NCBI GenBank assembly: GCA_024408235.1
Contig: JAKSVF010000010.1
Coordinates: forward strand, 1-49,607
Length of the DNA: 49,607 bases
From: Bacilli bacterium
GTDB lineage: Bacteria; Bacillota_I; Bacilli_A; RFN20; CAG-826
Reading direction: 5' to 3'
The position numbers were made by a program, and so were the translations under genes. Under the pieces are notes generated by a model that saw only the letters and a list, made by a program, of their open reading frames with translations, ran no database searches and was not told where the DNA came from. Shown in pieces: positions 1 to 49,607 of the stretch (within the stretch, counting starts at the first letter, position 1; each line of letters opens with the position of its first letter).

Positions 1-367
1 TGACTGTGACGTGACCGTGGTTGACTAACTGACGAGCAGCTGCACGTGTGCGAGCAAAGCCCATTCTGTAAACGAGGTTGTCGAGTCTTGATTCGAGGAT
101 TCTGAAGAATGCGAGACCTGTAACTGTGGTCTTGTCTTTCTTTGCCATGACGAAGAGTCTTCTGAACTGCTTTTCTGAGACACCGTAGTAGTTACGGAGT
201 TTCTGCTTTTCAGCTAACTGAGAACCATACTCTGATGGTTTTCTCTTTCTGTCCTGACCGTGCTGGCCTGGACCATAAGCTCTCTTCTTGAGCTCATCAC
301 CTGTCTCTAAGATTGAGAAGCTGAGGTGACGTGATTTTTTCCATGTGGAACCTGTGTATCTTGACAT
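1..367 (-). CDS. rpsD: 30S ribosomal protein S4, 3' end outside the window
   Basis: The minus-strand frame from ATG at 367 reads [15 protein letters not shown] and then contains [27 protein letters not shown] and [12 protein letters not shown], the typical S4 N-terminal region and the start of the S4 RNA-binding domain. It is cut by the left edge after about 122 residues of a normal ~200. S4 is a primary 16S rRNA binding protein that nucleates assembly of the small subunit and, in Firmicutes, represses its own mRNA. The N-terminus lacks the four zinc cysteines, so it is the zinc-free form. The start is supported by AAAGGAG at 379-385. It is divergent from ezrA, the arrangement seen around rpsD in Bacilli. 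Confidence 0.97.
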
Positions 368-516
368 ATCTAAAATGTCTCCTTTCTTTGCGGAACAAAG
401 TGTTGGATGCTTCTCCCATTTCCCGGGTGTCTCTCCTTCGGTCACTTTAGCTGGACCTACCACTCTAAATTGAGGGACGTCAGACGGAAACGTAAAAGCC
501 TGCTAACTTTTCACGC
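368..516 (-). promoter_or_regulatory. rpsD leader, candidate S4-binding autoregulatory RNA
   Basis: About 150 nt lie between the predicted transcription start and the rpsD ATG. The stretch contains a GGTC/GACC hairpin (440-457) and a CCCGGG palindrome (422-427), and lacks an obvious terminator. In Firmicutes the rpsD leader is known to be bound by S4 to repress translation. That this leader does so is inferred from position and length; I did not derive the full pseudoknot. Confidence 0.5.
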
Positions 517-523
517 GACTAAT

Positions 524-552
524 ACAATAAGTATTGAATCCCGTCTCGTCAA
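524..552 (-). promoter_or_regulatory. rpsD promoter
   Basis: Reading the minus strand, TTGACG (547-552) is followed by 17 bases and then TATTGT (524-529). This is a good sigma-A type match and places the start near 517. Confidence 0.65.
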
Positions 553-633
553 CAAAATTCGTCTCATTTTTAGCGAATTATCTCTTTTTCACGAGTTTTT
601 GTAATTCAATAGTCAATTCGGCTTTCTTTAGTG

Positions 634-639
634 TATATT
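634..639 (+). promoter_or_regulatory. ezrA -10 box, leaderless arrangement
   Basis: TATATT is followed by 7 bases and then the ezrA ATG at 647. A start 7 bases after the -10 box would make the first transcribed base the A of the ATG. There is no AGGAGG-like sequence in the 20 bases before the ATG. The -35 match is weak. Confidence 0.5.
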
Positions 640-646
640 TATTAAT

Positions 647-2404
647 ATGTTTATTAATAGCTTTTATCATTCAATTTTAGCGGAAGGCACCAACTCTAAC
701 CTTCCATTCATTATCGTAGGCATCATTGCTGGAGTTATTGTTTTATTGCTCTTAGGAGTTCTTCTTTATTTCCTAGTAATCAAACGTCTCAGGCTCAAAA
801 AACAGGTTTCTGATCTCATGTCCAAATATAGCACTGCGCATGGATTATTGTTCGGCGATGTTAATACGTTGATCAAAAGACTCGAAACGATTTCAAACCT
901 CAACATCGTTTATATAAACGATTTCGGTGATTGGCAGAGAAGATATAAAGATATTAGAGACATCAGCGACGCTACAATGTCATTTAAACTTAAGGAGATC
1001 AAGCACCTCCTGGATGATGGACGTGTAAATGAGCTTACTGATAGGCTTGTTGATGTTAAGCAGAGCGTTAATGAGTATTGCGACTCAGTTAATAACTTGT
1101 ATTCAAGTCTTAAGGCAAAATTTGAGGTGGAGAACAGATGCAATGAATTGTTGAATGGCCTCAAATCCCAGTTAAGACAAGTCAAGATTGTTTATAACAA
1201 CCATGTTTCAGAATTGAATCTTGTCGTCAGCGTGTTTGAAAATGTTTTCAAACGCTTGGACGAACTCTTTGAGCAGTGCGAAGCTGATATTGAAGGCGCT
1301 AGATATGAAGAGGCTAAGAAAATCCTTGAGTCTCAGGTTGAGCCTGCCGTCAATTTGATTCAGGAGAATCTAGCGATACTACCTGAGGTTTGCCTCCAGT
1401 TAACAAACGTCCTTCCAGATAATATCACCTCTCTCAAAAATCGTTTTGAGGAGCTCACCAAAGAGGGACTTCCTTTATACCAAGAATGCTCGTATCAACT
1501 CATCCAGGATTTAAGCGATAAGGTCGCCGTTCTTTCCTCACAAGTCAAAACACTTAAACTTACAGGTGTTCAGGATGAAATCAACAATATACATTCGACA
1601 ATCGATGAAGCTTCTAGAAAGTTTGATGAAGAATTATCAGCAAGAGATAGATTCGTTGAAATCATCAACCAGACAGATGGCTTCCAGCAGGATGTATCAA
1701 AGGAGCACATCCGTTTAACCAACACTCTTACAACCATTAGAGAGATTTATCTTATCGATGCAGAAGATGATGAAAAACTTAACCAGATCGGCAATCTCAT
1801 CGAAAAGACCAATTCAACCAAGCGTAATCTTGATTCATTCATCAATAGCGCTACCAAGCAACCATTCACCGTTCTTTTGTCTAAGGTTTTAGCTTTGAAA
1901 TCAGAGACCGTCGCTGCTAAAGAAGCGCTCGACGGTTTTATGACTTACTTATTCTCTCTTAAGAGAGAGTCTGAAGAAGCTATGGAAGATCTCGCAGAGT
2001 ACTACTTAAAAGTCAGAGATGCTGAGTCTCTTATTGACGAAATTAGAATTGAGTCGGTAACCAACAGATATATTGATACAATTGACAACCTCCATAACTT
2101 ATTCGACGAATTGAATCACATCATTCACACTAAGCCTATAAATGTAAAACTCGTTGAAGCTCGTCACCAACAGCTTTTAAAAGATGGACAAGGTTTCATC
2201 GACTCTGTCAACAAGACTTTAAAGGATATGAACAGGGCCGAAACCGCTATTGTTATTGCAAATAGACATAGGGCACCTAACCCTGACGTCGATGCAACAA
2301 TCAAACAATCAGAGAATTTCTTCTTTGATGGTGATTTTGAGAAATCTATTGTTCTTGTCACATCAATTAACACACTAGAAGATCAGGATCCTACAAGAAA
2401 ATAA
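647..2404 (+). CDS. ezrA: Septation ring formation regulator EzrA
   Basis: 585 residues. A short N-terminus is followed by a hydrophobic segment (about residues 20-45), a basic stretch (KRLRLKK), and then an almost entirely helical, charged, glutamine- and leucine-rich body with heptad-like repeats. This is the architecture of EzrA, which is anchored in the membrane with a spectrin-like cytoplasmic coiled-coil region and modulates FtsZ rings and couples division to wall synthesis. Length agrees with the family (about 560-580). The call is reinforced by the neighbours: rpsD upstream and cysteine desulfurase-thiI downstream is a conserved order in Bacilli. The N-terminus before the membrane segment is about 15 residues longer than in Bacillus. 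No ribosome binding site precedes the ATG; see the -10 box at 634. Confidence 0.88.
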   Translation: MFINSFYHSILAEGTNSNLPFIIVGIIAGVIVLLLLGVLLYFLVIKRLRLKKQVSDLMSKYSTAHGLLFGDVNTLIKRLETISNLNIVYINDFGDWQRRYKDIRDISDATMSFKLKEIKHLLDDGRVNELTDRLVDVKQSVNEYCDSVNNLYSSLKAKFEVENRCNELLNGLKSQLRQVKIVYNNHVSELNLVVSVFENVFKRLDELFEQCEADIEGARYEEAKKILESQVEPAVNLIQENLAILPEVCLQLTNVLPDNITSLKNRFEELTKEGLPLYQECSYQLIQDLSDKVAVLSSQVKTLKLTGVQDEINNIHSTIDEASRKFDEELSARDRFVEIINQTDGFQQDVSKEHIRLTNTLTTIREIYLIDAEDDEKLNQIGNLIEKTNSTKRNLDSFINSATKQPFTVLLSKVLALKSETVAAKEALDGFMTYLFSLKRESEEAMEDLAEYYLKVRDAESLIDEIRIESVTNRYIDTIDNLHNLFDELNHIIHTKPINVKLVEARHQQLLKDGQGFIDSVNKTLKDMNRAETAIVIANRHRAPNPDVDATIKQSENFFFDGDFEKSIVLVTSINTLEDQDPTRK

Positions 2405-2407
2405 CAC

Positions 2408-3550
2408 ATGATTTATTTAGATAATGCCGCGACCACAAGACCGTACGCAGAAGTTTTAGAGATGTTCTCCAAAGTATCATTGGAGTCTTTTGCTAATACT
2501 TCATCAACGCACGCAATCGGTAGGGCATCTCTTAGAAGACTTGATGATGCAAGAAACCACATCAAGACGTTACTTAATCTCCAGAAGACGCATGAAATGA
2601 TATTTACAAGTTGTGCTTCTGAATCAAACAATTTGATTATCAAAGGCATTGCTCACAAGTATTCAAATAGAGGCAAAAGAGTAATTACAAGCGAAGTAGA
2701 ACACCCATCTGTACTTAACGCATTCAAAGAACTTGAATCCGAGGGGTTTGATGTTGTGTTCTTGCATGTAAACAAAGATGGGTATGTCGATCCTTTGGAT
2801 TTGGAAAAGGCGATGAACAAGGAAACTATTCTTGTTTCAATCATGGCAGTTAACAATGAGGTTGGATCTATTTTCCCAGTTGGAAAATACGCTGAGATTG
2901 TCCATAAATACCCTAAAGCATTCTTCCACAGTGATGCCACTCAATCTATGGGAAAGGTCAAAGTTGATTATTCAAAAATTGACCTCATTTCTTTCTCGTC
3001 GCACAAGATTGGTGGTCTCAAGGGTAATGGCGCGCTTCTTTACAAGAAGAGCATCCAATTGGCGCCTTTACTAGATGGCGGTGAACAGGAATTCGGAATT
3101 AGGGCTGGCACCGTTGATTTAGCGGGATCTATTTGCATGGACTTAGCCTTGACGAAAACCTTAAAAGAGATGGGTGCAAATATCGCTAAGGTAACTTCAT
3201 TAAAATGTCGTTTGCTAGAAGGGTTATCAACAATTGAAGAGGTGACAATTAACTCTCCGATTAATTCGTCTCCGTTTGTTCTTAACTTCTCTTTGGAAAA
3301 CCATAAATCCTCAGTAGTACTTGAGGCTTTGTCGCAAAAAGAGATATACGTTTCAAGTGTTTCAGCCTGTTCTTCGAAGGGAGAGCCAATATCCTATGTC
3401 CTTCTTGCTTTAAGCAAGACTGAAGTTGAGGCTAGGAACTCTATTAGAGTGTCGGTTTCGCCTAATAACACTGAAGAAGAGATAGATACATTCATAACTA
3501 CATTGAAGAATATATTGGCAACAACAGCCGGAAGGGAGTTTGTAAAATGA
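2408..3550 (+). CDS. Cysteine desulfurase (NifS/IscS family, ThiI partner)
   Basis: 380 residues, class V PLP aminotransferase fold. It opens with MIYLDNAATTRP, has the family signature HSDATQ (174-179), the PLP lysine in SSHK (Lys200) and the catalytic persulfide cysteine in SACSSKGEP (Cys321). It removes sulfur from cysteine as an enzyme-bound persulfide. It ends in an ATGA overlap with thiI, so it is most likely the dedicated sulfur donor for tRNA 4-thiouridine, like NifZ next to ThiI in Bacillus subtilis. The sequence around Cys321 lacks an extended loop, as in the NifZ/NifS type rather than SufS. Only 3 bases separate it from ezrA, so the three genes are probably cotranscribed. Confidence 0.95.
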   Translation: MIYLDNAATTRPYAEVLEMFSKVSLESFANTSSTHAIGRASLRRLDDARNHIKTLLNLQKTHEMIFTSCASESNNLIIKGIAHKYSNRGKRVITSEVEHPSVLNAFKELESEGFDVVFLHVNKDGYVDPLDLEKAMNKETILVSIMAVNNEVGSIFPVGKYAEIVHKYPKAFFHSDATQSMGKVKVDYSKIDLISFSSHKIGGLKGNGALLYKKSIQLAPLLDGGEQEFGIRAGTVDLAGSICMDLALTKTLKEMGANIAKVTSLKCRLLEGLSTIEEVTINSPINSSPFVLNFSLENHKSSVVLEALSQKEIYVSSVSACSSKGEPISYVLLALSKTEVEARNSIRVSVSPNNTEEEIDTFITTLKNILATTAGREFVK

Positions 3551-4767
3551 ACTATTCATACATAATGATTCACTATGGAGAACTCTCCACTAAAGGTGGC
3601 AACAAGAAATTGTTCATAAGCTGTTTGAATAGAAATATCAGACATGCTCTTGCAAATGACTTTCCTGAATCAAAGGTAACATGTGATAGAGACCATACAT
3701 ACGTCACAACCGAGTATTACGATATACAGGATTTAATCGTTAGACTTCAGGAAGTTTCTGGAATCCAGAGAATAACACCTGTAGTGAAGGTTGAGAAATC
3801 GATGGAAATCATCGAAAAGACCGCTCTAGAACTTATCGAGGGCGAAGATGGATCAACATTCAAAGTGAAAGCAAAAAGGGCTGACAAGCGCTTTGAACTT
3901 GATTCCTATGGAATCTGTAACGCTGTTGCTACGCCGATTCTTAAGACAAAGAAATACACTGTTGACCTTCATAACCCTGATATAACAATCACGGTAGATA
4001 TTAGAGAGTCCTGTGCATGCATCTCATGTCATGAATTCAAAGGTTGCGGTGGTTACCCTTTGGGAATGAATGGAAAGGTTATGCTCCTTTTATCGGGTGG
4101 CATAGATTCTCCTGTCGCCGCGTATCAGCTTATTAGACGCGGTATCAAGATTGAGACTCTGCACTTCGCATCGCCTCCATACACATCTGAAGCGGTCATT
4201 GATAAATTAACGGACATCATCAAAACAATTAACACATATCAGGAAGATGTTAAATTAAACATCGTTCCTTTCACCGAATTGCAGCTAGCAATCTATGAAC
4301 ATGTTGATGAACCATATTGCATCACGATAATGAGAAGAATGATGATGAGAATCGCGACCGAGGTTGCTAAAGAACATAATTGTCATGGTATTGCAACGGG
4401 CGAATCGGTTGGCCAAGTTGCTTCACAAACTCTTGAATCAATGATAGCCATCAATGATGTTACTAATTACCCAATCATCAGACCTCTTGCAGTCATGGAT
4501 AAGAACGAGTGTATCGATATAGCAAAGAAAATCGGAACTTATGAAATAAGCATTCGTCCATATGAAGACTGCTGTACCATCTTCACCCCAAAGAAACCTA
4601 AAACAAAGCCAAGGATTAAGGACTGCGAGTTCTTTGAATCCAAATGGGATTGGAAGTCTCAGATCGAAGCGTGCGTAAAAGGAATTAAATCAACATTCAT
4701 CAAGAATGGTGAGATTATTTACCACGATACAACACCTGAAAATACTGGTACAACTGCGGATAATTAA
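3547..4767 (+). CDS. thiI: tRNA uracil 4-sulfurtransferase ThiI
   Basis: 406 residues. An N-terminal ferredoxin-like and THUMP region (about 1-170) includes IMIHYGELSTKGGNK and VDIRESCACIS. A PP-loop ATP pyrophosphatase domain follows with LLSGGIDSPVAAY (P-loop 183-188) and CHGIATGESVGQVASQTLES. The protein ends after the PP-loop domain, so the rhodanese domain of the enterobacterial enzyme is absent, as is usual in Firmicutes. It adenylates and thiolates U8 of tRNA using sulfur from the upstream desulfurase, with which it overlaps by 4 bases. It is followed directly by a strong terminator. Confidence 0.96.
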   Translation: MNYSYIMIHYGELSTKGGNKKLFISCLNRNIRHALANDFPESKVTCDRDHTYVTTEYYDIQDLIVRLQEVSGIQRITPVVKVEKSMEIIEKTALELIEGEDGSTFKVKAKRADKRFELDSYGICNAVATPILKTKKYTVDLHNPDITITVDIRESCACISCHEFKGCGGYPLGMNGKVMLLLSGGIDSPVAAYQLIRRGIKIETLHFASPPYTSEAVIDKLTDIIKTINTYQEDVKLNIVPFTELQLAIYEHVDEPYCITIMRRMMMRIATEVAKEHNCHGIATGESVGQVASQTLESMIAINDVTNYPIIRPLAVMDKNECIDIAKKIGTYEISIRPYEDCCTIFTPKKPKTKPRIKDCEFFESKWDWKSQIEACVKGIKSTFIKNGEIIYHDTTPENTGTTADN

Positions 4768-4790
4768 AAAAGCACCGGCTGGTGCTTTTT
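4766..4790. terminator. Bidirectional terminator between thiI and the aminotransferase
   Basis: AAAAAGCACC / GGTGCTTTTT is a perfect 10-bp stem with a GGCT loop, giving a T run on either strand. It serves the two convergent transcripts. Confidence 0.9.
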
Positions 4791-4793
4791 GTT

Positions 4794-5951
4794 TTAGAAG
4801 TTCTCTTTAAGGTATTTCTCGATTCTCCTAATGGCCTCTTTCAATGAATCAAGGCTATAGGCGTATGAGATTCTAACAAAGCCTTCTCCGCAATCTCCGA
4901 ATGCTGTTCCAGGAACTACGACAACATGTTCCTTCTGCAATAAGTCTGTTGCAAACTCCTCGCTGGTCATTCCGAATTTTGAGATATTTGGGAAAAGGTA
5001 GAACGCCCCTTTTGGTTCAAAACATGGAAGTCCTAATCTTTCAAATTCAGCTAAGAGGTAGTGGCGTCTTTGGTCATATTCCTCCCTCATGTTCTGTATA
5101 TCTTCATCGCCATTTTTAAGAGCCTCTATTCCGGCATATTGTGAAGGGGTAGTCGCACACATGATTACGAACTGATGAATTTTCTTCATCTGGCTCATGA
5201 TTACGCTAGGACCCATGACATATCCAAGTCTCCATCCGGTCATTGAATACGCTTTTGAGAATCCGTTAACGATAATGGTCCTTTCCTTCATTCCAGGAAG
5301 CGATCCAATAGAAACGTGCTTATTTGAATAAGTGAGTTCGGAATAAATCTCATCTGAGATAACCAACAAATCGTGCTTGATGATTACTTCTGCAATTTTT
5401 TCTAGATCCTCCCTTTCCATAACTCCGCCTGTAGGATTATTAGGGAAATTCATTATGAGCGTCTTTGTCTTAGGGGTAATAGCGGCTTCAAGTTCCTCGG
5501 CCGTTAATCTGAATTGATTCTTTTCCTGGAGGTTTATGATCTTAGCAACTCCGCCTGCAAGAATTACGTCAGGTTCATAGCAGACATAACATGGCTGGAG
5601 AATGATAACTTCATCACCAGGGTTTGTTGTTGCTCTGAGAGCGATATCAATAGCCTCAGAGCCGCCACATGTAACAATGATGTCATCCTTGGAATAATCC
5701 AAATCGTATTTGCGTTTGTTCCACTTTGAAATCTCTTCCCTCAATTCAGGCATACCTGTATTGGATGTGTAAAAGGTATAACCTTTTTCAAGTGAATAAA
5801 TGCCCTCCTCTGTAATGTGCCATGGTGTATCAAAATCAGGCTCACCAACACCAAGAGACACACAGTCAGGAATCTTGTTAGCAATATCAAAGAACTTACG
5901 AATTCCGGAAGGCTTAATTGTTTTAAGTTTTTCGTTTAAAAAGTCTCTCAT
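4794..5951 (-). CDS. Class I/II pyridoxal-phosphate aminotransferase (PatA-like)
   Basis: 385 residues with the fold type I landmarks SLGVGEPDFDTPW, MNFPNNPTGGVM, the aspartate in VISDEIYSELTY, and the PLP lysine in NGFSKAYSMTGWRLGY (Lys233). It belongs to the aspartate/aromatic aminotransferase subgroup near Bacillus PatA (YugH). Its gene overlaps an Lrp/AsnC regulator by 4 bases, matching the yugG-patA pairing in B. subtilis. PatA is annotated there as an N-acetyl-LL-diaminopimelate aminotransferase. Because this genome carries dapL in a complete lysine operon, a role in aromatic, branched-chain or other amino acid transamination is at least as likely. The substrate cannot be read from sequence. 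Confidence 0.88.
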   Translation of the reverse strand: MRDFLNEKLKTIKPSGIRKFFDIANKIPDCVSLGVGEPDFDTPWHITEEGIYSLEKGYTFYTSNTGMPELREEISKWNKRKYDLDYSKDDIIVTCGGSEAIDIALRATTNPGDEVIILQPCYVCYEPDVILAGGVAKIINLQEKNQFRLTAEELEAAITPKTKTLIMNFPNNPTGGVMEREDLEKIAEVIIKHDLLVISDEIYSELTYSNKHVSIGSLPGMKERTIIVNGFSKAYSMTGWRLGYVMGPSVIMSQMKKIHQFVIMCATTPSQYAGIEALKNGDEDIQNMREEYDQRRHYLLAEFERLGLPCFEPKGAFYLFPNISKFGMTSEEFATDLLQKEHVVVVPGTAFGDCGEGFVRISYAYSLDSLKEAIRRIEKYLKENF

Positions 5952-6433
5952 ATTTCTAACATCTCTCTGCGATCAACCTTTTCGTCATCAAGGATGATTG
6001 CATTATCTTTATATTTCTTTAACACAAAGTGTGTAGCAGTGCTCTGTATTGAATCTAATGCTGATAGTTTATTGAAAACAAACGCTGAGACTTCCTTCAT
6101 GCTCTTGCTTTGGATTTCAACAAAGAAGTCATAGTTGCCTCCTGACATGAGATAAACAGCGCTGACTTCATCGAATTTTGCGATTCTATTAGCGATTCTA
6201 TCGAAGCCGCTTCCTCTTTGAGGAACGACCTTAACTTCAATGATCGCGTTAACTTTTTCATCTGTAACTTTATCCCAATTGATGATGGCTCCATATCCAC
6301 AGATGACCTTATCGGCTTCCATCTCCGTGATGGCGGCAACAACGCTAGTTTCCTCCTCACCAATCATTTTGGCGATTTCTTCTGTTGTGATACGTGCATT
6401 CTTTTCAAGTATGCGTAAAATCTTAGACTTCAT
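5948..6433 (-). CDS. Lrp/AsnC family transcriptional regulator
   Basis: 161 residues. The N-terminal helix-turn-helix (about 1-50) reads KILRILEKNARITTEEIAKM; the C-terminal RAM/ligand domain includes YGAIINWDKV and a GGNYDFFVE segment. These proteins form octamers that sense amino acids. It is the first gene of a two-gene operon with the aminotransferase (ATGA overlap), the same pairing as yugG-patA. The ribosome binding site GAGGT lies 8 bases upstream of the ATG. Two palindromes just upstream of its promoter suggest self-regulation. Confidence 0.93.
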   Translation of the reverse strand: MKSKILRILEKNARITTEEIAKMIGEEETSVVAAITEMEADKVICGYGAIINWDKVTDEKVNAIIEVKVVPQRGSGFDRIANRIAKFDEVSAVYLMSGGNYDFFVEIQSKSMKEVSAFVFNKLSALDSIQSTATHFVLKKYKDNAIILDDEKVDRREMLEI

Positions 6434-6462
6434 AAATTAGGACCTCACTTAGTGATAATGAG

Positions 6463-6490
6463 ATAATACATAACTTTTGAACAAAGACAA
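6463..6490 (-). promoter_or_regulatory. Promoter of the Lrp-aminotransferase operon
   Basis: On the minus strand TTGTCT (6485-6490), 16 bases, TATTAT (6463-6468). The predicted start is near 6456. Confidence 0.6.
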
Positions 6491-6492
6491 TA

Positions 6493-6536
6493 TTTATGTC
6501 ATAAACTCTCTTATTTAAGTTCTTATGTGAACATAA
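6493..6536. promoter_or_regulatory. Two palindromic operator candidates for the Lrp-type regulator
   Basis: TTTATGTCATAAA (6493-6505) and TTATGTGAACATAA (6523-6536) are related palindromes with centres about 30 bp apart, close to three helical turns. They sit immediately upstream of the -35 box, at about -43 and -73 from the predicted start. The spacing suits a wrapped Lrp-type oligomer. Confidence 0.5.
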
Positions 6537-6563
6537 ATAAAAGGAGCCAAATCATTGACTCCT
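6531..6563 (-). terminator. Terminator of the gltS-plsC operon
   Basis: On the minus strand, AGGAG...CTCCT with an inner TCAA/TTGG-type extension around a short loop (6542-6563) is followed by TTTTATTTA. It lies just past the acyltransferase stop codon. Confidence 0.6.
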
Positions 6564-6565
6564 CT

Positions 6566-7750
6566 CTATTCCAGACTGAAGTATTCGTCCAAATGTTTCC
6601 TCTTTATTTCTGTTTCAAGCTTGTTAAACATGTGGACATATTTGACTGGATTAAATCTCTCATTTCCAACGATTAGATAGTTCTTATCTCCGGCAACCAG
6701 TGAAAGTTTTCGGCCAGAAATTGGAGAAGCGGCAGAAATTGTGGATAGGTCTATTTCAACTGAATTTCCCAGTACAAGTCTGTTTTCGTATAGCTTGATT
6801 GAACCACTAGCAACCGGTTTCCTTTTCTTTAAAAGCTCATATTCGAAAACGTCTTCGATCTCATCTTCGAATATCAACTGACCCAACTCTATTTCCTTTT
6901 CCTTAACAACGTTCTTCTGGAAAACATACCAATCAACAAGTTTATGGAATCCATATTTATTATCTTCAAACGTCAGATTCTCTTTATAAGTTAACGATGT
7001 TCCACAACTAGAACATTTTATTTTGTCTCCTTCTGACCTCAGGGTTGAAAGAGATTTGCATTCTGGACAAACATATAAGAGCCTTTCTAAATATTCAGCA
7101 GGAGCCTTGCTTCTGTATTCGATGCCTGAATCTGAGTCAAAAACAACAAGGTCGCGCCTAACTTTTTCTAATAGTTCATCATCGCTCATAACCTTAACTT
7201 CTTGTGCTGAGTATCTGGCTTTTACATCTACAGACATTTTGCCTTTTCTCTTCTTTGAGCCCCATCTTGGACTCACTCCGGTTCCGTTATGGATGTTCAT
7301 CACAACAAGGCTAGAATTTGTCTTTTTTGCTAATTTTAAAACGCTGTCGCTGAATGGATATTGGAATTCAGCGTATGTTCTATTGCCTTCAGGGAACACC
7401 AAGACATTTCCGCCTTCTTTAAGACATTGCATCATCTTAACGACGCATCCGACATCAACTGCGCCTTTTTTCTTTGGGATTAGACCTGTGATACTATGTA
7501 AAAACTTCGATGTAAAACCGTTTGATAAAAGAGTGTCTAAACAGACGGTTTCAACATGCTTATTCGCGGCGCCCATTATAATGATGGCGTCAAGATCTGT
7601 TTGGTGGTTGCTCAAAATAAGTGTAGGCCCATTGAGTCTTAACTTATTAATTTTTATATTGAATGCACAATGTGCAACCAAACGATAAATTGGACGAAAA
7701 AACACCCCAAGAACTTTATGTTTTGTTGTAAATTGTTTTTTCTTAGCCAC
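6566..7750 (-). CDS. 1-acyl-glycerol-3-phosphate acyltransferase-like protein with C-terminal zinc ribbon
   Basis: 394 residues from a GTG at 7750. The GTG is preferred because GAGGAG lies 6 bases upstream and the homologous region begins there. A PlsC-type domain carries NHQTDLD (HX4D, His49-Asp54) and FPEGNRTY (119-126). After it come CPEC (228-231) and CSSC (246-249), a C-X2-C-X14-C-X2-C zinc ribbon, then a beta-rich C-terminal region of about 130 residues that I do not recognise. The catalytic half transfers an acyl chain to a lysophospholipid-type acceptor at the membrane. The start overlaps the end of gltS by 8 bases, so the two genes are translationally coupled. A terminator follows. 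The zinc ribbon and tail are unusual for PlsC. Confidence 0.85.
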   Translation of the reverse strand: MAKKKQFTTKHKVLGVFFRPIYRLVAHCAFNIKINKLRLNGPTLILSNHQTDLDAIIIMGAANKHVETVCLDTLLSNGFTSKFLHSITGLIPKKKGAVDVGCVVKMMQCLKEGGNVLVFPEGNRTYAEFQYPFSDSVLKLAKKTNSSLVVMNIHNGTGVSPRWGSKKRKGKMSVDVKARYSAQEVKVMSDDELLEKVRRDLVVFDSDSGIEYRSKAPAEYLERLLYVCPECKSLSTLRSEGDKIKCSSCGTSLTYKENLTFEDNKYGFHKLVDWYVFQKNVVKEKEIELGQLIFEDEIEDVFEYELLKKRKPVASGSIKLYENRLVLGNSVEIDLSTISAASPISGRKLSLVAGDKNYLIVGNERFNPVKYVHMFNKLETEIKRKHLDEYFSLE

Positions 7751-9167
7751 GCGATGCTCCTCTGTTTGCCATTTTTGGCGATAACACAAGGAATACAGTA
7801 TACCCAATGAACAATACAGTAAATATGCCTAAAGAGATTAGTGCGTTGGTAACGCTCTTGCCAGTGAAGTTCATAAGCAAGAGAAGTGGAGCGACGCATA
7901 GTGTAGCTGGAACTTGAGAGATGATGTAGATGCTTGAAGTAGGTGTTTCGAGGTTTGGATCGATTTCTTTTAATAGAATCATTCCATTGGATGCAGTGCC
8001 TGTTAATGCTCCGAAATTCATAGCGAAAACATGGTGTTCATAACCCTTGAAACATATTTTGGAAATAAGTCTGCAGTAGACATAAGTTCCAATCGTTCCG
8101 AGTACAGAAAGAATAACGATAATCCAGACATAATTTGCTATCTGACCGATGTCGATGGAAGCAACTCCTGCAACAATCATCAAGTCGAATGCAAAACCTG
8201 AAATTCTATCCATTTGATAATTTGAGATGCAGTTCTTTTTTAGTACATTCTTCTTTCTAAGAAGGTTGTAGACTAACTTAATCAACATTGCGAATAAAAC
8301 ACCCCAAAGGAAATTGAATCCCCAAGCGATAGAATTGGTGAAATCGGAGATGGCTCCAAGCCCACACATAAAGGCAAACGCAAGGCCATATCCTAAAGCG
8401 ACTAAACCAACCTGAATCGTGAATTTATCGACTGAGTCAGATTCTTCGATTGTATTCTCTTCATGGATGACTGTGTTATATGTATCGCTCTTGTTTTCTG
8501 TAACAGCGATTTTGCCTCTAGCTTTCTGTATGTTTATGTATGCGACTCCCACTAAAGATGCGACGATGAATCCGATTGAAGCAAGAGATAATCCAAAGCT
8601 TCCGTTCGTGGAGAACATTGAACTATAGTCGGCTGAGAAGTTTACGTCCCATGCAAGTGCGTTGCCCGGCCCCTGTCCAAATGCCAAAGGAAGGATAGCG
8701 CCTGAAGAGTAGAAAATCGTATTAGATGCATTCTGGGTTATATAATAGGCGACAATCGTAACTGCAAGTCCAAGAACAGCCTGGAGCATATAAGTTCCGC
8801 CTGTGAGGAAACCGTTCTGTATACCGGCAAACAATCTTCCCTTTTCTTTTTTCTCGTTGACCTTCAAAGTCATTGCGACGAAACCGATTCCTAAACCGTG
8901 ATAAGTAATGACCTGCATGATATCCTGCTGGATCACAGGTTGTCCAAAGAGTTTAGCTCCGGTTGCATTTAGGATAATCTCGATTATCAAAATGATGACG
9001 CCACCAATTAACGCAGATGGTATCAGCGATTTTTTAAGGAAAGGGATAACACTCCTTAAAATATGGGCAATAAGCATAGATAAAAGGAGTATTCCAACTT
9101 GGAAGAGAACGCTCCAAACGACAAAGTAATTTTCTAAACTAAAATTCCAGTTTGATGCAAAAATCAT
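7743..9167 (-). CDS. Sodium/glutamate symporter family transporter (GltS-like)
   Basis: 474 residues. The start is ATG at 9167 (AGAGGT 8 bases upstream) rather than an upstream in-frame start. The protein is strongly hydrophobic with roughly ten to twelve membrane segments and has the family hallmark AFGQGPGNALAWD in the first half, with a pseudo-symmetric second half (MNFGALTGTASNGM). A hydrophilic loop around residues 220-260 separates the halves. GltS proteins import glutamate with sodium. At 474 residues it is longer than E. coli GltS (about 400), as in the Firmicutes subgroup. It is the first gene of an operon with the acyltransferase. The substrate is inferred from family only. Confidence 0.85.
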   Translation of the reverse strand: MIFASNWNFSLENYFVVWSVLFQVGILLLSMLIAHILRSVIPFLKKSLIPSALIGGVIILIIEIILNATGAKLFGQPVIQQDIMQVITYHGLGIGFVAMTLKVNEKKEKGRLFAGIQNGFLTGGTYMLQAVLGLAVTIVAYYITQNASNTIFYSSGAILPLAFGQGPGNALAWDVNFSADYSSMFSTNGSFGLSLASIGFIVASLVGVAYINIQKARGKIAVTENKSDTYNTVIHEENTIEESDSVDKFTIQVGLVALGYGLAFAFMCGLGAISDFTNSIAWGFNFLWGVLFAMLIKLVYNLLRKKNVLKKNCISNYQMDRISGFAFDLMIVAGVASIDIGQIANYVWIIVILSVLGTIGTYVYCRLISKICFKGYEHHVFAMNFGALTGTASNGMILLKEIDPNLETPTSSIYIISQVPATLCVAPLLLLMNFTGKSVTNALISLGIFTVLFIGYTVFLVLSPKMANRGASRG

Positions 9168-9187
9168 AATTGTGACCTCTGAATTGT

Positions 9188-9215
9188 AGTTTATATCCAC
9201 TTAAATATATGTCAA
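9188..9215 (-). promoter_or_regulatory. gltS promoter
   Basis: Minus strand: consensus TTGACA (9210-9215), 16 bases, TAAACT (9188-9193), followed by a short leader with AGAGGT. Confidence 0.6.
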
Positions 9216-9329
9216 TTACGCTTTTGAACGAACTGTAATAAGTTTCGATAAATTCTTAAAAAATCAACTATCTACCAATTAGAGAATGAATATGAAATCG
9301 CTTTTTTAATAAAAAGATAGAAATATTGC

Positions 9330-9357
9330 TTTACATTGCGCACACATGATTTAAACT
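9330..9357 (+). promoter_or_regulatory. Promoter of the lysine operon
   Basis: TTTACA (9330-9335), 16 bases, TAAACT (9352-9357). The start would fall about 3 bases before the riboswitch P1 helix. Bases 9216-9329 upstream are A+T rich with no other feature seen. Confidence 0.55.
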
Positions 9358-9366
9358 TTCAGCGGA

Positions 9367-9572
9367 TTGATAGAGGCGCAATCGAAATTAGTAGCCAACG
9401 GAGGGGGTACCCAATGAAATTGGTGAAAGGTGAGATTGCCGAAACAGTCTAGAGACATCTAGATTGATTGGGCCGCTGGGGAATACCCAAGTGGACTCCT
9501 ACGTCAAGTAGAGGCGCTATTCAATGAACACCAAACTTTATGGGGTTGCATTGAGCGTGCAATCCCGTTTTA
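9367..9572 (+). promoter_or_regulatory. Lysine riboswitch (L box) with transcription attenuator
   Basis: The leader has the conserved lysine-aptamer blocks: AGAGGCGC near the 5' end, GGTGAGATTGCCGAAAC in the middle, CCGCTGGGGAATACCCAAGTGG, and CTACGTCAAGTAGAGGCGC at the 3' side. The P1 helix pairs TTGATAG (9367-9373) with CTATTCAA (9517-9524). The 3' side of P1, CGCTATTCAATG (9515-9526), can instead pair with CATTGAGCG (9549-9557), which includes part of the terminator's 5' arm and loop. So bound lysine should favour P1 plus terminator (off), and free RNA should favour the antiterminator (on). Downstream are seven lysine genes, which fits. Confidence 0.95.
9542..9572 (+). terminator. Riboswitch-controlled intrinsic terminator
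   Basis: GGGGTTGCA / TGCAATCCC (9-bp stem with one G-T pair, 7-base loop) is followed by CGTTTTATTT. It ends 18 bases before the dapA start and is the expression platform of the lysine riboswitch. Confidence 0.9.
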
Positions 9573-9589
9573 TTTAAGTGAGGTAAGGT

Positions 9590-10477
9590 ATGAAAAAAGA
9601 CATTATTTTCAAAGGAACGGCTACAGCAATCATCACTCCATTTAAAAATGGTGAAATTGATTATGAGGCCTTCGGAAGATTATTAGAAGATCAGATTGCC
9701 AATGGAGTTAACGCAATCGTTGTTGCTGGAACAACTGGTGAGTGCTCAACATTAACTGATGAAGAGCAGTGGGATCTCATCGAATTCGCAGTTAAAACCG
9801 TTAACCACAGAGTTCCGGTTATTGCGGGCACAGGATCTAACGACACAAGACATGGCTGCAGATTAACTAAGGGCGCATGCGACAAGGGTTGCGATGCCGT
9901 TTTAATCGTCACCCCATATTACAACAAGACATCACAAGCTGGATTGGTTGCTCATTTTACAGCTATGGCAAACGCTTCAACTAAACCCGTTATCCTTTAT
10001 AACGTTCCATCTAGAACTGCCGTCAACATTGAACCAGAAACATATGCTGAATTGGCAAAGCACCCATTAATTACATCCGTTAAGGAAGCGAGTGGAAATC
10101 TCGAGAAACTCAAAAGAACAATGGAACTTGCTCCGGAACTCAATTATTACAGCGGCAATGATGATCAGATTGCTGTAATGATGGGAATGGGTTGTTTAGG
10201 AGTTATATCCGTTCTATCAAATGTTTGTCCAAAAGAAACGGTAGAAATGACAGATGCGCTCTTAAATGGAGACAACGCTAAAGGTGAAGAAATCCAGGAA
10301 AAGTATATGCCTCTTGTTAAAGCGTTGTTCTCTGATGTCAGCCCAATACCAGTAAAAGAAGCGATGCATATGCTCGGATACTGTGACTTAGATATCAGGC
10401 TTCCATTAGTGCCAACAACAGACGAAAAGCGTGCTCATCTAAAAGATGAATTAAAGAACGTCGGCTTTGATTTATAA
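9590..10477 (+). CDS. dapA: 4-hydroxy-tetrahydrodipicolinate synthase
   Basis: 295 residues, TIM-barrel class I aldolase. The catalytic lysine is in SVKEAS (Lys165), the tyrosine in LYNVPSRT (Tyr137), and GTTGECSTLT forms the pyruvate carboxylate-binding loop. It condenses pyruvate with aspartate semialdehyde, the committed step towards diaminopimelate. It is first in the riboswitch-controlled operon. GAGG lies 6 bases before the ATG at 9590. It ends just before the dapB ribosome binding site. Confidence 0.97.
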   Translation: MKKDIIFKGTATAIITPFKNGEIDYEAFGRLLEDQIANGVNAIVVAGTTGECSTLTDEEQWDLIEFAVKTVNHRVPVIAGTGSNDTRHGCRLTKGACDKGCDAVLIVTPYYNKTSQAGLVAHFTAMANASTKPVILYNVPSRTAVNIEPETYAELAKHPLITSVKEASGNLEKLKRTMELAPELNYYSGNDDQIAVMMGMGCLGVISVLSNVCPKETVEMTDALLNGDNAKGEEIQEKYMPLVKALFSDVSPIPVKEAMHMLGYCDLDIRLPLVPTTDEKRAHLKDELKNVGFDL

Positions 10478-10487
10478 GGGGTTGCTT

Positions 10488-11198
10488 ATGAAAATTATTC
10501 TTAATGGTTCAAACGGCAGAATGGGACAAGCAGTCCAGAAAAAAGCCGTACTTCACGAAATCATTGGTGTCGATAAACTTAGCGCCACCTATCCAACATT
10601 AAATTCATATAGCGGTGAAGCTGATGTAATCATTGACTTCTCCCATCACAGCGCAACTGCTGAATTAGTTGCCTATGCCATAAGTAAAAAACTCCCACTC
10701 GTTATCGCTACCACCGGTCAAACTGAAGAAGAGAAGAGCCTAATTAACGAAGCGTCGAAATCAATTCCAGTCTTTTTCTCATACAATATGTCTATTGGAA
10801 TTGCTGTTCTTGCTGATTCTGCAAAAAAGATTGCTTCAGTGATGCCTAATGCAGAAATTGAAATCGTTGAAACGCATCATGATCAGAAGTTAGATGCTCC
10901 TTCAGGAACGGCTCTTTTGCTCGCTAAGGCAATCAAAGAAGTTAGAAGCGATTCAAACATCGTAACCGGAAGAAGTGGACATGGTAAACGCGACCCAAAG
11001 GAAATAGGCATTCAGTCCATCCGTATTGGAAACATCGTTGGAATCCACGAAATCATTATTTCCACGGGATTAGAATCGATCACATTAAAGCATGAAGCAT
11101 ATGACCGTTCCCTTTTTGCTGACGGAGCCATCAAGGCTGCAGAGTTCATCGTTGGTAAAGAGCCGGGCATATATGAGATGAAGGACACACTTGAATGA
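10488..11198 (+). CDS. dapB: 4-hydroxy-tetrahydrodipicolinate reductase
   Basis: 236 residues from ATG 10488, chosen because AAGGGG precedes it and the Rossmann motif NGSNGRMGQ begins at once; an in-frame upstream start at 10467 would add 7 residues. The C-terminal domain has VETHHDQKLDAPSGTA, which holds the catalytic histidines and lysine. It reduces the DapA product with NAD(P)H to tetrahydrodipicolinate. It is short for DapB (about 240-270) because the loop after the nucleotide-binding strand is trimmed, as in several Firmicutes. It ends in an ATGA overlap with dapF. Confidence 0.95.
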   Translation: MKIILNGSNGRMGQAVQKKAVLHEIIGVDKLSATYPTLNSYSGEADVIIDFSHHSATAELVAYAISKKLPLVIATTGQTEEEKSLINEASKSIPVFFSYNMSIGIAVLADSAKKIASVMPNAEIEIVETHHDQKLDAPSGTALLLAKAIKEVRSDSNIVTGRSGHGKRDPKEIGIQSIRIGNIVGIHEIIISTGLESITLKHEAYDRSLFADGAIKAAEFIVGKEPGIYEMKDTLE

Positions 11199-12043
11199 GA
11201 ATACCTTTCGTAAAAATGCATGGTTGTGCAAATGACTATATTTATATAGATTGTTTGAAAACAACCATCGATAATCCAAATGAACTCGCAAAAATAATGT
11301 CTCCGAGACATTTCTCGGTCGGCAGCGATGGACTTGTTCTCATTTGTCCATCCGACGTCGCTGATTTCAAGATGAGAATGTTTAATCTCGACGGCAGTGA
11401 AGGAAAGATGTGCGGCAATGCCATAAGATGTGTTGGCAAATATGTTTACGACAGCGGATATACCACATCTACTGAACTGTCCATTGAAACATTAAGCGGC
11501 ATCAAGTACTTATCGCTTCATGTCGTTAACGGAAAGGTCCAGACAGTTTCTGTTAAAATGGGGCAAGCAAAGCTAAATAAGGAAGATATACCGGTTGTTT
11601 CTAACACCGATACAGTTATAAGCCAAACCGTCTCCATTGCAGAAGGAATATACACAATTACATGTGTCAGCATGGGCAATCCACACTGTATTACATATGT
11701 AGAAGATGTTAAACGCTTGGACTTAGAAAAACTTGGCCCAAAGTTCGAATTCGATCCTATGTTTCCGGAAAGAGTTAACACCGAATTCATCCATGTTATT
11801 GATAGAACAACTCTTGATATGAGAGTTTGGGAAAGAGGAAGCGGGGAAACCTGGGCATGTGGAACGGGCGCTTGTGCAGCAACGGTGTCATCAGTACTCA
11901 ATGGCTACTGCGATTATGATGCGCCAATCACAATTCACCTTTTAGGTGGAGATTTAAAAATCACGGTTGACCATGACTTGAATGTGTTGATGGAAGGACC
12001 GGCAACAAAAGTATATGAAGGAGTGTATGAATATGAGTGTTAA
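11195..12043 (+). CDS. dapF: Diaminopimelate epimerase
   Basis: 282 residues with the two-domain pseudo-symmetric epimerase fold. The two catalytic cysteines are visible: MCGNAIRCVG (Cys73) and WACGTGACA (Cys222). It interconverts LL- and meso-diaminopimelate, giving the cell-wall cross-linking residue and the substrate of LysA. Its start overlaps dapB by 4 bases and its end overlaps dapL by 11, so translation is coupled. Confidence 0.97.
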   Translation: MRIPFVKMHGCANDYIYIDCLKTTIDNPNELAKIMSPRHFSVGSDGLVLICPSDVADFKMRMFNLDGSEGKMCGNAIRCVGKYVYDSGYTTSTELSIETLSGIKYLSLHVVNGKVQTVSVKMGQAKLNKEDIPVVSNTDTVISQTVSIAEGIYTITCVSMGNPHCITYVEDVKRLDLEKLGPKFEFDPMFPERVNTEFIHVIDRTTLDMRVWERGSGETWACGTGACAATVSSVLNGYCDYDAPITIHLLGGDLKITVDHDLNVLMEGPATKVYEGVYEYEC

Positions 12044-13217
12044 GGTTAATACGAACTATGACAATTTAGTCAAAAACTACCTGTTCTCAGAAATTGCTAA
12101 ACGCGTTAAAGCCTATACTCTTGCAAACCCAGATAAGAAGATTATCAGATTGGGAATCGGCGATGTTACACAGCCATTAACAAAGACTGTGATCGACGCC
12201 ATGGCTAATGCCGTTCAAGAAATGGGCGTTAAGGATACTTTCAAGGGATACCCACCAGAATACGGCTATGATTTTTTAAGAGAGGCAATTGTTGCCCATT
12301 ACTCAAAGAGGTGCAATGTCTCTATAAAATGTGACGATGTCTTTGTATCAGATGGAGCGAAATCCGACTGTGGAAACATTGTTGAAATATTCGGAGACAA
12401 CGAGATTCTTATCCCTGATCCTGTTTATCCTGTCTACCTTGACTCAAACATCATGTGCGGTAGAAAAGCCAAGTTCATCAACGCGAATGAGGCTAATTTA
12501 TTTGCACCGTTACCAGAAGGAATCGATGGTGGTAACTATGTTATCTATATTTGTTCTCCAAACAACCCAACTGGCGCAGTGTACACTAAAGATCAATTGG
12601 AGAAGTGGGTTAAATTTGCTAAAGCAACCGGCTCAGTCATCATCTTTGACTCGGCATACGAGGCTTATATTACTGGCGGAGAGCCAAGATCCATTTACGA
12701 AATTGAAGGCGCGAAAGAATGTGCCATTGAAATCTGTTCACTTTCTAAAAGCGCGGGTTTCACAGGAACTCGTTGCTCTTGGACTGTTGTTCCAACCGAG
12801 CTAATGGTTGGAGATACTTCCCTTAATGCTATGTGGGCTAGAAGGCAAGCAACTAAGTTTAACGGAGTTCCATACATCATCCAAAAAGGCGCAGAAGCCG
12901 CTTTATCAGACCAGGGCAGGAAAGAATCGGATGAAATCATTAGTTACTACATGAGGAACGCGAAATTAATCGCTGACCTCTTGAAAGAAAAAGGCGTGTT
13001 CTTCACTGGAGGCATCTCATCGCCATACATTTGGCTCAAAACTCCAGATGGTATGTCTTCTTGGGAGTTCTTCGACAAGTTATTGAATGAAGTTCAGCTT
13101 GTTGGAACACCTGGTTCAGGATTCGGAAAGAATGGAGAAGGCTTCTTCAGACTTACCGCTTTCGGATCATATGAAGACACACTTGAAGCGGTTGAAAGGC
13201 TTCGCAAATTCTTATAA
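12033..13217 (+). CDS. dapL: LL-diaminopimelate aminotransferase
   Basis: 394 residues from ATG 12033, which has AAGGAG 9 bases upstream inside dapF; the in-frame ATGs at 12015 and 12027 have no suitable site. Family features are IRLGIGDVTQPL, FKGYPPEYGYDFLREAI, CSPNNPTGAVY and the PLP lysine in SLSKSAGFTG (Lys239). DapL converts tetrahydrodipicolinate directly to LL-diaminopimelate with glutamate as donor, bypassing DapC/D/E and their acylated intermediates. No dapD, dapH or dapE is present in the window, which fits this route. Confidence 0.95.
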   Translation: MSVKVNTNYDNLVKNYLFSEIAKRVKAYTLANPDKKIIRLGIGDVTQPLTKTVIDAMANAVQEMGVKDTFKGYPPEYGYDFLREAIVAHYSKRCNVSIKCDDVFVSDGAKSDCGNIVEIFGDNEILIPDPVYPVYLDSNIMCGRKAKFINANEANLFAPLPEGIDGGNYVIYICSPNNPTGAVYTKDQLEKWVKFAKATGSVIIFDSAYEAYITGGEPRSIYEIEGAKECAIEICSLSKSAGFTGTRCSWTVVPTELMVGDTSLNAMWARRQATKFNGVPYIIQKGAEAALSDQGRKESDEIISYYMRNAKLIADLLKEKGVFFTGGISSPYIWLKTPDGMSSWEFFDKLLNEVQLVGTPGSGFGKNGEGFFRLTAFGSYEDTLEAVERLRKFL

Positions 13218-13226
13218 GGAGGGGTT

Positions 13227-14528
13227 ATGAAAACAATACTTCACGACAATGTAACAACTAGAGAAGGTGAATTATATTTCTCTAATGTCAAGGTTACTGA
13301 CATAATCAAAGATTATGGAACTCCTATTTTCTTACTAGATGAGAATAAAATTAGAGAGCATATTAATGAATATAAATCCGCTATGAAGGAATACTTTGGA
13401 GAAGGCTCCATGCCTCTTTATGCTTCAAAGGCTTGCAGCTTTAAAGAACTATATAGAGTTGTTAAATCTGAAGGTGTTGGAACCGACATTGTATCACCTG
13501 GAGAACTCTATACCGCAGTGGCTGCAGGTTTCGATATGTCCAAAGCGTTCTTCCACGGAAACAACAAGACTGATAGAGATATTGAATTTGCCATGGACAG
13601 TGGACTTGGATATTTTGTTGTTGATGGCTTAGAAGAACTTGATGCGATTGAAAAGATTGCATTAAGAAAAGGCATAAAGCAGAAGATTCTTTTAAGAATT
13701 ACTCCGGGAATTGATCCTCACACCCATAAGAAGATTTCAACTGGAGGAGTTGACTCTAAGTTTGGCTCAGCGATTGCAACTGGCCTTGCTGAGAAAATGG
13801 TTAAGGAATCATTAAAGAGATATGCAGTCGTTCTCAAAGGTTTCCACTGTCACATTGGTTCTCAGATATTCGAAGTTGACCCATTTATTGATGCGGTCGA
13901 AATCATGACCGAATTCATCGCTGATATGAAATCTAAATTTGACTTCGTTGCAGATGTCCTCAATTTGGGTGGCGGATTTGGCGTTAGATACAAAGAATGC
14001 GACCCAATTATAAGCTACACTGAAAACATTAAGGCAATCGGTGCGAAACTTGATGAACAATGTAAGGCACTAAATATCAAGAAACCTGTCATCTATTTGG
14101 AACCTGGTAGAAGCCTAGTTGCCGATGCGGGCATGACAGTCTACGAAGTTGGCTCAGTCAAGTCGATAGAAGGCATTAAAAACTATGTCTCTATCGATGG
14201 AGGAATGACCGATAATCCTAGGTACACCCTCTATCAATCACCATATACAGTCATCTCTGTTAACAAGCCTGAAGCTGCTTGTGATTTCAAGTGCACAATC
14301 GCTGGAAGATGCTGCGAATCTGGCGACATCATTCAAGAAGATGTCATGCTCCCGAAAGTTGAAAGAGGAGATTTAATCGCAGTTTTAGTAACAGGTGCTT
14401 ATAATTACTCAATGTCGAGTAATTACAATAGAATTCCTCGTGCTCCAGTCGTAATGGTATATAATGGTACTCCACGATTGGCCGTTAGAAGGGAATCATA
14501 TGAGGATTTAATCCTCAATGATATGTAA
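13227..14528 (+). CDS. lysA: Diaminopimelate decarboxylase
   Basis: 433 residues, fold type III PLP barrel followed by a beta domain. The PLP lysine is in LYASKACS (Lys68). Other landmarks are KGFHCHIGSQIF, LNLGGGFG, LEPGRS and CCESGDI (active-site cysteine contributed to the dimer partner). It decarboxylates meso-diaminopimelate to lysine, the ligand of the operon's riboswitch. AGGAGGGG precedes the ATG, 9 bases after dapL. Confidence 0.97.
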   Translation: MKTILHDNVTTREGELYFSNVKVTDIIKDYGTPIFLLDENKIREHINEYKSAMKEYFGEGSMPLYASKACSFKELYRVVKSEGVGTDIVSPGELYTAVAAGFDMSKAFFHGNNKTDRDIEFAMDSGLGYFVVDGLEELDAIEKIALRKGIKQKILLRITPGIDPHTHKKISTGGVDSKFGSAIATGLAEKMVKESLKRYAVVLKGFHCHIGSQIFEVDPFIDAVEIMTEFIADMKSKFDFVADVLNLGGGFGVRYKECDPIISYTENIKAIGAKLDEQCKALNIKKPVIYLEPGRSLVADAGMTVYEVGSVKSIEGIKNYVSIDGGMTDNPRYTLYQSPYTVISVNKPEAACDFKCTIAGRCCESGDIIQEDVMLPKVERGDLIAVLVTGAYNYSMSSNYNRIPRAPVVMVYNGTPRLAVRRESYEDLILNDM

Positions 14529-14540
14529 GGAGGTCATAAA

Positions 14541-15851
14541 ATGATCGTTGCAAAATTCGGTGGATCATCTCTTGCGTCCGCTAAACAGTTTGAGAAGGTT
14601 AAAAAGATCGTTTCCTCAAACCCAGACATTCAAGTTGTCGTCGTCTCTGCTCCAGGCAAAAGACAGTCTGGTGATATTAAAATCACTGACTACTTGTACA
14701 CCTTAAGATCACACTACAAATACGGTGTTCCTGAAGACAAGATTGAAGGCGAAATCATGAATCGTTACAAAGAGATTTCTGATGACCTCAATCTCGGTTA
14801 TAGAATCGAAGATGAAATTAAGACATTCTTTGACTCATGCAACAAGAACACGGATACAAACAGAATTGTTTCTAGAGGTGAATATTTTTCAGCTAGATTA
14901 ATGGCTGAATGCCTTGGATTCGAATTCGTCGATGCTGCTGATGTCCTTCACTTCACGTTCGATGGCGAATTAGATGAAGAGTCTTCATCAATCGCAGTTA
15001 GAGAAGCGGTTGAGACCTATGGCCGCATTGTTGTTCCTGGCTTCTATGGTTCATACCCAAACGGCGACATTCACTTGTTCTCACGTGGCGGTTCAGATAT
15101 TACCGGATCATATATCGCAGCATTCTTAGGTGCTGATGTATATGAGAACTGGACAGACGTTTCAGGCGTTTATAAAGCTGACCCACGCATTGTTAAAGGC
15201 GCGGAAGTCGTCGAGTCAATCACTTACGAAGAATTAAGAGAAATGTCTTATATGGGCGCTGATGTTTTACATCAGAATTCAGTCCGTCCATGCCAGACTC
15301 ACAATATCCCGATTCACATCAAGAACACAAATGATCCAGATGCTCCTGGTACATACATCATTGAAGAGGCTAAACAAGAACGCCCTGTCACTGGCTTAGC
15401 TTGTAAGAAAGGCTTTGTTAACTTCTTCGTTTATAAGAGACACATGGCTAACCAAATCGGTTTCGTCTATGATGTCCTTGAAATCTTCAAGAGATATAAC
15501 GTTTCTGTTGAACATATCCCAACAGGTATGGATAACATCACGGTTGTAGTTCAGGAAGCAAATGTCTCCAAGTGCATCCATAAGATTCTCTCCGATTTAA
15601 AGGAAGAACTCGAATGCGAAGTCGACTTCGAAAAGGATATGTCACTTGTCGCAGTCGTAGGCCTCAACATGATTGGCCATATTGGTTTATCGGCAAAAGT
15701 TTTATCCATTCTCGCGTCCGAGAATATAAATATTAAGATGATAGTTCAGTCACCAGATGAAATGAACATCATGGTTGGCGTTGATACAAAAGATGCAGAC
15801 CACGCTCTCGATGCTCTCTATCAGGGCTTACATGAGCAGAATCTCTTATAA
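14541..15851 (+). CDS. lysC: Aspartate kinase
   Basis: 436 residues. The kinase domain begins MIVAKFGGSSLA and includes SRGEYFSARLMA and LFSRGGSDITGSYIA; the C-terminal third holds two ACT domains (about 290-436) with VVGLNMIGHIG and INIKMIVQS. It phosphorylates aspartate at the start of the pathway. The ACT domains normally give feedback inhibition by lysine and/or threonine; which one applies here cannot be read. It sits after lysA although it acts first. AAGGAGG precedes the ATG. Confidence 0.95.
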   Translation: MIVAKFGGSSLASAKQFEKVKKIVSSNPDIQVVVVSAPGKRQSGDIKITDYLYTLRSHYKYGVPEDKIEGEIMNRYKEISDDLNLGYRIEDEIKTFFDSCNKNTDTNRIVSRGEYFSARLMAECLGFEFVDAADVLHFTFDGELDEESSSIAVREAVETYGRIVVPGFYGSYPNGDIHLFSRGGSDITGSYIAAFLGADVYENWTDVSGVYKADPRIVKGAEVVESITYEELREMSYMGADVLHQNSVRPCQTHNIPIHIKNTNDPDAPGTYIIEEAKQERPVTGLACKKGFVNFFVYKRHMANQIGFVYDVLEIFKRYNVSVEHIPTGMDNITVVVQEANVSKCIHKILSDLKEELECEVDFEKDMSLVAVVGLNMIGHIGLSAKVLSILASENINIKMIVQSPDEMNIMVGVDTKDADHALDALYQGLHEQNLL

Positions 15852-15862
15852 GGAAAAATGAA

Positions 15863-16864
15863 ATGAAAGAATTTGTTGTTGCTATTCTTGGCGCTACAGG
15901 CGCTGTCGGAAGAGAAATGATGAAGGTTCTCGAGGAGAGAAACTTCCCGGTCTCAAAATTAATCCCTCTTGCAAGTGCTAGAAGCGCTGGCATGAAAATC
16001 CCATTTAAAGGAGGGGAGGTTGAAGTCCAGGCTATCACCGAAGAATCCTTCAAAGGCGTTGATATCGTCTTAGGCGCATCACCTAACAAAGTTGCTCAGC
16101 AGTACGCTGATGCTATCGTTAAAGCAGGATGTGTCTTTATCGACAATTCCAGCGCATTCCGTATGGATCCTAACGTTCCACTCGTCGTACCTGAAATCAA
16201 CCCTGAGGACGCTTATAAACATAACGGAATCATCTCCAACCCTAACTGTTCAACAATTATCACGTTAGTTGCTATCAACGCTATCAATAAGCTTTCTGAA
16301 ATCGTGACAGTCGTTGCTTCAACCTACCAGGCAACATCTGGCGCAGGGGCAAATGGTCCTAAGGAACTTGCTCAGGAAGTCAAAGACATTGAGGCAGGAA
16401 ACCCAGTACATCCTGAGACATTCCAGTATCAGATCGCTTATAACTTAATCCCACACATCGGCTCATTCTTAGATAACGGATACACAACCGAAGAAATGAA
16501 GATGCAGAACGAGGGAAGAAAGATCATGCATCTTCCTAACCTTAAGGTTAATTGCACATGTGTTCGTGTTCCTGTCTTCAGAAGCCATTCAATCTCGGTT
16601 ACTCTCGTCACAAAAGAGCACTTGACTATTGATGCAGTCAAGAGCGCCATTGCAAATGAGAAAGGTTGCAGATTGGTTGATGACCCAGCTAATAAGGTTT
16701 ATCCAATGCCTCTTGATACATCCGATCAAGATCTCGTTTGGGTCGGAAGAATCAGAGAGGATTTGATCAACCCAAACGGTATCACTCTCTTCTGCTGCGG
16801 TGACCAGGTTCGTAAGGGCGCTGCAACAAACGCAATCCAAATCGCAGAATTGTTTGTGAAATAA
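15863..16864 (+). CDS. asd: Aspartate-semialdehyde dehydrogenase
   Basis: 333 residues with the NADP-binding loop LGATGAVGREM, the catalytic cysteine in SNPNCSTI (Cys129) and the later histidine in RVPVFRSHSISVT. It reduces aspartyl phosphate to the semialdehyde used by DapA. It is the last gene of the operon, so all seven enzymes from aspartate to lysine are together. AAGGA lies upstream of the ATG. Only a weak AACAAAA/TTTTGTT inverted repeat without a T run follows, so some read-through into the next gene is possible. Confidence 0.97.
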   Translation: MKEFVVAILGATGAVGREMMKVLEERNFPVSKLIPLASARSAGMKIPFKGGEVEVQAITEESFKGVDIVLGASPNKVAQQYADAIVKAGCVFIDNSSAFRMDPNVPLVVPEINPEDAYKHNGIISNPNCSTIITLVAINAINKLSEIVTVVASTYQATSGAGANGPKELAQEVKDIEAGNPVHPETFQYQIAYNLIPHIGSFLDNGYTTEEMKMQNEGRKIMHLPNLKVNCTCVRVPVFRSHSISVTLVTKEHLTIDAVKSAIANEKGCRLVDDPANKVYPMPLDTSDQDLVWVGRIREDLINPNGITLFCCGDQVRKGAATNAIQIAELFVK

Positions 16865-16877
16865 ACAAAATTAATCC

Positions 16878-16906
16878 TTTTGTTCATATATGTATAGGTA
16901 TATAAA
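16878..16906 (+). promoter_or_regulatory. Promoter of the small membrane protein gene
   Basis: TTTTGT (16878-16883), 17 bases, TATAAA (16901-16906). Confidence 0.45.
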
Positions 16907-16926
16907 TATGGACAGAGGATTTTTTT

Positions 16927-17280
16927 ATGCTTACTAAGTTCTACGATACAAGATTACCAAAATGGTTAAAGATATTATGCGTTATCTTTGGAGAGGCATA
17001 TGTTGTTTATAGAGTTCTTCTCTTTGTTGATTCATGCATCGAAGGAGGACCTAAGAAAGTTCAGCCTTTAGTGGTGGCAATTCTTGAATGTGTCTTGTGG
17101 CCATTCATGATTGTCTGCTTTATCATCGATTTGGTTGATACTTGCCACAACAGAAAGATTCATTGGCTATGCAACACCGAAGAGGAATCTCCAAAAGAGG
17201 ATCCAAACCCAGCCGCGTCTAGAGCGACATCCGCTTCAACTGAAGGCGCAACAGAAGTCGAAGTCAAAGACGTTAAATAA
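16927..17280 (+). CDS. Small membrane protein of unknown function
   Basis: 117 residues, not recognised. Two hydrophobic segments (about 15-35 and 45-67) are separated by a short loop with CIEGGPKK, and a hydrophilic, Glu/Ser/Thr-rich tail follows from about residue 75. Three cysteines lie in or near the membrane segments and there is a CHNRKIHWLC motif after the second. AGAGGA precedes the ATG and the gene has its own promoter and terminator, so it is a single-gene unit. There is no lipobox or catalytic motif. Confidence 0.7.
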   Translation: MLTKFYDTRLPKWLKILCVIFGEAYVVYRVLLFVDSCIEGGPKKVQPLVVAILECVLWPFMIVCFIIDLVDTCHNRKIHWLCNTEEESPKEDPNPAASRATSASTEGATEVEVKDVK

Positions 17281-17293
17281 TTAATTTTTGAGT

Positions 17294-17321
17294 AAGGGGT
17301 GTCAATCACCCTTTTCTTTTT
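17294..17321 (+). terminator. Terminator after the small membrane protein
   Basis: AAGGGGTG / CACCCTT stem with TCAAT loop (one bulged G) is followed by TTCTTTTT. Confidence 0.75.
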
Positions 17322-17371
17322 ACTATGTAAATTAAGAGACTTCTTTTGTTATTAGAACATGGAAGATGCTT

Positions 17372-17427
17372 ATGAAGAAATCGTAGATAGCTTTATTGAT
17401 TGCCGGCTGTAGTGTGCAAAAAAGAAA
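17372..17427 (+). pseudogene. Possible remnant of a lipoprotein signal peptide
   Basis: From ATG 17372 the frame reads M-K-K-S-stop-I-A-L-L-I-A-G-C-S-V-Q-K, a lipoprotein signal with an LIAGC lipobox interrupted by TAG at codon 5. The frame then runs into the rplT terminator, and nothing of a mature protein is left. It may be a decayed or truncated lipoprotein gene; chance resemblance cannot be excluded over so short a stretch. Confidence 0.3.
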
Positions 17428-17449
17428 AGACCCCACAACCGTGAGGTCT
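17417..17449 (-). terminator. Terminator of infC-rpmI-rplT
   Basis: On the minus strand AGACCTCAC / GTGGGGTCT with a GGTT loop (17428-17449) is followed by TTTTCTTTTTT. Confidence 0.9.
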
Positions 17450-17463
17450 AAGTCTTTTAGAAA

Positions 17464-17835
17464 TTACTTTCCAGCCTTCTTAGCTGTTTCGCAGAGTGCT
17501 GCGAAAGCCTTTGGATCGTTGATAGCTAATTCGGATAACATCTTTCTGTTAAGACCTTCGCCAGTCTTTGAGATGATGCCAGCCTTTGTTAAGCCGTCGA
17601 TGAATCTGGAATAGCTGAGGCCATTCATGTGGCATGCAGCGTTGATACGCTTGATCCAGAGTTTTCTGAAGTCTGACTTTCTGTCTCTTCTTGACTGGTA
17701 TGCGTACTTCCAACCTTTTAAGACCTGCTCCTTAGCTGTCTTGAAGAGGAGGTGCTTGGAACCGAAGTAACCTTCAGCTGCCTTGAGGATTTTCTTTCTA
17801 CGTGCGTGTGTAGCAACACTATTTTTAACTCTCAT
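17464..17835 (-). CDS. rplT: 50S ribosomal protein L20
   Basis: 123 residues: [18 protein letters not shown], then [18 protein letters not shown] and [12 protein letters not shown], a full-length L20. It binds 23S rRNA early in 50S assembly and in Bacilli represses the infC operon through its leader. It is third in the operon, 12 bases after rpmI, with AAGGAGG before the ATG. Confidence 0.98.
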
Positions 17836-17847
17836 TGTCTTTCCTCC

Positions 17848-18042
17848 TTATTTGCAGATCATATCGCGAATTCTCTTCATATCGACTTTTGCGACATAGT
17901 AAGCCTTTGCGAGATGCTTTCTCTGTTTTCTTGATTTGCGTGGTGCGAAGTGACCCATGTAAGCGTGCTTGATTTTGAGCTTACCTGTTCCAGTAACCTT
18001 GATACGCTTTGCCAAGGTTCTGCTTGATTTCATTTTTGGCAT
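17848..18042 (-). CDS. rpmI: 50S ribosomal protein L35
   Basis: 64 residues, MPKMKSSRTLAKRIKVTGTGKLK with a basic body including RKSRKQRKHL; standard L35 length and sequence. It lies between infC and rplT with AAGGAG upstream. Confidence 0.97.
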   Translation of the reverse strand: MPKMKSSRTLAKRIKVTGTGKLKIKHAYMGHFAPRKSRKQRKHLAKAYYVAKVDMKRIRDMICK

Positions 18043-18054
18043 GTTTGTTCTCCT

Positions 18055-18603
18055 TTATTTCTTCTTGGGCGCCAATATGGCTCTATACCATTTTTCTTCC
18101 CAGTAAGGGGCCTTATCAACTTGTGCTACGTCAGCGAGGATTTCCATGAATTTGTTCATGACGTCGACACCGACTTCTTTGTGTGAGAGCTGTCTTCCAC
18201 GGAATATGACAGCGACTTCGACTTTGTTACCGTCCTCGAGGAATTCTCTTCCTTTACGAGCCTTGGTCTCAATGTCGTGTAATCCGATTTGAGGAGTGAG
18301 CTGAATTTGTTTAACTTCAGTCTTGTGCTGATTCTTCTTGGCTTGCTTCTCTGCTTTCTGCTGTTCGAAGCGATATTTTCCGTAGTCAAGGATTTTGCAC
18401 ACTGGTGGATTTGCCTTAGGCGAGATGCAGTAGAGGTCAAGGTTGTGTTGTGCCGCAATCTGATTTGCCTCTCTAGATGACATGATGCCGAGGTTTTCAC
18501 CGTTAGGTCCGATTAAACGAACCTCTGGGAAACGGACGTTCTCATTGATTGGATCGCGTCTTTTTTCTGGACGACGCTGATCACGTGGATTAATGTAAGC
18601 GAT
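18055..18603 (-). CDS. infC: Translation initiation factor IF-3
   Basis: 182 residues from a proposed ATC start at 18603. The frame stays open upstream to an ATG at 18660, but that extension (RRADCCALFFSRNW) runs through the leader's terminator hairpin and is not IF-3-like. GGAGGG lies 8 bases before the ATC, and family homology starts near INENVRFPEVRLIGPNGE. Known domains follow: the N-domain to about residue 85, then the C-domain with LTPQIGLHDIETKARKGREF. IF-3 rejects non-canonical start codons, and infC in other bacteria starts with ATT (ATT/ATC type) for self-control. The ATC assignment is inference from the ribosome binding site. Confidence 0.93.
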   Translation of the reverse strand: MAYINPRDQRRPEKRRDPINENVRFPEVRLIGPNGENLGIMSSREANQIAAQHNLDLYCISPKANPPVCKILDYGKYRFEQQKAEKQAKKNQHKTEVKQIQLTPQIGLHDIETKARKGREFLEDGNKVEVAVIFRGRQLSHKEVGVDVMNKFMEILADVAQVDKAPYWEEKWYRAILAPKKK

Positions 18604-18748
18604 AGGTAGTACCCTCCAATTTCTCGAAAAAAATAGCGCGCAGCAATCTGCACGCCTCACAATATGGATGATAGTCCATTGTAGCCGGGGCCAATCTCCT
18701 GAGGAGGTCTGGCGAGTTCGTGCTGGAACTGCTTTCTACTTTTTCGAC
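18604..18748 (-). promoter_or_regulatory. infC leader, L20-leader-type attenuator
   Basis: About 145 nt with several hairpins: GCCA...TGGC enclosing CTCCT-C-AGGAG, then ACAA-TGGA/TCCA-TTGT, then a terminator hairpin at 18624-18655 just before the ribosome binding site. In Bacillus subtilis L20 binds the infC leader and promotes termination, and the same logic is likely here. The alternative antiterminator pairing was not worked out base by base. Confidence 0.7.
18624..18655 (-). terminator. Attenuator terminator in the infC leader
   Basis: Minus strand: GCGTGCAG / CTGCGCGC with ATTG loop (one G-T pair), then TATTTTTTTCG. It ends 20 bases before the infC start codon. Confidence 0.85.
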
Positions 18749-18754
18749 ATGCAA

Positions 18755-18782
18755 ATGATACAAGATTCTTAACTGGTTGCAA
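18755..18782 (-). promoter_or_regulatory. infC operon promoter
   Basis: Minus strand TTGCAA (18777-18782), 16 bases, TATCAT (18755-18760). Bases 18783-18969 beyond it hold no gene or other feature I can support. Confidence 0.6.
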
Positions 18783-18969
18783 GCATAAATTTATTTATAA
18801 GGCGATTTTTTTCATGTTTTTTAAATCGAGATCAAAAACTTTCTTATTATTTATTTCGATGTGATTCGTTATTGCAAAAAGTGCCATCTATCTGGCAAAA
18901 GCCGTTTTTCCTCGGTACTCTTCATAGTTTCCATAACTCTCTCATCTAGTTTTCAAAACGGAGAATTGT

Positions 18970-18987
18970 GTAGATTTTATAATCTAC
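18970..18987. promoter_or_regulatory. Inverted repeat upstream of the lipid operon promoter
   Basis: GTAGATT-TTAT-AATCTAC, a perfect 7-bp inverted repeat centred about 55 bases before the predicted start. It could be an operator; it does not match the FapR site I know. Confidence 0.35.
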
Positions 18988-18997
18988 TAGTGATAGA

Positions 18998-19026
18998 TTA
19001 ACACTTGCATACGCATCTTTTATATT
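18998..19026 (+). promoter_or_regulatory. Promoter of the fatty acid kinase / acyltransferase operon
   Basis: TTAACA (18998-19003), 17 bases, TATATT (19021-19026). The leader carries AAGAAGGA before the degV ATG. Confidence 0.55.
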
Positions 19027-19076
19027 TATGCTTGCGTGTTTCGCTTTAAAGAAACATCAAGAAGGAAAACGAAATT

Positions 19077-19955
19077 ATGAGACAAATCGCAATCTTAACA
19101 GACTCTACTTCAGACATCTCAAAAGACTTAAGAGAACAGTATGGTCTTGACTACCTCAAGATGGCAGTCACAGTCGACGGCAAGGAATATCCTGCTTCGC
19201 TAGACTATGAGCAGTACACACCTGCTTGGATCTACGGTGAAATGAGAAAAGGCACTCGTGTCAAAACCGTTCAGGTTACAGTCGAGGAATTCACAAAGAA
19301 ATTCACTGAATATTTAGAAAAGGGCATGGACATCATTTATGTCGCCTGCTCAAGCGCATTATCAGGTTCATACAACACCGGACGCGTCGTTGCTGAGGAA
19401 TTATTGGCAAATTATCCAGATGCTAAAATTGCATGCGTTGATGCTAGAAACTCATCAATGGGCGAAGGCCTCCTTGCAATTGAGGCTTCTGAGCTTGTAA
19501 AAGCAGGAAAGACCCTTGAAGAAGTCGTTGCTACATTAGAAAACGATAGAGATTACTATCACCAGTGGTGCGCCACAGAAACTCTTACATATTTAGCACG
19601 TGCAGGTCGTGTTTCCGCGGGCAAAGCGTTCTTCGGAAACATGTTTGGCATGAAACCAATCCTCATCTCCAACCTCAAAGGTGAAAACTACGCTATAAAG
19701 AAGGTCAGAGGACGTAAGACATCAATCGATGAACTCGCAACAGAACTTGCAAACAACATCGTTGATCCAGAGAATCAGACAATCGCAGTTTTACATGCTG
19801 ATGACGAAGAGGCAGCCAACATGCTTAAAGAAGCAATCTTAGCTAAAGTCAAAGTCAAAGGTATCTATACAGGAATCATCGGACCAATCATCGGTGCATC
19901 AGTTGGCCCAGGCACAGTTGTTACTTACTTCAAAGGTAAGAAACTCGCACTTTAA
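19077..19955 (+). CDS. DegV family fatty-acid-binding protein (FakB-type)
   Basis: 292 residues with the EDD/DegV fold: ILTDSTSDIS at the N-terminus, ACSSALSGSYNTG in the middle (fatty-acid carboxylate site) and TLTYLARAGRVSAGKAFFGN. FakB proteins hold a free fatty acid in a deep pocket and present it to FakA for phosphorylation. The gene immediately precedes fakA, which supports the FakB role over the older generic DegV label. Chain preference cannot be read. Confidence 0.92.
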   Translation: MRQIAILTDSTSDISKDLREQYGLDYLKMAVTVDGKEYPASLDYEQYTPAWIYGEMRKGTRVKTVQVTVEEFTKKFTEYLEKGMDIIYVACSSALSGSYNTGRVVAEELLANYPDAKIACVDARNSSMGEGLLAIEASELVKAGKTLEEVVATLENDRDYYHQWCATETLTYLARAGRVSAGKAFFGNMFGMKPILISNLKGENYAIKKVRGRKTSIDELATELANNIVDPENQTIAVLHADDEEAANMLKEAILAKVKVKGIYTGIIGPIIGASVGPGTVVTYFKGKKLAL

Positions 19956-19983
19956 TTTCATCATCAGATAAGGAGGTTTCCTT

Positions 19984-21642
19984 ATGGAAATCAAAATAAT
20001 GGATGGCGCGCTTTTAAGCGACATGTTCAAGGCTGGATTAGCTAACCTTAGAACACAGGAACAAACCATCAACGAACTCAATGTCTTCCCAGTCCCAGAC
20101 GGCGATACAGGAAGCAACATGAGAATGACAATCGAAAACGGCGTTAAGAGCGCTGTTGAAACAAAGAACATCGGAGAATACGTCACATCATTCGCAAGAG
20201 GCGTTCTTCTCGGTGCTAGAGGTAACTCAGGTGTTATCACATCCCAATTCTTCAAAGGCATCTCATTAGTTCTTAAAGAATTAGAAACGGCCACTATCAG
20301 ACAATTCGCAGATGCGCTTGTCGAAGGATACAAAGTTGCATATAAAGCGGTTGTTACCCCAACCGAAGGCACAATCCTCACAGTTTGTCGTGAAGCTATC
20401 GAGTTAACATATGACAAAGTCACGGACGATATGGACCTTGAATCACTTCTCAAGATGTGGATTATCCAGGCCAAGAAATCTCTTGAAGAGACTCCAGAAA
20501 AACTCGCGGTCTTAAAAGAGGCTGGAGTCGTTGACTCGGGCGGTGCTGGATTAGTAACTATCTTTGAAGGCTTCTTAAAGTTCTTGGGCGGAGAGATTCT
20601 TGATACCGAAATTGAGTCCACAGGTCACGGTACATCTCAGGTTAAACCAGTCAGCAAAGAAATCTTTAACGCTGATTCAGTTATGACATTTGGCTACTGC
20701 ACAGAATTCATTCTTCAGTTGCTCAATAGCAAATGCGACCCAGCTGAATTCGACATTGATGAATTCGTTAAATTCCTCGAATCAATCGGTGGTAACTCAA
20801 TCGTTGCCTTAAAGGATGAAGATATCGTCAAGATCCACGTTCATACCTTTGAGCCTTGGAGAGTGTTCCAAAAAGCTCAGCAGTATGGTGAATTAGTCAC
20901 TCTTAAAGCTGAGAATATGGACATTCAGAACGCTCAGACCGAAGCTGAAAAGAAAGCAAAGAAACAAAAAGAGCATAAAGCAATCGCCTATGTCGCGGTT
21001 TGCCAGGGCGAAGGCATTATCAACCTTTACAAAGACTTAGGATGCGATGTCGTCGTTAATGGTGGGCAGACAATGAACACTTCTACAGAAGAATTCGTTG
21101 AAGCTTTTAAAACATTGAACGCAGACAACATCATCGTCTTCCCAAACAACAAGAACATCGTCATGGCTGCTGAACAGGCTCGCGATATTTATAAAGACGC
21201 CAATATCCACGTCATCAAAACCGGCTCAGTTGCTCAAGGCTACTTCGCATTCTCAATGATGGATGTTGATGAAACCGACGTCGATGCACAGCTTGAAAAC
21301 ATTATGGCTGGCATTGAAAACGTAACAACAGTTTCGACAACACGTTCAATCAGGGATACATCCGTCAACGGAGTCGTCTGCAAAGAAAACGAGCCAATCT
21401 CAATTGTTAATCACACACTTGTTGCCTCAGACTCATCTGCTGTCAACTCAACAATGAAGGCTATCGCAACGGTTGAAGACATTGAAGAAAAAGAAGTTAT
21501 AGTCATCTTCAAAGGCCAGGGAGTCAGTGAAGAAGTGGCACAAGAACTTCAGGATGCAATCGGTGCTAAGTACCCATGCGCTGAAGTTGGAGTCATCGAC
21601 GGACAACAAGACGTCTATGACTTTATCCTTGGTATTTGCTAG
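19984..21642 (+). CDS. fakA: Fatty acid kinase catalytic subunit FakA (DAK1/DegV-associated, YloV family)
   Basis: 552 residues. The N-terminal DhaL-like kinase domain has the nucleotide/metal motif VFPVPDGDTGSNM (about 37-49) and LGARGNSGVITSQF. A linker domain and a DegV-like C-terminal domain follow with the charged KKAKKQKEHKA joint near residue 323. FakA uses ATP to turn a FakB-bound fatty acid into an acyl-phosphate at the membrane. AAGGAGG precedes the ATG. It is placed between FakB and PlsX, its usual biochemical partners. Confidence 0.95.
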   Translation: MEIKIMDGALLSDMFKAGLANLRTQEQTINELNVFPVPDGDTGSNMRMTIENGVKSAVETKNIGEYVTSFARGVLLGARGNSGVITSQFFKGISLVLKELETATIRQFADALVEGYKVAYKAVVTPTEGTILTVCREAIELTYDKVTDDMDLESLLKMWIIQAKKSLEETPEKLAVLKEAGVVDSGGAGLVTIFEGFLKFLGGEILDTEIESTGHGTSQVKPVSKEIFNADSVMTFGYCTEFILQLLNSKCDPAEFDIDEFVKFLESIGGNSIVALKDEDIVKIHVHTFEPWRVFQKAQQYGELVTLKAENMDIQNAQTEAEKKAKKQKEHKAIAYVAVCQGEGIINLYKDLGCDVVVNGGQTMNTSTEEFVEAFKTLNADNIIVFPNNKNIVMAAEQARDIYKDANIHVIKTGSVAQGYFAFSMMDVDETDVDAQLENIMAGIENVTTVSTTRSIRDTSVNGVVCKENEPISIVNHTLVASDSSAVNSTMKAIATVEDIEEKEVIVIFKGQGVSEEVAQELQDAIGAKYPCAEVGVIDGQQDVYDFILGIC

Positions 21643-21651
21643 ACTATATAC

Positions 21652-22569
21652 ATGAAAAAAATAGTCATCGATACATTAGGTGGAGATTTAAGTCTCCAAG
21701 AAATACTAGAAGGCGTAGTTCTTGTTCTTGAAAAAGGAGGGGAATATAAACCTGTTCTAGTCGGTCCTAAGAAAGCTATCGATGACTTTTTTAGTGCCCG
21801 AAATTTAGAAGTCGAGGTTATCGACGCTGAAACTGAAGTTACAAACCACACGAATCCAATGACCATGTTATATGAACAGGATTCATCGGCTTTGGTTAAG
21901 TCATATAAATATTTAAAGGATAATGAGGACGCTAAAGGCCTAATTACTTGTTCTGCAACCGGTTGTGTCCTTGTTGCGTCAATATTCCATCTCGGTCTTA
22001 GAGATGGCCTCAAATTCCCTGTTTTAGGCGCAATCCTAAAACATAGAGACGGAAAAGAATTCCTTCTTGCCGACTGCGGGGCAAACATCGATGTTAAGGA
22101 TGTTGACTTAGATAAGTTTGCAAGACTTGGATCTGAATTTATCGCAAGTTATTTAGGCGTAGATAAGCCGCGAGTTGGTATTGTTTCTAACGGAAAAGAA
22201 GATGGAAAAGGCAATGCTTTAATCAAGTCTGCATCCAAGATACTTAGAGAAGATGAAACAATCAATTTTATCGGTAACATTGAGGCTTGTGACTGTTTTA
22301 ACAACCTTGCCGATGTGCTAGTTTGTGACGGCATGATTGGAAATGTTGTCATCAAAGTGGCAGAGAGTGTTGCAACCATCGTCGCTTCATGGGGCGAATG
22401 CAAAGAAATCCAAGATGGAGTCGCAGAGAAATTCGATTATACAAACATTGCTGGCTCTGTTTTGATTGGCGCCAAGAAAGTTGTAGTTAAAGCCCACGGC
22501 GCTGCAAATAGAAAAACGGTTGTCGGCTGCTACAATCAAATCACTAAGCTTTTAGACGGAGGCTTTTAA
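21652..22569 (+). CDS. plsX: Phosphate acyltransferase PlsX
   Basis: 305 residues. It starts MKKIVIDTLGGD, matching the PlsX opening (usually DxMGGD), and has VGIVSNGKEDGKGN, FIGNIEACD and VLVCDGMIGNVVIKVAE. PlsX interconverts acyl-phosphate and acyl-ACP. Here it connects FakA's product to the ACPs encoded downstream. It is somewhat short (family about 320-345). No good ribosome binding site is visible before the ATG 10 bases after fakA, so it may depend on coupling to fakA translation. Confidence 0.88.
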   Translation: MKKIVIDTLGGDLSLQEILEGVVLVLEKGGEYKPVLVGPKKAIDDFFSARNLEVEVIDAETEVTNHTNPMTMLYEQDSSALVKSYKYLKDNEDAKGLITCSATGCVLVASIFHLGLRDGLKFPVLGAILKHRDGKEFLLADCGANIDVKDVDLDKFARLGSEFIASYLGVDKPRVGIVSNGKEDGKGNALIKSASKILREDETINFIGNIEACDCFNNLADVLVCDGMIGNVVIKVAESVATIVASWGECKEIQDGVAEKFDYTNIAGSVLIGAKKVVVKAHGAANRKTVVGCYNQITKLLDGGF

Positions 22570-23148
22570 GTGAACGCTAAAGCCTACATATATTCAAATG
22601 ACAATCTCTATTCTGGAAACATAGTTTTGCCAGAGAATGTTATAAAGCATATTGATGATTCTCATCATGTTGCCTCAAAGAATAAAATCTCAACATCGAT
22701 GTACTCGTATTTATTTGAATTGCTCGGTGGAGAGATTACTTACTCAGTCAAGAATAAACCGATGCATGATAGCAATGAGATTTCGGTTTCTCATAGCAAT
22801 AAATTTCATGGATTCGCTATATCTGATAAATCCATTGGTTTCGATATTGAAGAATTGATTGCGGAAGATAAGGTCAATCAGTTGGCCAATATGATCCTTA
22901 CTAAAAAAGAAAAAGAAGAATTTGCCATCTCAAAGGATAAACAGACGTATCTAACAATCCGCTGGTGTGTAAAAGAAGCCTACGGAAAACTCATTGGTTA
23001 CGGATTAACCAAAGAAGCGTTTGACTGCGATGATATACCTTATAAATGGCTGAAGATTAATAACACAATCATTGTTGTTGTTTTCAAAAACATTAATCAA
23101 GATGTAGAATTCTTTCTTAATGGAGAACCATTAAGTGGAGAATATTAA
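22570..23148 (+). CDS. 4'-phosphopantetheinyl transferase, Sfp type
   Basis: 192 residues starting at GTG 22570, immediately after the plsX stop, with GGAGG 7 bases upstream inside plsX. Motifs are SVSHS (72-76), GFDIEE (Asp92 and Glu94 bind magnesium) and RWCVKEAYGKL (Trp132, Lys135, Glu136). It moves the phosphopantetheine arm from CoA to a carrier-protein serine. The two carrier domains encoded downstream (Ser591 of the ligase and Ser40 of the small ACP) are obvious targets. It is shorter than Sfp (224). Its end overlaps the ligase gene by 14 bases. Confidence 0.88.
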   Translation: MNAKAYIYSNDNLYSGNIVLPENVIKHIDDSHHVASKNKISTSMYSYLFELLGGEITYSVKNKPMHDSNEISVSHSNKFHGFAISDKSIGFDIEELIAEDKVNQLANMILTKKEKEEFAISKDKQTYLTIRWCVKEAYGKLIGYGLTKEAFDCDDIPYKWLKINNTIIVVVFKNINQDVEFFLNGEPLSGEY

Positions 23149-25033
23149 GAGATTAGTAAAAACTAGATACGAGGCATTGATAAATTCGTCTAAAGATTTT
23201 GAGGCGATTTTCAATGTATCTTTTTCTGATGAGTCTAAGGTTCTCTCTGAAAAGAATGATGGTTTTAGAATCTTCAAAACTTCTTATGGCGATTCTAAAA
23301 GAAGAATTCTGCAAATAGCGTATTCTCTAAATAAGATTTACCCAGATTTGAAAGATGAGTTTATCGGTATTTCGATTGATTCATCTCAGGAATGGATTGA
23401 CGCATATTGGGGCATACTTGCATCAGGTAATAAACCTTATCTAATCAACCATAGGTATCCAACTGAATTAACGAATAAAATCCTTGCTAGATTAGGTGCT
23501 AGATACTCTCTTAGCTATAAACATTCTTTTGGCTATGTGACAGAAGAGATAGATATTAGGAATCTAGCTGAAGAAGTGCCAGGTGATTACGTCTTCGCAT
23601 GGGCAAATGAGATAGCCATTTCAACATCAGCAACCACACTTAAAGAAAAGATTGTTTTCTATAAAGGTCAGGAACTCGCTGACAATGTTCTAAATGTAAA
23701 TTATATTCTTAAACTCAACAAGAGAGCTAAGAAGCATTACAAAGGTTCTCTTAAACTGCTTGTATTCTTGCCTCTTTATCATATATTTGGCTTAGTTGCT
23801 GTAATGACATGGTTCTCGCTGTTCTCTAGAACGTTTGTCTTCTTGAGAGATTATTCCGCCAAGACAATTCTTAAAACCGTTAAAAAACATGGGGTTACTC
23901 ATATCTTTGCTGTGCCTCTTTTCTGGCACACTTTGGATAAGGAACTTAGAAAAACAGTGGCTAAAATGGGCAAACGTACTGAGAAAACATTCAATAATGC
24001 GATAGGAATGACTTCTAAGCTCCAGAAAAATGGAAAGCACATTGATTACTCAAGACGTCTTTTGAAGAAAGTTACAAACCAACTATTTGGACCGTCTGTC
24101 TATTTCTGTATCACAGGTGGATCATACATTAAAGATGAGACTCTAAGACTTATTAATGCTCTTGGTTATCCGCTGCTCAATGGCTATGGAATGACCGAAG
24201 TGAGTATCACATCTGTTGTTTTGTCAAACAAATTCGCTGATCGTATTTCGGGATCGATTGGTAAACCGCTCCCAAGTGTTCAGTACTCTATTGCCGATGA
24301 TGGCGAATTACTCATTAAAGGAGAATCTATCTCCCACAAAATAATAATTAATGGAGAAATCCAAGAGCCTTCCGAATGGTTCATGACAAATGACATCGCA
24401 AGAATTGACGAAGATGGAAATTACTACATCCTTGGTAGGAAAGATGATTTATACATTGGCGAAAACGGAGAGAACATTTCTCCTGATGATATAGAGAAGA
24501 ATCTGAATATAAATGCACAGAGATACTGTATATTAAACTTGAACAATAAATTGACATTAATAGTTCAGGCATCCAAGTACGCTTCAAATGATGCCTTGTC
24601 TTCGTTGCACAAGTCAGTTTTAGAGGAAATAAGCAAACTTGATCAGTCTAATAGACCTTCAGATATCCTCTACACAAGAGATGATATTGCAAATGCAAAT
24701 TCGATAAAGGTTTCTAGGCAGGGGCTTTTGAGATTAATTGAAAACGGTCAAGTCTCATTCATCGATATCAATTCCGTAGATAGTTCCGCTGTTTTTGAAG
24801 TAAATCAGGCGATTTTAGAGAAGGTTACCTCAATTGTTGAGGAATTCACATCTGTAAGACCAATCGAGGCTAAATCGCACTTTATGGTTGATTTAGGCTG
24901 TTCTAGCCTTGACTATTTCACACTTGTATCAAGACTCAATCTAGAATTCGGCATCAGTATGCCTTACTTAGATGATTATGATAGTTACACCGTTCAGGGC
25001 ATGGCCAAGATAGTGGAGGAATTATTAGTATGA
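23135..25033 (+). CDS. Acyl-acyl carrier protein ligase (ANL superfamily) with fused C-terminal ACP domain
   Basis: 632 residues from GTG 23135, with GGAG 9 bases upstream. The adenylation domain has ISTSATTLKEK (P-loop), PLYHIFG, NGYGMTE, NDIARIDEDGNYYILGRKDD and a late catalytic lysine in NSIKVSRQG. The last ~75 residues are a carrier domain with VDLGCSSLDYF, Ser591 being the expected pantetheine site. The enzyme should adenylate a carboxylic acid, probably a fatty acid, and load it on its own ACP. The start overlaps the phosphopantetheinyl transferase by 14 bases, and the end overlaps the acyltransferase by 4. No condensation or reductase domain is present, so it is not a polyketide or peptide synthetase. 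The chain specificity is inferred from context. Confidence 0.88.
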   Translation: MENIKRLVKTRYEALINSSKDFEAIFNVSFSDESKVLSEKNDGFRIFKTSYGDSKRRILQIAYSLNKIYPDLKDEFIGISIDSSQEWIDAYWGILASGNKPYLINHRYPTELTNKILARLGARYSLSYKHSFGYVTEEIDIRNLAEEVPGDYVFAWANEIAISTSATTLKEKIVFYKGQELADNVLNVNYILKLNKRAKKHYKGSLKLLVFLPLYHIFGLVAVMTWFSLFSRTFVFLRDYSAKTILKTVKKHGVTHIFAVPLFWHTLDKELRKTVAKMGKRTEKTFNNAIGMTSKLQKNGKHIDYSRRLLKKVTNQLFGPSVYFCITGGSYIKDETLRLINALGYPLLNGYGMTEVSITSVVLSNKFADRISGSIGKPLPSVQYSIADDGELLIKGESISHKIIINGEIQEPSEWFMTNDIARIDEDGNYYILGRKDDLYIGENGENISPDDIEKNLNINAQRYCILNLNNKLTLIVQASKYASNDALSSLHKSVLEEISKLDQSNRPSDILYTRDDIANANSIKVSRQGLLRLIENGQVSFIDINSVDSSAVFEVNQAILEKVTSIVEEFTSVRPIEAKSHFMVDLGCSSLDYFTLVSRLNLEFGISMPYLDDYDSYTVQGMAKIVEELLV

Positions 25034-26313
25034 TTTCCTGGTTACTATATTGGTTTATGAAGGTTACGGCGTGGCCTTTATATTGGATTTACATCAAACG
25101 CCGCACTTATTATGAGGATAAGAAAGACACGAACACGCACGTAAAGGGCCCTGCAATTGTCGTTCTCAATCACAGAAGCCTTAAAGATTTGATGCTTGTG
25201 ACATTCATGTTCCCGTTCCGTAAGGTGTATTGTCAGATGTCTGAAGCCGTTTATACGCGCAACAAATTCCAGGGCTGGATTATGAAAGTCGTTGGAGGAG
25301 TGCGCGTTGATAGAAATAACAACGAGTTATCCTTTATGGATAAATCAGAGGAACTTCTTGAAAAAGGCAAGATTCTTGTCGTCTTCCCTGAAGCTAAGAT
25401 ATCAACAGATGGTCAAATAAAGAAGTTTGCGCCTTCTTATGTTGTTCTAGCACAAAAGACCGGCGTTCCAATTATTCCTGTTTACCACGATGGTAACTAT
25501 GGCCTATTCAAAAGGGTGCATACGACTATTGGCAAAAAGATATTCATCTATGATCACTGCGAAGATGTTTATCCGACAAAACAACAGATTGACTCATTGA
25601 ATAAGATGGTTAGACGAAAAGTGATGTCCATGGGTATGCAACAGCAGCATCTTCTAAACACTGATCGCTACTCAAAGATTTTTTCTCTTAGATATTTCTT
25701 GAAGGATATCGGGCGATTAACTGTTTATCAGTTTAATTTATATTTCCGTTACAAGGTTTATAACCTTGGCGAAAAGAAAAATAAGCTTAAACCAAAAGGT
25801 GGATTACTCATTGTTGCCAACCATACGAGATTTGTTGATCCATTGGCCATCATAATGGCTTTCTGGAGGAGAAGAGTGTACTGCTTAACTGGTGAAGTTG
25901 TCTTTGCTGAAGGCCATCCAGTTAGAAATTGGTTACTTAAGGAGCTCGGCTGTGTAAGGATAAACCGCTATGAGAATGATCCAGACGCAATAAATGAATG
26001 CATAAATATTCTCGACGGAGGAGGCGTTCTTCTCGTGTTCCCTAACGGTAGAATTCACCGAGATGGCAGTTTAGACGATTACAAATCAGGAGCGGCTCTA
26101 TTAGCAAGCAGGACAGGTGTTCCAATGCTACCTATTTATATTAAAAACCAGCCAAAGAAATGGAATAAGGTGAAGATGTATTTAGGCGAATCCAAAACCG
26201 TAAAAGAGCTTTGCAACAAAGAATATCCATCAGTTGAAGATTTGAATGCGGTAATGGATAATATGTTCGCTCAAATTTCAGAATTAAAACGAGAGGCCGA
26301 GGAAGAAAAATAA
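25030..26313 (+). CDS. Tandem PlsC-domain acyltransferase
   Basis: 427 residues containing two complete acyltransferase domains in a row. The first has NHRSLKD (His48-Asp53), GGVRVDR and FPEAKIS (119-125). The second has NHTRFVD (His265-Asp270), GCVRINR and FPNGRIH (337-343). An N-terminal hydrophobic segment (about 3-21) suits a membrane-bound enzyme. Each HX4D domain can transfer an acyl chain to a glycerophosphate-type acceptor, so one protein might fill both positions of a lipid. The order and the donor (acyl-ACP from the flanking genes) are inferred. It overlaps the ligase gene by 4 bases and abuts the ACP gene. Confidence 0.9.
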   Translation: MISWLLYWFMKVTAWPLYWIYIKRRTYYEDKKDTNTHVKGPAIVVLNHRSLKDLMLVTFMFPFRKVYCQMSEAVYTRNKFQGWIMKVVGGVRVDRNNNELSFMDKSEELLEKGKILVVFPEAKISTDGQIKKFAPSYVVLAQKTGVPIIPVYHDGNYGLFKRVHTTIGKKIFIYDHCEDVYPTKQQIDSLNKMVRRKVMSMGMQQQHLLNTDRYSKIFSLRYFLKDIGRLTVYQFNLYFRYKVYNLGEKKNKLKPKGGLLIVANHTRFVDPLAIIMAFWRRRVYCLTGEVVFAEGHPVRNWLLKELGCVRINRYENDPDAINECINILDGGGVLLVFPNGRIHRDGSLDDYKSGAALLASRTGVPMLPIYIKNQPKKWNKVKMYLGESKTVKELCNKEYPSVEDLNAVMDNMFAQISELKREAEEEK

Positions 26314-26556
26314 ATGGACGAGACGATTAAAAAGCTATACGAAATTCTTAAACAAATTGAACCTGATACAACAGTGAAATATGAAGAGCTAAAGCCTGAG
26401 ACAAACATCAAAAACGATCTAGGTTTGAACTCGATTGGATTCTTGTATTTGGTAATTGGAGTTGAGAAAGAATTCTGTATTACTATGAGAAATGCAGACC
26501 TCGATGAACTCCAAACATTAGGGCAAGTTGTTCAATATATTGAGGAAAATGCCTAA
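26314..26556 (+). CDS. Acyl carrier protein
   Basis: 80 residues, acidic and helical, with NDLGLNSIGFLYL around the carrier serine Ser40 (Asn instead of the usual Asp before it). It follows the tandem acyltransferase with no gap and ends the operon. The replacement of the DSL triad by NSI suggests a specialised rather than the general fatty-acid-synthase ACP. It is probably loaded by the upstream ligase or PlsX and modified by the upstream phosphopantetheinyl transferase. Confidence 0.88.
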   Translation: MDETIKKLYEILKQIEPDTTVKYEELKPETNIKNDLGLNSIGFLYLVIGVEKEFCITMRNADLDELQTLGQVVQYIEENA

Positions 26557-26572
26557 TTAACAATATAAATTT

Positions 26573-26598
26573 AAGTCTCCATGTGAGACTTTTATTTT
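26573..26598 (+). terminator. Terminator of the lipid operon
   Basis: AAGTCTC-CATGT-GAGACTT followed by TTATTTTTT. Confidence 0.9.
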
Positions 26599-26608
26599 TT
26601 GTCGATGT

Positions 26609-26634
26609 TATCTAAATAAAACATATCTAAATAA
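26609..26634 (+). repeat. Two 11-bp direct repeats with 15-bp period
   Basis: TATCTAAATAA occurs at 26609-26619 and 26624-26634, upstream of the metallo-beta-lactamase gene. It could be a binding site or chance in A+T rich DNA. Confidence 0.4.
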
Positions 26635-26757
26635 CAACAAAGAACGAAAGTTAGTACGCTATTTTTGATGTTTTTCCTCCTTGTTTATGTGATTCAACAA
26701 AGACATAGAGGTTAAAACGATTTAAAATTGTTTTATCGCTTAAACAGGAGTTTTTTT

Positions 26758-27966
26758 ATGGCGGCAAAAAAGAGTACTACATCATCGAAGAAGAAAACGT
26801 CTTCTGGCACCAAACAGTCAACAACTAAAAAGGTTGAAAAAGTTGTTAAGAAAGAAATTAAAAAAGGAATTCGCAAAAACGCAAAAAAGAAGCCGTTAGT
26901 AGCATTGGGACTTGTCGTCCTTTTGGTAGCTGTCACCGCGGCTTTTGCATATGCTGAGACGAATGGTATTTTCCATTTTTTCCATGATGCTCCAGCAGAC
27001 CCTGTTACATTCAACGGAATCGTATATGACGATCTCCAAATTAATTTTATGGAACTCGGCAACTGGTATACAGGCGATTCCGTATACATCAAGGCTGGAA
27101 CGGTTGATATTTTGATTGATGCAGGATCTAGAAAAAACTCTGCTGCTAGAATCGAAGAATTCATCGACGCTCATTCAGAAGATAAGGTTCTAGACTATGT
27201 TATCGCTACACATGCTCATGAAGACCACATTGCCGGATTCTCTGGCACCGATAAAGGCGGAATATTTTATAAATATCAGATTGGCACAATCATTGATTTC
27301 GCTAAAACGGATTCCAATTCAGGCATATATAAAGACTATTTAGCTGCACGCGATTATGCCGTCGAGAAAGGCGCTAAACACTACACAGCCCTCGAAGCTT
27401 ATAAAGATCCTGCTTTAAAGAAGATTGAAATCGCTAAGGGTATTTATTTTGAGACCTTATATCAAAAATATTATGAAGAAGCGGCGACGACGGAGAACAA
27501 TTACTCTGTTTGCAATCTCTTAACGTATAAAGATCAGCATTATTTATTTACCGGCGACCTAGAAAAACCTGGAGAGTTATCGCTTCTCGAGAACAATGAA
27601 TTGCCAACTTGCGAGCTATATAAAGCTGGTCACCATGGTTCTAAAACTTCATCAAGCAAAAAGCTTCTCGATAAGATTCAACCAAAGGTTGTTGCTGTTT
27701 GTTGCTGTGCTGGATCAAATGAATACACAAAGACAGAGAACAACAAGTTCCCGACTCAGGAGTTCATTAATAATGTCGCCCCTCATACCGCCAACATTTA
27801 TGTAACTTCGCTCTCTACTTCAGATGAGGATAAGACTTACACATCGATGAACGGCGACATCAATTTCAGCTCAAACGGCGCTGAATACTCTGTCGCTTGT
27901 TCAAACAACAACACAATTCTTAAAGAAACAGATTGGTTCAAGGCGCATAGAACATGGCCACTATAA
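26758..27966 (+). CDS. Membrane-anchored ComEC-like metallo-beta-lactamase-fold protein
   Basis: 402 residues from ATG 26758 (AGGAG 7 bases upstream; a TTG at 26728 in the same frame has no support). A Lys/Ser/Thr-rich cytoplasmic stretch (1-45) is followed by one membrane segment (about 46-66) and an extracellular metallo-beta-lactamase domain. Metal ligands are visible in THAHEDH (His152, His154, Asp156, His157), then FTGDLE and AGHHGSKTSSS. This arrangement resembles the hydrolase domain of ComEC and free-standing secreted relatives, which are thought to act on nucleic acid or phosphodiesters. The ComEC channel domain is absent. The substrate is unknown. Confidence 0.85.
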   Translation: MAAKKSTTSSKKKTSSGTKQSTTKKVEKVVKKEIKKGIRKNAKKKPLVALGLVVLLVAVTAAFAYAETNGIFHFFHDAPADPVTFNGIVYDDLQINFMELGNWYTGDSVYIKAGTVDILIDAGSRKNSAARIEEFIDAHSEDKVLDYVIATHAHEDHIAGFSGTDKGGIFYKYQIGTIIDFAKTDSNSGIYKDYLAARDYAVEKGAKHYTALEAYKDPALKKIEIAKGIYFETLYQKYYEEAATTENNYSVCNLLTYKDQHYLFTGDLEKPGELSLLENNELPTCELYKAGHHGSKTSSSKKLLDKIQPKVVAVCCCAGSNEYTKTENNKFPTQEFINNVAPHTANIYVTSLSTSDEDKTYTSMNGDINFSSNGAEYSVACSNNNTILKETDWFKAHRTWPL

Positions 27967-27978
27967 TTGGAGAAAACG

Positions 27979-28827
27979 ATGGAATATACGGTTAAGAAAG
28001 ACTCTTTAGAAATCACCTTTTCATCTCTTGGAGCTGAGATGATTTCCGTCAAGAAAAATGGTAAAGAACGTCTTTGGCAAAACGACAATGGAGCATGGGG
28101 AGGGCATGCGCCAATCCTCTTCCCATATGCAGGCACCTGCACATTTATAAAGAATGGAATAGTGTCAGAAATGAAGCAGCATGGCATTGCTAGAAGAAAT
28201 GAATTTGAATTAATTAGGCAAACTGACGATTCAATCGAGTTTGTTCTCAAGAGCAACGAGAAAACTAAAGAACTATACCCTTGCGATTTTGAGTTATATG
28301 TCACATACACCTTGTGTGGTGATTCTGTCGAACTTAAATGGGAAGTTAGGAATCCGGGCAAAGAAATAACATCTTTTGCGATAGGTGGACACGAAACCTA
28401 TGCTTTAGACGAGGACGTCAAGAATTATGAAATCGTCTTTGAGAAAGATGAGGTTTTTGATTCTTGGGTTATGAATAAAAACAACCATTTAACCGGTGAA
28501 AAGATTCATATTGGAGAGGGCAAAATCCTTAGTTGCAACACAACGTTGCTAGATGACGCTAAGACAATTGTCTTAATTGGAGTCAACTCAAGATTCATGA
28601 CCCTCCGCAATAGAGTGACGAAAGAAGAAGTCGCAACACTCTCATATCCTGGATTTAAAAACGTATTCTTCTGGCATTGTTTAGGCTCAAAGATGATTTG
28701 CTTAGAACCTTGGATTAATATTCCAGATTATGACAATGACACCCGTGAATTTAGCGATAAAGAAACAACGATAAATTTAAAACCAGGGGAGAATGCGGTC
28801 TTTAAACGCGTTATCTCATACAAATAG
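27979..28827 (+). CDS. Aldose 1-epimerase family protein (LacX/YeaD-like)
   Basis: 282 residues from ATG 27979, with TTGGAG 6 bases upstream. It is beta-rich with GGHAPILFPYAG, IGGHETYAL and a late PGFKNVFFWHCLG segment, in keeping with the galactose mutarotase-like fold of LacX and related proteins. The family interconverts sugar anomers or binds hexose phosphates. Catalytic His and Glu assignments were not settled. It begins 13 bases after the preceding gene and may be cotranscribed with it. Confidence 0.83.
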   Translation: MEYTVKKDSLEITFSSLGAEMISVKKNGKERLWQNDNGAWGGHAPILFPYAGTCTFIKNGIVSEMKQHGIARRNEFELIRQTDDSIEFVLKSNEKTKELYPCDFELYVTYTLCGDSVELKWEVRNPGKEITSFAIGGHETYALDEDVKNYEIVFEKDEVFDSWVMNKNNHLTGEKIHIGEGKILSCNTTLLDDAKTIVLIGVNSRFMTLRNRVTKEEVATLSYPGFKNVFFWHCLGSKMICLEPWINIPDYDNDTREFSDKETTINLKPGENAVFKRVISYK

Positions 28828-28857
28828 TTAGAAAGAACTATATGAGGTCTTAGAATT

Positions 28858-29649
28858 ATGGCTATGAAAAAACATTTAAAACAGAATTTGATCATATTTG
28901 CTGTATTTGCGGCAGCCTACTTTTTATTCAATTACATCCCGCTCAAGTTGTGGATTGAAAATGAATTTGTGTTCTTGGGGATAAAGATTGGGTTCTATGG
29001 AATCCTATCAGGCCTTTTGATTTGGCTTAAACACAAATGCCACATCGAAATTGAAGTACCTGAAAAACAGATAAACGTCTTGTGGTTATTGCCTCTTCTT
29101 ATCATCTGCTTTGCCCATCCTCTATATGCGCTTTTATTCAATCAGCACATGGTTGAAGAAGTGGAAGTGGGCGTATTGGTCTTTGATGCCGCAACAGATA
29201 TCTTTGTCTCAATTGTCGAAGACATCGTATTCGTTGACCTCTACATTTCTCTCTTAATGGAATTGTTTCACAACAACAAATACAAGAGAATTATCTCGAT
29301 CATGATCGCGGCCATGACGTTTACCCTTGCTCATTGTTATACATTTATTTATTTCGAATGGAGGGAAGCGATTGTTATCCTTATCACCGTATTCTTCCTC
29401 ATCGTGGAATGCGGATATGCTGCAATATACTTTGATTCCCCAATCATTCCAATAGTTCTCCATGCAGCATTTAACGAACTTAACTTTGTCATCTTCGAAC
29501 AGTTATTCCATGTGGATGAATCGAAGCCTCAGTACTCGATATTCCTGCTTGTTGTCCTAGCCTTAACATGTTGCTATCTCGCTGCAATATACAAGATGTC
29601 GACACTCCAAAAATTCAAACCTGATTTCCACGAAGAAGAACTTGAATAA
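28858..29649 (+). CDS. CPBP-family intramembrane protease-like protein with degenerate first motif
   Basis: 263 residues with about seven or eight hydrophobic segments. Motif 2 is FTLAH (His159) and motif 3 is HAAFNE (His202, Asn206), as in CPBP (Abi/Rce1-like) glutamate proteases. Motif 1, normally EExxxR, reads EDIVFVD (Glu121-Asp122), so the first glutamate and following acidic residue remain but the arginine is lost. It may be active with changed specificity or be a non-catalytic member. GAGGTC precedes the ATG. A strong terminator follows. Confidence 0.75.
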   Translation: MAMKKHLKQNLIIFAVFAAAYFLFNYIPLKLWIENEFVFLGIKIGFYGILSGLLIWLKHKCHIEIEVPEKQINVLWLLPLLIICFAHPLYALLFNQHMVEEVEVGVLVFDAATDIFVSIVEDIVFVDLYISLLMELFHNNKYKRIISIMIAAMTFTLAHCYTFIYFEWREAIVILITVFFLIVECGYAAIYFDSPIIPIVLHAAFNELNFVIFEQLFHVDESKPQYSIFLLVVLALTCCYLAAIYKMSTLQKFKPDFHEEELE

Positions 29650-29654
29650 GCATG

Positions 29655-29681
29655 AAAACAGCCTGAAAAATGGCTGTTTTT
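29655..29681 (+). terminator. Terminator after the CPBP-family gene
   Basis: AAAACAGCC / GGCTGTTTT stem with an 8-base loop and a T run. Confidence 0.9.
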
Positions 29682-29791
29682 CTATGTAAATTTTCTTAGA
29701 TTGACCTTTTTTCGTTTTCCTTAAAAAGAGAACAAAATGCAAAATTACGCACGCATATGCATAAATAAATAGTAAAATTGGCAAATAATTA

Positions 29792-29819
29792 TTGAAATCA
29801 TCAAAACTGGTGTTAATAC
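29792..29819 (+). promoter_or_regulatory. Promoter of the surface lipoprotein operon
   Basis: TTGAAA (29792-29797), 16 bases, TAATAC (29814-29819) preceded by TGT, an extended -10 arrangement. AAAGGA lies before the ATG at 29855. Confidence 0.6.
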
Positions 29820-29854
29820 TGACGCATATATTTTTTCAGAGAAAGGAAAAGACT

Positions 29855-32818
29855 ATGAAAAATAAGAAATTAGTTTTCGTCCTTGCAGCTACAATGCTTC
29901 TTGCAGCTTGCGGACCAAAACCAGCTACTTCTGAGTCATCAGGACCAGAGGCATCAGCAAATACTTCTCAGGCAACTGGTGATAAGTCATCAGCACACAA
30001 ACACTCCTATGGAGAATGGAAAGAAACAAAGCCTGCAACCTGCACTGAGAAGGGTGAAAAAGAGAGAACCTGCGAATGCGGAGAAAAGCAGACACAGGAT
30101 ATCCCAATGACCGATCACAAATACGGTGAATGGCATGAAACAAAAGCTCCTACTTGCAGCGATGATGGCGAGAAGGAAAGAGAGTGCTCAGTCTGCCATA
30201 CAAAGGAGACTGCACCAGTCGTAACAGACGGCCACGCTTGGGGCGATGAGACAACAGTTGCTGCTCCAGCAGACGGATATGTCTCTTATAGAACGGCAAA
30301 ATGCTCTAAGGACAACAACCTTAAGATTGCTCTCAAGGGTACTGACGGCACACTTGCAGAAGGTTCTAAATTAAAAACAGACAAAGCATACCCTTCAGCA
30401 ATGAAGCTTGGCTCAAACGGCCAGTCAATCTCATACAAGCTCCAGTACAACAGAAATGGAACAGGTAAAGTCTATTTCTATGGCGCTATGGACTACTTCA
30501 ATGCATCAGATGATAACGGTGCTAGAGGCTTCTATTCAGGCAAGAACAACAACAACGAATCGCCTAACTTCGAGCTCAAGGTCAATGACACTGTCGTTGA
30601 TATCTCAGACAAGAAGGATCTCACATACAGAGATATGTTCAAGAAGGGCGAGTCAGCAGAACACGCTCAGTACACAAACAACGAATTAATCGAAGTCGGT
30701 GCAATTGAACTCAAGGCTGGAGACAACGAAATCGTCTTCAAGAGATTAGAGTCATACAACATCCTCATCGAAGATATCGTCATCGTCCTTGATCAGTACA
30801 GCGATGAAGTCGAATTAGAGCCACAGGCTGATACATTCTACACATTCACAGCTGACTCACACGTCTTGCAGTGGATGGCATCATTCTCCGATGCAAACTG
30901 GGTTGATCTTCCAGAAACAGCACAGTTCAACGTCACAGCACCAGACGGCACAAAATTAGAAGACAAGGCAACCGCATCTCTTGTCTATGCAGAAGGCATC
31001 AACATGATGGTTTCCGCCATGATCGAAGAAGGCTACGAAATCGAATCAATCAAAGTTGACGGAGTTGCTGCTCAGGTTGATGGTGGACCTGGATACGGCG
31101 GTATCTTTGTTCCAATCACAGCAGGAAATCACACTGTTGACATCAAGACAGCTAAGTTACCTGACCCAGATACAAACCTCAAGTTCACAGCAGATGAAGG
31201 AATTGACTTCGTTGATTTGTTCATCTTTAACGAAGAGAACGGAAACTTCTATTTCGATTATGATGACGTCAACTATGAAGCTGGATGGGTTTTCCACACA
31301 GGTGATACATTATCAATTGATAACATCTACACAAACGAAGGATACGAAGTCGACAAAGTCATCTTTGACGGCGTTGAATTAGTTGCAGAAGAAACAGAAT
31401 TCTTCGGACATGTCTCTAAATCATGGTCTGCAGATATCACAGCGGCAGGTGAGCACACACTCTCAGTCACATCTAAGAAAGCAGTTGATACAACATACAC
31501 ATTCGATATCGATGAGCACGTCGCTATGTGGATGGCAAACATTGAAGATGATAACTATGTTCCAGTTGCGAGTGCATACCACAACATGGAAGGTCTTTCG
31601 GGAATGTTAGAAGATGTTTTAACAGCATCATTCGTATATTCTGAAGGTCTCTATCTCGACTTGCAGATGGCAATCGAGGACGGTTACGTTATTGACTCAG
31701 TAAAAATTGACGGTGTTGAGGCTACAGTTGAAGGTGAATTCGGCATGTATGGCGTCTACACCGAAGTCAGCGCAAACGGCGCTCACTCAGTTGTCGTAAC
31801 AACAAAAGAAGCACCAAAACCAAATTCATCATTAGTTCTCGATCTCGATGCTAATGTTAACGAAGAAGATACATACATCTGGCTCGACCACTTCAATTTC
31901 TTCGCATCAGGCGAGGGATATACCGCAAAGTGGTTCTATGAAGAAGGCGAAACAATCTACATCGATCCAGTTATTGCTTCAGGCTATGAAATCGCAACAA
32001 TCACAGTTGATGGCGTTGCAGCTACATACGACGATGATATGTCTGCATATGCTGCGGTTTTAGCTGAAGCTGGTGCACACACAGTCAAGATCACAACAAA
32101 GAAATCAGTTGACACAACAGTCACTGTCACAACAGATAGCCATGTTGCAGCATACTCAGGTGCTGTCGAAGGCGATTCATCATTTGATTTCGTCGCCAAG
32201 AACTTTGTAAACCCAGTCACGGGCGAAAATGTTGAACTCAAAGATAGCGCAGCAGTCGTCTTTGAAGAAGGTATGACATTGATGATTTCAGCGATGCCAG
32301 AAGAAGGCTACGAAATCGCCACAATCACAGTCAACGGCGAAGAAGTCGAAGTCGAAGGCGATTCAGAAGCAGCAGGCGCATACATCATCCTTGAAGAATC
32401 AGGCGCATACGCAATCAACATCACAACAAGAAAAGCAAAAGACACATTCGTTGCAGTCACATCCGATGACCACGTCATTTCATGGGCTGCAATGGTTGAA
32501 ACTGACGCTGACGCAGATATTGCTTGCTACAACTGCGTTAACCCAGCAACAGGCGAGGATATGCCAAACAAGGCAACTGCAAGTATTGTTTATGCAGATG
32601 ACATCACAATCATGGTCACAGGCGGTATTGAAGAAGGCTATGTCATCGATACAATCACAGTCAATGGCGAAGAACTTGCATTCATGTTCGAAGATGGTGT
32701 CTTCCAGGTATTCGTCGAACTCATCGAAAAAGGTTCTTATACAATCGACATCACAACAAAGAAAGCAAGCCCATTCATTGAAGGTGAAACAGGTAACGGC
32801 GAAGTCGAAGATTGGTAA
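29855..32818 (+). CDS. Large repeat-containing surface lipoprotein
   Basis: 987 residues from ATG 29855 (AAAGGA upstream; the longer in-frame start adds a non-signal sequence). It has a lipoprotein signal with LLAAC (Cys19) and a Ser/Pro-rich linker. Next come two Cys-X-Cys or CXXC repeats (about 48-128) of the form W-x-E-T-x-x-P-x-C, and a beta-rich carbohydrate-binding-like region (about 130-320). Six tandem domains of about 95-110 residues follow to the end (starts near 325, 436, 543, 655, 751 and 860). It is acidic, anchored outside the cell, and has no visible catalytic motif, so adhesion or glycan binding is the likely role. It forms an operon with the next gene. Confidence 0.82.
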   Translation: MKNKKLVFVLAATMLLAACGPKPATSESSGPEASANTSQATGDKSSAHKHSYGEWKETKPATCTEKGEKERTCECGEKQTQDIPMTDHKYGEWHETKAPTCSDDGEKERECSVCHTKETAPVVTDGHAWGDETTVAAPADGYVSYRTAKCSKDNNLKIALKGTDGTLAEGSKLKTDKAYPSAMKLGSNGQSISYKLQYNRNGTGKVYFYGAMDYFNASDDNGARGFYSGKNNNNESPNFELKVNDTVVDISDKKDLTYRDMFKKGESAEHAQYTNNELIEVGAIELKAGDNEIVFKRLESYNILIEDIVIVLDQYSDEVELEPQADTFYTFTADSHVLQWMASFSDANWVDLPETAQFNVTAPDGTKLEDKATASLVYAEGINMMVSAMIEEGYEIESIKVDGVAAQVDGGPGYGGIFVPITAGNHTVDIKTAKLPDPDTNLKFTADEGIDFVDLFIFNEENGNFYFDYDDVNYEAGWVFHTGDTLSIDNIYTNEGYEVDKVIFDGVELVAEETEFFGHVSKSWSADITAAGEHTLSVTSKKAVDTTYTFDIDEHVAMWMANIEDDNYVPVASAYHNMEGLSGMLEDVLTASFVYSEGLYLDLQMAIEDGYVIDSVKIDGVEATVEGEFGMYGVYTEVSANGAHSVVVTTKEAPKPNSSLVLDLDANVNEEDTYIWLDHFNFFASGEGYTAKWFYEEGETIYIDPVIASGYEIATITVDGVAATYDDDMSAYAAVLAEAGAHTVKITTKKSVDTTVTVTTDSHVAAYSGAVEGDSSFDFVAKNFVNPVTGENVELKDSAAVVFEEGMTLMISAMPEEGYEIATITVNGEEVEVEGDSEAAGAYIILEESGAYAINITTRKAKDTFVAVTSDDHVISWAAMVETDADADIACYNCVNPATGEDMPNKATASIVYADDITIMVTGGIEEGYVIDTITVNGEELAFMFEDGVFQVFVELIEKGSYTIDITTKKASPFIEGETGNGEVEDW
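30829..32800 (+). repeat. Six tandem coding repeats of about 300-330 bp
   Basis: Each unit of the lipoprotein contains a Thr/Val-rich strand, a segment like ATASLVYAEGI, then EEGYEIxxIxVDG and ends in HTVDITTKK-like residues. The last two units are closest to each other (EEGYEIATITVNGEEVE and EEGYVIDTITVNGEEL), suggesting recent duplication. Units two and four diverge most in the first half. Confidence 0.85.
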
Positions 32819-32833
32819 TCGGAGGATAAAACA

Positions 32834-35800
32834 ATGAAGAAAAATAAACTTTTAACATTATCTATCGCAGCCCTCTTAGGCTTCGGCACAGTTGCGGGAT
32901 TGGGTATTAAAGCATCTTTCAAAAAGACAACAGTCATCGCGAACACAACTTTGACTGAATCGGTTGAAGATAAGAATGGAGCTGGTTTGACATTCCCTAA
33001 CCACGTAAGACGTGAAGGGGAACCTGTTCGTACATCAGTTCACAATAAGCTTGGCGTCAGATTATTAGACGCTGACGAGGGCAAGAAGAGCGTTCAGTTT
33101 ATCGCTGCACTCACTGGCTACTCAGATCTCGCTTCAGCAACATGGACAAGAACTGTTACAGATTATAAAGGTAACACAATCAAAGCTTCTTCAGACATTG
33201 CTGTTAAGAACGTTTATACTGCATTGGCTGATCCAGAATCAGTAGTTTGGGATGTCGCTCTTAAGGCCGACACTACCTACTACTATATGGTCTACACCCT
33301 TAATAACATCCCTGCTACAGATGTTTTCTCGACCATCGATGTCTCATTCAAGGCTTCTTATACTGATGGAACAAGCACAACCGCTGTATCAAAGAAGGCT
33401 AACGTAAAAGGATTTGAAGGCGCTATTGAAAAACCAACCAATGTCACTATTAAGGTTGGTTTGAAAGCCACAGAAACAAGCGATGCAAAATACTTCGCAG
33501 GCAAGACCGGTTCGGACTCGACAACAGAAGAAGTTACTATTCCAGAAGATTACTACACTGTCGATGGTGTTCAGGCTAAGGATCCTGGAAAAGTCACAGC
33601 GCTCGCTAACGGCACAGTTTCAGATACAAACGGTGCATTTGAAAACTGGTCAAAATTAAAGAAAGTCAACATGCCTGCTACAATTACGGCATTTGATAAA
33701 TATTGTTTTACTGGAACTGCACTTGAGGAAGTTGAATTCCCGAGGGATTTAACAGAAATCCAGGACTATGCTTTTGGATGGGCAAGCGGCTTGGCAACAT
33801 TTAAGACAGTTTACTATAATGCTAAGAATCTTAAGACTGTCACATCAAACGGCTGTATCGGAAATAAAATTGATACCGTTTATGTGTCCGCAGCTGTCGA
33901 GTCAATTCCAAATGTTGTAATTTTCAAAGGCGGAGTTGAAAAAGTTGTCTACGAAGGTACTGAGGCTCAGTGGGAAACTTTAATGGGAACCGCAAATGTC
34001 ACAGGTTTAAATATCGACAACGTCATTTGTTCCGACACTGTAACATACGCTGTTACTTACAACTTAGAAGGCGGTAACATCAATGGTTCAACCGATCCAT
34101 ATGTTGTTAACATCAAATCGGGAAAGAACGCTCCTGCAGTCACTCCTAGAAAAGATGGGCAGAAGTTCCTTGGCTGGTTTGATGCTGCTGAAGGCGGCTC
34201 TCTCGTGAATCTTGAAGCTGTTTCTGCTCCAATTGTTGCATATGCTCACTGGGGCGAATTCCCAGCTGGCTCAACAAAAGAAAAGGCTGTCGTATTAACA
34301 GAAGGATACACTGGCACACACGGATGTGAAGCTGGTATGGAATCTGTCTGGGCCAAGTTCACAGCTGAAGAAGCCGGACGTTACTATATTGATCAGTCAA
34401 ATGTCCAATACACTGGATCCAATGGCGCTGGCACACATGCCGTTTCTGCACAATCAAAGATTCGTGTATTTAACGAAGATGGAACTGAAGTTTCATATTC
34501 AACCCCAAGTAGCTCTGTCTCTACATATGCTAAGGTTGCCGGTAAATGCGCCTCAACATACGGAAGAGTATTTATCGATTTCGAAGCTGGAGAAACATAT
34601 TACTTCCAGATGTATGTTTATTATTCAACCTCATATCCAACCGAAGCGGCATATGGAACATTTGATGTTAAGTTTGGCAAAGCTTCGTTCACAAACGATA
34701 CTCCAGAAACTGCAACGGTAATCAATCCGGAAACAGGTGATGTCGATGTTAGTTACGTACTTGGCGATTGGGATCAGGAACAGAGATTCTATAAGTTCAC
34801 AGCTACAAAAGATGCTGAATACTTCTTCACGGCAACTTCAGAAGGCAGCACATGGGCTGGAGTATATGTTAAAGAAGCCGATGAAGATGGATCATTCAAG
34901 TATGATTCTAATAAGTTAGCTTATTCATATGGAACAGGATCGATGTCCGGTGCCGCAAATATTAAAGTGACAACTGGTAAAACATATTATGTTATTACAA
35001 CAGTTAATGGCGTTAATAACAACCACGTCGACACAAAGAAAGTTGGATTCAGACTTGCTGAACCTCCAGCTGGTTCAACGGATAGCAAACCTGTTTCGGG
35101 AGTATTAAAAGCGGATGGCACGCCAATAGAAATTACATCTGCTATCGGTGCTGGAACATACAATTACTATAAAGTCACAGTTGCAACCGATGGCGAATAT
35201 AAGCTCAGCATTTCAATCCCTGACCACGGATACAACTGCTTGAAAGCGTTTATCTACAAAGCAGACGGAACTCTTGTCAAAGAGGGAAATACAGGCAATT
35301 CATATGTCAAGTCAATCGTTCTTGACGAGAACCTTGAGGCCGGAGAATACACCGTTAAGATTGGATGGAAAGAGACGAACTGGCCTGGTTCGAAGACCAT
35401 CACAGCATCTATGTGGCAGGTCCTCCCTGGTTCTGAAATGTCGAATGCTCTTGAAGATTTGACAGATACAGATCCATTATCCACCAACATCACGACTACT
35501 CTTGCAAACGAATATCACAAGTTCGTCGCTTCAGAGACTGCAGGATACTACTTCTCATTAGGCGAAGGCGAAGACGTCACTTCATACGATGTTGTTGATT
35601 CAACAGGCGCTTCACTTGTTAATGTTGCAGCGGGACAGAGCGAACGCTATGCAGCACTTGAAAGTGGAAAGACATATTATGTTGTCTTCCACGGAGTTGG
35701 AACTGCAACATTTGGTTGCCACCATGGCGCAATTAAGCCAGACGGAACAACAAGAGCAAAAGCTTATGATTGGGAATTCGACTCAACTGGCAAACAGGCT

Positions 35801-36760
35801 ATGCTCGCCGATCTTCCATCAAAAGATACAACCAAAGTTTGGTACAAGAAGACGTTCACGGAGGCAGAACTTGGAACATACAGATTCTATTCTGCGAACG
35901 ATTCTACAGTTGATACAAAAATTAATGGTATCTATAAAGATGATGCTACTAGCTCCATTACCGGTACATATAACGATGATGACAGTCTTAAACACCCTGG
36001 ATTCACCGTCTACAAATATGACTTCTATATTGAGTTTAATGTAACAGAAGTTGGAACCTACTACTTCGATATGAAGTGTATTACCAAGACATCATCTGGC
36101 GTTTCTAGTGCAACATACCTTGATTATCATTTAGAAGCAATCAGCTTATTAAATCCGCCTGCAACTGATCCAGAACCAGAACAACCTCAGGATCCAGATC
36201 CTGATGCTCCTGCGTATGCCGGAACGTTTGTTAACGAAGACGGTGACGTCTTAGTCATCAATAATGATGGTGTCACAGGTTCCATCAACGGTGTGTTGAT
36301 CGGTTTTGAAGGACCTAATGCAACGGGTTTGTTCACAGTCAATTCAGCATATTACAATGGCTCCGAATTCACCTATGATGCTGTAAATGACCGGATTGTC
36401 GATGGTTATTTCCTTGATCAAGGTGAATATGCAACTCAATACGCTGAAGGCACATTCGTTCGCCAGACCTCTGGTTCATCAGAAGATACGCCAACCCCAA
36501 GCACGGGTGCTTACGTTGGTTATACTTACGGCGGTAAGGTCGGATTAAACAACGCAACATGTGAATTCGATGATGACGGCTTACACGTCACATGGAATGG
36601 CGTAACTGTTGAGTACACCGTGAGCCCAACTGGCCACGTCTTATTCGCAGTCGGTCCTATCTCATACGATTTAACATATAACTCCAATGATTCATTCTCA
36701 GTCCATTCTGAAGATGACGATTACAATCAATGGGATGGCACTTTAAGCGCTACTAACTAA
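32834..36760 (+). CDS. Secreted modular surface protein (leucine-rich, InlB-type and PPC-like repeats)
   Basis: 1308 residues. A signal peptide (about 1-30, no lipobox) is followed by an unassigned beta-rich region and a BspA-type leucine-rich stretch (about 252-386, for example LEEVEFPRDLTEIQDYAFG). An InlB B-repeat comes next (about 402-474, ending FLGWFDAAEGG...VAYAHW). Four or five beta-sandwich modules (about 475-1105) share a pattern of KFTAxxxGxYYF, resembling bacterial pre-peptidase C-terminal domains. A Pro/Asp-rich linker (about 1107-1128) leads to two related C-terminal domains. There is no LPXTG sorting signal. GGAGG lies before the ATG, 15 bases after the lipoprotein gene. Probably adhesion or host-glycan interaction; no enzyme motif was seen. 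Confidence 0.78.
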   Translation: MKKNKLLTLSIAALLGFGTVAGLGIKASFKKTTVIANTTLTESVEDKNGAGLTFPNHVRREGEPVRTSVHNKLGVRLLDADEGKKSVQFIAALTGYSDLASATWTRTVTDYKGNTIKASSDIAVKNVYTALADPESVVWDVALKADTTYYYMVYTLNNIPATDVFSTIDVSFKASYTDGTSTTAVSKKANVKGFEGAIEKPTNVTIKVGLKATETSDAKYFAGKTGSDSTTEEVTIPEDYYTVDGVQAKDPGKVTALANGTVSDTNGAFENWSKLKKVNMPATITAFDKYCFTGTALEEVEFPRDLTEIQDYAFGWASGLATFKTVYYNAKNLKTVTSNGCIGNKIDTVYVSAAVESIPNVVIFKGGVEKVVYEGTEAQWETLMGTANVTGLNIDNVICSDTVTYAVTYNLEGGNINGSTDPYVVNIKSGKNAPAVTPRKDGQKFLGWFDAAEGGSLVNLEAVSAPIVAYAHWGEFPAGSTKEKAVVLTEGYTGTHGCEAGMESVWAKFTAEEAGRYYIDQSNVQYTGSNGAGTHAVSAQSKIRVFNEDGTEVSYSTPSSSVSTYAKVAGKCASTYGRVFIDFEAGETYYFQMYVYYSTSYPTEAAYGTFDVKFGKASFTNDTPETATVINPETGDVDVSYVLGDWDQEQRFYKFTATKDAEYFFTATSEGSTWAGVYVKEADEDGSFKYDSNKLAYSYGTGSMSGAANIKVTTGKTYYVITTVNGVNNNHVDTKKVGFRLAEPPAGSTDSKPVSGVLKADGTPIEITSAIGAGTYNYYKVTVATDGEYKLSISIPDHGYNCLKAFIYKADGTLVKEGNTGNSYVKSIVLDENLEAGEYTVKIGWKETNWPGSKTITASMWQVLPGSEMSNALEDLTDTDPLSTNITTTLANEYHKFVASETAGYYFSLGEGEDVTSYDVVDSTGASLVNVAAGQSERYAALESGKTYYVVFHGVGTATFGCHHGAIKPDGTTRAKAYDWEFDSTGKQAMLADLPSKDTTKVWYKKTFTEAELGTYRFYSANDSTVDTKINGIYKDDATSSITGTYNDDDSLKHPGFTVYKYDFYIEFNVTEVGTYYFDMKCITKTSSGVSSATYLDYHLEAISLLNPPATDPEPEQPQDPDPDAPAYAGTFVNEDGDVLVINNDGVTGSINGVLIGFEGPNATGLFTVNSAYYNGSEFTYDAVNDRIVDGYFLDQGEYATQYAEGTFVRQTSGSSEDTPTPSTGAYVGYTYGGKVGLNNATCEFDDDGLHVTWNGVTVEYTVSPTGHVLFAVGPISYDLTYNSNDSFSVHSEDDDYNQWDGTLSATN

Positions 36761-36776
36761 TCACGTTTTTAGATTT

Positions 36777-36803
36777 AGCTCTAGCTTCGGCTAGGGCTTT
36801 TTC
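36777..36803 (+). terminator. Terminator of the surface protein operon
   Basis: AGCTCTAGC-TTCG-GCTAGGGCT, a stable UUCG tetraloop hairpin, followed by TTTTTCTT. Confidence 0.9.
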
Positions 36804-36868
36804 TTATATATTTTTAATAAATAATCATTAAGAAATGAGAATGGTCTTAAATCGCTTGTTTGTGGCAC

Positions 36869-36893
36869 AAAAGAAAATGGTCTATTCGACCAT
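36869..36893 (-). terminator. Terminator of the minus-strand lipoprotein pair
   Basis: Minus strand ATGGTC-GAATA-GACCAT (36877-36893) followed by TTTTCTTTT. Confidence 0.85.
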
Positions 36894-36905
36894 CGTTCTT
36901 TGTTG

Positions 36906-37751
36906 TTACTCAATCTCAATAAAATTATCAGGATCGAATAGCTTTCCGTCAAATTCCTGATAATCGCCTTGAGTATAGGTAATTTCTGTGACGTTCAAGG
37001 AATAATTGATTTTTTGTCTTGTCCCGCCGAACAAGTCGTTTTCGACGGTTTGAGTTGAAGAAACTATCGTTCCGTTTTCGATTGTGAACTTAACTTCGTG
37101 TGAAATCTTTTGGTTAAGGTAGCCTTGTTCATAAATTGTTAAGGAATACTTGTAGGATACCTCACCGTCATTGGGTATTGAGTCGGGCAAATTGTATTCC
37201 CCTAAAATTGAATCCTCATTATCAAATTTTGTTAAATAGGCAAGATTTTGTATCTCTTTATAAGAAAAATTAATCGAAAGATTATCTTCAATTGCATCCT
37301 TTAGATAAGGCATTGTTTTCTTTGTGTCTCGATCCATCTTTGATTTGTAGTCAGTGAGAAGGTAGAAATATTCTTCATCATGATACACTTGTGCAACATA
37401 TCGGGATGAGTCATCTTCTAAAGTATAAGTGCCTTCTCGGACGGTTATCCCGTCTCTCTTGTCAACGGTGAACCTTTCGATATCAAAAACATCGGTTCCA
37501 GACAGCGTAAAATACTCTCCATCAGAATCTCCTATCATGTAATTGTATTCGGTAGTCGATTTAACTGACGCCTTGTTTGGATGATCTTTGAGATCGGAAA
37601 GCTGACAAATAAATGCGTCAATAGTTTCGTTTCCCGTCTGGAGTATAGAACTTTCCGCCTGGTTAATAGATTTTTGAGATTCTTCTGGTTTGCCAGTGCA
37701 TGAAGAAAGGCATAAGAGCACAAAAACTGTTTTCAAGACTAATTTATTCAT
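36906..37751 (-). CDS. Lipoprotein of unknown function
   Basis: 281 residues. The signal peptide ends in the lipobox LSSC (Cys18). The mature part is hydrophilic and beta-rich with Tyr/Asp-rich strands. I do not recognise a family. The start overlaps the end of the larger lipoprotein gene by 8 bases and has no clear ribosome binding site, so it is probably translated by coupling. Parts of the strand pattern (for example SYKYSLTIYEQGYLN) recall the N-terminal half of the larger neighbour, which may mean a shared fold. Confidence 0.7.
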   Translation of the reverse strand: MNKLVLKTVFVLLCLSSCTGKPEESQKSINQAESSILQTGNETIDAFICQLSDLKDHPNKASVKSTTEYNYMIGDSDGEYFTLSGTDVFDIERFTVDKRDGITVREGTYTLEDDSSRYVAQVYHDEEYFYLLTDYKSKMDRDTKKTMPYLKDAIEDNLSINFSYKEIQNLAYLTKFDNEDSILGEYNLPDSIPNDGEVSYKYSLTIYEQGYLNQKISHEVKFTIENGTIVSSTQTVENDLFGGTRQKINYSLNVTEITYTQGDYQEFDGKLFDPDNFIEIE

Positions 37752-39714
37752 TTGCGGTATACGTCCAAGGAATGTTATCGAATCTCATTGTACATTCGAG
37801 ATGCATGAGGTCTGCGCTTATAACTGCGTTGTAGAAATAGCCTAAATCAGAGGTTTTAGGAATGTATGACCAATTGGATAAAGTAAGGTTATTTCCTTCT
37901 AATGACCAATTGAAAGTGTCGACGTATGGATCGACCGTACCAACAACGGTCTGTGTCAGGCTGCCGGTTCCATCCTTCTCAAATCTAAGCACGTTAGTAT
38001 ATTGTTTGCTGTTCTTGTCGACATATGTCCATGAATGAGATGTCAAAACTGCTGCATAATCGATTTTGGTGTTATCAACAACTTCAATTGTCTCAACAAT
38101 TTGGACTTCTGGGTTCTCCGTAGATGTTATCGTAATCTTGTACGTTCCCTCCTTCTTAGGCGTGAAGTAGACATTATTACGGTCGTCTTTTGTTATAGGT
38201 AAAGCGTCATTATCGCTTGATTCGACAGTATATTCTTGACTGACTTTTGAAGAGAAGGAGTGTCCAAATTCATCGGTAGAGGAGAAACTAACAACATACT
38301 TATATTCGGTTCCAACCTCATACTTATCTTCTTTAAATAGTTCTCCGCCTTTCCATTTTTGTACATAAACATCATCAGGAAGAACTGTATCGGAAATTCT
38401 CACATCCACAGTGCCTAAATTTTCGCACCAAACGCCTTTTTCATCTCTTCCTAAATAAGAAAATGTGAGTGTTACAGTGCCTGTTCCAACGATTTCAAAA
38501 TGTGGATTAGAAGAATTCACGCCAGAGATTTTGACAATGCTCTCGTCTGAAGAGGAGAACGGCGAAATCATCTGTTCATTAACATTTAAAACGGATGCAG
38601 GGCTGTATGCTTTTGGTGATATAAATAGGAAAGTGTGACTTGGAGAAATTTGCATCAAATCGTTAACAACTTCTCTATTTCCGTCGACCAGGACATTAAC
38701 ACTGTCAATTGAGTGAATAAAATAATTTTCAACGTTTGGCACATTAACTGGTGCGCTATCCTTCTCTCCGTACTCGATATTTACTTCGGTTCTCGTTCCG
38801 GAGTAATAGTGATCTGCTGAGTTTATTTTCGACACATCATCGGAGTAAGTATTTGTCTTGTAAGAAAGGACTCTGGACTTGTTCTTGTCCATAGTAACTT
38901 CAAGTTCGTTATGATAAGTAATAACATCGTTTAAATCACCATCGACTTTATATTCAGCAGAGATGGTGTATATGGTGTTTTCTTCGGTAACATCCTCATG
39001 AACACTGTTGATGCCAAGCTGATCAACATACATATTTGAGTAGAAATACTGATCAAAGAACGCGATGACAGAATTGGTTGCTTGGAGGGTTAATTCCCAT
39101 TTAGCAACTGTGGTGTTGATGACGCCATCCTGGCTAGCATCATCATCAATAATCTGTCTTGATACAGAATCCTTATACGCGTTTTTGACAAACGAGTCGT
39201 TTTTATAGTCTTTGATTGAATAAAGCATCGTGTAATCATACACAACGCCGAGATCTCTAAATTGAGATGCCTTGATTGCCTTTCTCTCGATGAAAGAATC
39301 TTCGTTTATCTTTGAACCATCGGTTCTTGTCTCTTTGACTGTGCCTGTTGCGTATGAAGAAAAATCATCATATACATCAAGTGTGTATTCAACTGTGTCG
39401 CTGATGCTTCCTGCGGTGTCGACTGACTTATATGTTCCGCCTGTTGAAAGCTTTGCCTCAATATAAGCTGCATCGGTAATAACTTTTACAAACTTATCGA
39501 AAGTGACGCCATCTATTACTGGCTCGACTGATGAAGTGATAGACTCATCGGTTTTATTTGATGTGATAGCTGAACTTATTAACTGTTCTTCACTCTTCTC
39601 GCTCTTGCTTACCTCTGTAGTTGAAGAGGATGTTGGAGCTGGAGTTGGTTTTGGCGTGCAAGCCATCAGTAACATGGCTGCGGATAATACTATTAGATTC
39701 TTTGATTTAGACAT
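37744..39714 (-). CDS. Large lipoprotein with Ig-like domain
   Basis: 656 residues with a lipobox MLLMAC (Cys19) and a Pro/Thr/Ser linker. A beta-rich N-terminal domain (about 60-320) is followed by a bacterial Ig-like (Big_2-type) segment (about 355-450, SSDESIVKISG...GTGTVTLTFSY). A second Ig-like region lies near 465-545, and a C-terminal domain reads FEKDGTGSLTQTV...FNWSLEGNNLTL, resembling a lipocalin-like strand repeat. GGAGGT lies 7 bases before the ATG. It is convergent with the plus-strand surface operon. Surface-exposed, function unknown. Confidence 0.75.
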   Translation of the reverse strand: MSKSKNLIVLSAAMLLMACTPKPTPAPTSSSTTEVSKSEKSEEQLISSAITSNKTDESITSSVEPVIDGVTFDKFVKVITDAAYIEAKLSTGGTYKSVDTAGSISDTVEYTLDVYDDFSSYATGTVKETRTDGSKINEDSFIERKAIKASQFRDLGVVYDYTMLYSIKDYKNDSFVKNAYKDSVSRQIIDDDASQDGVINTTVAKWELTLQATNSVIAFFDQYFYSNMYVDQLGINSVHEDVTEENTIYTISAEYKVDGDLNDVITYHNELEVTMDKNKSRVLSYKTNTYSDDVSKINSADHYYSGTRTEVNIEYGEKDSAPVNVPNVENYFIHSIDSVNVLVDGNREVVNDLMQISPSHTFLFISPKAYSPASVLNVNEQMISPFSSSDESIVKISGVNSSNPHFEIVGTGTVTLTFSYLGRDEKGVWCENLGTVDVRISDTVLPDDVYVQKWKGGELFKEDKYEVGTEYKYVVSFSSTDEFGHSFSSKVSQEYTVESSDNDALPITKDDRNNVYFTPKKEGTYKITITSTENPEVQIVETIEVVDNTKIDYAAVLTSHSWTYVDKNSKQYTNVLRFEKDGTGSLTQTVVGTVDPYVDTFNWSLEGNNLTLSNWSYIPKTSDLGYFYNAVISADLMHLECTMRFDNIPWTYTANE

Positions 39715-39741
39715 AAATCAGACCTCCAAATACCTGTACAC

Positions 39742-39768
39742 TCTATAACAAGTTTTTAAATAAGTAAA
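39742..39768 (-). promoter_or_regulatory. Candidate promoter of the lipoprotein pair
   Basis: Minus strand TTTACT (39763-39768), 15 bases, TATAGA (39742-39747) preceded by TGT, an extended -10 that would compensate for the short spacer. Confidence 0.4.
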
Positions 39769-39808
39769 CACTTATCGATTAACTGCAAAGCCTGGAGGCA
39801 TATATAAT

Positions 39809-40048
39809 ATGAACATGTGTTTTTGGAGAAAAAAGAAAAAGGAACCTATTGCATCAAAATTCGAAATAGGTGATATGGTTGGTTTCCCTTATCGTGATGA
39901 CCGTGTTTTCGGCTTTGTTTATAGAATCTACAAAAAGGCGGACGGTAACATTTATTATGACATTCAGGTAGCTGGTCAGTGTCCTTATCTACAGACTGGA
40001 GTTGAGGAATCCATCATCTACCTCAAGCAGAAGAAAAACGCATCGTAA
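39809..40048 (+). CDS. Small basic hypothetical protein
   Basis: 79 residues, not recognised. A short basic N-terminus (CFWRKKKKEP) precedes a compact beta-rich domain (FEIGDMVGFPYRD, FGFVYRIYKK, YYDIQVAG), reminiscent of a small SH3-like or YodL/KOW-like barrel. Two starts are possible: ATG 39809 with GGAGG 10 bases upstream, or ATG 39815 with TATAAT 6 bases upstream (leaderless). The terminator overlaps its last codons. Confidence 0.6.
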   Translation: MNMCFWRKKKKEPIASKFEIGDMVGFPYRDDRVFGFVYRIYKKADGNIYYDIQVAGQCPYLQTGVEESIIYLKQKKNAS

Positions 40049-40058
40049 GGTGCGTTTT
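40035..40058. terminator. Bidirectional terminator at the small gene / yolD junction
   Basis: AAAACGCA / TGCGTTTT stem with an 8-base loop. It overlaps the stop codons of both convergent genes; the minus strand shows the better T run. Confidence 0.8.
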
Positions 40059-40479
40059 ATATTTCTGTGTCAAAAATCTCTCCATCTATGTGATATAAGT
40101 CACCGATGTTAATGGTATCTCTATTCGGAAGGATGAGAACCTTATTTACTTCATCCACTGATTGGATTGTTGTTTCAACCGTTTTATAGGAGCCACCATC
40201 TTTCTTTTCGTCCTTCTCGAAATAGGTAATTAGGAACGTTGGTTTGGATTTCAACGTCGCTTTGATGGCAGATAGTCTCTTGTTCAGTTCGACTTTATCT
40301 TCGGGACCGAGCGTTTTCTTTTCTGAAGTGAGTCTTGCTGTTTCGATTATTGCGGCGTCGTATCCTGTTAACGCAGCGAATGGAAGGAACTGTGCGGCTC
40401 TGTCATTTAGAGACATGTGTTTCCTTGATTTTGACTGATGGTGAACTTTGTCAATGATATCGTCATATTGATGTGTCAT
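40057..40479 (-). CDS. YolD-like protein
   Basis: 140 residues with the family core SLNDRAAQFLPFAALTGYDAAI. YolD proteins are small partners usually encoded next to Y-family polymerases of the UvrX type, and are thought to be functional relatives of UmuD. Here it overlaps the polymerase gene by 4 bases (ATGA). The longer C-terminal tail (FLITYFEKDE...) is beta-rich. Role in polymerase control is inferred from pairing. Confidence 0.9.
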   Translation of the reverse strand: MTHQYDDIIDKVHHQSKSRKHMSLNDRAAQFLPFAALTGYDAAIIETARLTSEKKTLGPEDKVELNKRLSAIKATLKSKPTFLITYFEKDEKKDGGSYKTVETTIQSVDEVNKVLILPNRDTINIGDLYHIDGEIFDTEI

Positions 40480-41969
40480 TTACGATGTCCTCCAATCTGG
40501 TTGTTACGTTCAATCCTTCTTGCTCCCTCGCTCAAATCAGACCCCTTTAAAACAGCGTTCTTTCCATAACGTTTTTGAATGGCGATAAGTGCCTGCTGCA
40601 AATCTTTTTCTTCTCTTAGCTCAGCATCAAGAACCTCATTCTTTTCTTGGACTTCATCGTAATTAGAGAATAAATCCATCTGCTCAAAATTCTCATCCTG
40701 AACCTCAGTTTCTCCAATGACGTTCATGAACGCAATGTTGATGCCCCTAATCGTTAAAGATGGGTCAACAACTCTATCAAATTCTTTTAGTGCGCCTTCA
40801 ATCGTGAGTTTAGTGGAGGAGATGTGGTGTCCAAAGGAAACGGAACCCCTTGACCCCTTTGGAACAATCTTACCATATCTATCATATTGTAACGGTCCTG
40901 AATAAGACGAGTTATTAACAAGTGATTCTTTGTCATATGCGACCGATATAATCAATTGATTATAAACCAACTGTTTTTCTACTAATTGTAAAACTAGTCC
41001 TTCAACCATTTCTCTAAAGACCAGTCTTGCTTTTGCAAATTTATATGGGCATGGCAAAACTTGTCCTTCTCCAAATGATTTATTTGAAGTTTTATAGCCT
41101 TTAATATCCTTGATTCCAACCGGTTCCCAGCCCCAAGCGTGATCGATAATTAGTTCTGCGTTAATTCCGAATATCTTGTATAAAGAATCTTCGTTTTCTA
41201 ATGAGCGCCTTGCGACATCACCCATTGTGTACATGCCGTTATCGTTGAGCCTTTTTTCTAAACCGCGTCCTATTCTCCAGAACGACGTTAAAGGTTTATG
41301 ATCCCAAAGAAGTTGCCTGTATTTCATCTCATCTAGCTCAGCGATTCTAACGCCGTCTTTATCGGCAGGAATATGTTTTGCAACAATGTCCATAGCGACC
41401 TTTGCGAGATACATGTTTGTGCCTATTCCACCTGTTGCGGTTATGCCCGTTTCATTGAGAACGGACCTAATCATTTTCATCGTCAATTCATGAGGTGTGA
41501 TTTTATATGTCTTGAGGTAAGGGGTTAAGTCAATAAAGACCTCATCGATTGAGTAAACGTGAATGTCATCTGGTGAGACGTATTGGAGATACACTGAATA
41601 TATCTTAGAACTGATTTCAATGTATTTTGCCATCTGTGGGCACGCTATAACAAAATCCAATTCGAGGTTAGGGTTACTTTTGAGTTCAATATCGTTTGAT
41701 GATTTCCCAGTGAATTTGTGATCCGGCGCTCTCAAAAGGCGTTCCTGGTTGACCTCTTTGATTCTTTGCTTAGCCTCAAATAGACGGCATCTACCAGGCA
41801 AACCATATTGTTTGAGTGAAGGGGAAACCGCTAAACATATCGTCTTATCAGTTCTTTCTTCATCTGCAACGACTAAGTTCGTAGTTAAAGGATCTAAGCC
41901 TCTCTCGAAACACTCAACAGAGGCATAGAAAGACTTTAAATCTATCGCTGCGTAAAACCTATTACCCAT
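40476..41969 (-). CDS. Y-family DNA polymerase (UvrX/DinB-like, translesion)
   Basis: 497 residues. Catalytic metal-binding residues appear in FYAAIDLKSFYASVE (Asp10) and YSIDEVFIDL (Asp142, Glu143). Helix-hairpin-helix and little-finger regions follow, with RIGRGLEKRL and NKSFGEGQVLP. At 497 residues it is the longer UvrX/UmuC type rather than DinB (about 350). It would copy past DNA damage. It pairs with yolD. The start codon has TATAAT 6 bases upstream and no ribosome binding site. I found no LexA box in the divergent region. Confidence 0.93.
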   Translation of the reverse strand: MGNRFYAAIDLKSFYASVECFERGLDPLTTNLVVADEERTDKTICLAVSPSLKQYGLPGRCRLFEAKQRIKEVNQERLLRAPDHKFTGKSSNDIELKSNPNLELDFVIACPQMAKYIEISSKIYSVYLQYVSPDDIHVYSIDEVFIDLTPYLKTYKITPHELTMKMIRSVLNETGITATGGIGTNMYLAKVAMDIVAKHIPADKDGVRIAELDEMKYRQLLWDHKPLTSFWRIGRGLEKRLNDNGMYTMGDVARRSLENEDSLYKIFGINAELIIDHAWGWEPVGIKDIKGYKTSNKSFGEGQVLPCPYKFAKARLVFREMVEGLVLQLVEKQLVYNQLIISVAYDKESLVNNSSYSGPLQYDRYGKIVPKGSRGSVSFGHHISSTKLTIEGALKEFDRVVDPSLTIRGINIAFMNVIGETEVQDENFEQMDLFSNYDEVQEKNEVLDAELREEKDLQQALIAIQKRYGKNAVLKGSDLSEGARRIERNNQIGGHRK

Positions 41970-41975
41970 GCGGAA

Positions 41976-42004
41976 ATTATATGATGAATAAGGTCATTTC
42001 AAAA
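41976..42004 (-). promoter_or_regulatory. Polymerase promoter, leaderless arrangement
   Basis: Minus strand TTTTGA (41999-42004), 17 bases, consensus TATAAT (41976-41981), then 6 bases and the ATG at 41969. Confidence 0.6.
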
Positions 42005-42049
42005 GGTAGCAAAGCGTTCATAAAAAGAAATTTTAATAACTTTTGAAAT

Positions 42050-42094
42050 ATGATATTAGATATCATCGCACTATATTTTTACCTAGAATTTTAG
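42050..42094. promoter_or_regulatory. Two palindromes in the polymerase / jetA divergent region
   Basis: ATGATAT-TAG-ATATCAT (42050-42066) is a perfect 7-bp palindrome. CCTAGAATTTTAGG (42081-42094) is nearly palindromic. They lie between the two divergent promoters and could be operators for one or both. Confidence 0.45.
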
Positions 42095-42131
42095 GCAAAA
42101 ACTATTCACTTTTATTATTTATATAATAATC

Positions 42132-42137
42132 TATAAT
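42132..42137 (+). promoter_or_regulatory. jetA -10 box, leaderless arrangement
   Basis: Consensus TATAAT is followed by 7 bases and then the jetA ATG at 42145. No ribosome binding site can fit. A second TATAAT lies at 42122-42127. The -35 region is A+T rich and weak. Confidence 0.55.
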
Positions 42138-42144
42138 TTGAATC

Positions 42145-43557
42145 ATGATTGGTAACTTTTTTGAATTAGTGTCCGACAAGTTTTTCCATCCATTGTCGAA
42201 CAAAAACAAAGTTCTAAACTACAGACTTCTCGCCATCATCAATGAGCAGATGGGTGGAGAACTCGGTCAATGGCCACGAGAGAACGTTCTCGATTGGATC
42301 ATAGACTACATCTCCAATTGCCCAATCGATTTCTATGATGATGATACCGACGAAGACGAGGGCAAGGATTATAGAAGAATCGCATCCAACAAGCTCCGTT
42401 ATTTCGTCAACTGCGGTTGGCTCGTAGATGAGAACGACACACGTACCTTAAAGGTCACGTATCAGATGGACTCTGCTGCCATTGCACTCTTGAAGGCAAT
42501 GCAGGATGTTGTTGATGAAGATTCTTCGCCTAGCGAATACACAAGCTACGTGTATAACATCTACAACTCTTTATATAACTTCAAGTACGACCACGCTCTT
42601 GAAATGGTTGAGTCAATGTACTCCCACTCAAGAGATCTCACTGCAAGATTAAGAGGTCTTAACGTTTCTATAAAGAAATATCTCCAGAAGTTGGTGAACA
42701 ATCCTAACCTCTCACCGAAAGAGATTCTCGACCAGTTCCTTATCGAATATCAGGATAAGGTTATTTTGAAAGCGTTCAACAACCTCCGTATCAAAGATAA
42801 CCCTGCAAAATACCAGAACTACATCATCAACAAGATTGATAACCTCATGTTAGAGGATAACCTCAACAAGATGATTGATGATTACATCGAAAAGAAGAGA
42901 GATGGTGCAAAGACCCCATCTAACATTGCTGAGGCTAAAGAATTCTTTGTCTCTAGACTTCTCTACATCGATGAACAGTTCAAATACATCGAAGACAACA
43001 TCGAACTCTTGTATAAGAGAAATACAGCTTACGCAGAAGCGGCTAACTCAAGAATCCGTTTCTTGCTCAACGAAGAAGTGGATATCGAAGGCTCAATCGT
43101 CTCAACGTTGCGCAACATTGCAAACAGCGGTGGAGATGCGGTGGATGGATATGGAGCGTTTGACATCTTTGAGTTAGGAAGACTTACAGAGAATTCCTTG
43201 TACAACCAGAGAGCAAGGGCTAGAAAACCTGCCTCAATCATCGATGACACTTCAAACATCGTCGTTGATGAAGAAGTGCTCAAGGAAGCAAGATCCAGAC
43301 TCAAAAACGAAGCTTCATTCTCACACCGTTCCATCAGTGCTTACATCCTCAATCAGTTGGGAACTAGAGACAAGATGGAAGCAAAGGATATGAACATCAA
43401 GGCATTCGACGACCTTGTGAAAATGTTCTTAGCCTGTTTATACAGCCAATCAAGAACCGTCGCTTATAAGATTGAATTCACCGGTGATGTATTCACCTGG
43501 GACAGCGGTACTAGACCAATAAAGATGTCTAACTTCATCGCAGAAAGGAAGAAATAA
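42145..43557 (+). CDS. jetA: Condensin kleisin-type subunit, JetA/MksF-like (DUF5716 type)
   Basis: 470 residues, largely helical: N-terminal winged-helix-like region (ERNVLDWIIDYI-type helices, about 20-110), then long helices with acidic and basic heptads, and a C-terminal part with SAYILNQLG and VFTWDSGTRPIKM. Length and position fit the first subunit of type III Wadjet (JetA), the counterpart of MukF/MksF. Its stop overlaps the next start (TAATG). The family call rests mainly on operon structure with the following DUF4194-like and SMC-like genes. Confidence 0.8.
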   Translation: MIGNFFELVSDKFFHPLSNKNKVLNYRLLAIINEQMGGELGQWPRENVLDWIIDYISNCPIDFYDDDTDEDEGKDYRRIASNKLRYFVNCGWLVDENDTRTLKVTYQMDSAAIALLKAMQDVVDEDSSPSEYTSYVYNIYNSLYNFKYDHALEMVESMYSHSRDLTARLRGLNVSIKKYLQKLVNNPNLSPKEILDQFLIEYQDKVILKAFNNLRIKDNPAKYQNYIINKIDNLMLEDNLNKMIDDYIEKKRDGAKTPSNIAEAKEFFVSRLLYIDEQFKYIEDNIELLYKRNTAYAEAANSRIRFLLNEEVDIEGSIVSTLRNIANSGGDAVDGYGAFDIFELGRLTENSLYNQRARARKPASIIDDTSNIVVDEEVLKEARSRLKNEASFSHRSISAYILNQLGTRDKMEAKDMNIKAFDDLVKMFLACLYSQSRTVAYKIEFTGDVFTWDSGTRPIKMSNFIAERKK

Positions 43558-44195
43558 TGGCAAACATTACCAAAACTGCAGCATGTGAAAGATTCTCCGC
43601 AATCTACATGACTCTCAACGAAACAAAGAAAAACATATTCGCGCGTTTGATCAGCAAGCTTTTAACCGAGAATTTCATCTATGGTCAGATTGCTGATGAC
43701 CGCAACGACTACTATGCAATCCTAGAGAACAAAGAAGCCATTCAGGACTTCCTCCTCATGGCGGGCTTTGAACTCATGCACAAAGACACTCAGAAGATCT
43801 TCTATCTATACAGTGAAACCGAGAGAAATAGAGTGAAGCTTAAAAAGCTTGAGACAGTTTTATTACTCATCTTAAGACTTGAGTATTACAAGAAGTCCAA
43901 AGCGATCGACGCTAACACAAACATCTCTGTTGACTCATACGATGTCATCTCTGAACTCCAGAATACAGGCATCATGAAAGATAAGCTTGTCAAAACCGAA
44001 CTTATCGATGCACTCAAGACATTGAAGAGAAACAAACTCATCAATTTTGACGTCACACAGGGCGAAATCAGCAACATCATTGAAATCTATCCTACAGTTG
44101 CATTAATTGTCACCACAGACGACATTACGGCCCTTAACGCAAGAATTGAATCATACACATTAAAGGAGAACGACGATGAAACTGACGAAGATTAA
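43557..44195 (+). CDS. jetB: Condensin subunit, JetB/MksE-like (DUF4194 type)
   Basis: 212 residues, helical with a winged-helix pattern: RFSAIYMTLNETKKNIFARLI at the start, RLKKLETVLLLILRLEYY in the middle, and an acidic tail. JetB/MksE dimers bind the kleisin and load it onto the ATPase. It lies between jetA (1-base overlap) and jetC (20-base overlap), with AAAGGAAG before its ATG. Tight overlaps suggest that the three subunits are made in fixed ratio. Confidence 0.8.
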   Translation: MANITKTAACERFSAIYMTLNETKKNIFARLISKLLTENFIYGQIADDRNDYYAILENKEAIQDFLLMAGFELMHKDTQKIFYLYSETERNRVKLKKLETVLLLILRLEYYKKSKAIDANTNISVDSYDVISELQNTGIMKDKLVKTELIDALKTLKRNKLINFDVTQGEISNIIEIYPTVALIVTTDDITALNARIESYTLKENDDETDED

Positions 44196-47100
44196 GCTCG
44201 TTAACTGGCATCTCTTTAGAAACGAGACCATCAACGTAAACGGAAACTTCCTCATCACGGGCGAAAACGGCTGTGGTAAATCAACCTTAATGGACGCTGT
44301 TTACTATGTTTTATCAGGCGGCGATGAATCATGCTTCAACAACGCTGCAAACGCAGAGGCTAGACGTAGTGTCACAACATACGTCCGCGGACGTGTTGGT
44401 AACGAAGGAGAAGGCAAGGAATTCTTAAGAAACGATAATGACATCATCTCCCACCTCGCACTCGAATTTAACGATGGTGTCACAGGCAAGAACAACGTTC
44501 TCGGCTGCGTTATTGAAATCGTCGACTTCGGCAAGCCTAGAGTGAAGTTCTATACAATCCAGAATCACTCAATCACCGATGACGATTTATTAGAAGGCAC
44601 AAACATCAGAGACTTCAAGGCTCTTGAAGTTTACTTCAAATCAAAAGAATACGATTGGGCAAGACTTGAAGATTCAATCTATAGAAGAAAGAAGATGATC
44701 TCATCCGACGTCTTAAAGCTTGAATCAGGCGACAGATATTCAGAACTCCTCAGAAAAGCTATGGCGTTCAGACCAATCTATGAAGTCTCATCATTCGTCA
44801 ATGACTTCCTTCTCAAAGAGAACAACATTGAAATCACAACACTTATGGATGAAATCCGTCAGTACCGTGAAATCAACAACGAACTCTTAAAAGAAGAAGA
44901 AAAGGCCGCTCTCCTCGAAACATTTGTTCCAAAAGGCGAGAAGTACCAGAACAACATCAACTCAATCTCATATTACCGTGCTCTCAACGAAATGGTTGAG
45001 GTCAAGAAAGCCGAGAAGGATATTGCTAAACTAGACCTCGAAATCTCCAAGATCGATGACAAGATCGCATCATCAGATTCGGAAGTCGCATCTGCAGATG
45101 AGAAATTAAGATATTTACAGGCCCAGAAAAAAGCCCTTGAAGACGACGAAACATATAACGCCTTAAAGGACAAGAAAGAGAGACTTGAATATCTCATCAG
45201 AGAAGAGACAAAAGCACATGATGTCATCTCTAACATCAACCTCTTCATCGAAAGGGAAAACCAGATCATCGCTCAGTATGGCATGAAGTATAACTTCCAG
45301 GCTGATATTGAAAGAGGAAATTACGCTTTATATAAAGATCATCTCCGTGCATATCAGCAGGAAATCGAAAGATATAAAGAGAACAACAACCAGGTCATCG
45401 CTCAGAAACAGAACCTCCTTGAAGAAAAGAGAAGAGAGATCAACGCTAAGAAGACAGAACTCGCAACTCTTGATAGAGGACAGAACACATATTCTCCACA
45501 GGTAATTCGCCTCCTTTCCGCGGTAAGAAACGGACTTAGAGACAAATATGGCAAGGAAATCGAAGTCAAACCTTTATGCGAATACCTCGATATCAACGAC
45601 ATCAGATGGACAAACGCAATCGAAGGTTATCTCAACACACAGAGATTCGACTTAGTTGTCGATCCTAAGTACTTCGATGATGCAGCTGAAATCTACGAAG
45701 ACATCAAACTGGAACAGAAGATCTATGGCATCGGTATTATCCATTCTAAGAATGAGATCCCAGAAGCAGAGGAAGGAACGCTCTATTCCAAAATCGATGT
45801 CACGAACCCATACGCAGCATATGCGGCATGGATGATTCTCGGACGCGTCCACTGCGCAGAAGACATCCGCGATTTAAAGAACTATGACCTCGCTATCACA
45901 AAGACATGCATGGTCTATAGAAATAGAACAGTCAGAAATATCAACCCAGAAGTCTACAAGTTCCCATATTTAGGTAACGATTCCTTCTCGGCAAGAAGAG
46001 AAATCCTCGCTGACCAGATCGCATACCTCACAAGCTTCAAAGACGAGATGGAAGAGCAGATTGACAACGTCAGACGTTCCAACCAGTTCTTAGGAACATC
46101 TCACGTCGCAAAACTCTTAGAGTACGATAACGTTTGGGAAAGAAGTGGTAGAATCGCAAAAGACATCCTCGACCTCGAAGACGATATTGCCCTTGCTGAA
46201 AAGGAGCAGGACTTATTCGCTCTCCAGGATCAGATCAAGTCGGTCTCAAAACAGATTCAGGAAGTAAACACCCTTCTCCACGCTAAGAAAGACGAGAACA
46301 AGAAACTCGTCATGGAGAAAGGCTCTAAAGCAACTCATAGAGACTACGCCCTTCAGGCAAAAGACAATCACGAAGTTGCATATAAGACCATCACAAAACC
46401 GTTTGATGAGGTTGACTTCGAGGAATTCACGAAGAGATATCAGAACAAGAACGGATACGATATCGACGCTATCTTGAATGATTTCAAGAAGGCATCAAGC
46501 TTCAACAACAACGTCCGTATCGAAGTAGAGAAAGGCATGAGAGAATACGTCAACAAGTACTCGCTCTCGTTCTCCCCAACAATCGAGAACATCAACGACT
46601 TCATCATCGAATACTACAAGATCAAGAACAGAGACCTTGTTGAGTATAAAGAGAAAGCGGAACTCGCATTCCAGAGATGCAAAGAAGGCTTTGAAGCTGA
46701 CTTCATCTCCAAACTTCACGGTAGAATCGATGAGGCCAAGGAAGTCATTAAGAGCATCAACAAGACTCTTAAGGCTCACCCATTCGGATACGAAGACGAA
46801 GTCTATGAGTTCACATGCGGAGCTTCAGATGATGACGAGATGAAGGATTACTATAGAATCATCACCTCCGGCAAAGACATGGAGGCAAAAGACCTCTTCA
46901 CAGAAGTTCTTGATGAAAGAGAACTCGCTATCATGCGTAAACTCTTCGATAGAATCGTCGATGAAATGGACGGCTCAGCCTCAGAAAAGAAACTCGATAA
47001 GTACCTTGATTACCGTAACTACATGAAGTACGACATCAAGATCACTGATAGAAACAACAACGTCCAGTTATTCTCTAAGACAAATAGAGGCGTATCTGGC

Positions 47101-47382
47101 GGTGAAGGTCAGACTCCATTCTACGTAGTAGTCGCTGCATGTTTCGACCAACTCATGTCCAAGTCCAATGGTGTTTCCGCTTGCCCAGTCATGTTCGACG
47201 AAGCGTTCAACAACATGGATGAGAGCCGTATCAATGCACTCATGAACTTCTACAAGGACTTAAACATCCAGTTATCAATCGTTGTTCCATCAAACCGTAT
47301 GGCAACACTCGCTCCATTTATGGATGAAGTCGTCGGCTTAATCAAAGTCAACAATACCATCCACATTGGATACCTCGGATAA
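44176..47382 (+). CDS. jetC: SMC-like condensin ATPase, JetC/MksB/MukB-like
   Basis: 1068 residues. Walker A is GENGCGKST (29-37). Two long coiled-coil stretches (about 250-450 and 640-900) flank a central hinge-like globular part (about 450-620). The ABC signature SGGEGQ lies near 973 and Walker B VMFDEAFNNMDES near 1004-1016. It is shorter than MukB (about 1480), as in JetC/MksB. It would hold DNA in loops using ATP. AAAGGAG lies 7 bases before the ATG inside jetB. A terminator follows at once, so no jetD belongs to this operon. Codon choice (many AAC, ATC, CTC, GAC) looks like that of the ribosomal and fakA genes here, not like imported DNA. Confidence 0.9.
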   Translation: MKLTKIKLVNWHLFRNETINVNGNFLITGENGCGKSTLMDAVYYVLSGGDESCFNNAANAEARRSVTTYVRGRVGNEGEGKEFLRNDNDIISHLALEFNDGVTGKNNVLGCVIEIVDFGKPRVKFYTIQNHSITDDDLLEGTNIRDFKALEVYFKSKEYDWARLEDSIYRRKKMISSDVLKLESGDRYSELLRKAMAFRPIYEVSSFVNDFLLKENNIEITTLMDEIRQYREINNELLKEEEKAALLETFVPKGEKYQNNINSISYYRALNEMVEVKKAEKDIAKLDLEISKIDDKIASSDSEVASADEKLRYLQAQKKALEDDETYNALKDKKERLEYLIREETKAHDVISNINLFIERENQIIAQYGMKYNFQADIERGNYALYKDHLRAYQQEIERYKENNNQVIAQKQNLLEEKRREINAKKTELATLDRGQNTYSPQVIRLLSAVRNGLRDKYGKEIEVKPLCEYLDINDIRWTNAIEGYLNTQRFDLVVDPKYFDDAAEIYEDIKLEQKIYGIGIIHSKNEIPEAEEGTLYSKIDVTNPYAAYAAWMILGRVHCAEDIRDLKNYDLAITKTCMVYRNRTVRNINPEVYKFPYLGNDSFSARREILADQIAYLTSFKDEMEEQIDNVRRSNQFLGTSHVAKLLEYDNVWERSGRIAKDILDLEDDIALAEKEQDLFALQDQIKSVSKQIQEVNTLLHAKKDENKKLVMEKGSKATHRDYALQAKDNHEVAYKTITKPFDEVDFEEFTKRYQNKNGYDIDAILNDFKKASSFNNNVRIEVEKGMREYVNKYSLSFSPTIENINDFIIEYYKIKNRDLVEYKEKAELAFQRCKEGFEADFISKLHGRIDEAKEVIKSINKTLKAHPFGYEDEVYEFTCGASDDDEMKDYYRIITSGKDMEAKDLFTEVLDERELAIMRKLFDRIVDEMDGSASEKKLDKYLDYRNYMKYDIKITDRNNNVQLFSKTNRGVSGGEGQTPFYVVVAACFDQLMSKSNGVSACPVMFDEAFNNMDESRINALMNFYKDLNIQLSIVVPSNRMATLAPFMDEVVGLIKVNNTIHIGYLG

Positions 47383-47397
47383 TAACAATAAAGATAT

Positions 47398-47426
47398 AAG
47401 GGTAGCGACTGCTATCCTTTTTCTTT
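47398..47426 (+). terminator. Terminator of the jetABC operon
   Basis: AAGGGTAGC-GACT-GCTATCCTT followed by TTTCTTTTTTT. Confidence 0.9.
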
Positions 47427-47517
47427 TTTTGATATAAGGATTTTAGATATTGTTTGCTCGCATTTTTTCATGTTTTTTCTACCAAACCATGAGGAAGTGG
47501 CTCATCTTATCATTGTC

Positions 47518-47579
47518 TATATCGGCAAGATAAGAACATAAACCAATATAATTTCCATATTTTTAAAATTGCCGATATA
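47518..47579. promoter_or_regulatory. Widely spaced 11-bp inverted-repeat operator for fic
   Basis: TATATCGGCAA (47518-47528) and TTGCCGATATA (47569-47579) are perfect inverted copies with centres 51 bp apart, about five helical turns. The second copy covers most of the fic -10 box. This suits repression by a looping dimer or tetramer, possibly the Fic protein's own N-terminal helix-turn-helix. Confidence 0.6.
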
Positions 47580-47581
47580 AT
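47576..47581 (+). promoter_or_regulatory. fic -10 box, leaderless arrangement
   Basis: Consensus TATAAT is followed by 6 bases and the fic ATG at 47588, with no ribosome binding site. TTTCCA (47552-47557) could serve as a weak -35 box at 18 bases. Confidence 0.55.
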
Positions 47582-47587
47582 AAAGCC

Positions 47588-48478
47588 ATGGGGTATTTAA
47601 CGGTTGAAACTATAGCGAAAATCTGGGGTATTTCAGAAAGATCGGTCAGAGACTATTGCTCTAAAGGGAGAGTGGTAGGCGCAATCTTGAAAGGAAAAAC
47701 ATGGATGATACCAGAAGACTCAAAGAAGCCAGCAAGGCAAATTAGGCATGTAAAGACTAAGCCGACTTTAATACAGGCTTTAAGAAGAGAAAAAGAATCT
47801 AAGTTAAGTGGAGGGATATATCACCGACTCCAAATCGATATGACATATAATTCCAATCATATCGAGGGAAGTAAACTGACTCATGAGCAAACTCGTTTCA
47901 TTTTCGAAACTAGAACTATAGGTGTCAGTGATAACCCCATCAACATCGATGACATTATTGAGACCACAAATCATTTTAGATGTATTGACCTTGTTATTGA
48001 TAACTCTAAAGGAAAACTTACAGAGTCATTTATTAAACAACTGCACTTTGTATTAAAACAGGGAACAAAAGACTCTTCATATTCATGGTTTAAAGTTGGC
48101 GATTACAAAATGTTGCCTAATGAAGTTGGCGGCAAAGATACAACTAGCCCAGAAGATGTTAAGGCCGAGATTAAATCATTGCTTCTCTGGTACAACACAT
48201 TGGACAGCAAAACATTCGAAGACATTATCGCTTTTCATAAAAAATTTGAAGACATCCACCCTTTTCAAGATGGAAATGGAAGAGTGGGAAGATTAATCAT
48301 TCTCAAAGAATGCCTTGCAATTGGAATTGTCCCCCCATTATTAACAGATGATATGAAGATGTTTTATTATCGTGGGCTAAAAGAGTATTGTAGAGAACCA
48401 GGTTATTTACTCGATACATTTAGATGCGGACAAGATCGGTTTATAGAACTTCTAGATCATTTTGGTATAAGACATTAG
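47588..48478 (+). CDS. Fic family protein with N-terminal helix-turn-helix
   Basis: 296 residues. The first ~50 form a DNA-binding-type helix-turn-helix (VETIAKIWGISERSVRDYC, then GRVVGAILKGKTWMIP), like a MerR/excisionase head. The inhibitory helix motif S/TxxxEG is present as SNHIEG (89-94). The Fic core is HPFQDGNGRVGR (224-235) with catalytic His224. Fic enzymes usually transfer AMP from ATP to a protein hydroxyl, and the class II inhibitory helix keeps them off. The inverted repeat over its promoter suggests self-regulation. The target is unknown. Confidence 0.92.
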   Translation: MGYLTVETIAKIWGISERSVRDYCSKGRVVGAILKGKTWMIPEDSKKPARQIRHVKTKPTLIQALRREKESKLSGGIYHRLQIDMTYNSNHIEGSKLTHEQTRFIFETRTIGVSDNPINIDDIIETTNHFRCIDLVIDNSKGKLTESFIKQLHFVLKQGTKDSSYSWFKVGDYKMLPNEVGGKDTTSPEDVKAEIKSLLLWYNTLDSKTFEDIIAFHKKFEDIHPFQDGNGRVGRLIILKECLAIGIVPPLLTDDMKMFYYRGLKEYCREPGYLLDTFRCGQDRFIELLDHFGIRH

Positions 48479-48504
48479 CAAAAAACAGGTTAGATTATTT
48501 AAGT

Positions 48505-48532
48505 TTGAAATATGGAAGATAATCCATATAAT
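48505..48532 (+). promoter_or_regulatory. Promoter with embedded palindrome for the DUF4160 / DUF2442-XRE pair
   Basis: TTGAAA (48505-48510), 16 bases, consensus TATAAT (48527-48532). Between and overlapping the boxes is ATATGGA-AGATAA-TCCATAT (48510-48529), a perfect 7-bp inverted repeat. Such a site would block polymerase, as in antitoxin self-repression. Confidence 0.65.
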
Positions 48533-48555
48533 TAAATCGAAAGGATGAAGAGGTT

Positions 48556-48810
48556 ATCCCGACAATTCCACGATTTTACGGAATCGTGATCTTGGTGTTT
48601 CAACGTGGAAAGGAACACAATCCTCCCCACATTCATGCGTATTACGGCGATGAAGAAGGTGAATTCTTGATTGAAAATGGCAACCTTTTGCGAGGGTCAT
48701 TCCCGAGACATGGCACCAAAATGGTTAAAGAGTTCATCAAACGCTACAAAAAGGAACTTCAAGAAATGTGGGACTCAGGTATCTATCAAAAACTAGAACC
48801 AATCGATTAA
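48556..48810 (+). CDS. DUF4160 protein, toxin-antitoxin-type partner
   Basis: About 84 residues if translation begins at ATC 48556. The frame reads IPTIPRFYGIVI, then KEHNPPHIHAYYGD and a basic helical tail (KEFIKRYKKEL). DUF4160 proteins typically begin M-P-x-I-x-x-F-x-G-I, so the conserved N-terminus here starts upstream of the only conventional start in frame, GTG 48586. AAAGGA lies 10 bases before the ATC. Either a rare ATC start is used, the start codon has been lost, or a truncated protein is made from GTG. It precedes a DUF2442-XRE gene by one base, the usual pairing of a toxin-antitoxin-like module. No activity has been assigned. Confidence 0.78.
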   Translation: MPTIPRFYGIVILVFQRGKEHNPPHIHAYYGDEEGEFLIENGNLLRGSFPRHGTKMVKEFIKRYKKELQEMWDSGIYQKLEPID

Positions 48811-48811
48811 T

Positions 48812-49276
48812 ATGTATCCTATCAAGCAAGTTAAATTTAATCACAATTATATTTTAGAAATCTCTTTTTCCGATGGGTCTGTAAAAAGATTCTCAGTTGG
48901 CAATCACACTGATGACTACCCAGAATTAAGACCGCTCTTAGAAGATGAGGATCTATTTAAGTCTGGTAAGCTTCTTCCTCAGGGAACTGGAATTTACTGG
49001 AATGACGATATTGATGCGCCGTCTGACGCTCTATACGAGGATTCAATAATCGTATCCAAAGTAGGGGTTACTGACCCAAAACAAATCCTGGCTAACGCTT
49101 TAATTAAAGCCAGAAAGGAAAGAGGTATTACTCAAGTTGAACTAGCCGAGAAGACAGGCATAGGGCAACCTGATATATCTAAGATCGAAAGAGCGCAGTG
49201 CAATTCCTCTCTAGAGACTATTGCCAAACTTGCTGAAGGGTTGTCGATGTCCCTTGTAATCCATTTTAAAAAATAG
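48812..49276 (+). CDS. DUF2442 domain protein with XRE-type helix-turn-helix
   Basis: 154 residues. The N-terminal DUF2442 domain (about 1-85) reads VKFNHNYILEISFSDGSVKRFSV...; the C-terminal helix-turn-helix (about 92-150) reads ARKERGITQVELAEKTGIGQPDISKIER. It would be the DNA-binding, antitoxin-like half of the pair and the best candidate to bind the palindrome at 48510-48529. It is cotranscribed with the DUF4160 gene (TAA-T-ATG junction). Confidence 0.88.
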   Translation: MYPIKQVKFNHNYILEISFSDGSVKRFSVGNHTDDYPELRPLLEDEDLFKSGKLLPQGTGIYWNDDIDAPSDALYEDSIIVSKVGVTDPKQILANALIKARKERGITQVELAEKTGIGQPDISKIERAQCNSSLETIAKLAEGLSMSLVIHFKK

Positions 49277-49279
49277 AGA

Positions 49280-49326
49280 GGCCGGATTGAAGTGCTAGGA
49301 TAAAAGTATATGACACCGGCCACTTC
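49280..49326. other. Interleaved inverted repeats, possible pseudoknot
   Basis: GGCCGG (49280-49285) pairs with CCGGCC (49316-49321), and GAAGT (49289-49293) pairs with ACTTC (49322-49326). The pairs are interleaved as in an H-type pseudoknot. No T run follows, so it is not a plain terminator. Bases 49327-49460 are A+T rich with nothing else seen. Confidence 0.4.
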
Positions 49327-49475
49327 TACGATTCATTTATTACTCAGCTATACAACGCACTTCCAGTATTTTTCTAAAACTTTATAACTGATTTTGACTT
49401 CAAATTATCAAATTATGCAATCTTAGATCCATCATCTTTTGTTTTTTCTATATTTAGAGACAGGAGATATTATTT

Positions 49476-49607
49476 ATGAGAGCTCGTAATTATTCTGTTT
49501 TTGCATCAATCCTTTTTATTGTTTCGTGCGGCGCTATTGACAGTTCCCAAAACATCAGCGCTGAACAAATCACTTTCAGAATGGAATCTGATGGCGGAAC
49601 AGTGCAA
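49476..49607 (+). CDS. Lipoprotein, 3' end outside the window
   Basis: 44 residues to the right edge. The signal peptide runs to the lipobox IVSC (Cys18), and the mature start is Ser/Gln/Glu rich. AGGAG lies 9 bases before the ATG at 49476. Too short to classify. Confidence 0.75.
   Translation, partial: MRARNYSVFASILFIVSCGAIDSSQNISAEQITFRMESDGGTVQ

Follow-up and report, generated by a model that had tools for sequence, protein, structure and literature searches.

We suggest, with a probability of roughly 0.55, that seven genes of Bacilli bacterium (RFN20; CAG-826; GCA_024408235.1, genome G000) form a parallel acyl-activation and acyl-transfer module that handles exogenous fatty acids in a bacterium unable to make its own. 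The genes lie on contig JAKSVF010000010.1, of which positions 1-49,607 were analyzed and are referred to as the window. Seven ORFs were found at 19077-26556 on the plus strand, in the order claimed by the first-pass annotation, together with candidate flanking signals:

18998-19026, plus strand: promoter-like site TTAACA-17-TATATT (from a consensus scan only, in which the site count is not above that of shuffles)
19077-19955, plus strand: DegV / FakB-like fatty-acid-binding protein, 292 aa (PF02645, 223 bits; FakB1/DegV relatives in the PDB)
19984-21642, plus strand: FakA, fatty acid kinase catalytic subunit, 552 aa (PF13684, PF02734, PF21645)
21652-22569, plus strand: PlsX paralogue, acyl-ACP:phosphate acyltransferase, 305 aa (PF02504, 204 bits)
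22570-23148, plus strand: Sfp-type 4'-phosphopantetheinyl transferase (PPTase), 192 aa, GTG start (PF01648, 48 bits)
23135-25033, plus strand: AMP-forming ligase with C-terminal acyl carrier protein (ACP), 632 aa, GTG start (PF00501, 102 bits; PF00550, 20.1 bits)
25030-26313, plus strand: tandem PlsC with two HX4D acyltransferase domains, 427 aa (PF01553, twice)
26314-26556, plus strand: free ACP, 80 aa (PF00550, 34 bits)
26573-26591, plus strand: intrinsic-terminator-like hairpin, then TTATTTTTTG, 3' of the free ACP

With the exception of the ligase's C-terminal ACP, which falls slightly under the Pfam cut-off (20.1 versus 20.8 bits), the ORFs score well above family cut-offs (Pfam/NCBIfam); PlsX passes the Pfam cut-off and lies below that of TIGR00182 (205.9 versus 243.4). 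Intergenic spacing ranges from -14 to +28 bases. Most junctions had been described as overlapping: two do overlap (by 14 and 4 bases), but two abut and two are gaps (28 and 9 bases). The single terminator claimed earlier corresponds to a terminator-like hairpin, followed by a run of T, downstream of the ACP gene; like the promoter-like site, it is a consensus match only. Compared with the nearest relative (79-90% identity), the first four genes have a dN/dS of 0.06-0.07; for the other three, dN is 0.10-0.14 and dS is saturated. Judging from these rates, purifying selection appears to act on all operon genes. The low dN/dS and the recurrence of the gene order in other genera and families argue that the operon is not a chance arrangement, and the possibility that this order is unique to the genome was rejected.

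Elsewhere in the window, positions 42145-47382 hold Wadjet-type defence genes: JetA (PF18982, 257 bits) at 42145-43557, then a 212-aa ORF and an SMC-like protein with an SbcC Walker B motif, at 44176-47382. A Fic/DOC-family protein with an N-terminal helix-turn-helix follows directly (47588-48478). At 29792-32818, a lipoprotein-like ORF of 1008 aa, which contains repeated segments and has no Pfam match, adjoins a protein of 1308 aa bearing BspA-type leucine-rich repeats.

Fatty acid synthesis has apparently been lost in this gut-type bacterium. The first-pass annotation had remarked that no fatty acid synthase gene is present, which holds genome-wide for ketoacyl synthase: none was found in the genome (1.66 Mb, 72 contigs, 90.5% complete), so that a FASII set elsewhere in it can be rejected as regards this enzyme. 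Ketoacyl synthase is likewise absent in 36 of the 37 genomes of the genus, the lone exception being a 42-residue match, and is present at full length in 7 of 279 genomes of the order (matches in ten others are short pieces). The ligase-ACP fusion occurs in 149 genomes of the order (E ≤ 1e-40), none of them among these seven (hypergeometric test, P-value 0.004, with shared ancestry ignored). Absence of ketoacyl synthase from the genome, the genus, and most of the order thus backs the earlier proposal of a scavenging and lipid-assembly module, here in an organism lacking FASII.

Core copies of FakA and PlsX are found on contig C10, in the order asp23-fakA-recG-plsX-rnc-ftsY-ffh, where the names other than FakA and PlsX are those we take the genes to bear from our own reading of the sequences. 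In Bacillus subtilis, fabD, fabG, and acpP are located between plsX and rnc; all three are absent from this interval on contig C10. PlsY, for which the first-pass annotation had proposed a search, is encoded on contig C16. A second ligase-ACP, cut by a contig end, lies on contig C60 near rpsT-, holA-, and comEC-like genes. The description of the module as self-contained is not supported: the genome keeps a second FakA, PlsX, PlsY, ACP, and ligase-ACP, as well as a DegV and a hydrolase at a second locus. A housekeeping PlsC is also present. The housekeeping FakA, PlsX, PlsY, and ACP and the second ligase-ACP make the operon a parallel system, and the idea that it is the organism's sole lipid pathway was rejected, since core copies exist.

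In the kinase branch, the two subunits differ in how much of the described active sites they retain. FakA is known to contain a Mg-binding Asp pair and a Cys-His-His catalytic triad (PMC9136124). By motif alignment to those residues, the operon FakA keeps C239, H285, and H287 and the Mg-binding D39 and D41; pair and triad are kept in almost all copies compared. The fatty acid carboxylate network of FakB1 consists of Thr62-Ser95-Ser171-His270 (PMC8892158), and the operon DegV does not have it complete. Positions mapped by motif place Ser275 at the His270 position and Ala176 at the Ser171 position, with the other two motifs retaining their Thr and Ser. R178 is the equivalent of FakB Arg173, which is needed for the kinase reaction. 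This Arg is present in 24 of 24 operon-linked DegVs; the His270 equivalent is found in none of the 24, versus 27 of 38 unlinked DegVs. The FakB Arg205 position was left out of the comparison, as its loop aligns poorly. Another DegV of the genome (contig C7, L166 8710-9594) has Lys for Arg173 and Ser at the His270 position and adjoins a 1185-aa protein; a similar DegV is found in G010. On contig C4 (L164 2251-5089), a polysaccharide deacetylase and an alpha/beta hydrolase accompany a divergently transcribed DegV with Asn at the His270 position, and these genes resemble additional components of the lipid module.

The co-occurrence survey recommended by the first-pass annotation revealed related operons in three families of the same order. 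Their commonest form is FakA-PlsX-ligase·ACP-PlsC·PlsC-ACP (G196, G198, G094, G110, G041 (family f2), and G074 (family f3), the last with PPTase and MFS genes upstream). Within the genus, the full set with PPTase (type A) is found in G000, G001, G010, and G011, and in G004 a zinc-ribbon gene replaces PPTase. Type B operons have the order FakA-PlsX-PlsC·PlsC-ACP, without the ligase (G015, G016, and G017, the last cut by a contig end). Type D operons (G021, whose contig begins at the ligase, G025, G030, G033, and G034) comprise FakA, ligase·ACP, and a single PlsC, then DegV where the contig reaches; they keep the ligase and have neither PlsX nor free ACP. Two separate PlsC genes occur in G248, G257, G115, and G161, and such pairs adjoin ligase-ACP in some relatives. 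An MFS_2-like transporter gene is placed between ligase·ACP and PlsC in G161, G201, and G215 and within the same cluster in G167 and G231; in some relatives' operons MFS_2 transporters stand beside FakA. Most related operons also come with an alpha/beta hydrolase and a DegV of a second kind. In G000 (C4) and G001 (C10), this pair occupies a separate locus together with a polysaccharide deacetylase.

That ligase·ACP and PlsC·PlsC act together is indicated most strongly by G141, in which ligase, ACP, and two PlsC domains form one protein of 1100 residues. Conserved adjacency and this natural fusion uphold the view of the pair as a functional unit. As annotated at first pass, the tandem PlsC has two HX4D cores (H48/D53 and H265/D270), which are invariant in 18 aligned relatives; in four type A copies, the second core has FPNG in place of FPEG. 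Its structure model (mean pLDDT 82) best matches the fold of T. maritima PlsC (5kym), and the PlsC half matches PRK08633/Aas models. The window also encodes a further PlsC-type acyltransferase at 6566-7807 on the minus strand, after which comes a zinc-ribbon-like segment (a weak match); it lies beside a 485-aa ORF without a Pfam match (7743-9200).

Both carriers of the operon depart from the usual DSL motif. The free ACP has DLGLNSI, where Asn39 stands at the position that Asp usually occupies ahead of Ser40, and among free operon ACPs the residue preceding the phosphopantetheine Ser is almost always Asn, Thr, Met, or Ser. In the ACP fused to the ligase, Ser replaces this Asp and the phosphopantetheine Ser is kept; alignment confirmed the latter as Ser591, invariant in 29 aligned relatives. 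The core ACP of G000 (contig C23) carries the canonical DLGLDSL. The PPTase retains its motifs (D92/E94 and K135/E136/K140). It had been regarded as a dedicated transferase; however, it is the only PPTase match found in the genome, so it probably primes every carrier. The Sfp-type enzyme is also the sole PF01648 match in G001, G010, and G011 (completeness ∼90% for G000 and G001, 64% and 70% for G010 and G011); in most of the genus, a short AcpS-sized PPTase is located elsewhere in the genome. Most simply, the operon enzyme would have taken the place of AcpS and would prime the core ACP also. Loss of the DSL Asp as a consequence of this replacement was considered and rejected, because G015 shows the same change with an AcpS-sized enzyme. 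In G013, a relative with a genome of about 1.6 Mb, an Sfp-type PPTase adjoins a 2406-aa NRPS-like protein with carrier and adenylation-like matches (contig C50, L065, 8161-15381).

These observations can be assembled into a scheme whose every enzymatic step, substrates, and product are predicted from sequence. The FakB-like DegV would bring a fatty acid, or a close variant of one, to FakA for conversion to acyl-phosphate, from which the PlsX paralogue would transfer the chain to the free ACP. Independently, the ligase would adenylate an acid and load it onto its own C-terminal ACP. The two-headed PlsC could then take chains from both carriers and place one or two of them onto a lysolipid or glycerol-phosphate, with the Sfp-type enzyme arming all carriers. 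Several observations stand against this reading: the carboxylate His is missing from all operon-linked DegVs, the ligase P-loop departs from the SGTTG that the core paralogue keeps, the operon of G000 itself has no MFS or hydrolase gene (the hydrolase being on contig C4), and type B operons lack the ligase altogether.

The module might instead be devoted to a single specialized membrane lipid, of the glyco- or aminolipid kind, rather than to bulk phospholipid; we regard this as possible, if doubtful. The altered FakB site, ACP, and ligase would then select an unusual acid or separate the pathway from housekeeping, and PlsC-PlsC would acylate a sugar- or amino-containing acceptor. Since the core FakA, PlsX, and PlsY could alone explain phospholipid synthesis, and housekeeping PlsC and ACP exist as well, the operon may indeed serve a special lipid. 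The changed carboxylate site of all operon-linked DegVs points the same way, as do an MGDG-synthase-like glycosyltransferase after one operon form (G025, G178, and G182, with a family-2 glycosyltransferase also following in G025) and the recurrence of polysaccharide deacetylase genes beside the module's hydrolase (G000 contig C4, G013, and G115). However, glycosyltransferases accompany one subtype only, and none is linked to the G000 operon.

A second alternative concerns the ligase, which might act on a non-fatty substrate or provide a structural carrier, leaving acyl supply solely to Fak-PlsX-ACP. Its P-loop (164-172) reads TSATTLKEK and departs from SGTTGxxK (the core ligase of G001 has SSGTTGDAK), its nearest sequence matches are, weakly, MenE-type and general acyl-CoA ligases, and type B operons manage without it. 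Taken together, the altered DegV site, ACP Asp, and ligase ATP loop suggest that the operon substrates may not be ordinary. Yet five adenylation motifs are kept (A4 H216, A5 E355, A7 D420, A8 R435, and A10 K525): the catalytic Lys K525 does not vary across an alignment with identities as low as 27%, nor do the A7 Asp, the A5 Glu, and the ACP Ser, and the A8 Arg is almost invariant. Subtype D, moreover, retains the ligase though it has no PlsX or free ACP. We consider this alternative unlikely. In a fold search, the ligase structure model (mean pLDDT 86) matches MenE and various other adenylating enzymes; A-PCP didomains and an acyl-ACP synthetase (8jyl) also appear within its top 50 matches.

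It is also quite improbable that the operon simply repeats the ordinary FakAB-PlsX-PlsC route to bulk phosphatidic acid as a redundant second copy. Every part but the tandem PlsC does have a housekeeping counterpart in the genome. Nevertheless, the same sites are changed in operon copies across genera (DegV His and ACP Asp), operon ligases form one clade (77% at base) separate from core ligases (99%), and such wide joint retention is hardly expected of a mere duplicate. Within the ligase tree, the G004 sequence groups with copies of other genera and another family, apart from that of G000, which suggests transfer or old paralogy as judged from sequence. Finally, we think it highly improbable that the ligase domain needs no ATP and, by means of its altered P-loop, takes FakA acyl-phosphate to load its own ACP, replacing PlsX, which would explain the subtype with FakA, ligase-ACP, and PlsC but no PlsX or free ACP and, if true, would constitute a new route from acyl-phosphate to carrier.

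In uncultured gut Bacilli of the order RF39, loss of fatty acid synthesis has been described as striking, and the Firmicutes mechanism for incorporating exogenous fatty acids has been suggested as the way in which they cope (PMC6784871). The operon family would represent a second, more elaborate answer to FASII loss, recurring in different families of an order that nearly lacks FASII, and probably an undescribed way of membrane building for fatty-acid-dependent microbes. It yields concrete hypotheses on the acids and lipids that such organisms need, which bears on culturing, and the ligase-carrier-acyltransferase assembly is an unusual object for biochemistry. No description of a ligase-ACP with tandem PlsC was found in the open-access literature searched, a scope that leaves most subscription journals outside. 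The parts are known; the combination is new.

Among known systems, the NRPS and aryl-ACP didomains (EntE-EntB fusion and McyG A-PCP) share the order of an adenylation domain followed by a carrier, and the ligase fold matches 3rg2 and 4r0m. The operon, however, has no condensation or other NRPS domain, and its partners are lipid enzymes. In E. faecalis, the accessory ACP AcpB is cotranscribed with plsX (PMC6509188). The operon similarly encodes a second ACP together with plsX; in contrast, FASII is present in E. faecalis, where AcpB takes part in its regulation by exogenous fatty acids. We know of no ligase-ACP or tandem PlsC in E. faecalis. With the FakAB-PlsX-PlsY/PlsC pathway of Staphylococcus and Enterococcus, the operon shares a FakA that retains every catalytic residue, a FakB-type DegV, PlsX, PlsC, and ACP. 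It differs in that a ligase-ACP and an Sfp-type PPTase join these genes in one operon, the DegV has no carboxylate histidine, PlsC takes a tandem form, and PlsY lies outside the operon.

In E. coli, Aas forms acyl-ACP, with which it acylates lysolipids imported by LplT (PMC11416262). LplT is an MFS lysolipid flippase, and LplT-Aas homologues also occur in fused form. Like this system, the operon combines a putative acyl-ACP ligase with a PlsC-type acyltransferase and would hand the acyl chain over on ACP, and in several relatives an MFS transporter adjoins it. Aas, however, carries a single PlsC domain and draws on the free ACP of the cell, whereas the operon has a ligase-fused ACP and a double PlsC and adds a fatty acid kinase and PlsX. 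Ligase and PlsC form one polypeptide in Aas but are encoded by separate genes in G000, being fused only in G141, and the relatives' transporter belongs to the MFS_2 family, with none in the G000 operon. Overall, by this analogy, the operon might best be read as a Gram-positive counterpart of LplT-Aas lysolipid acylation that is fed by a fatty acid kinase.
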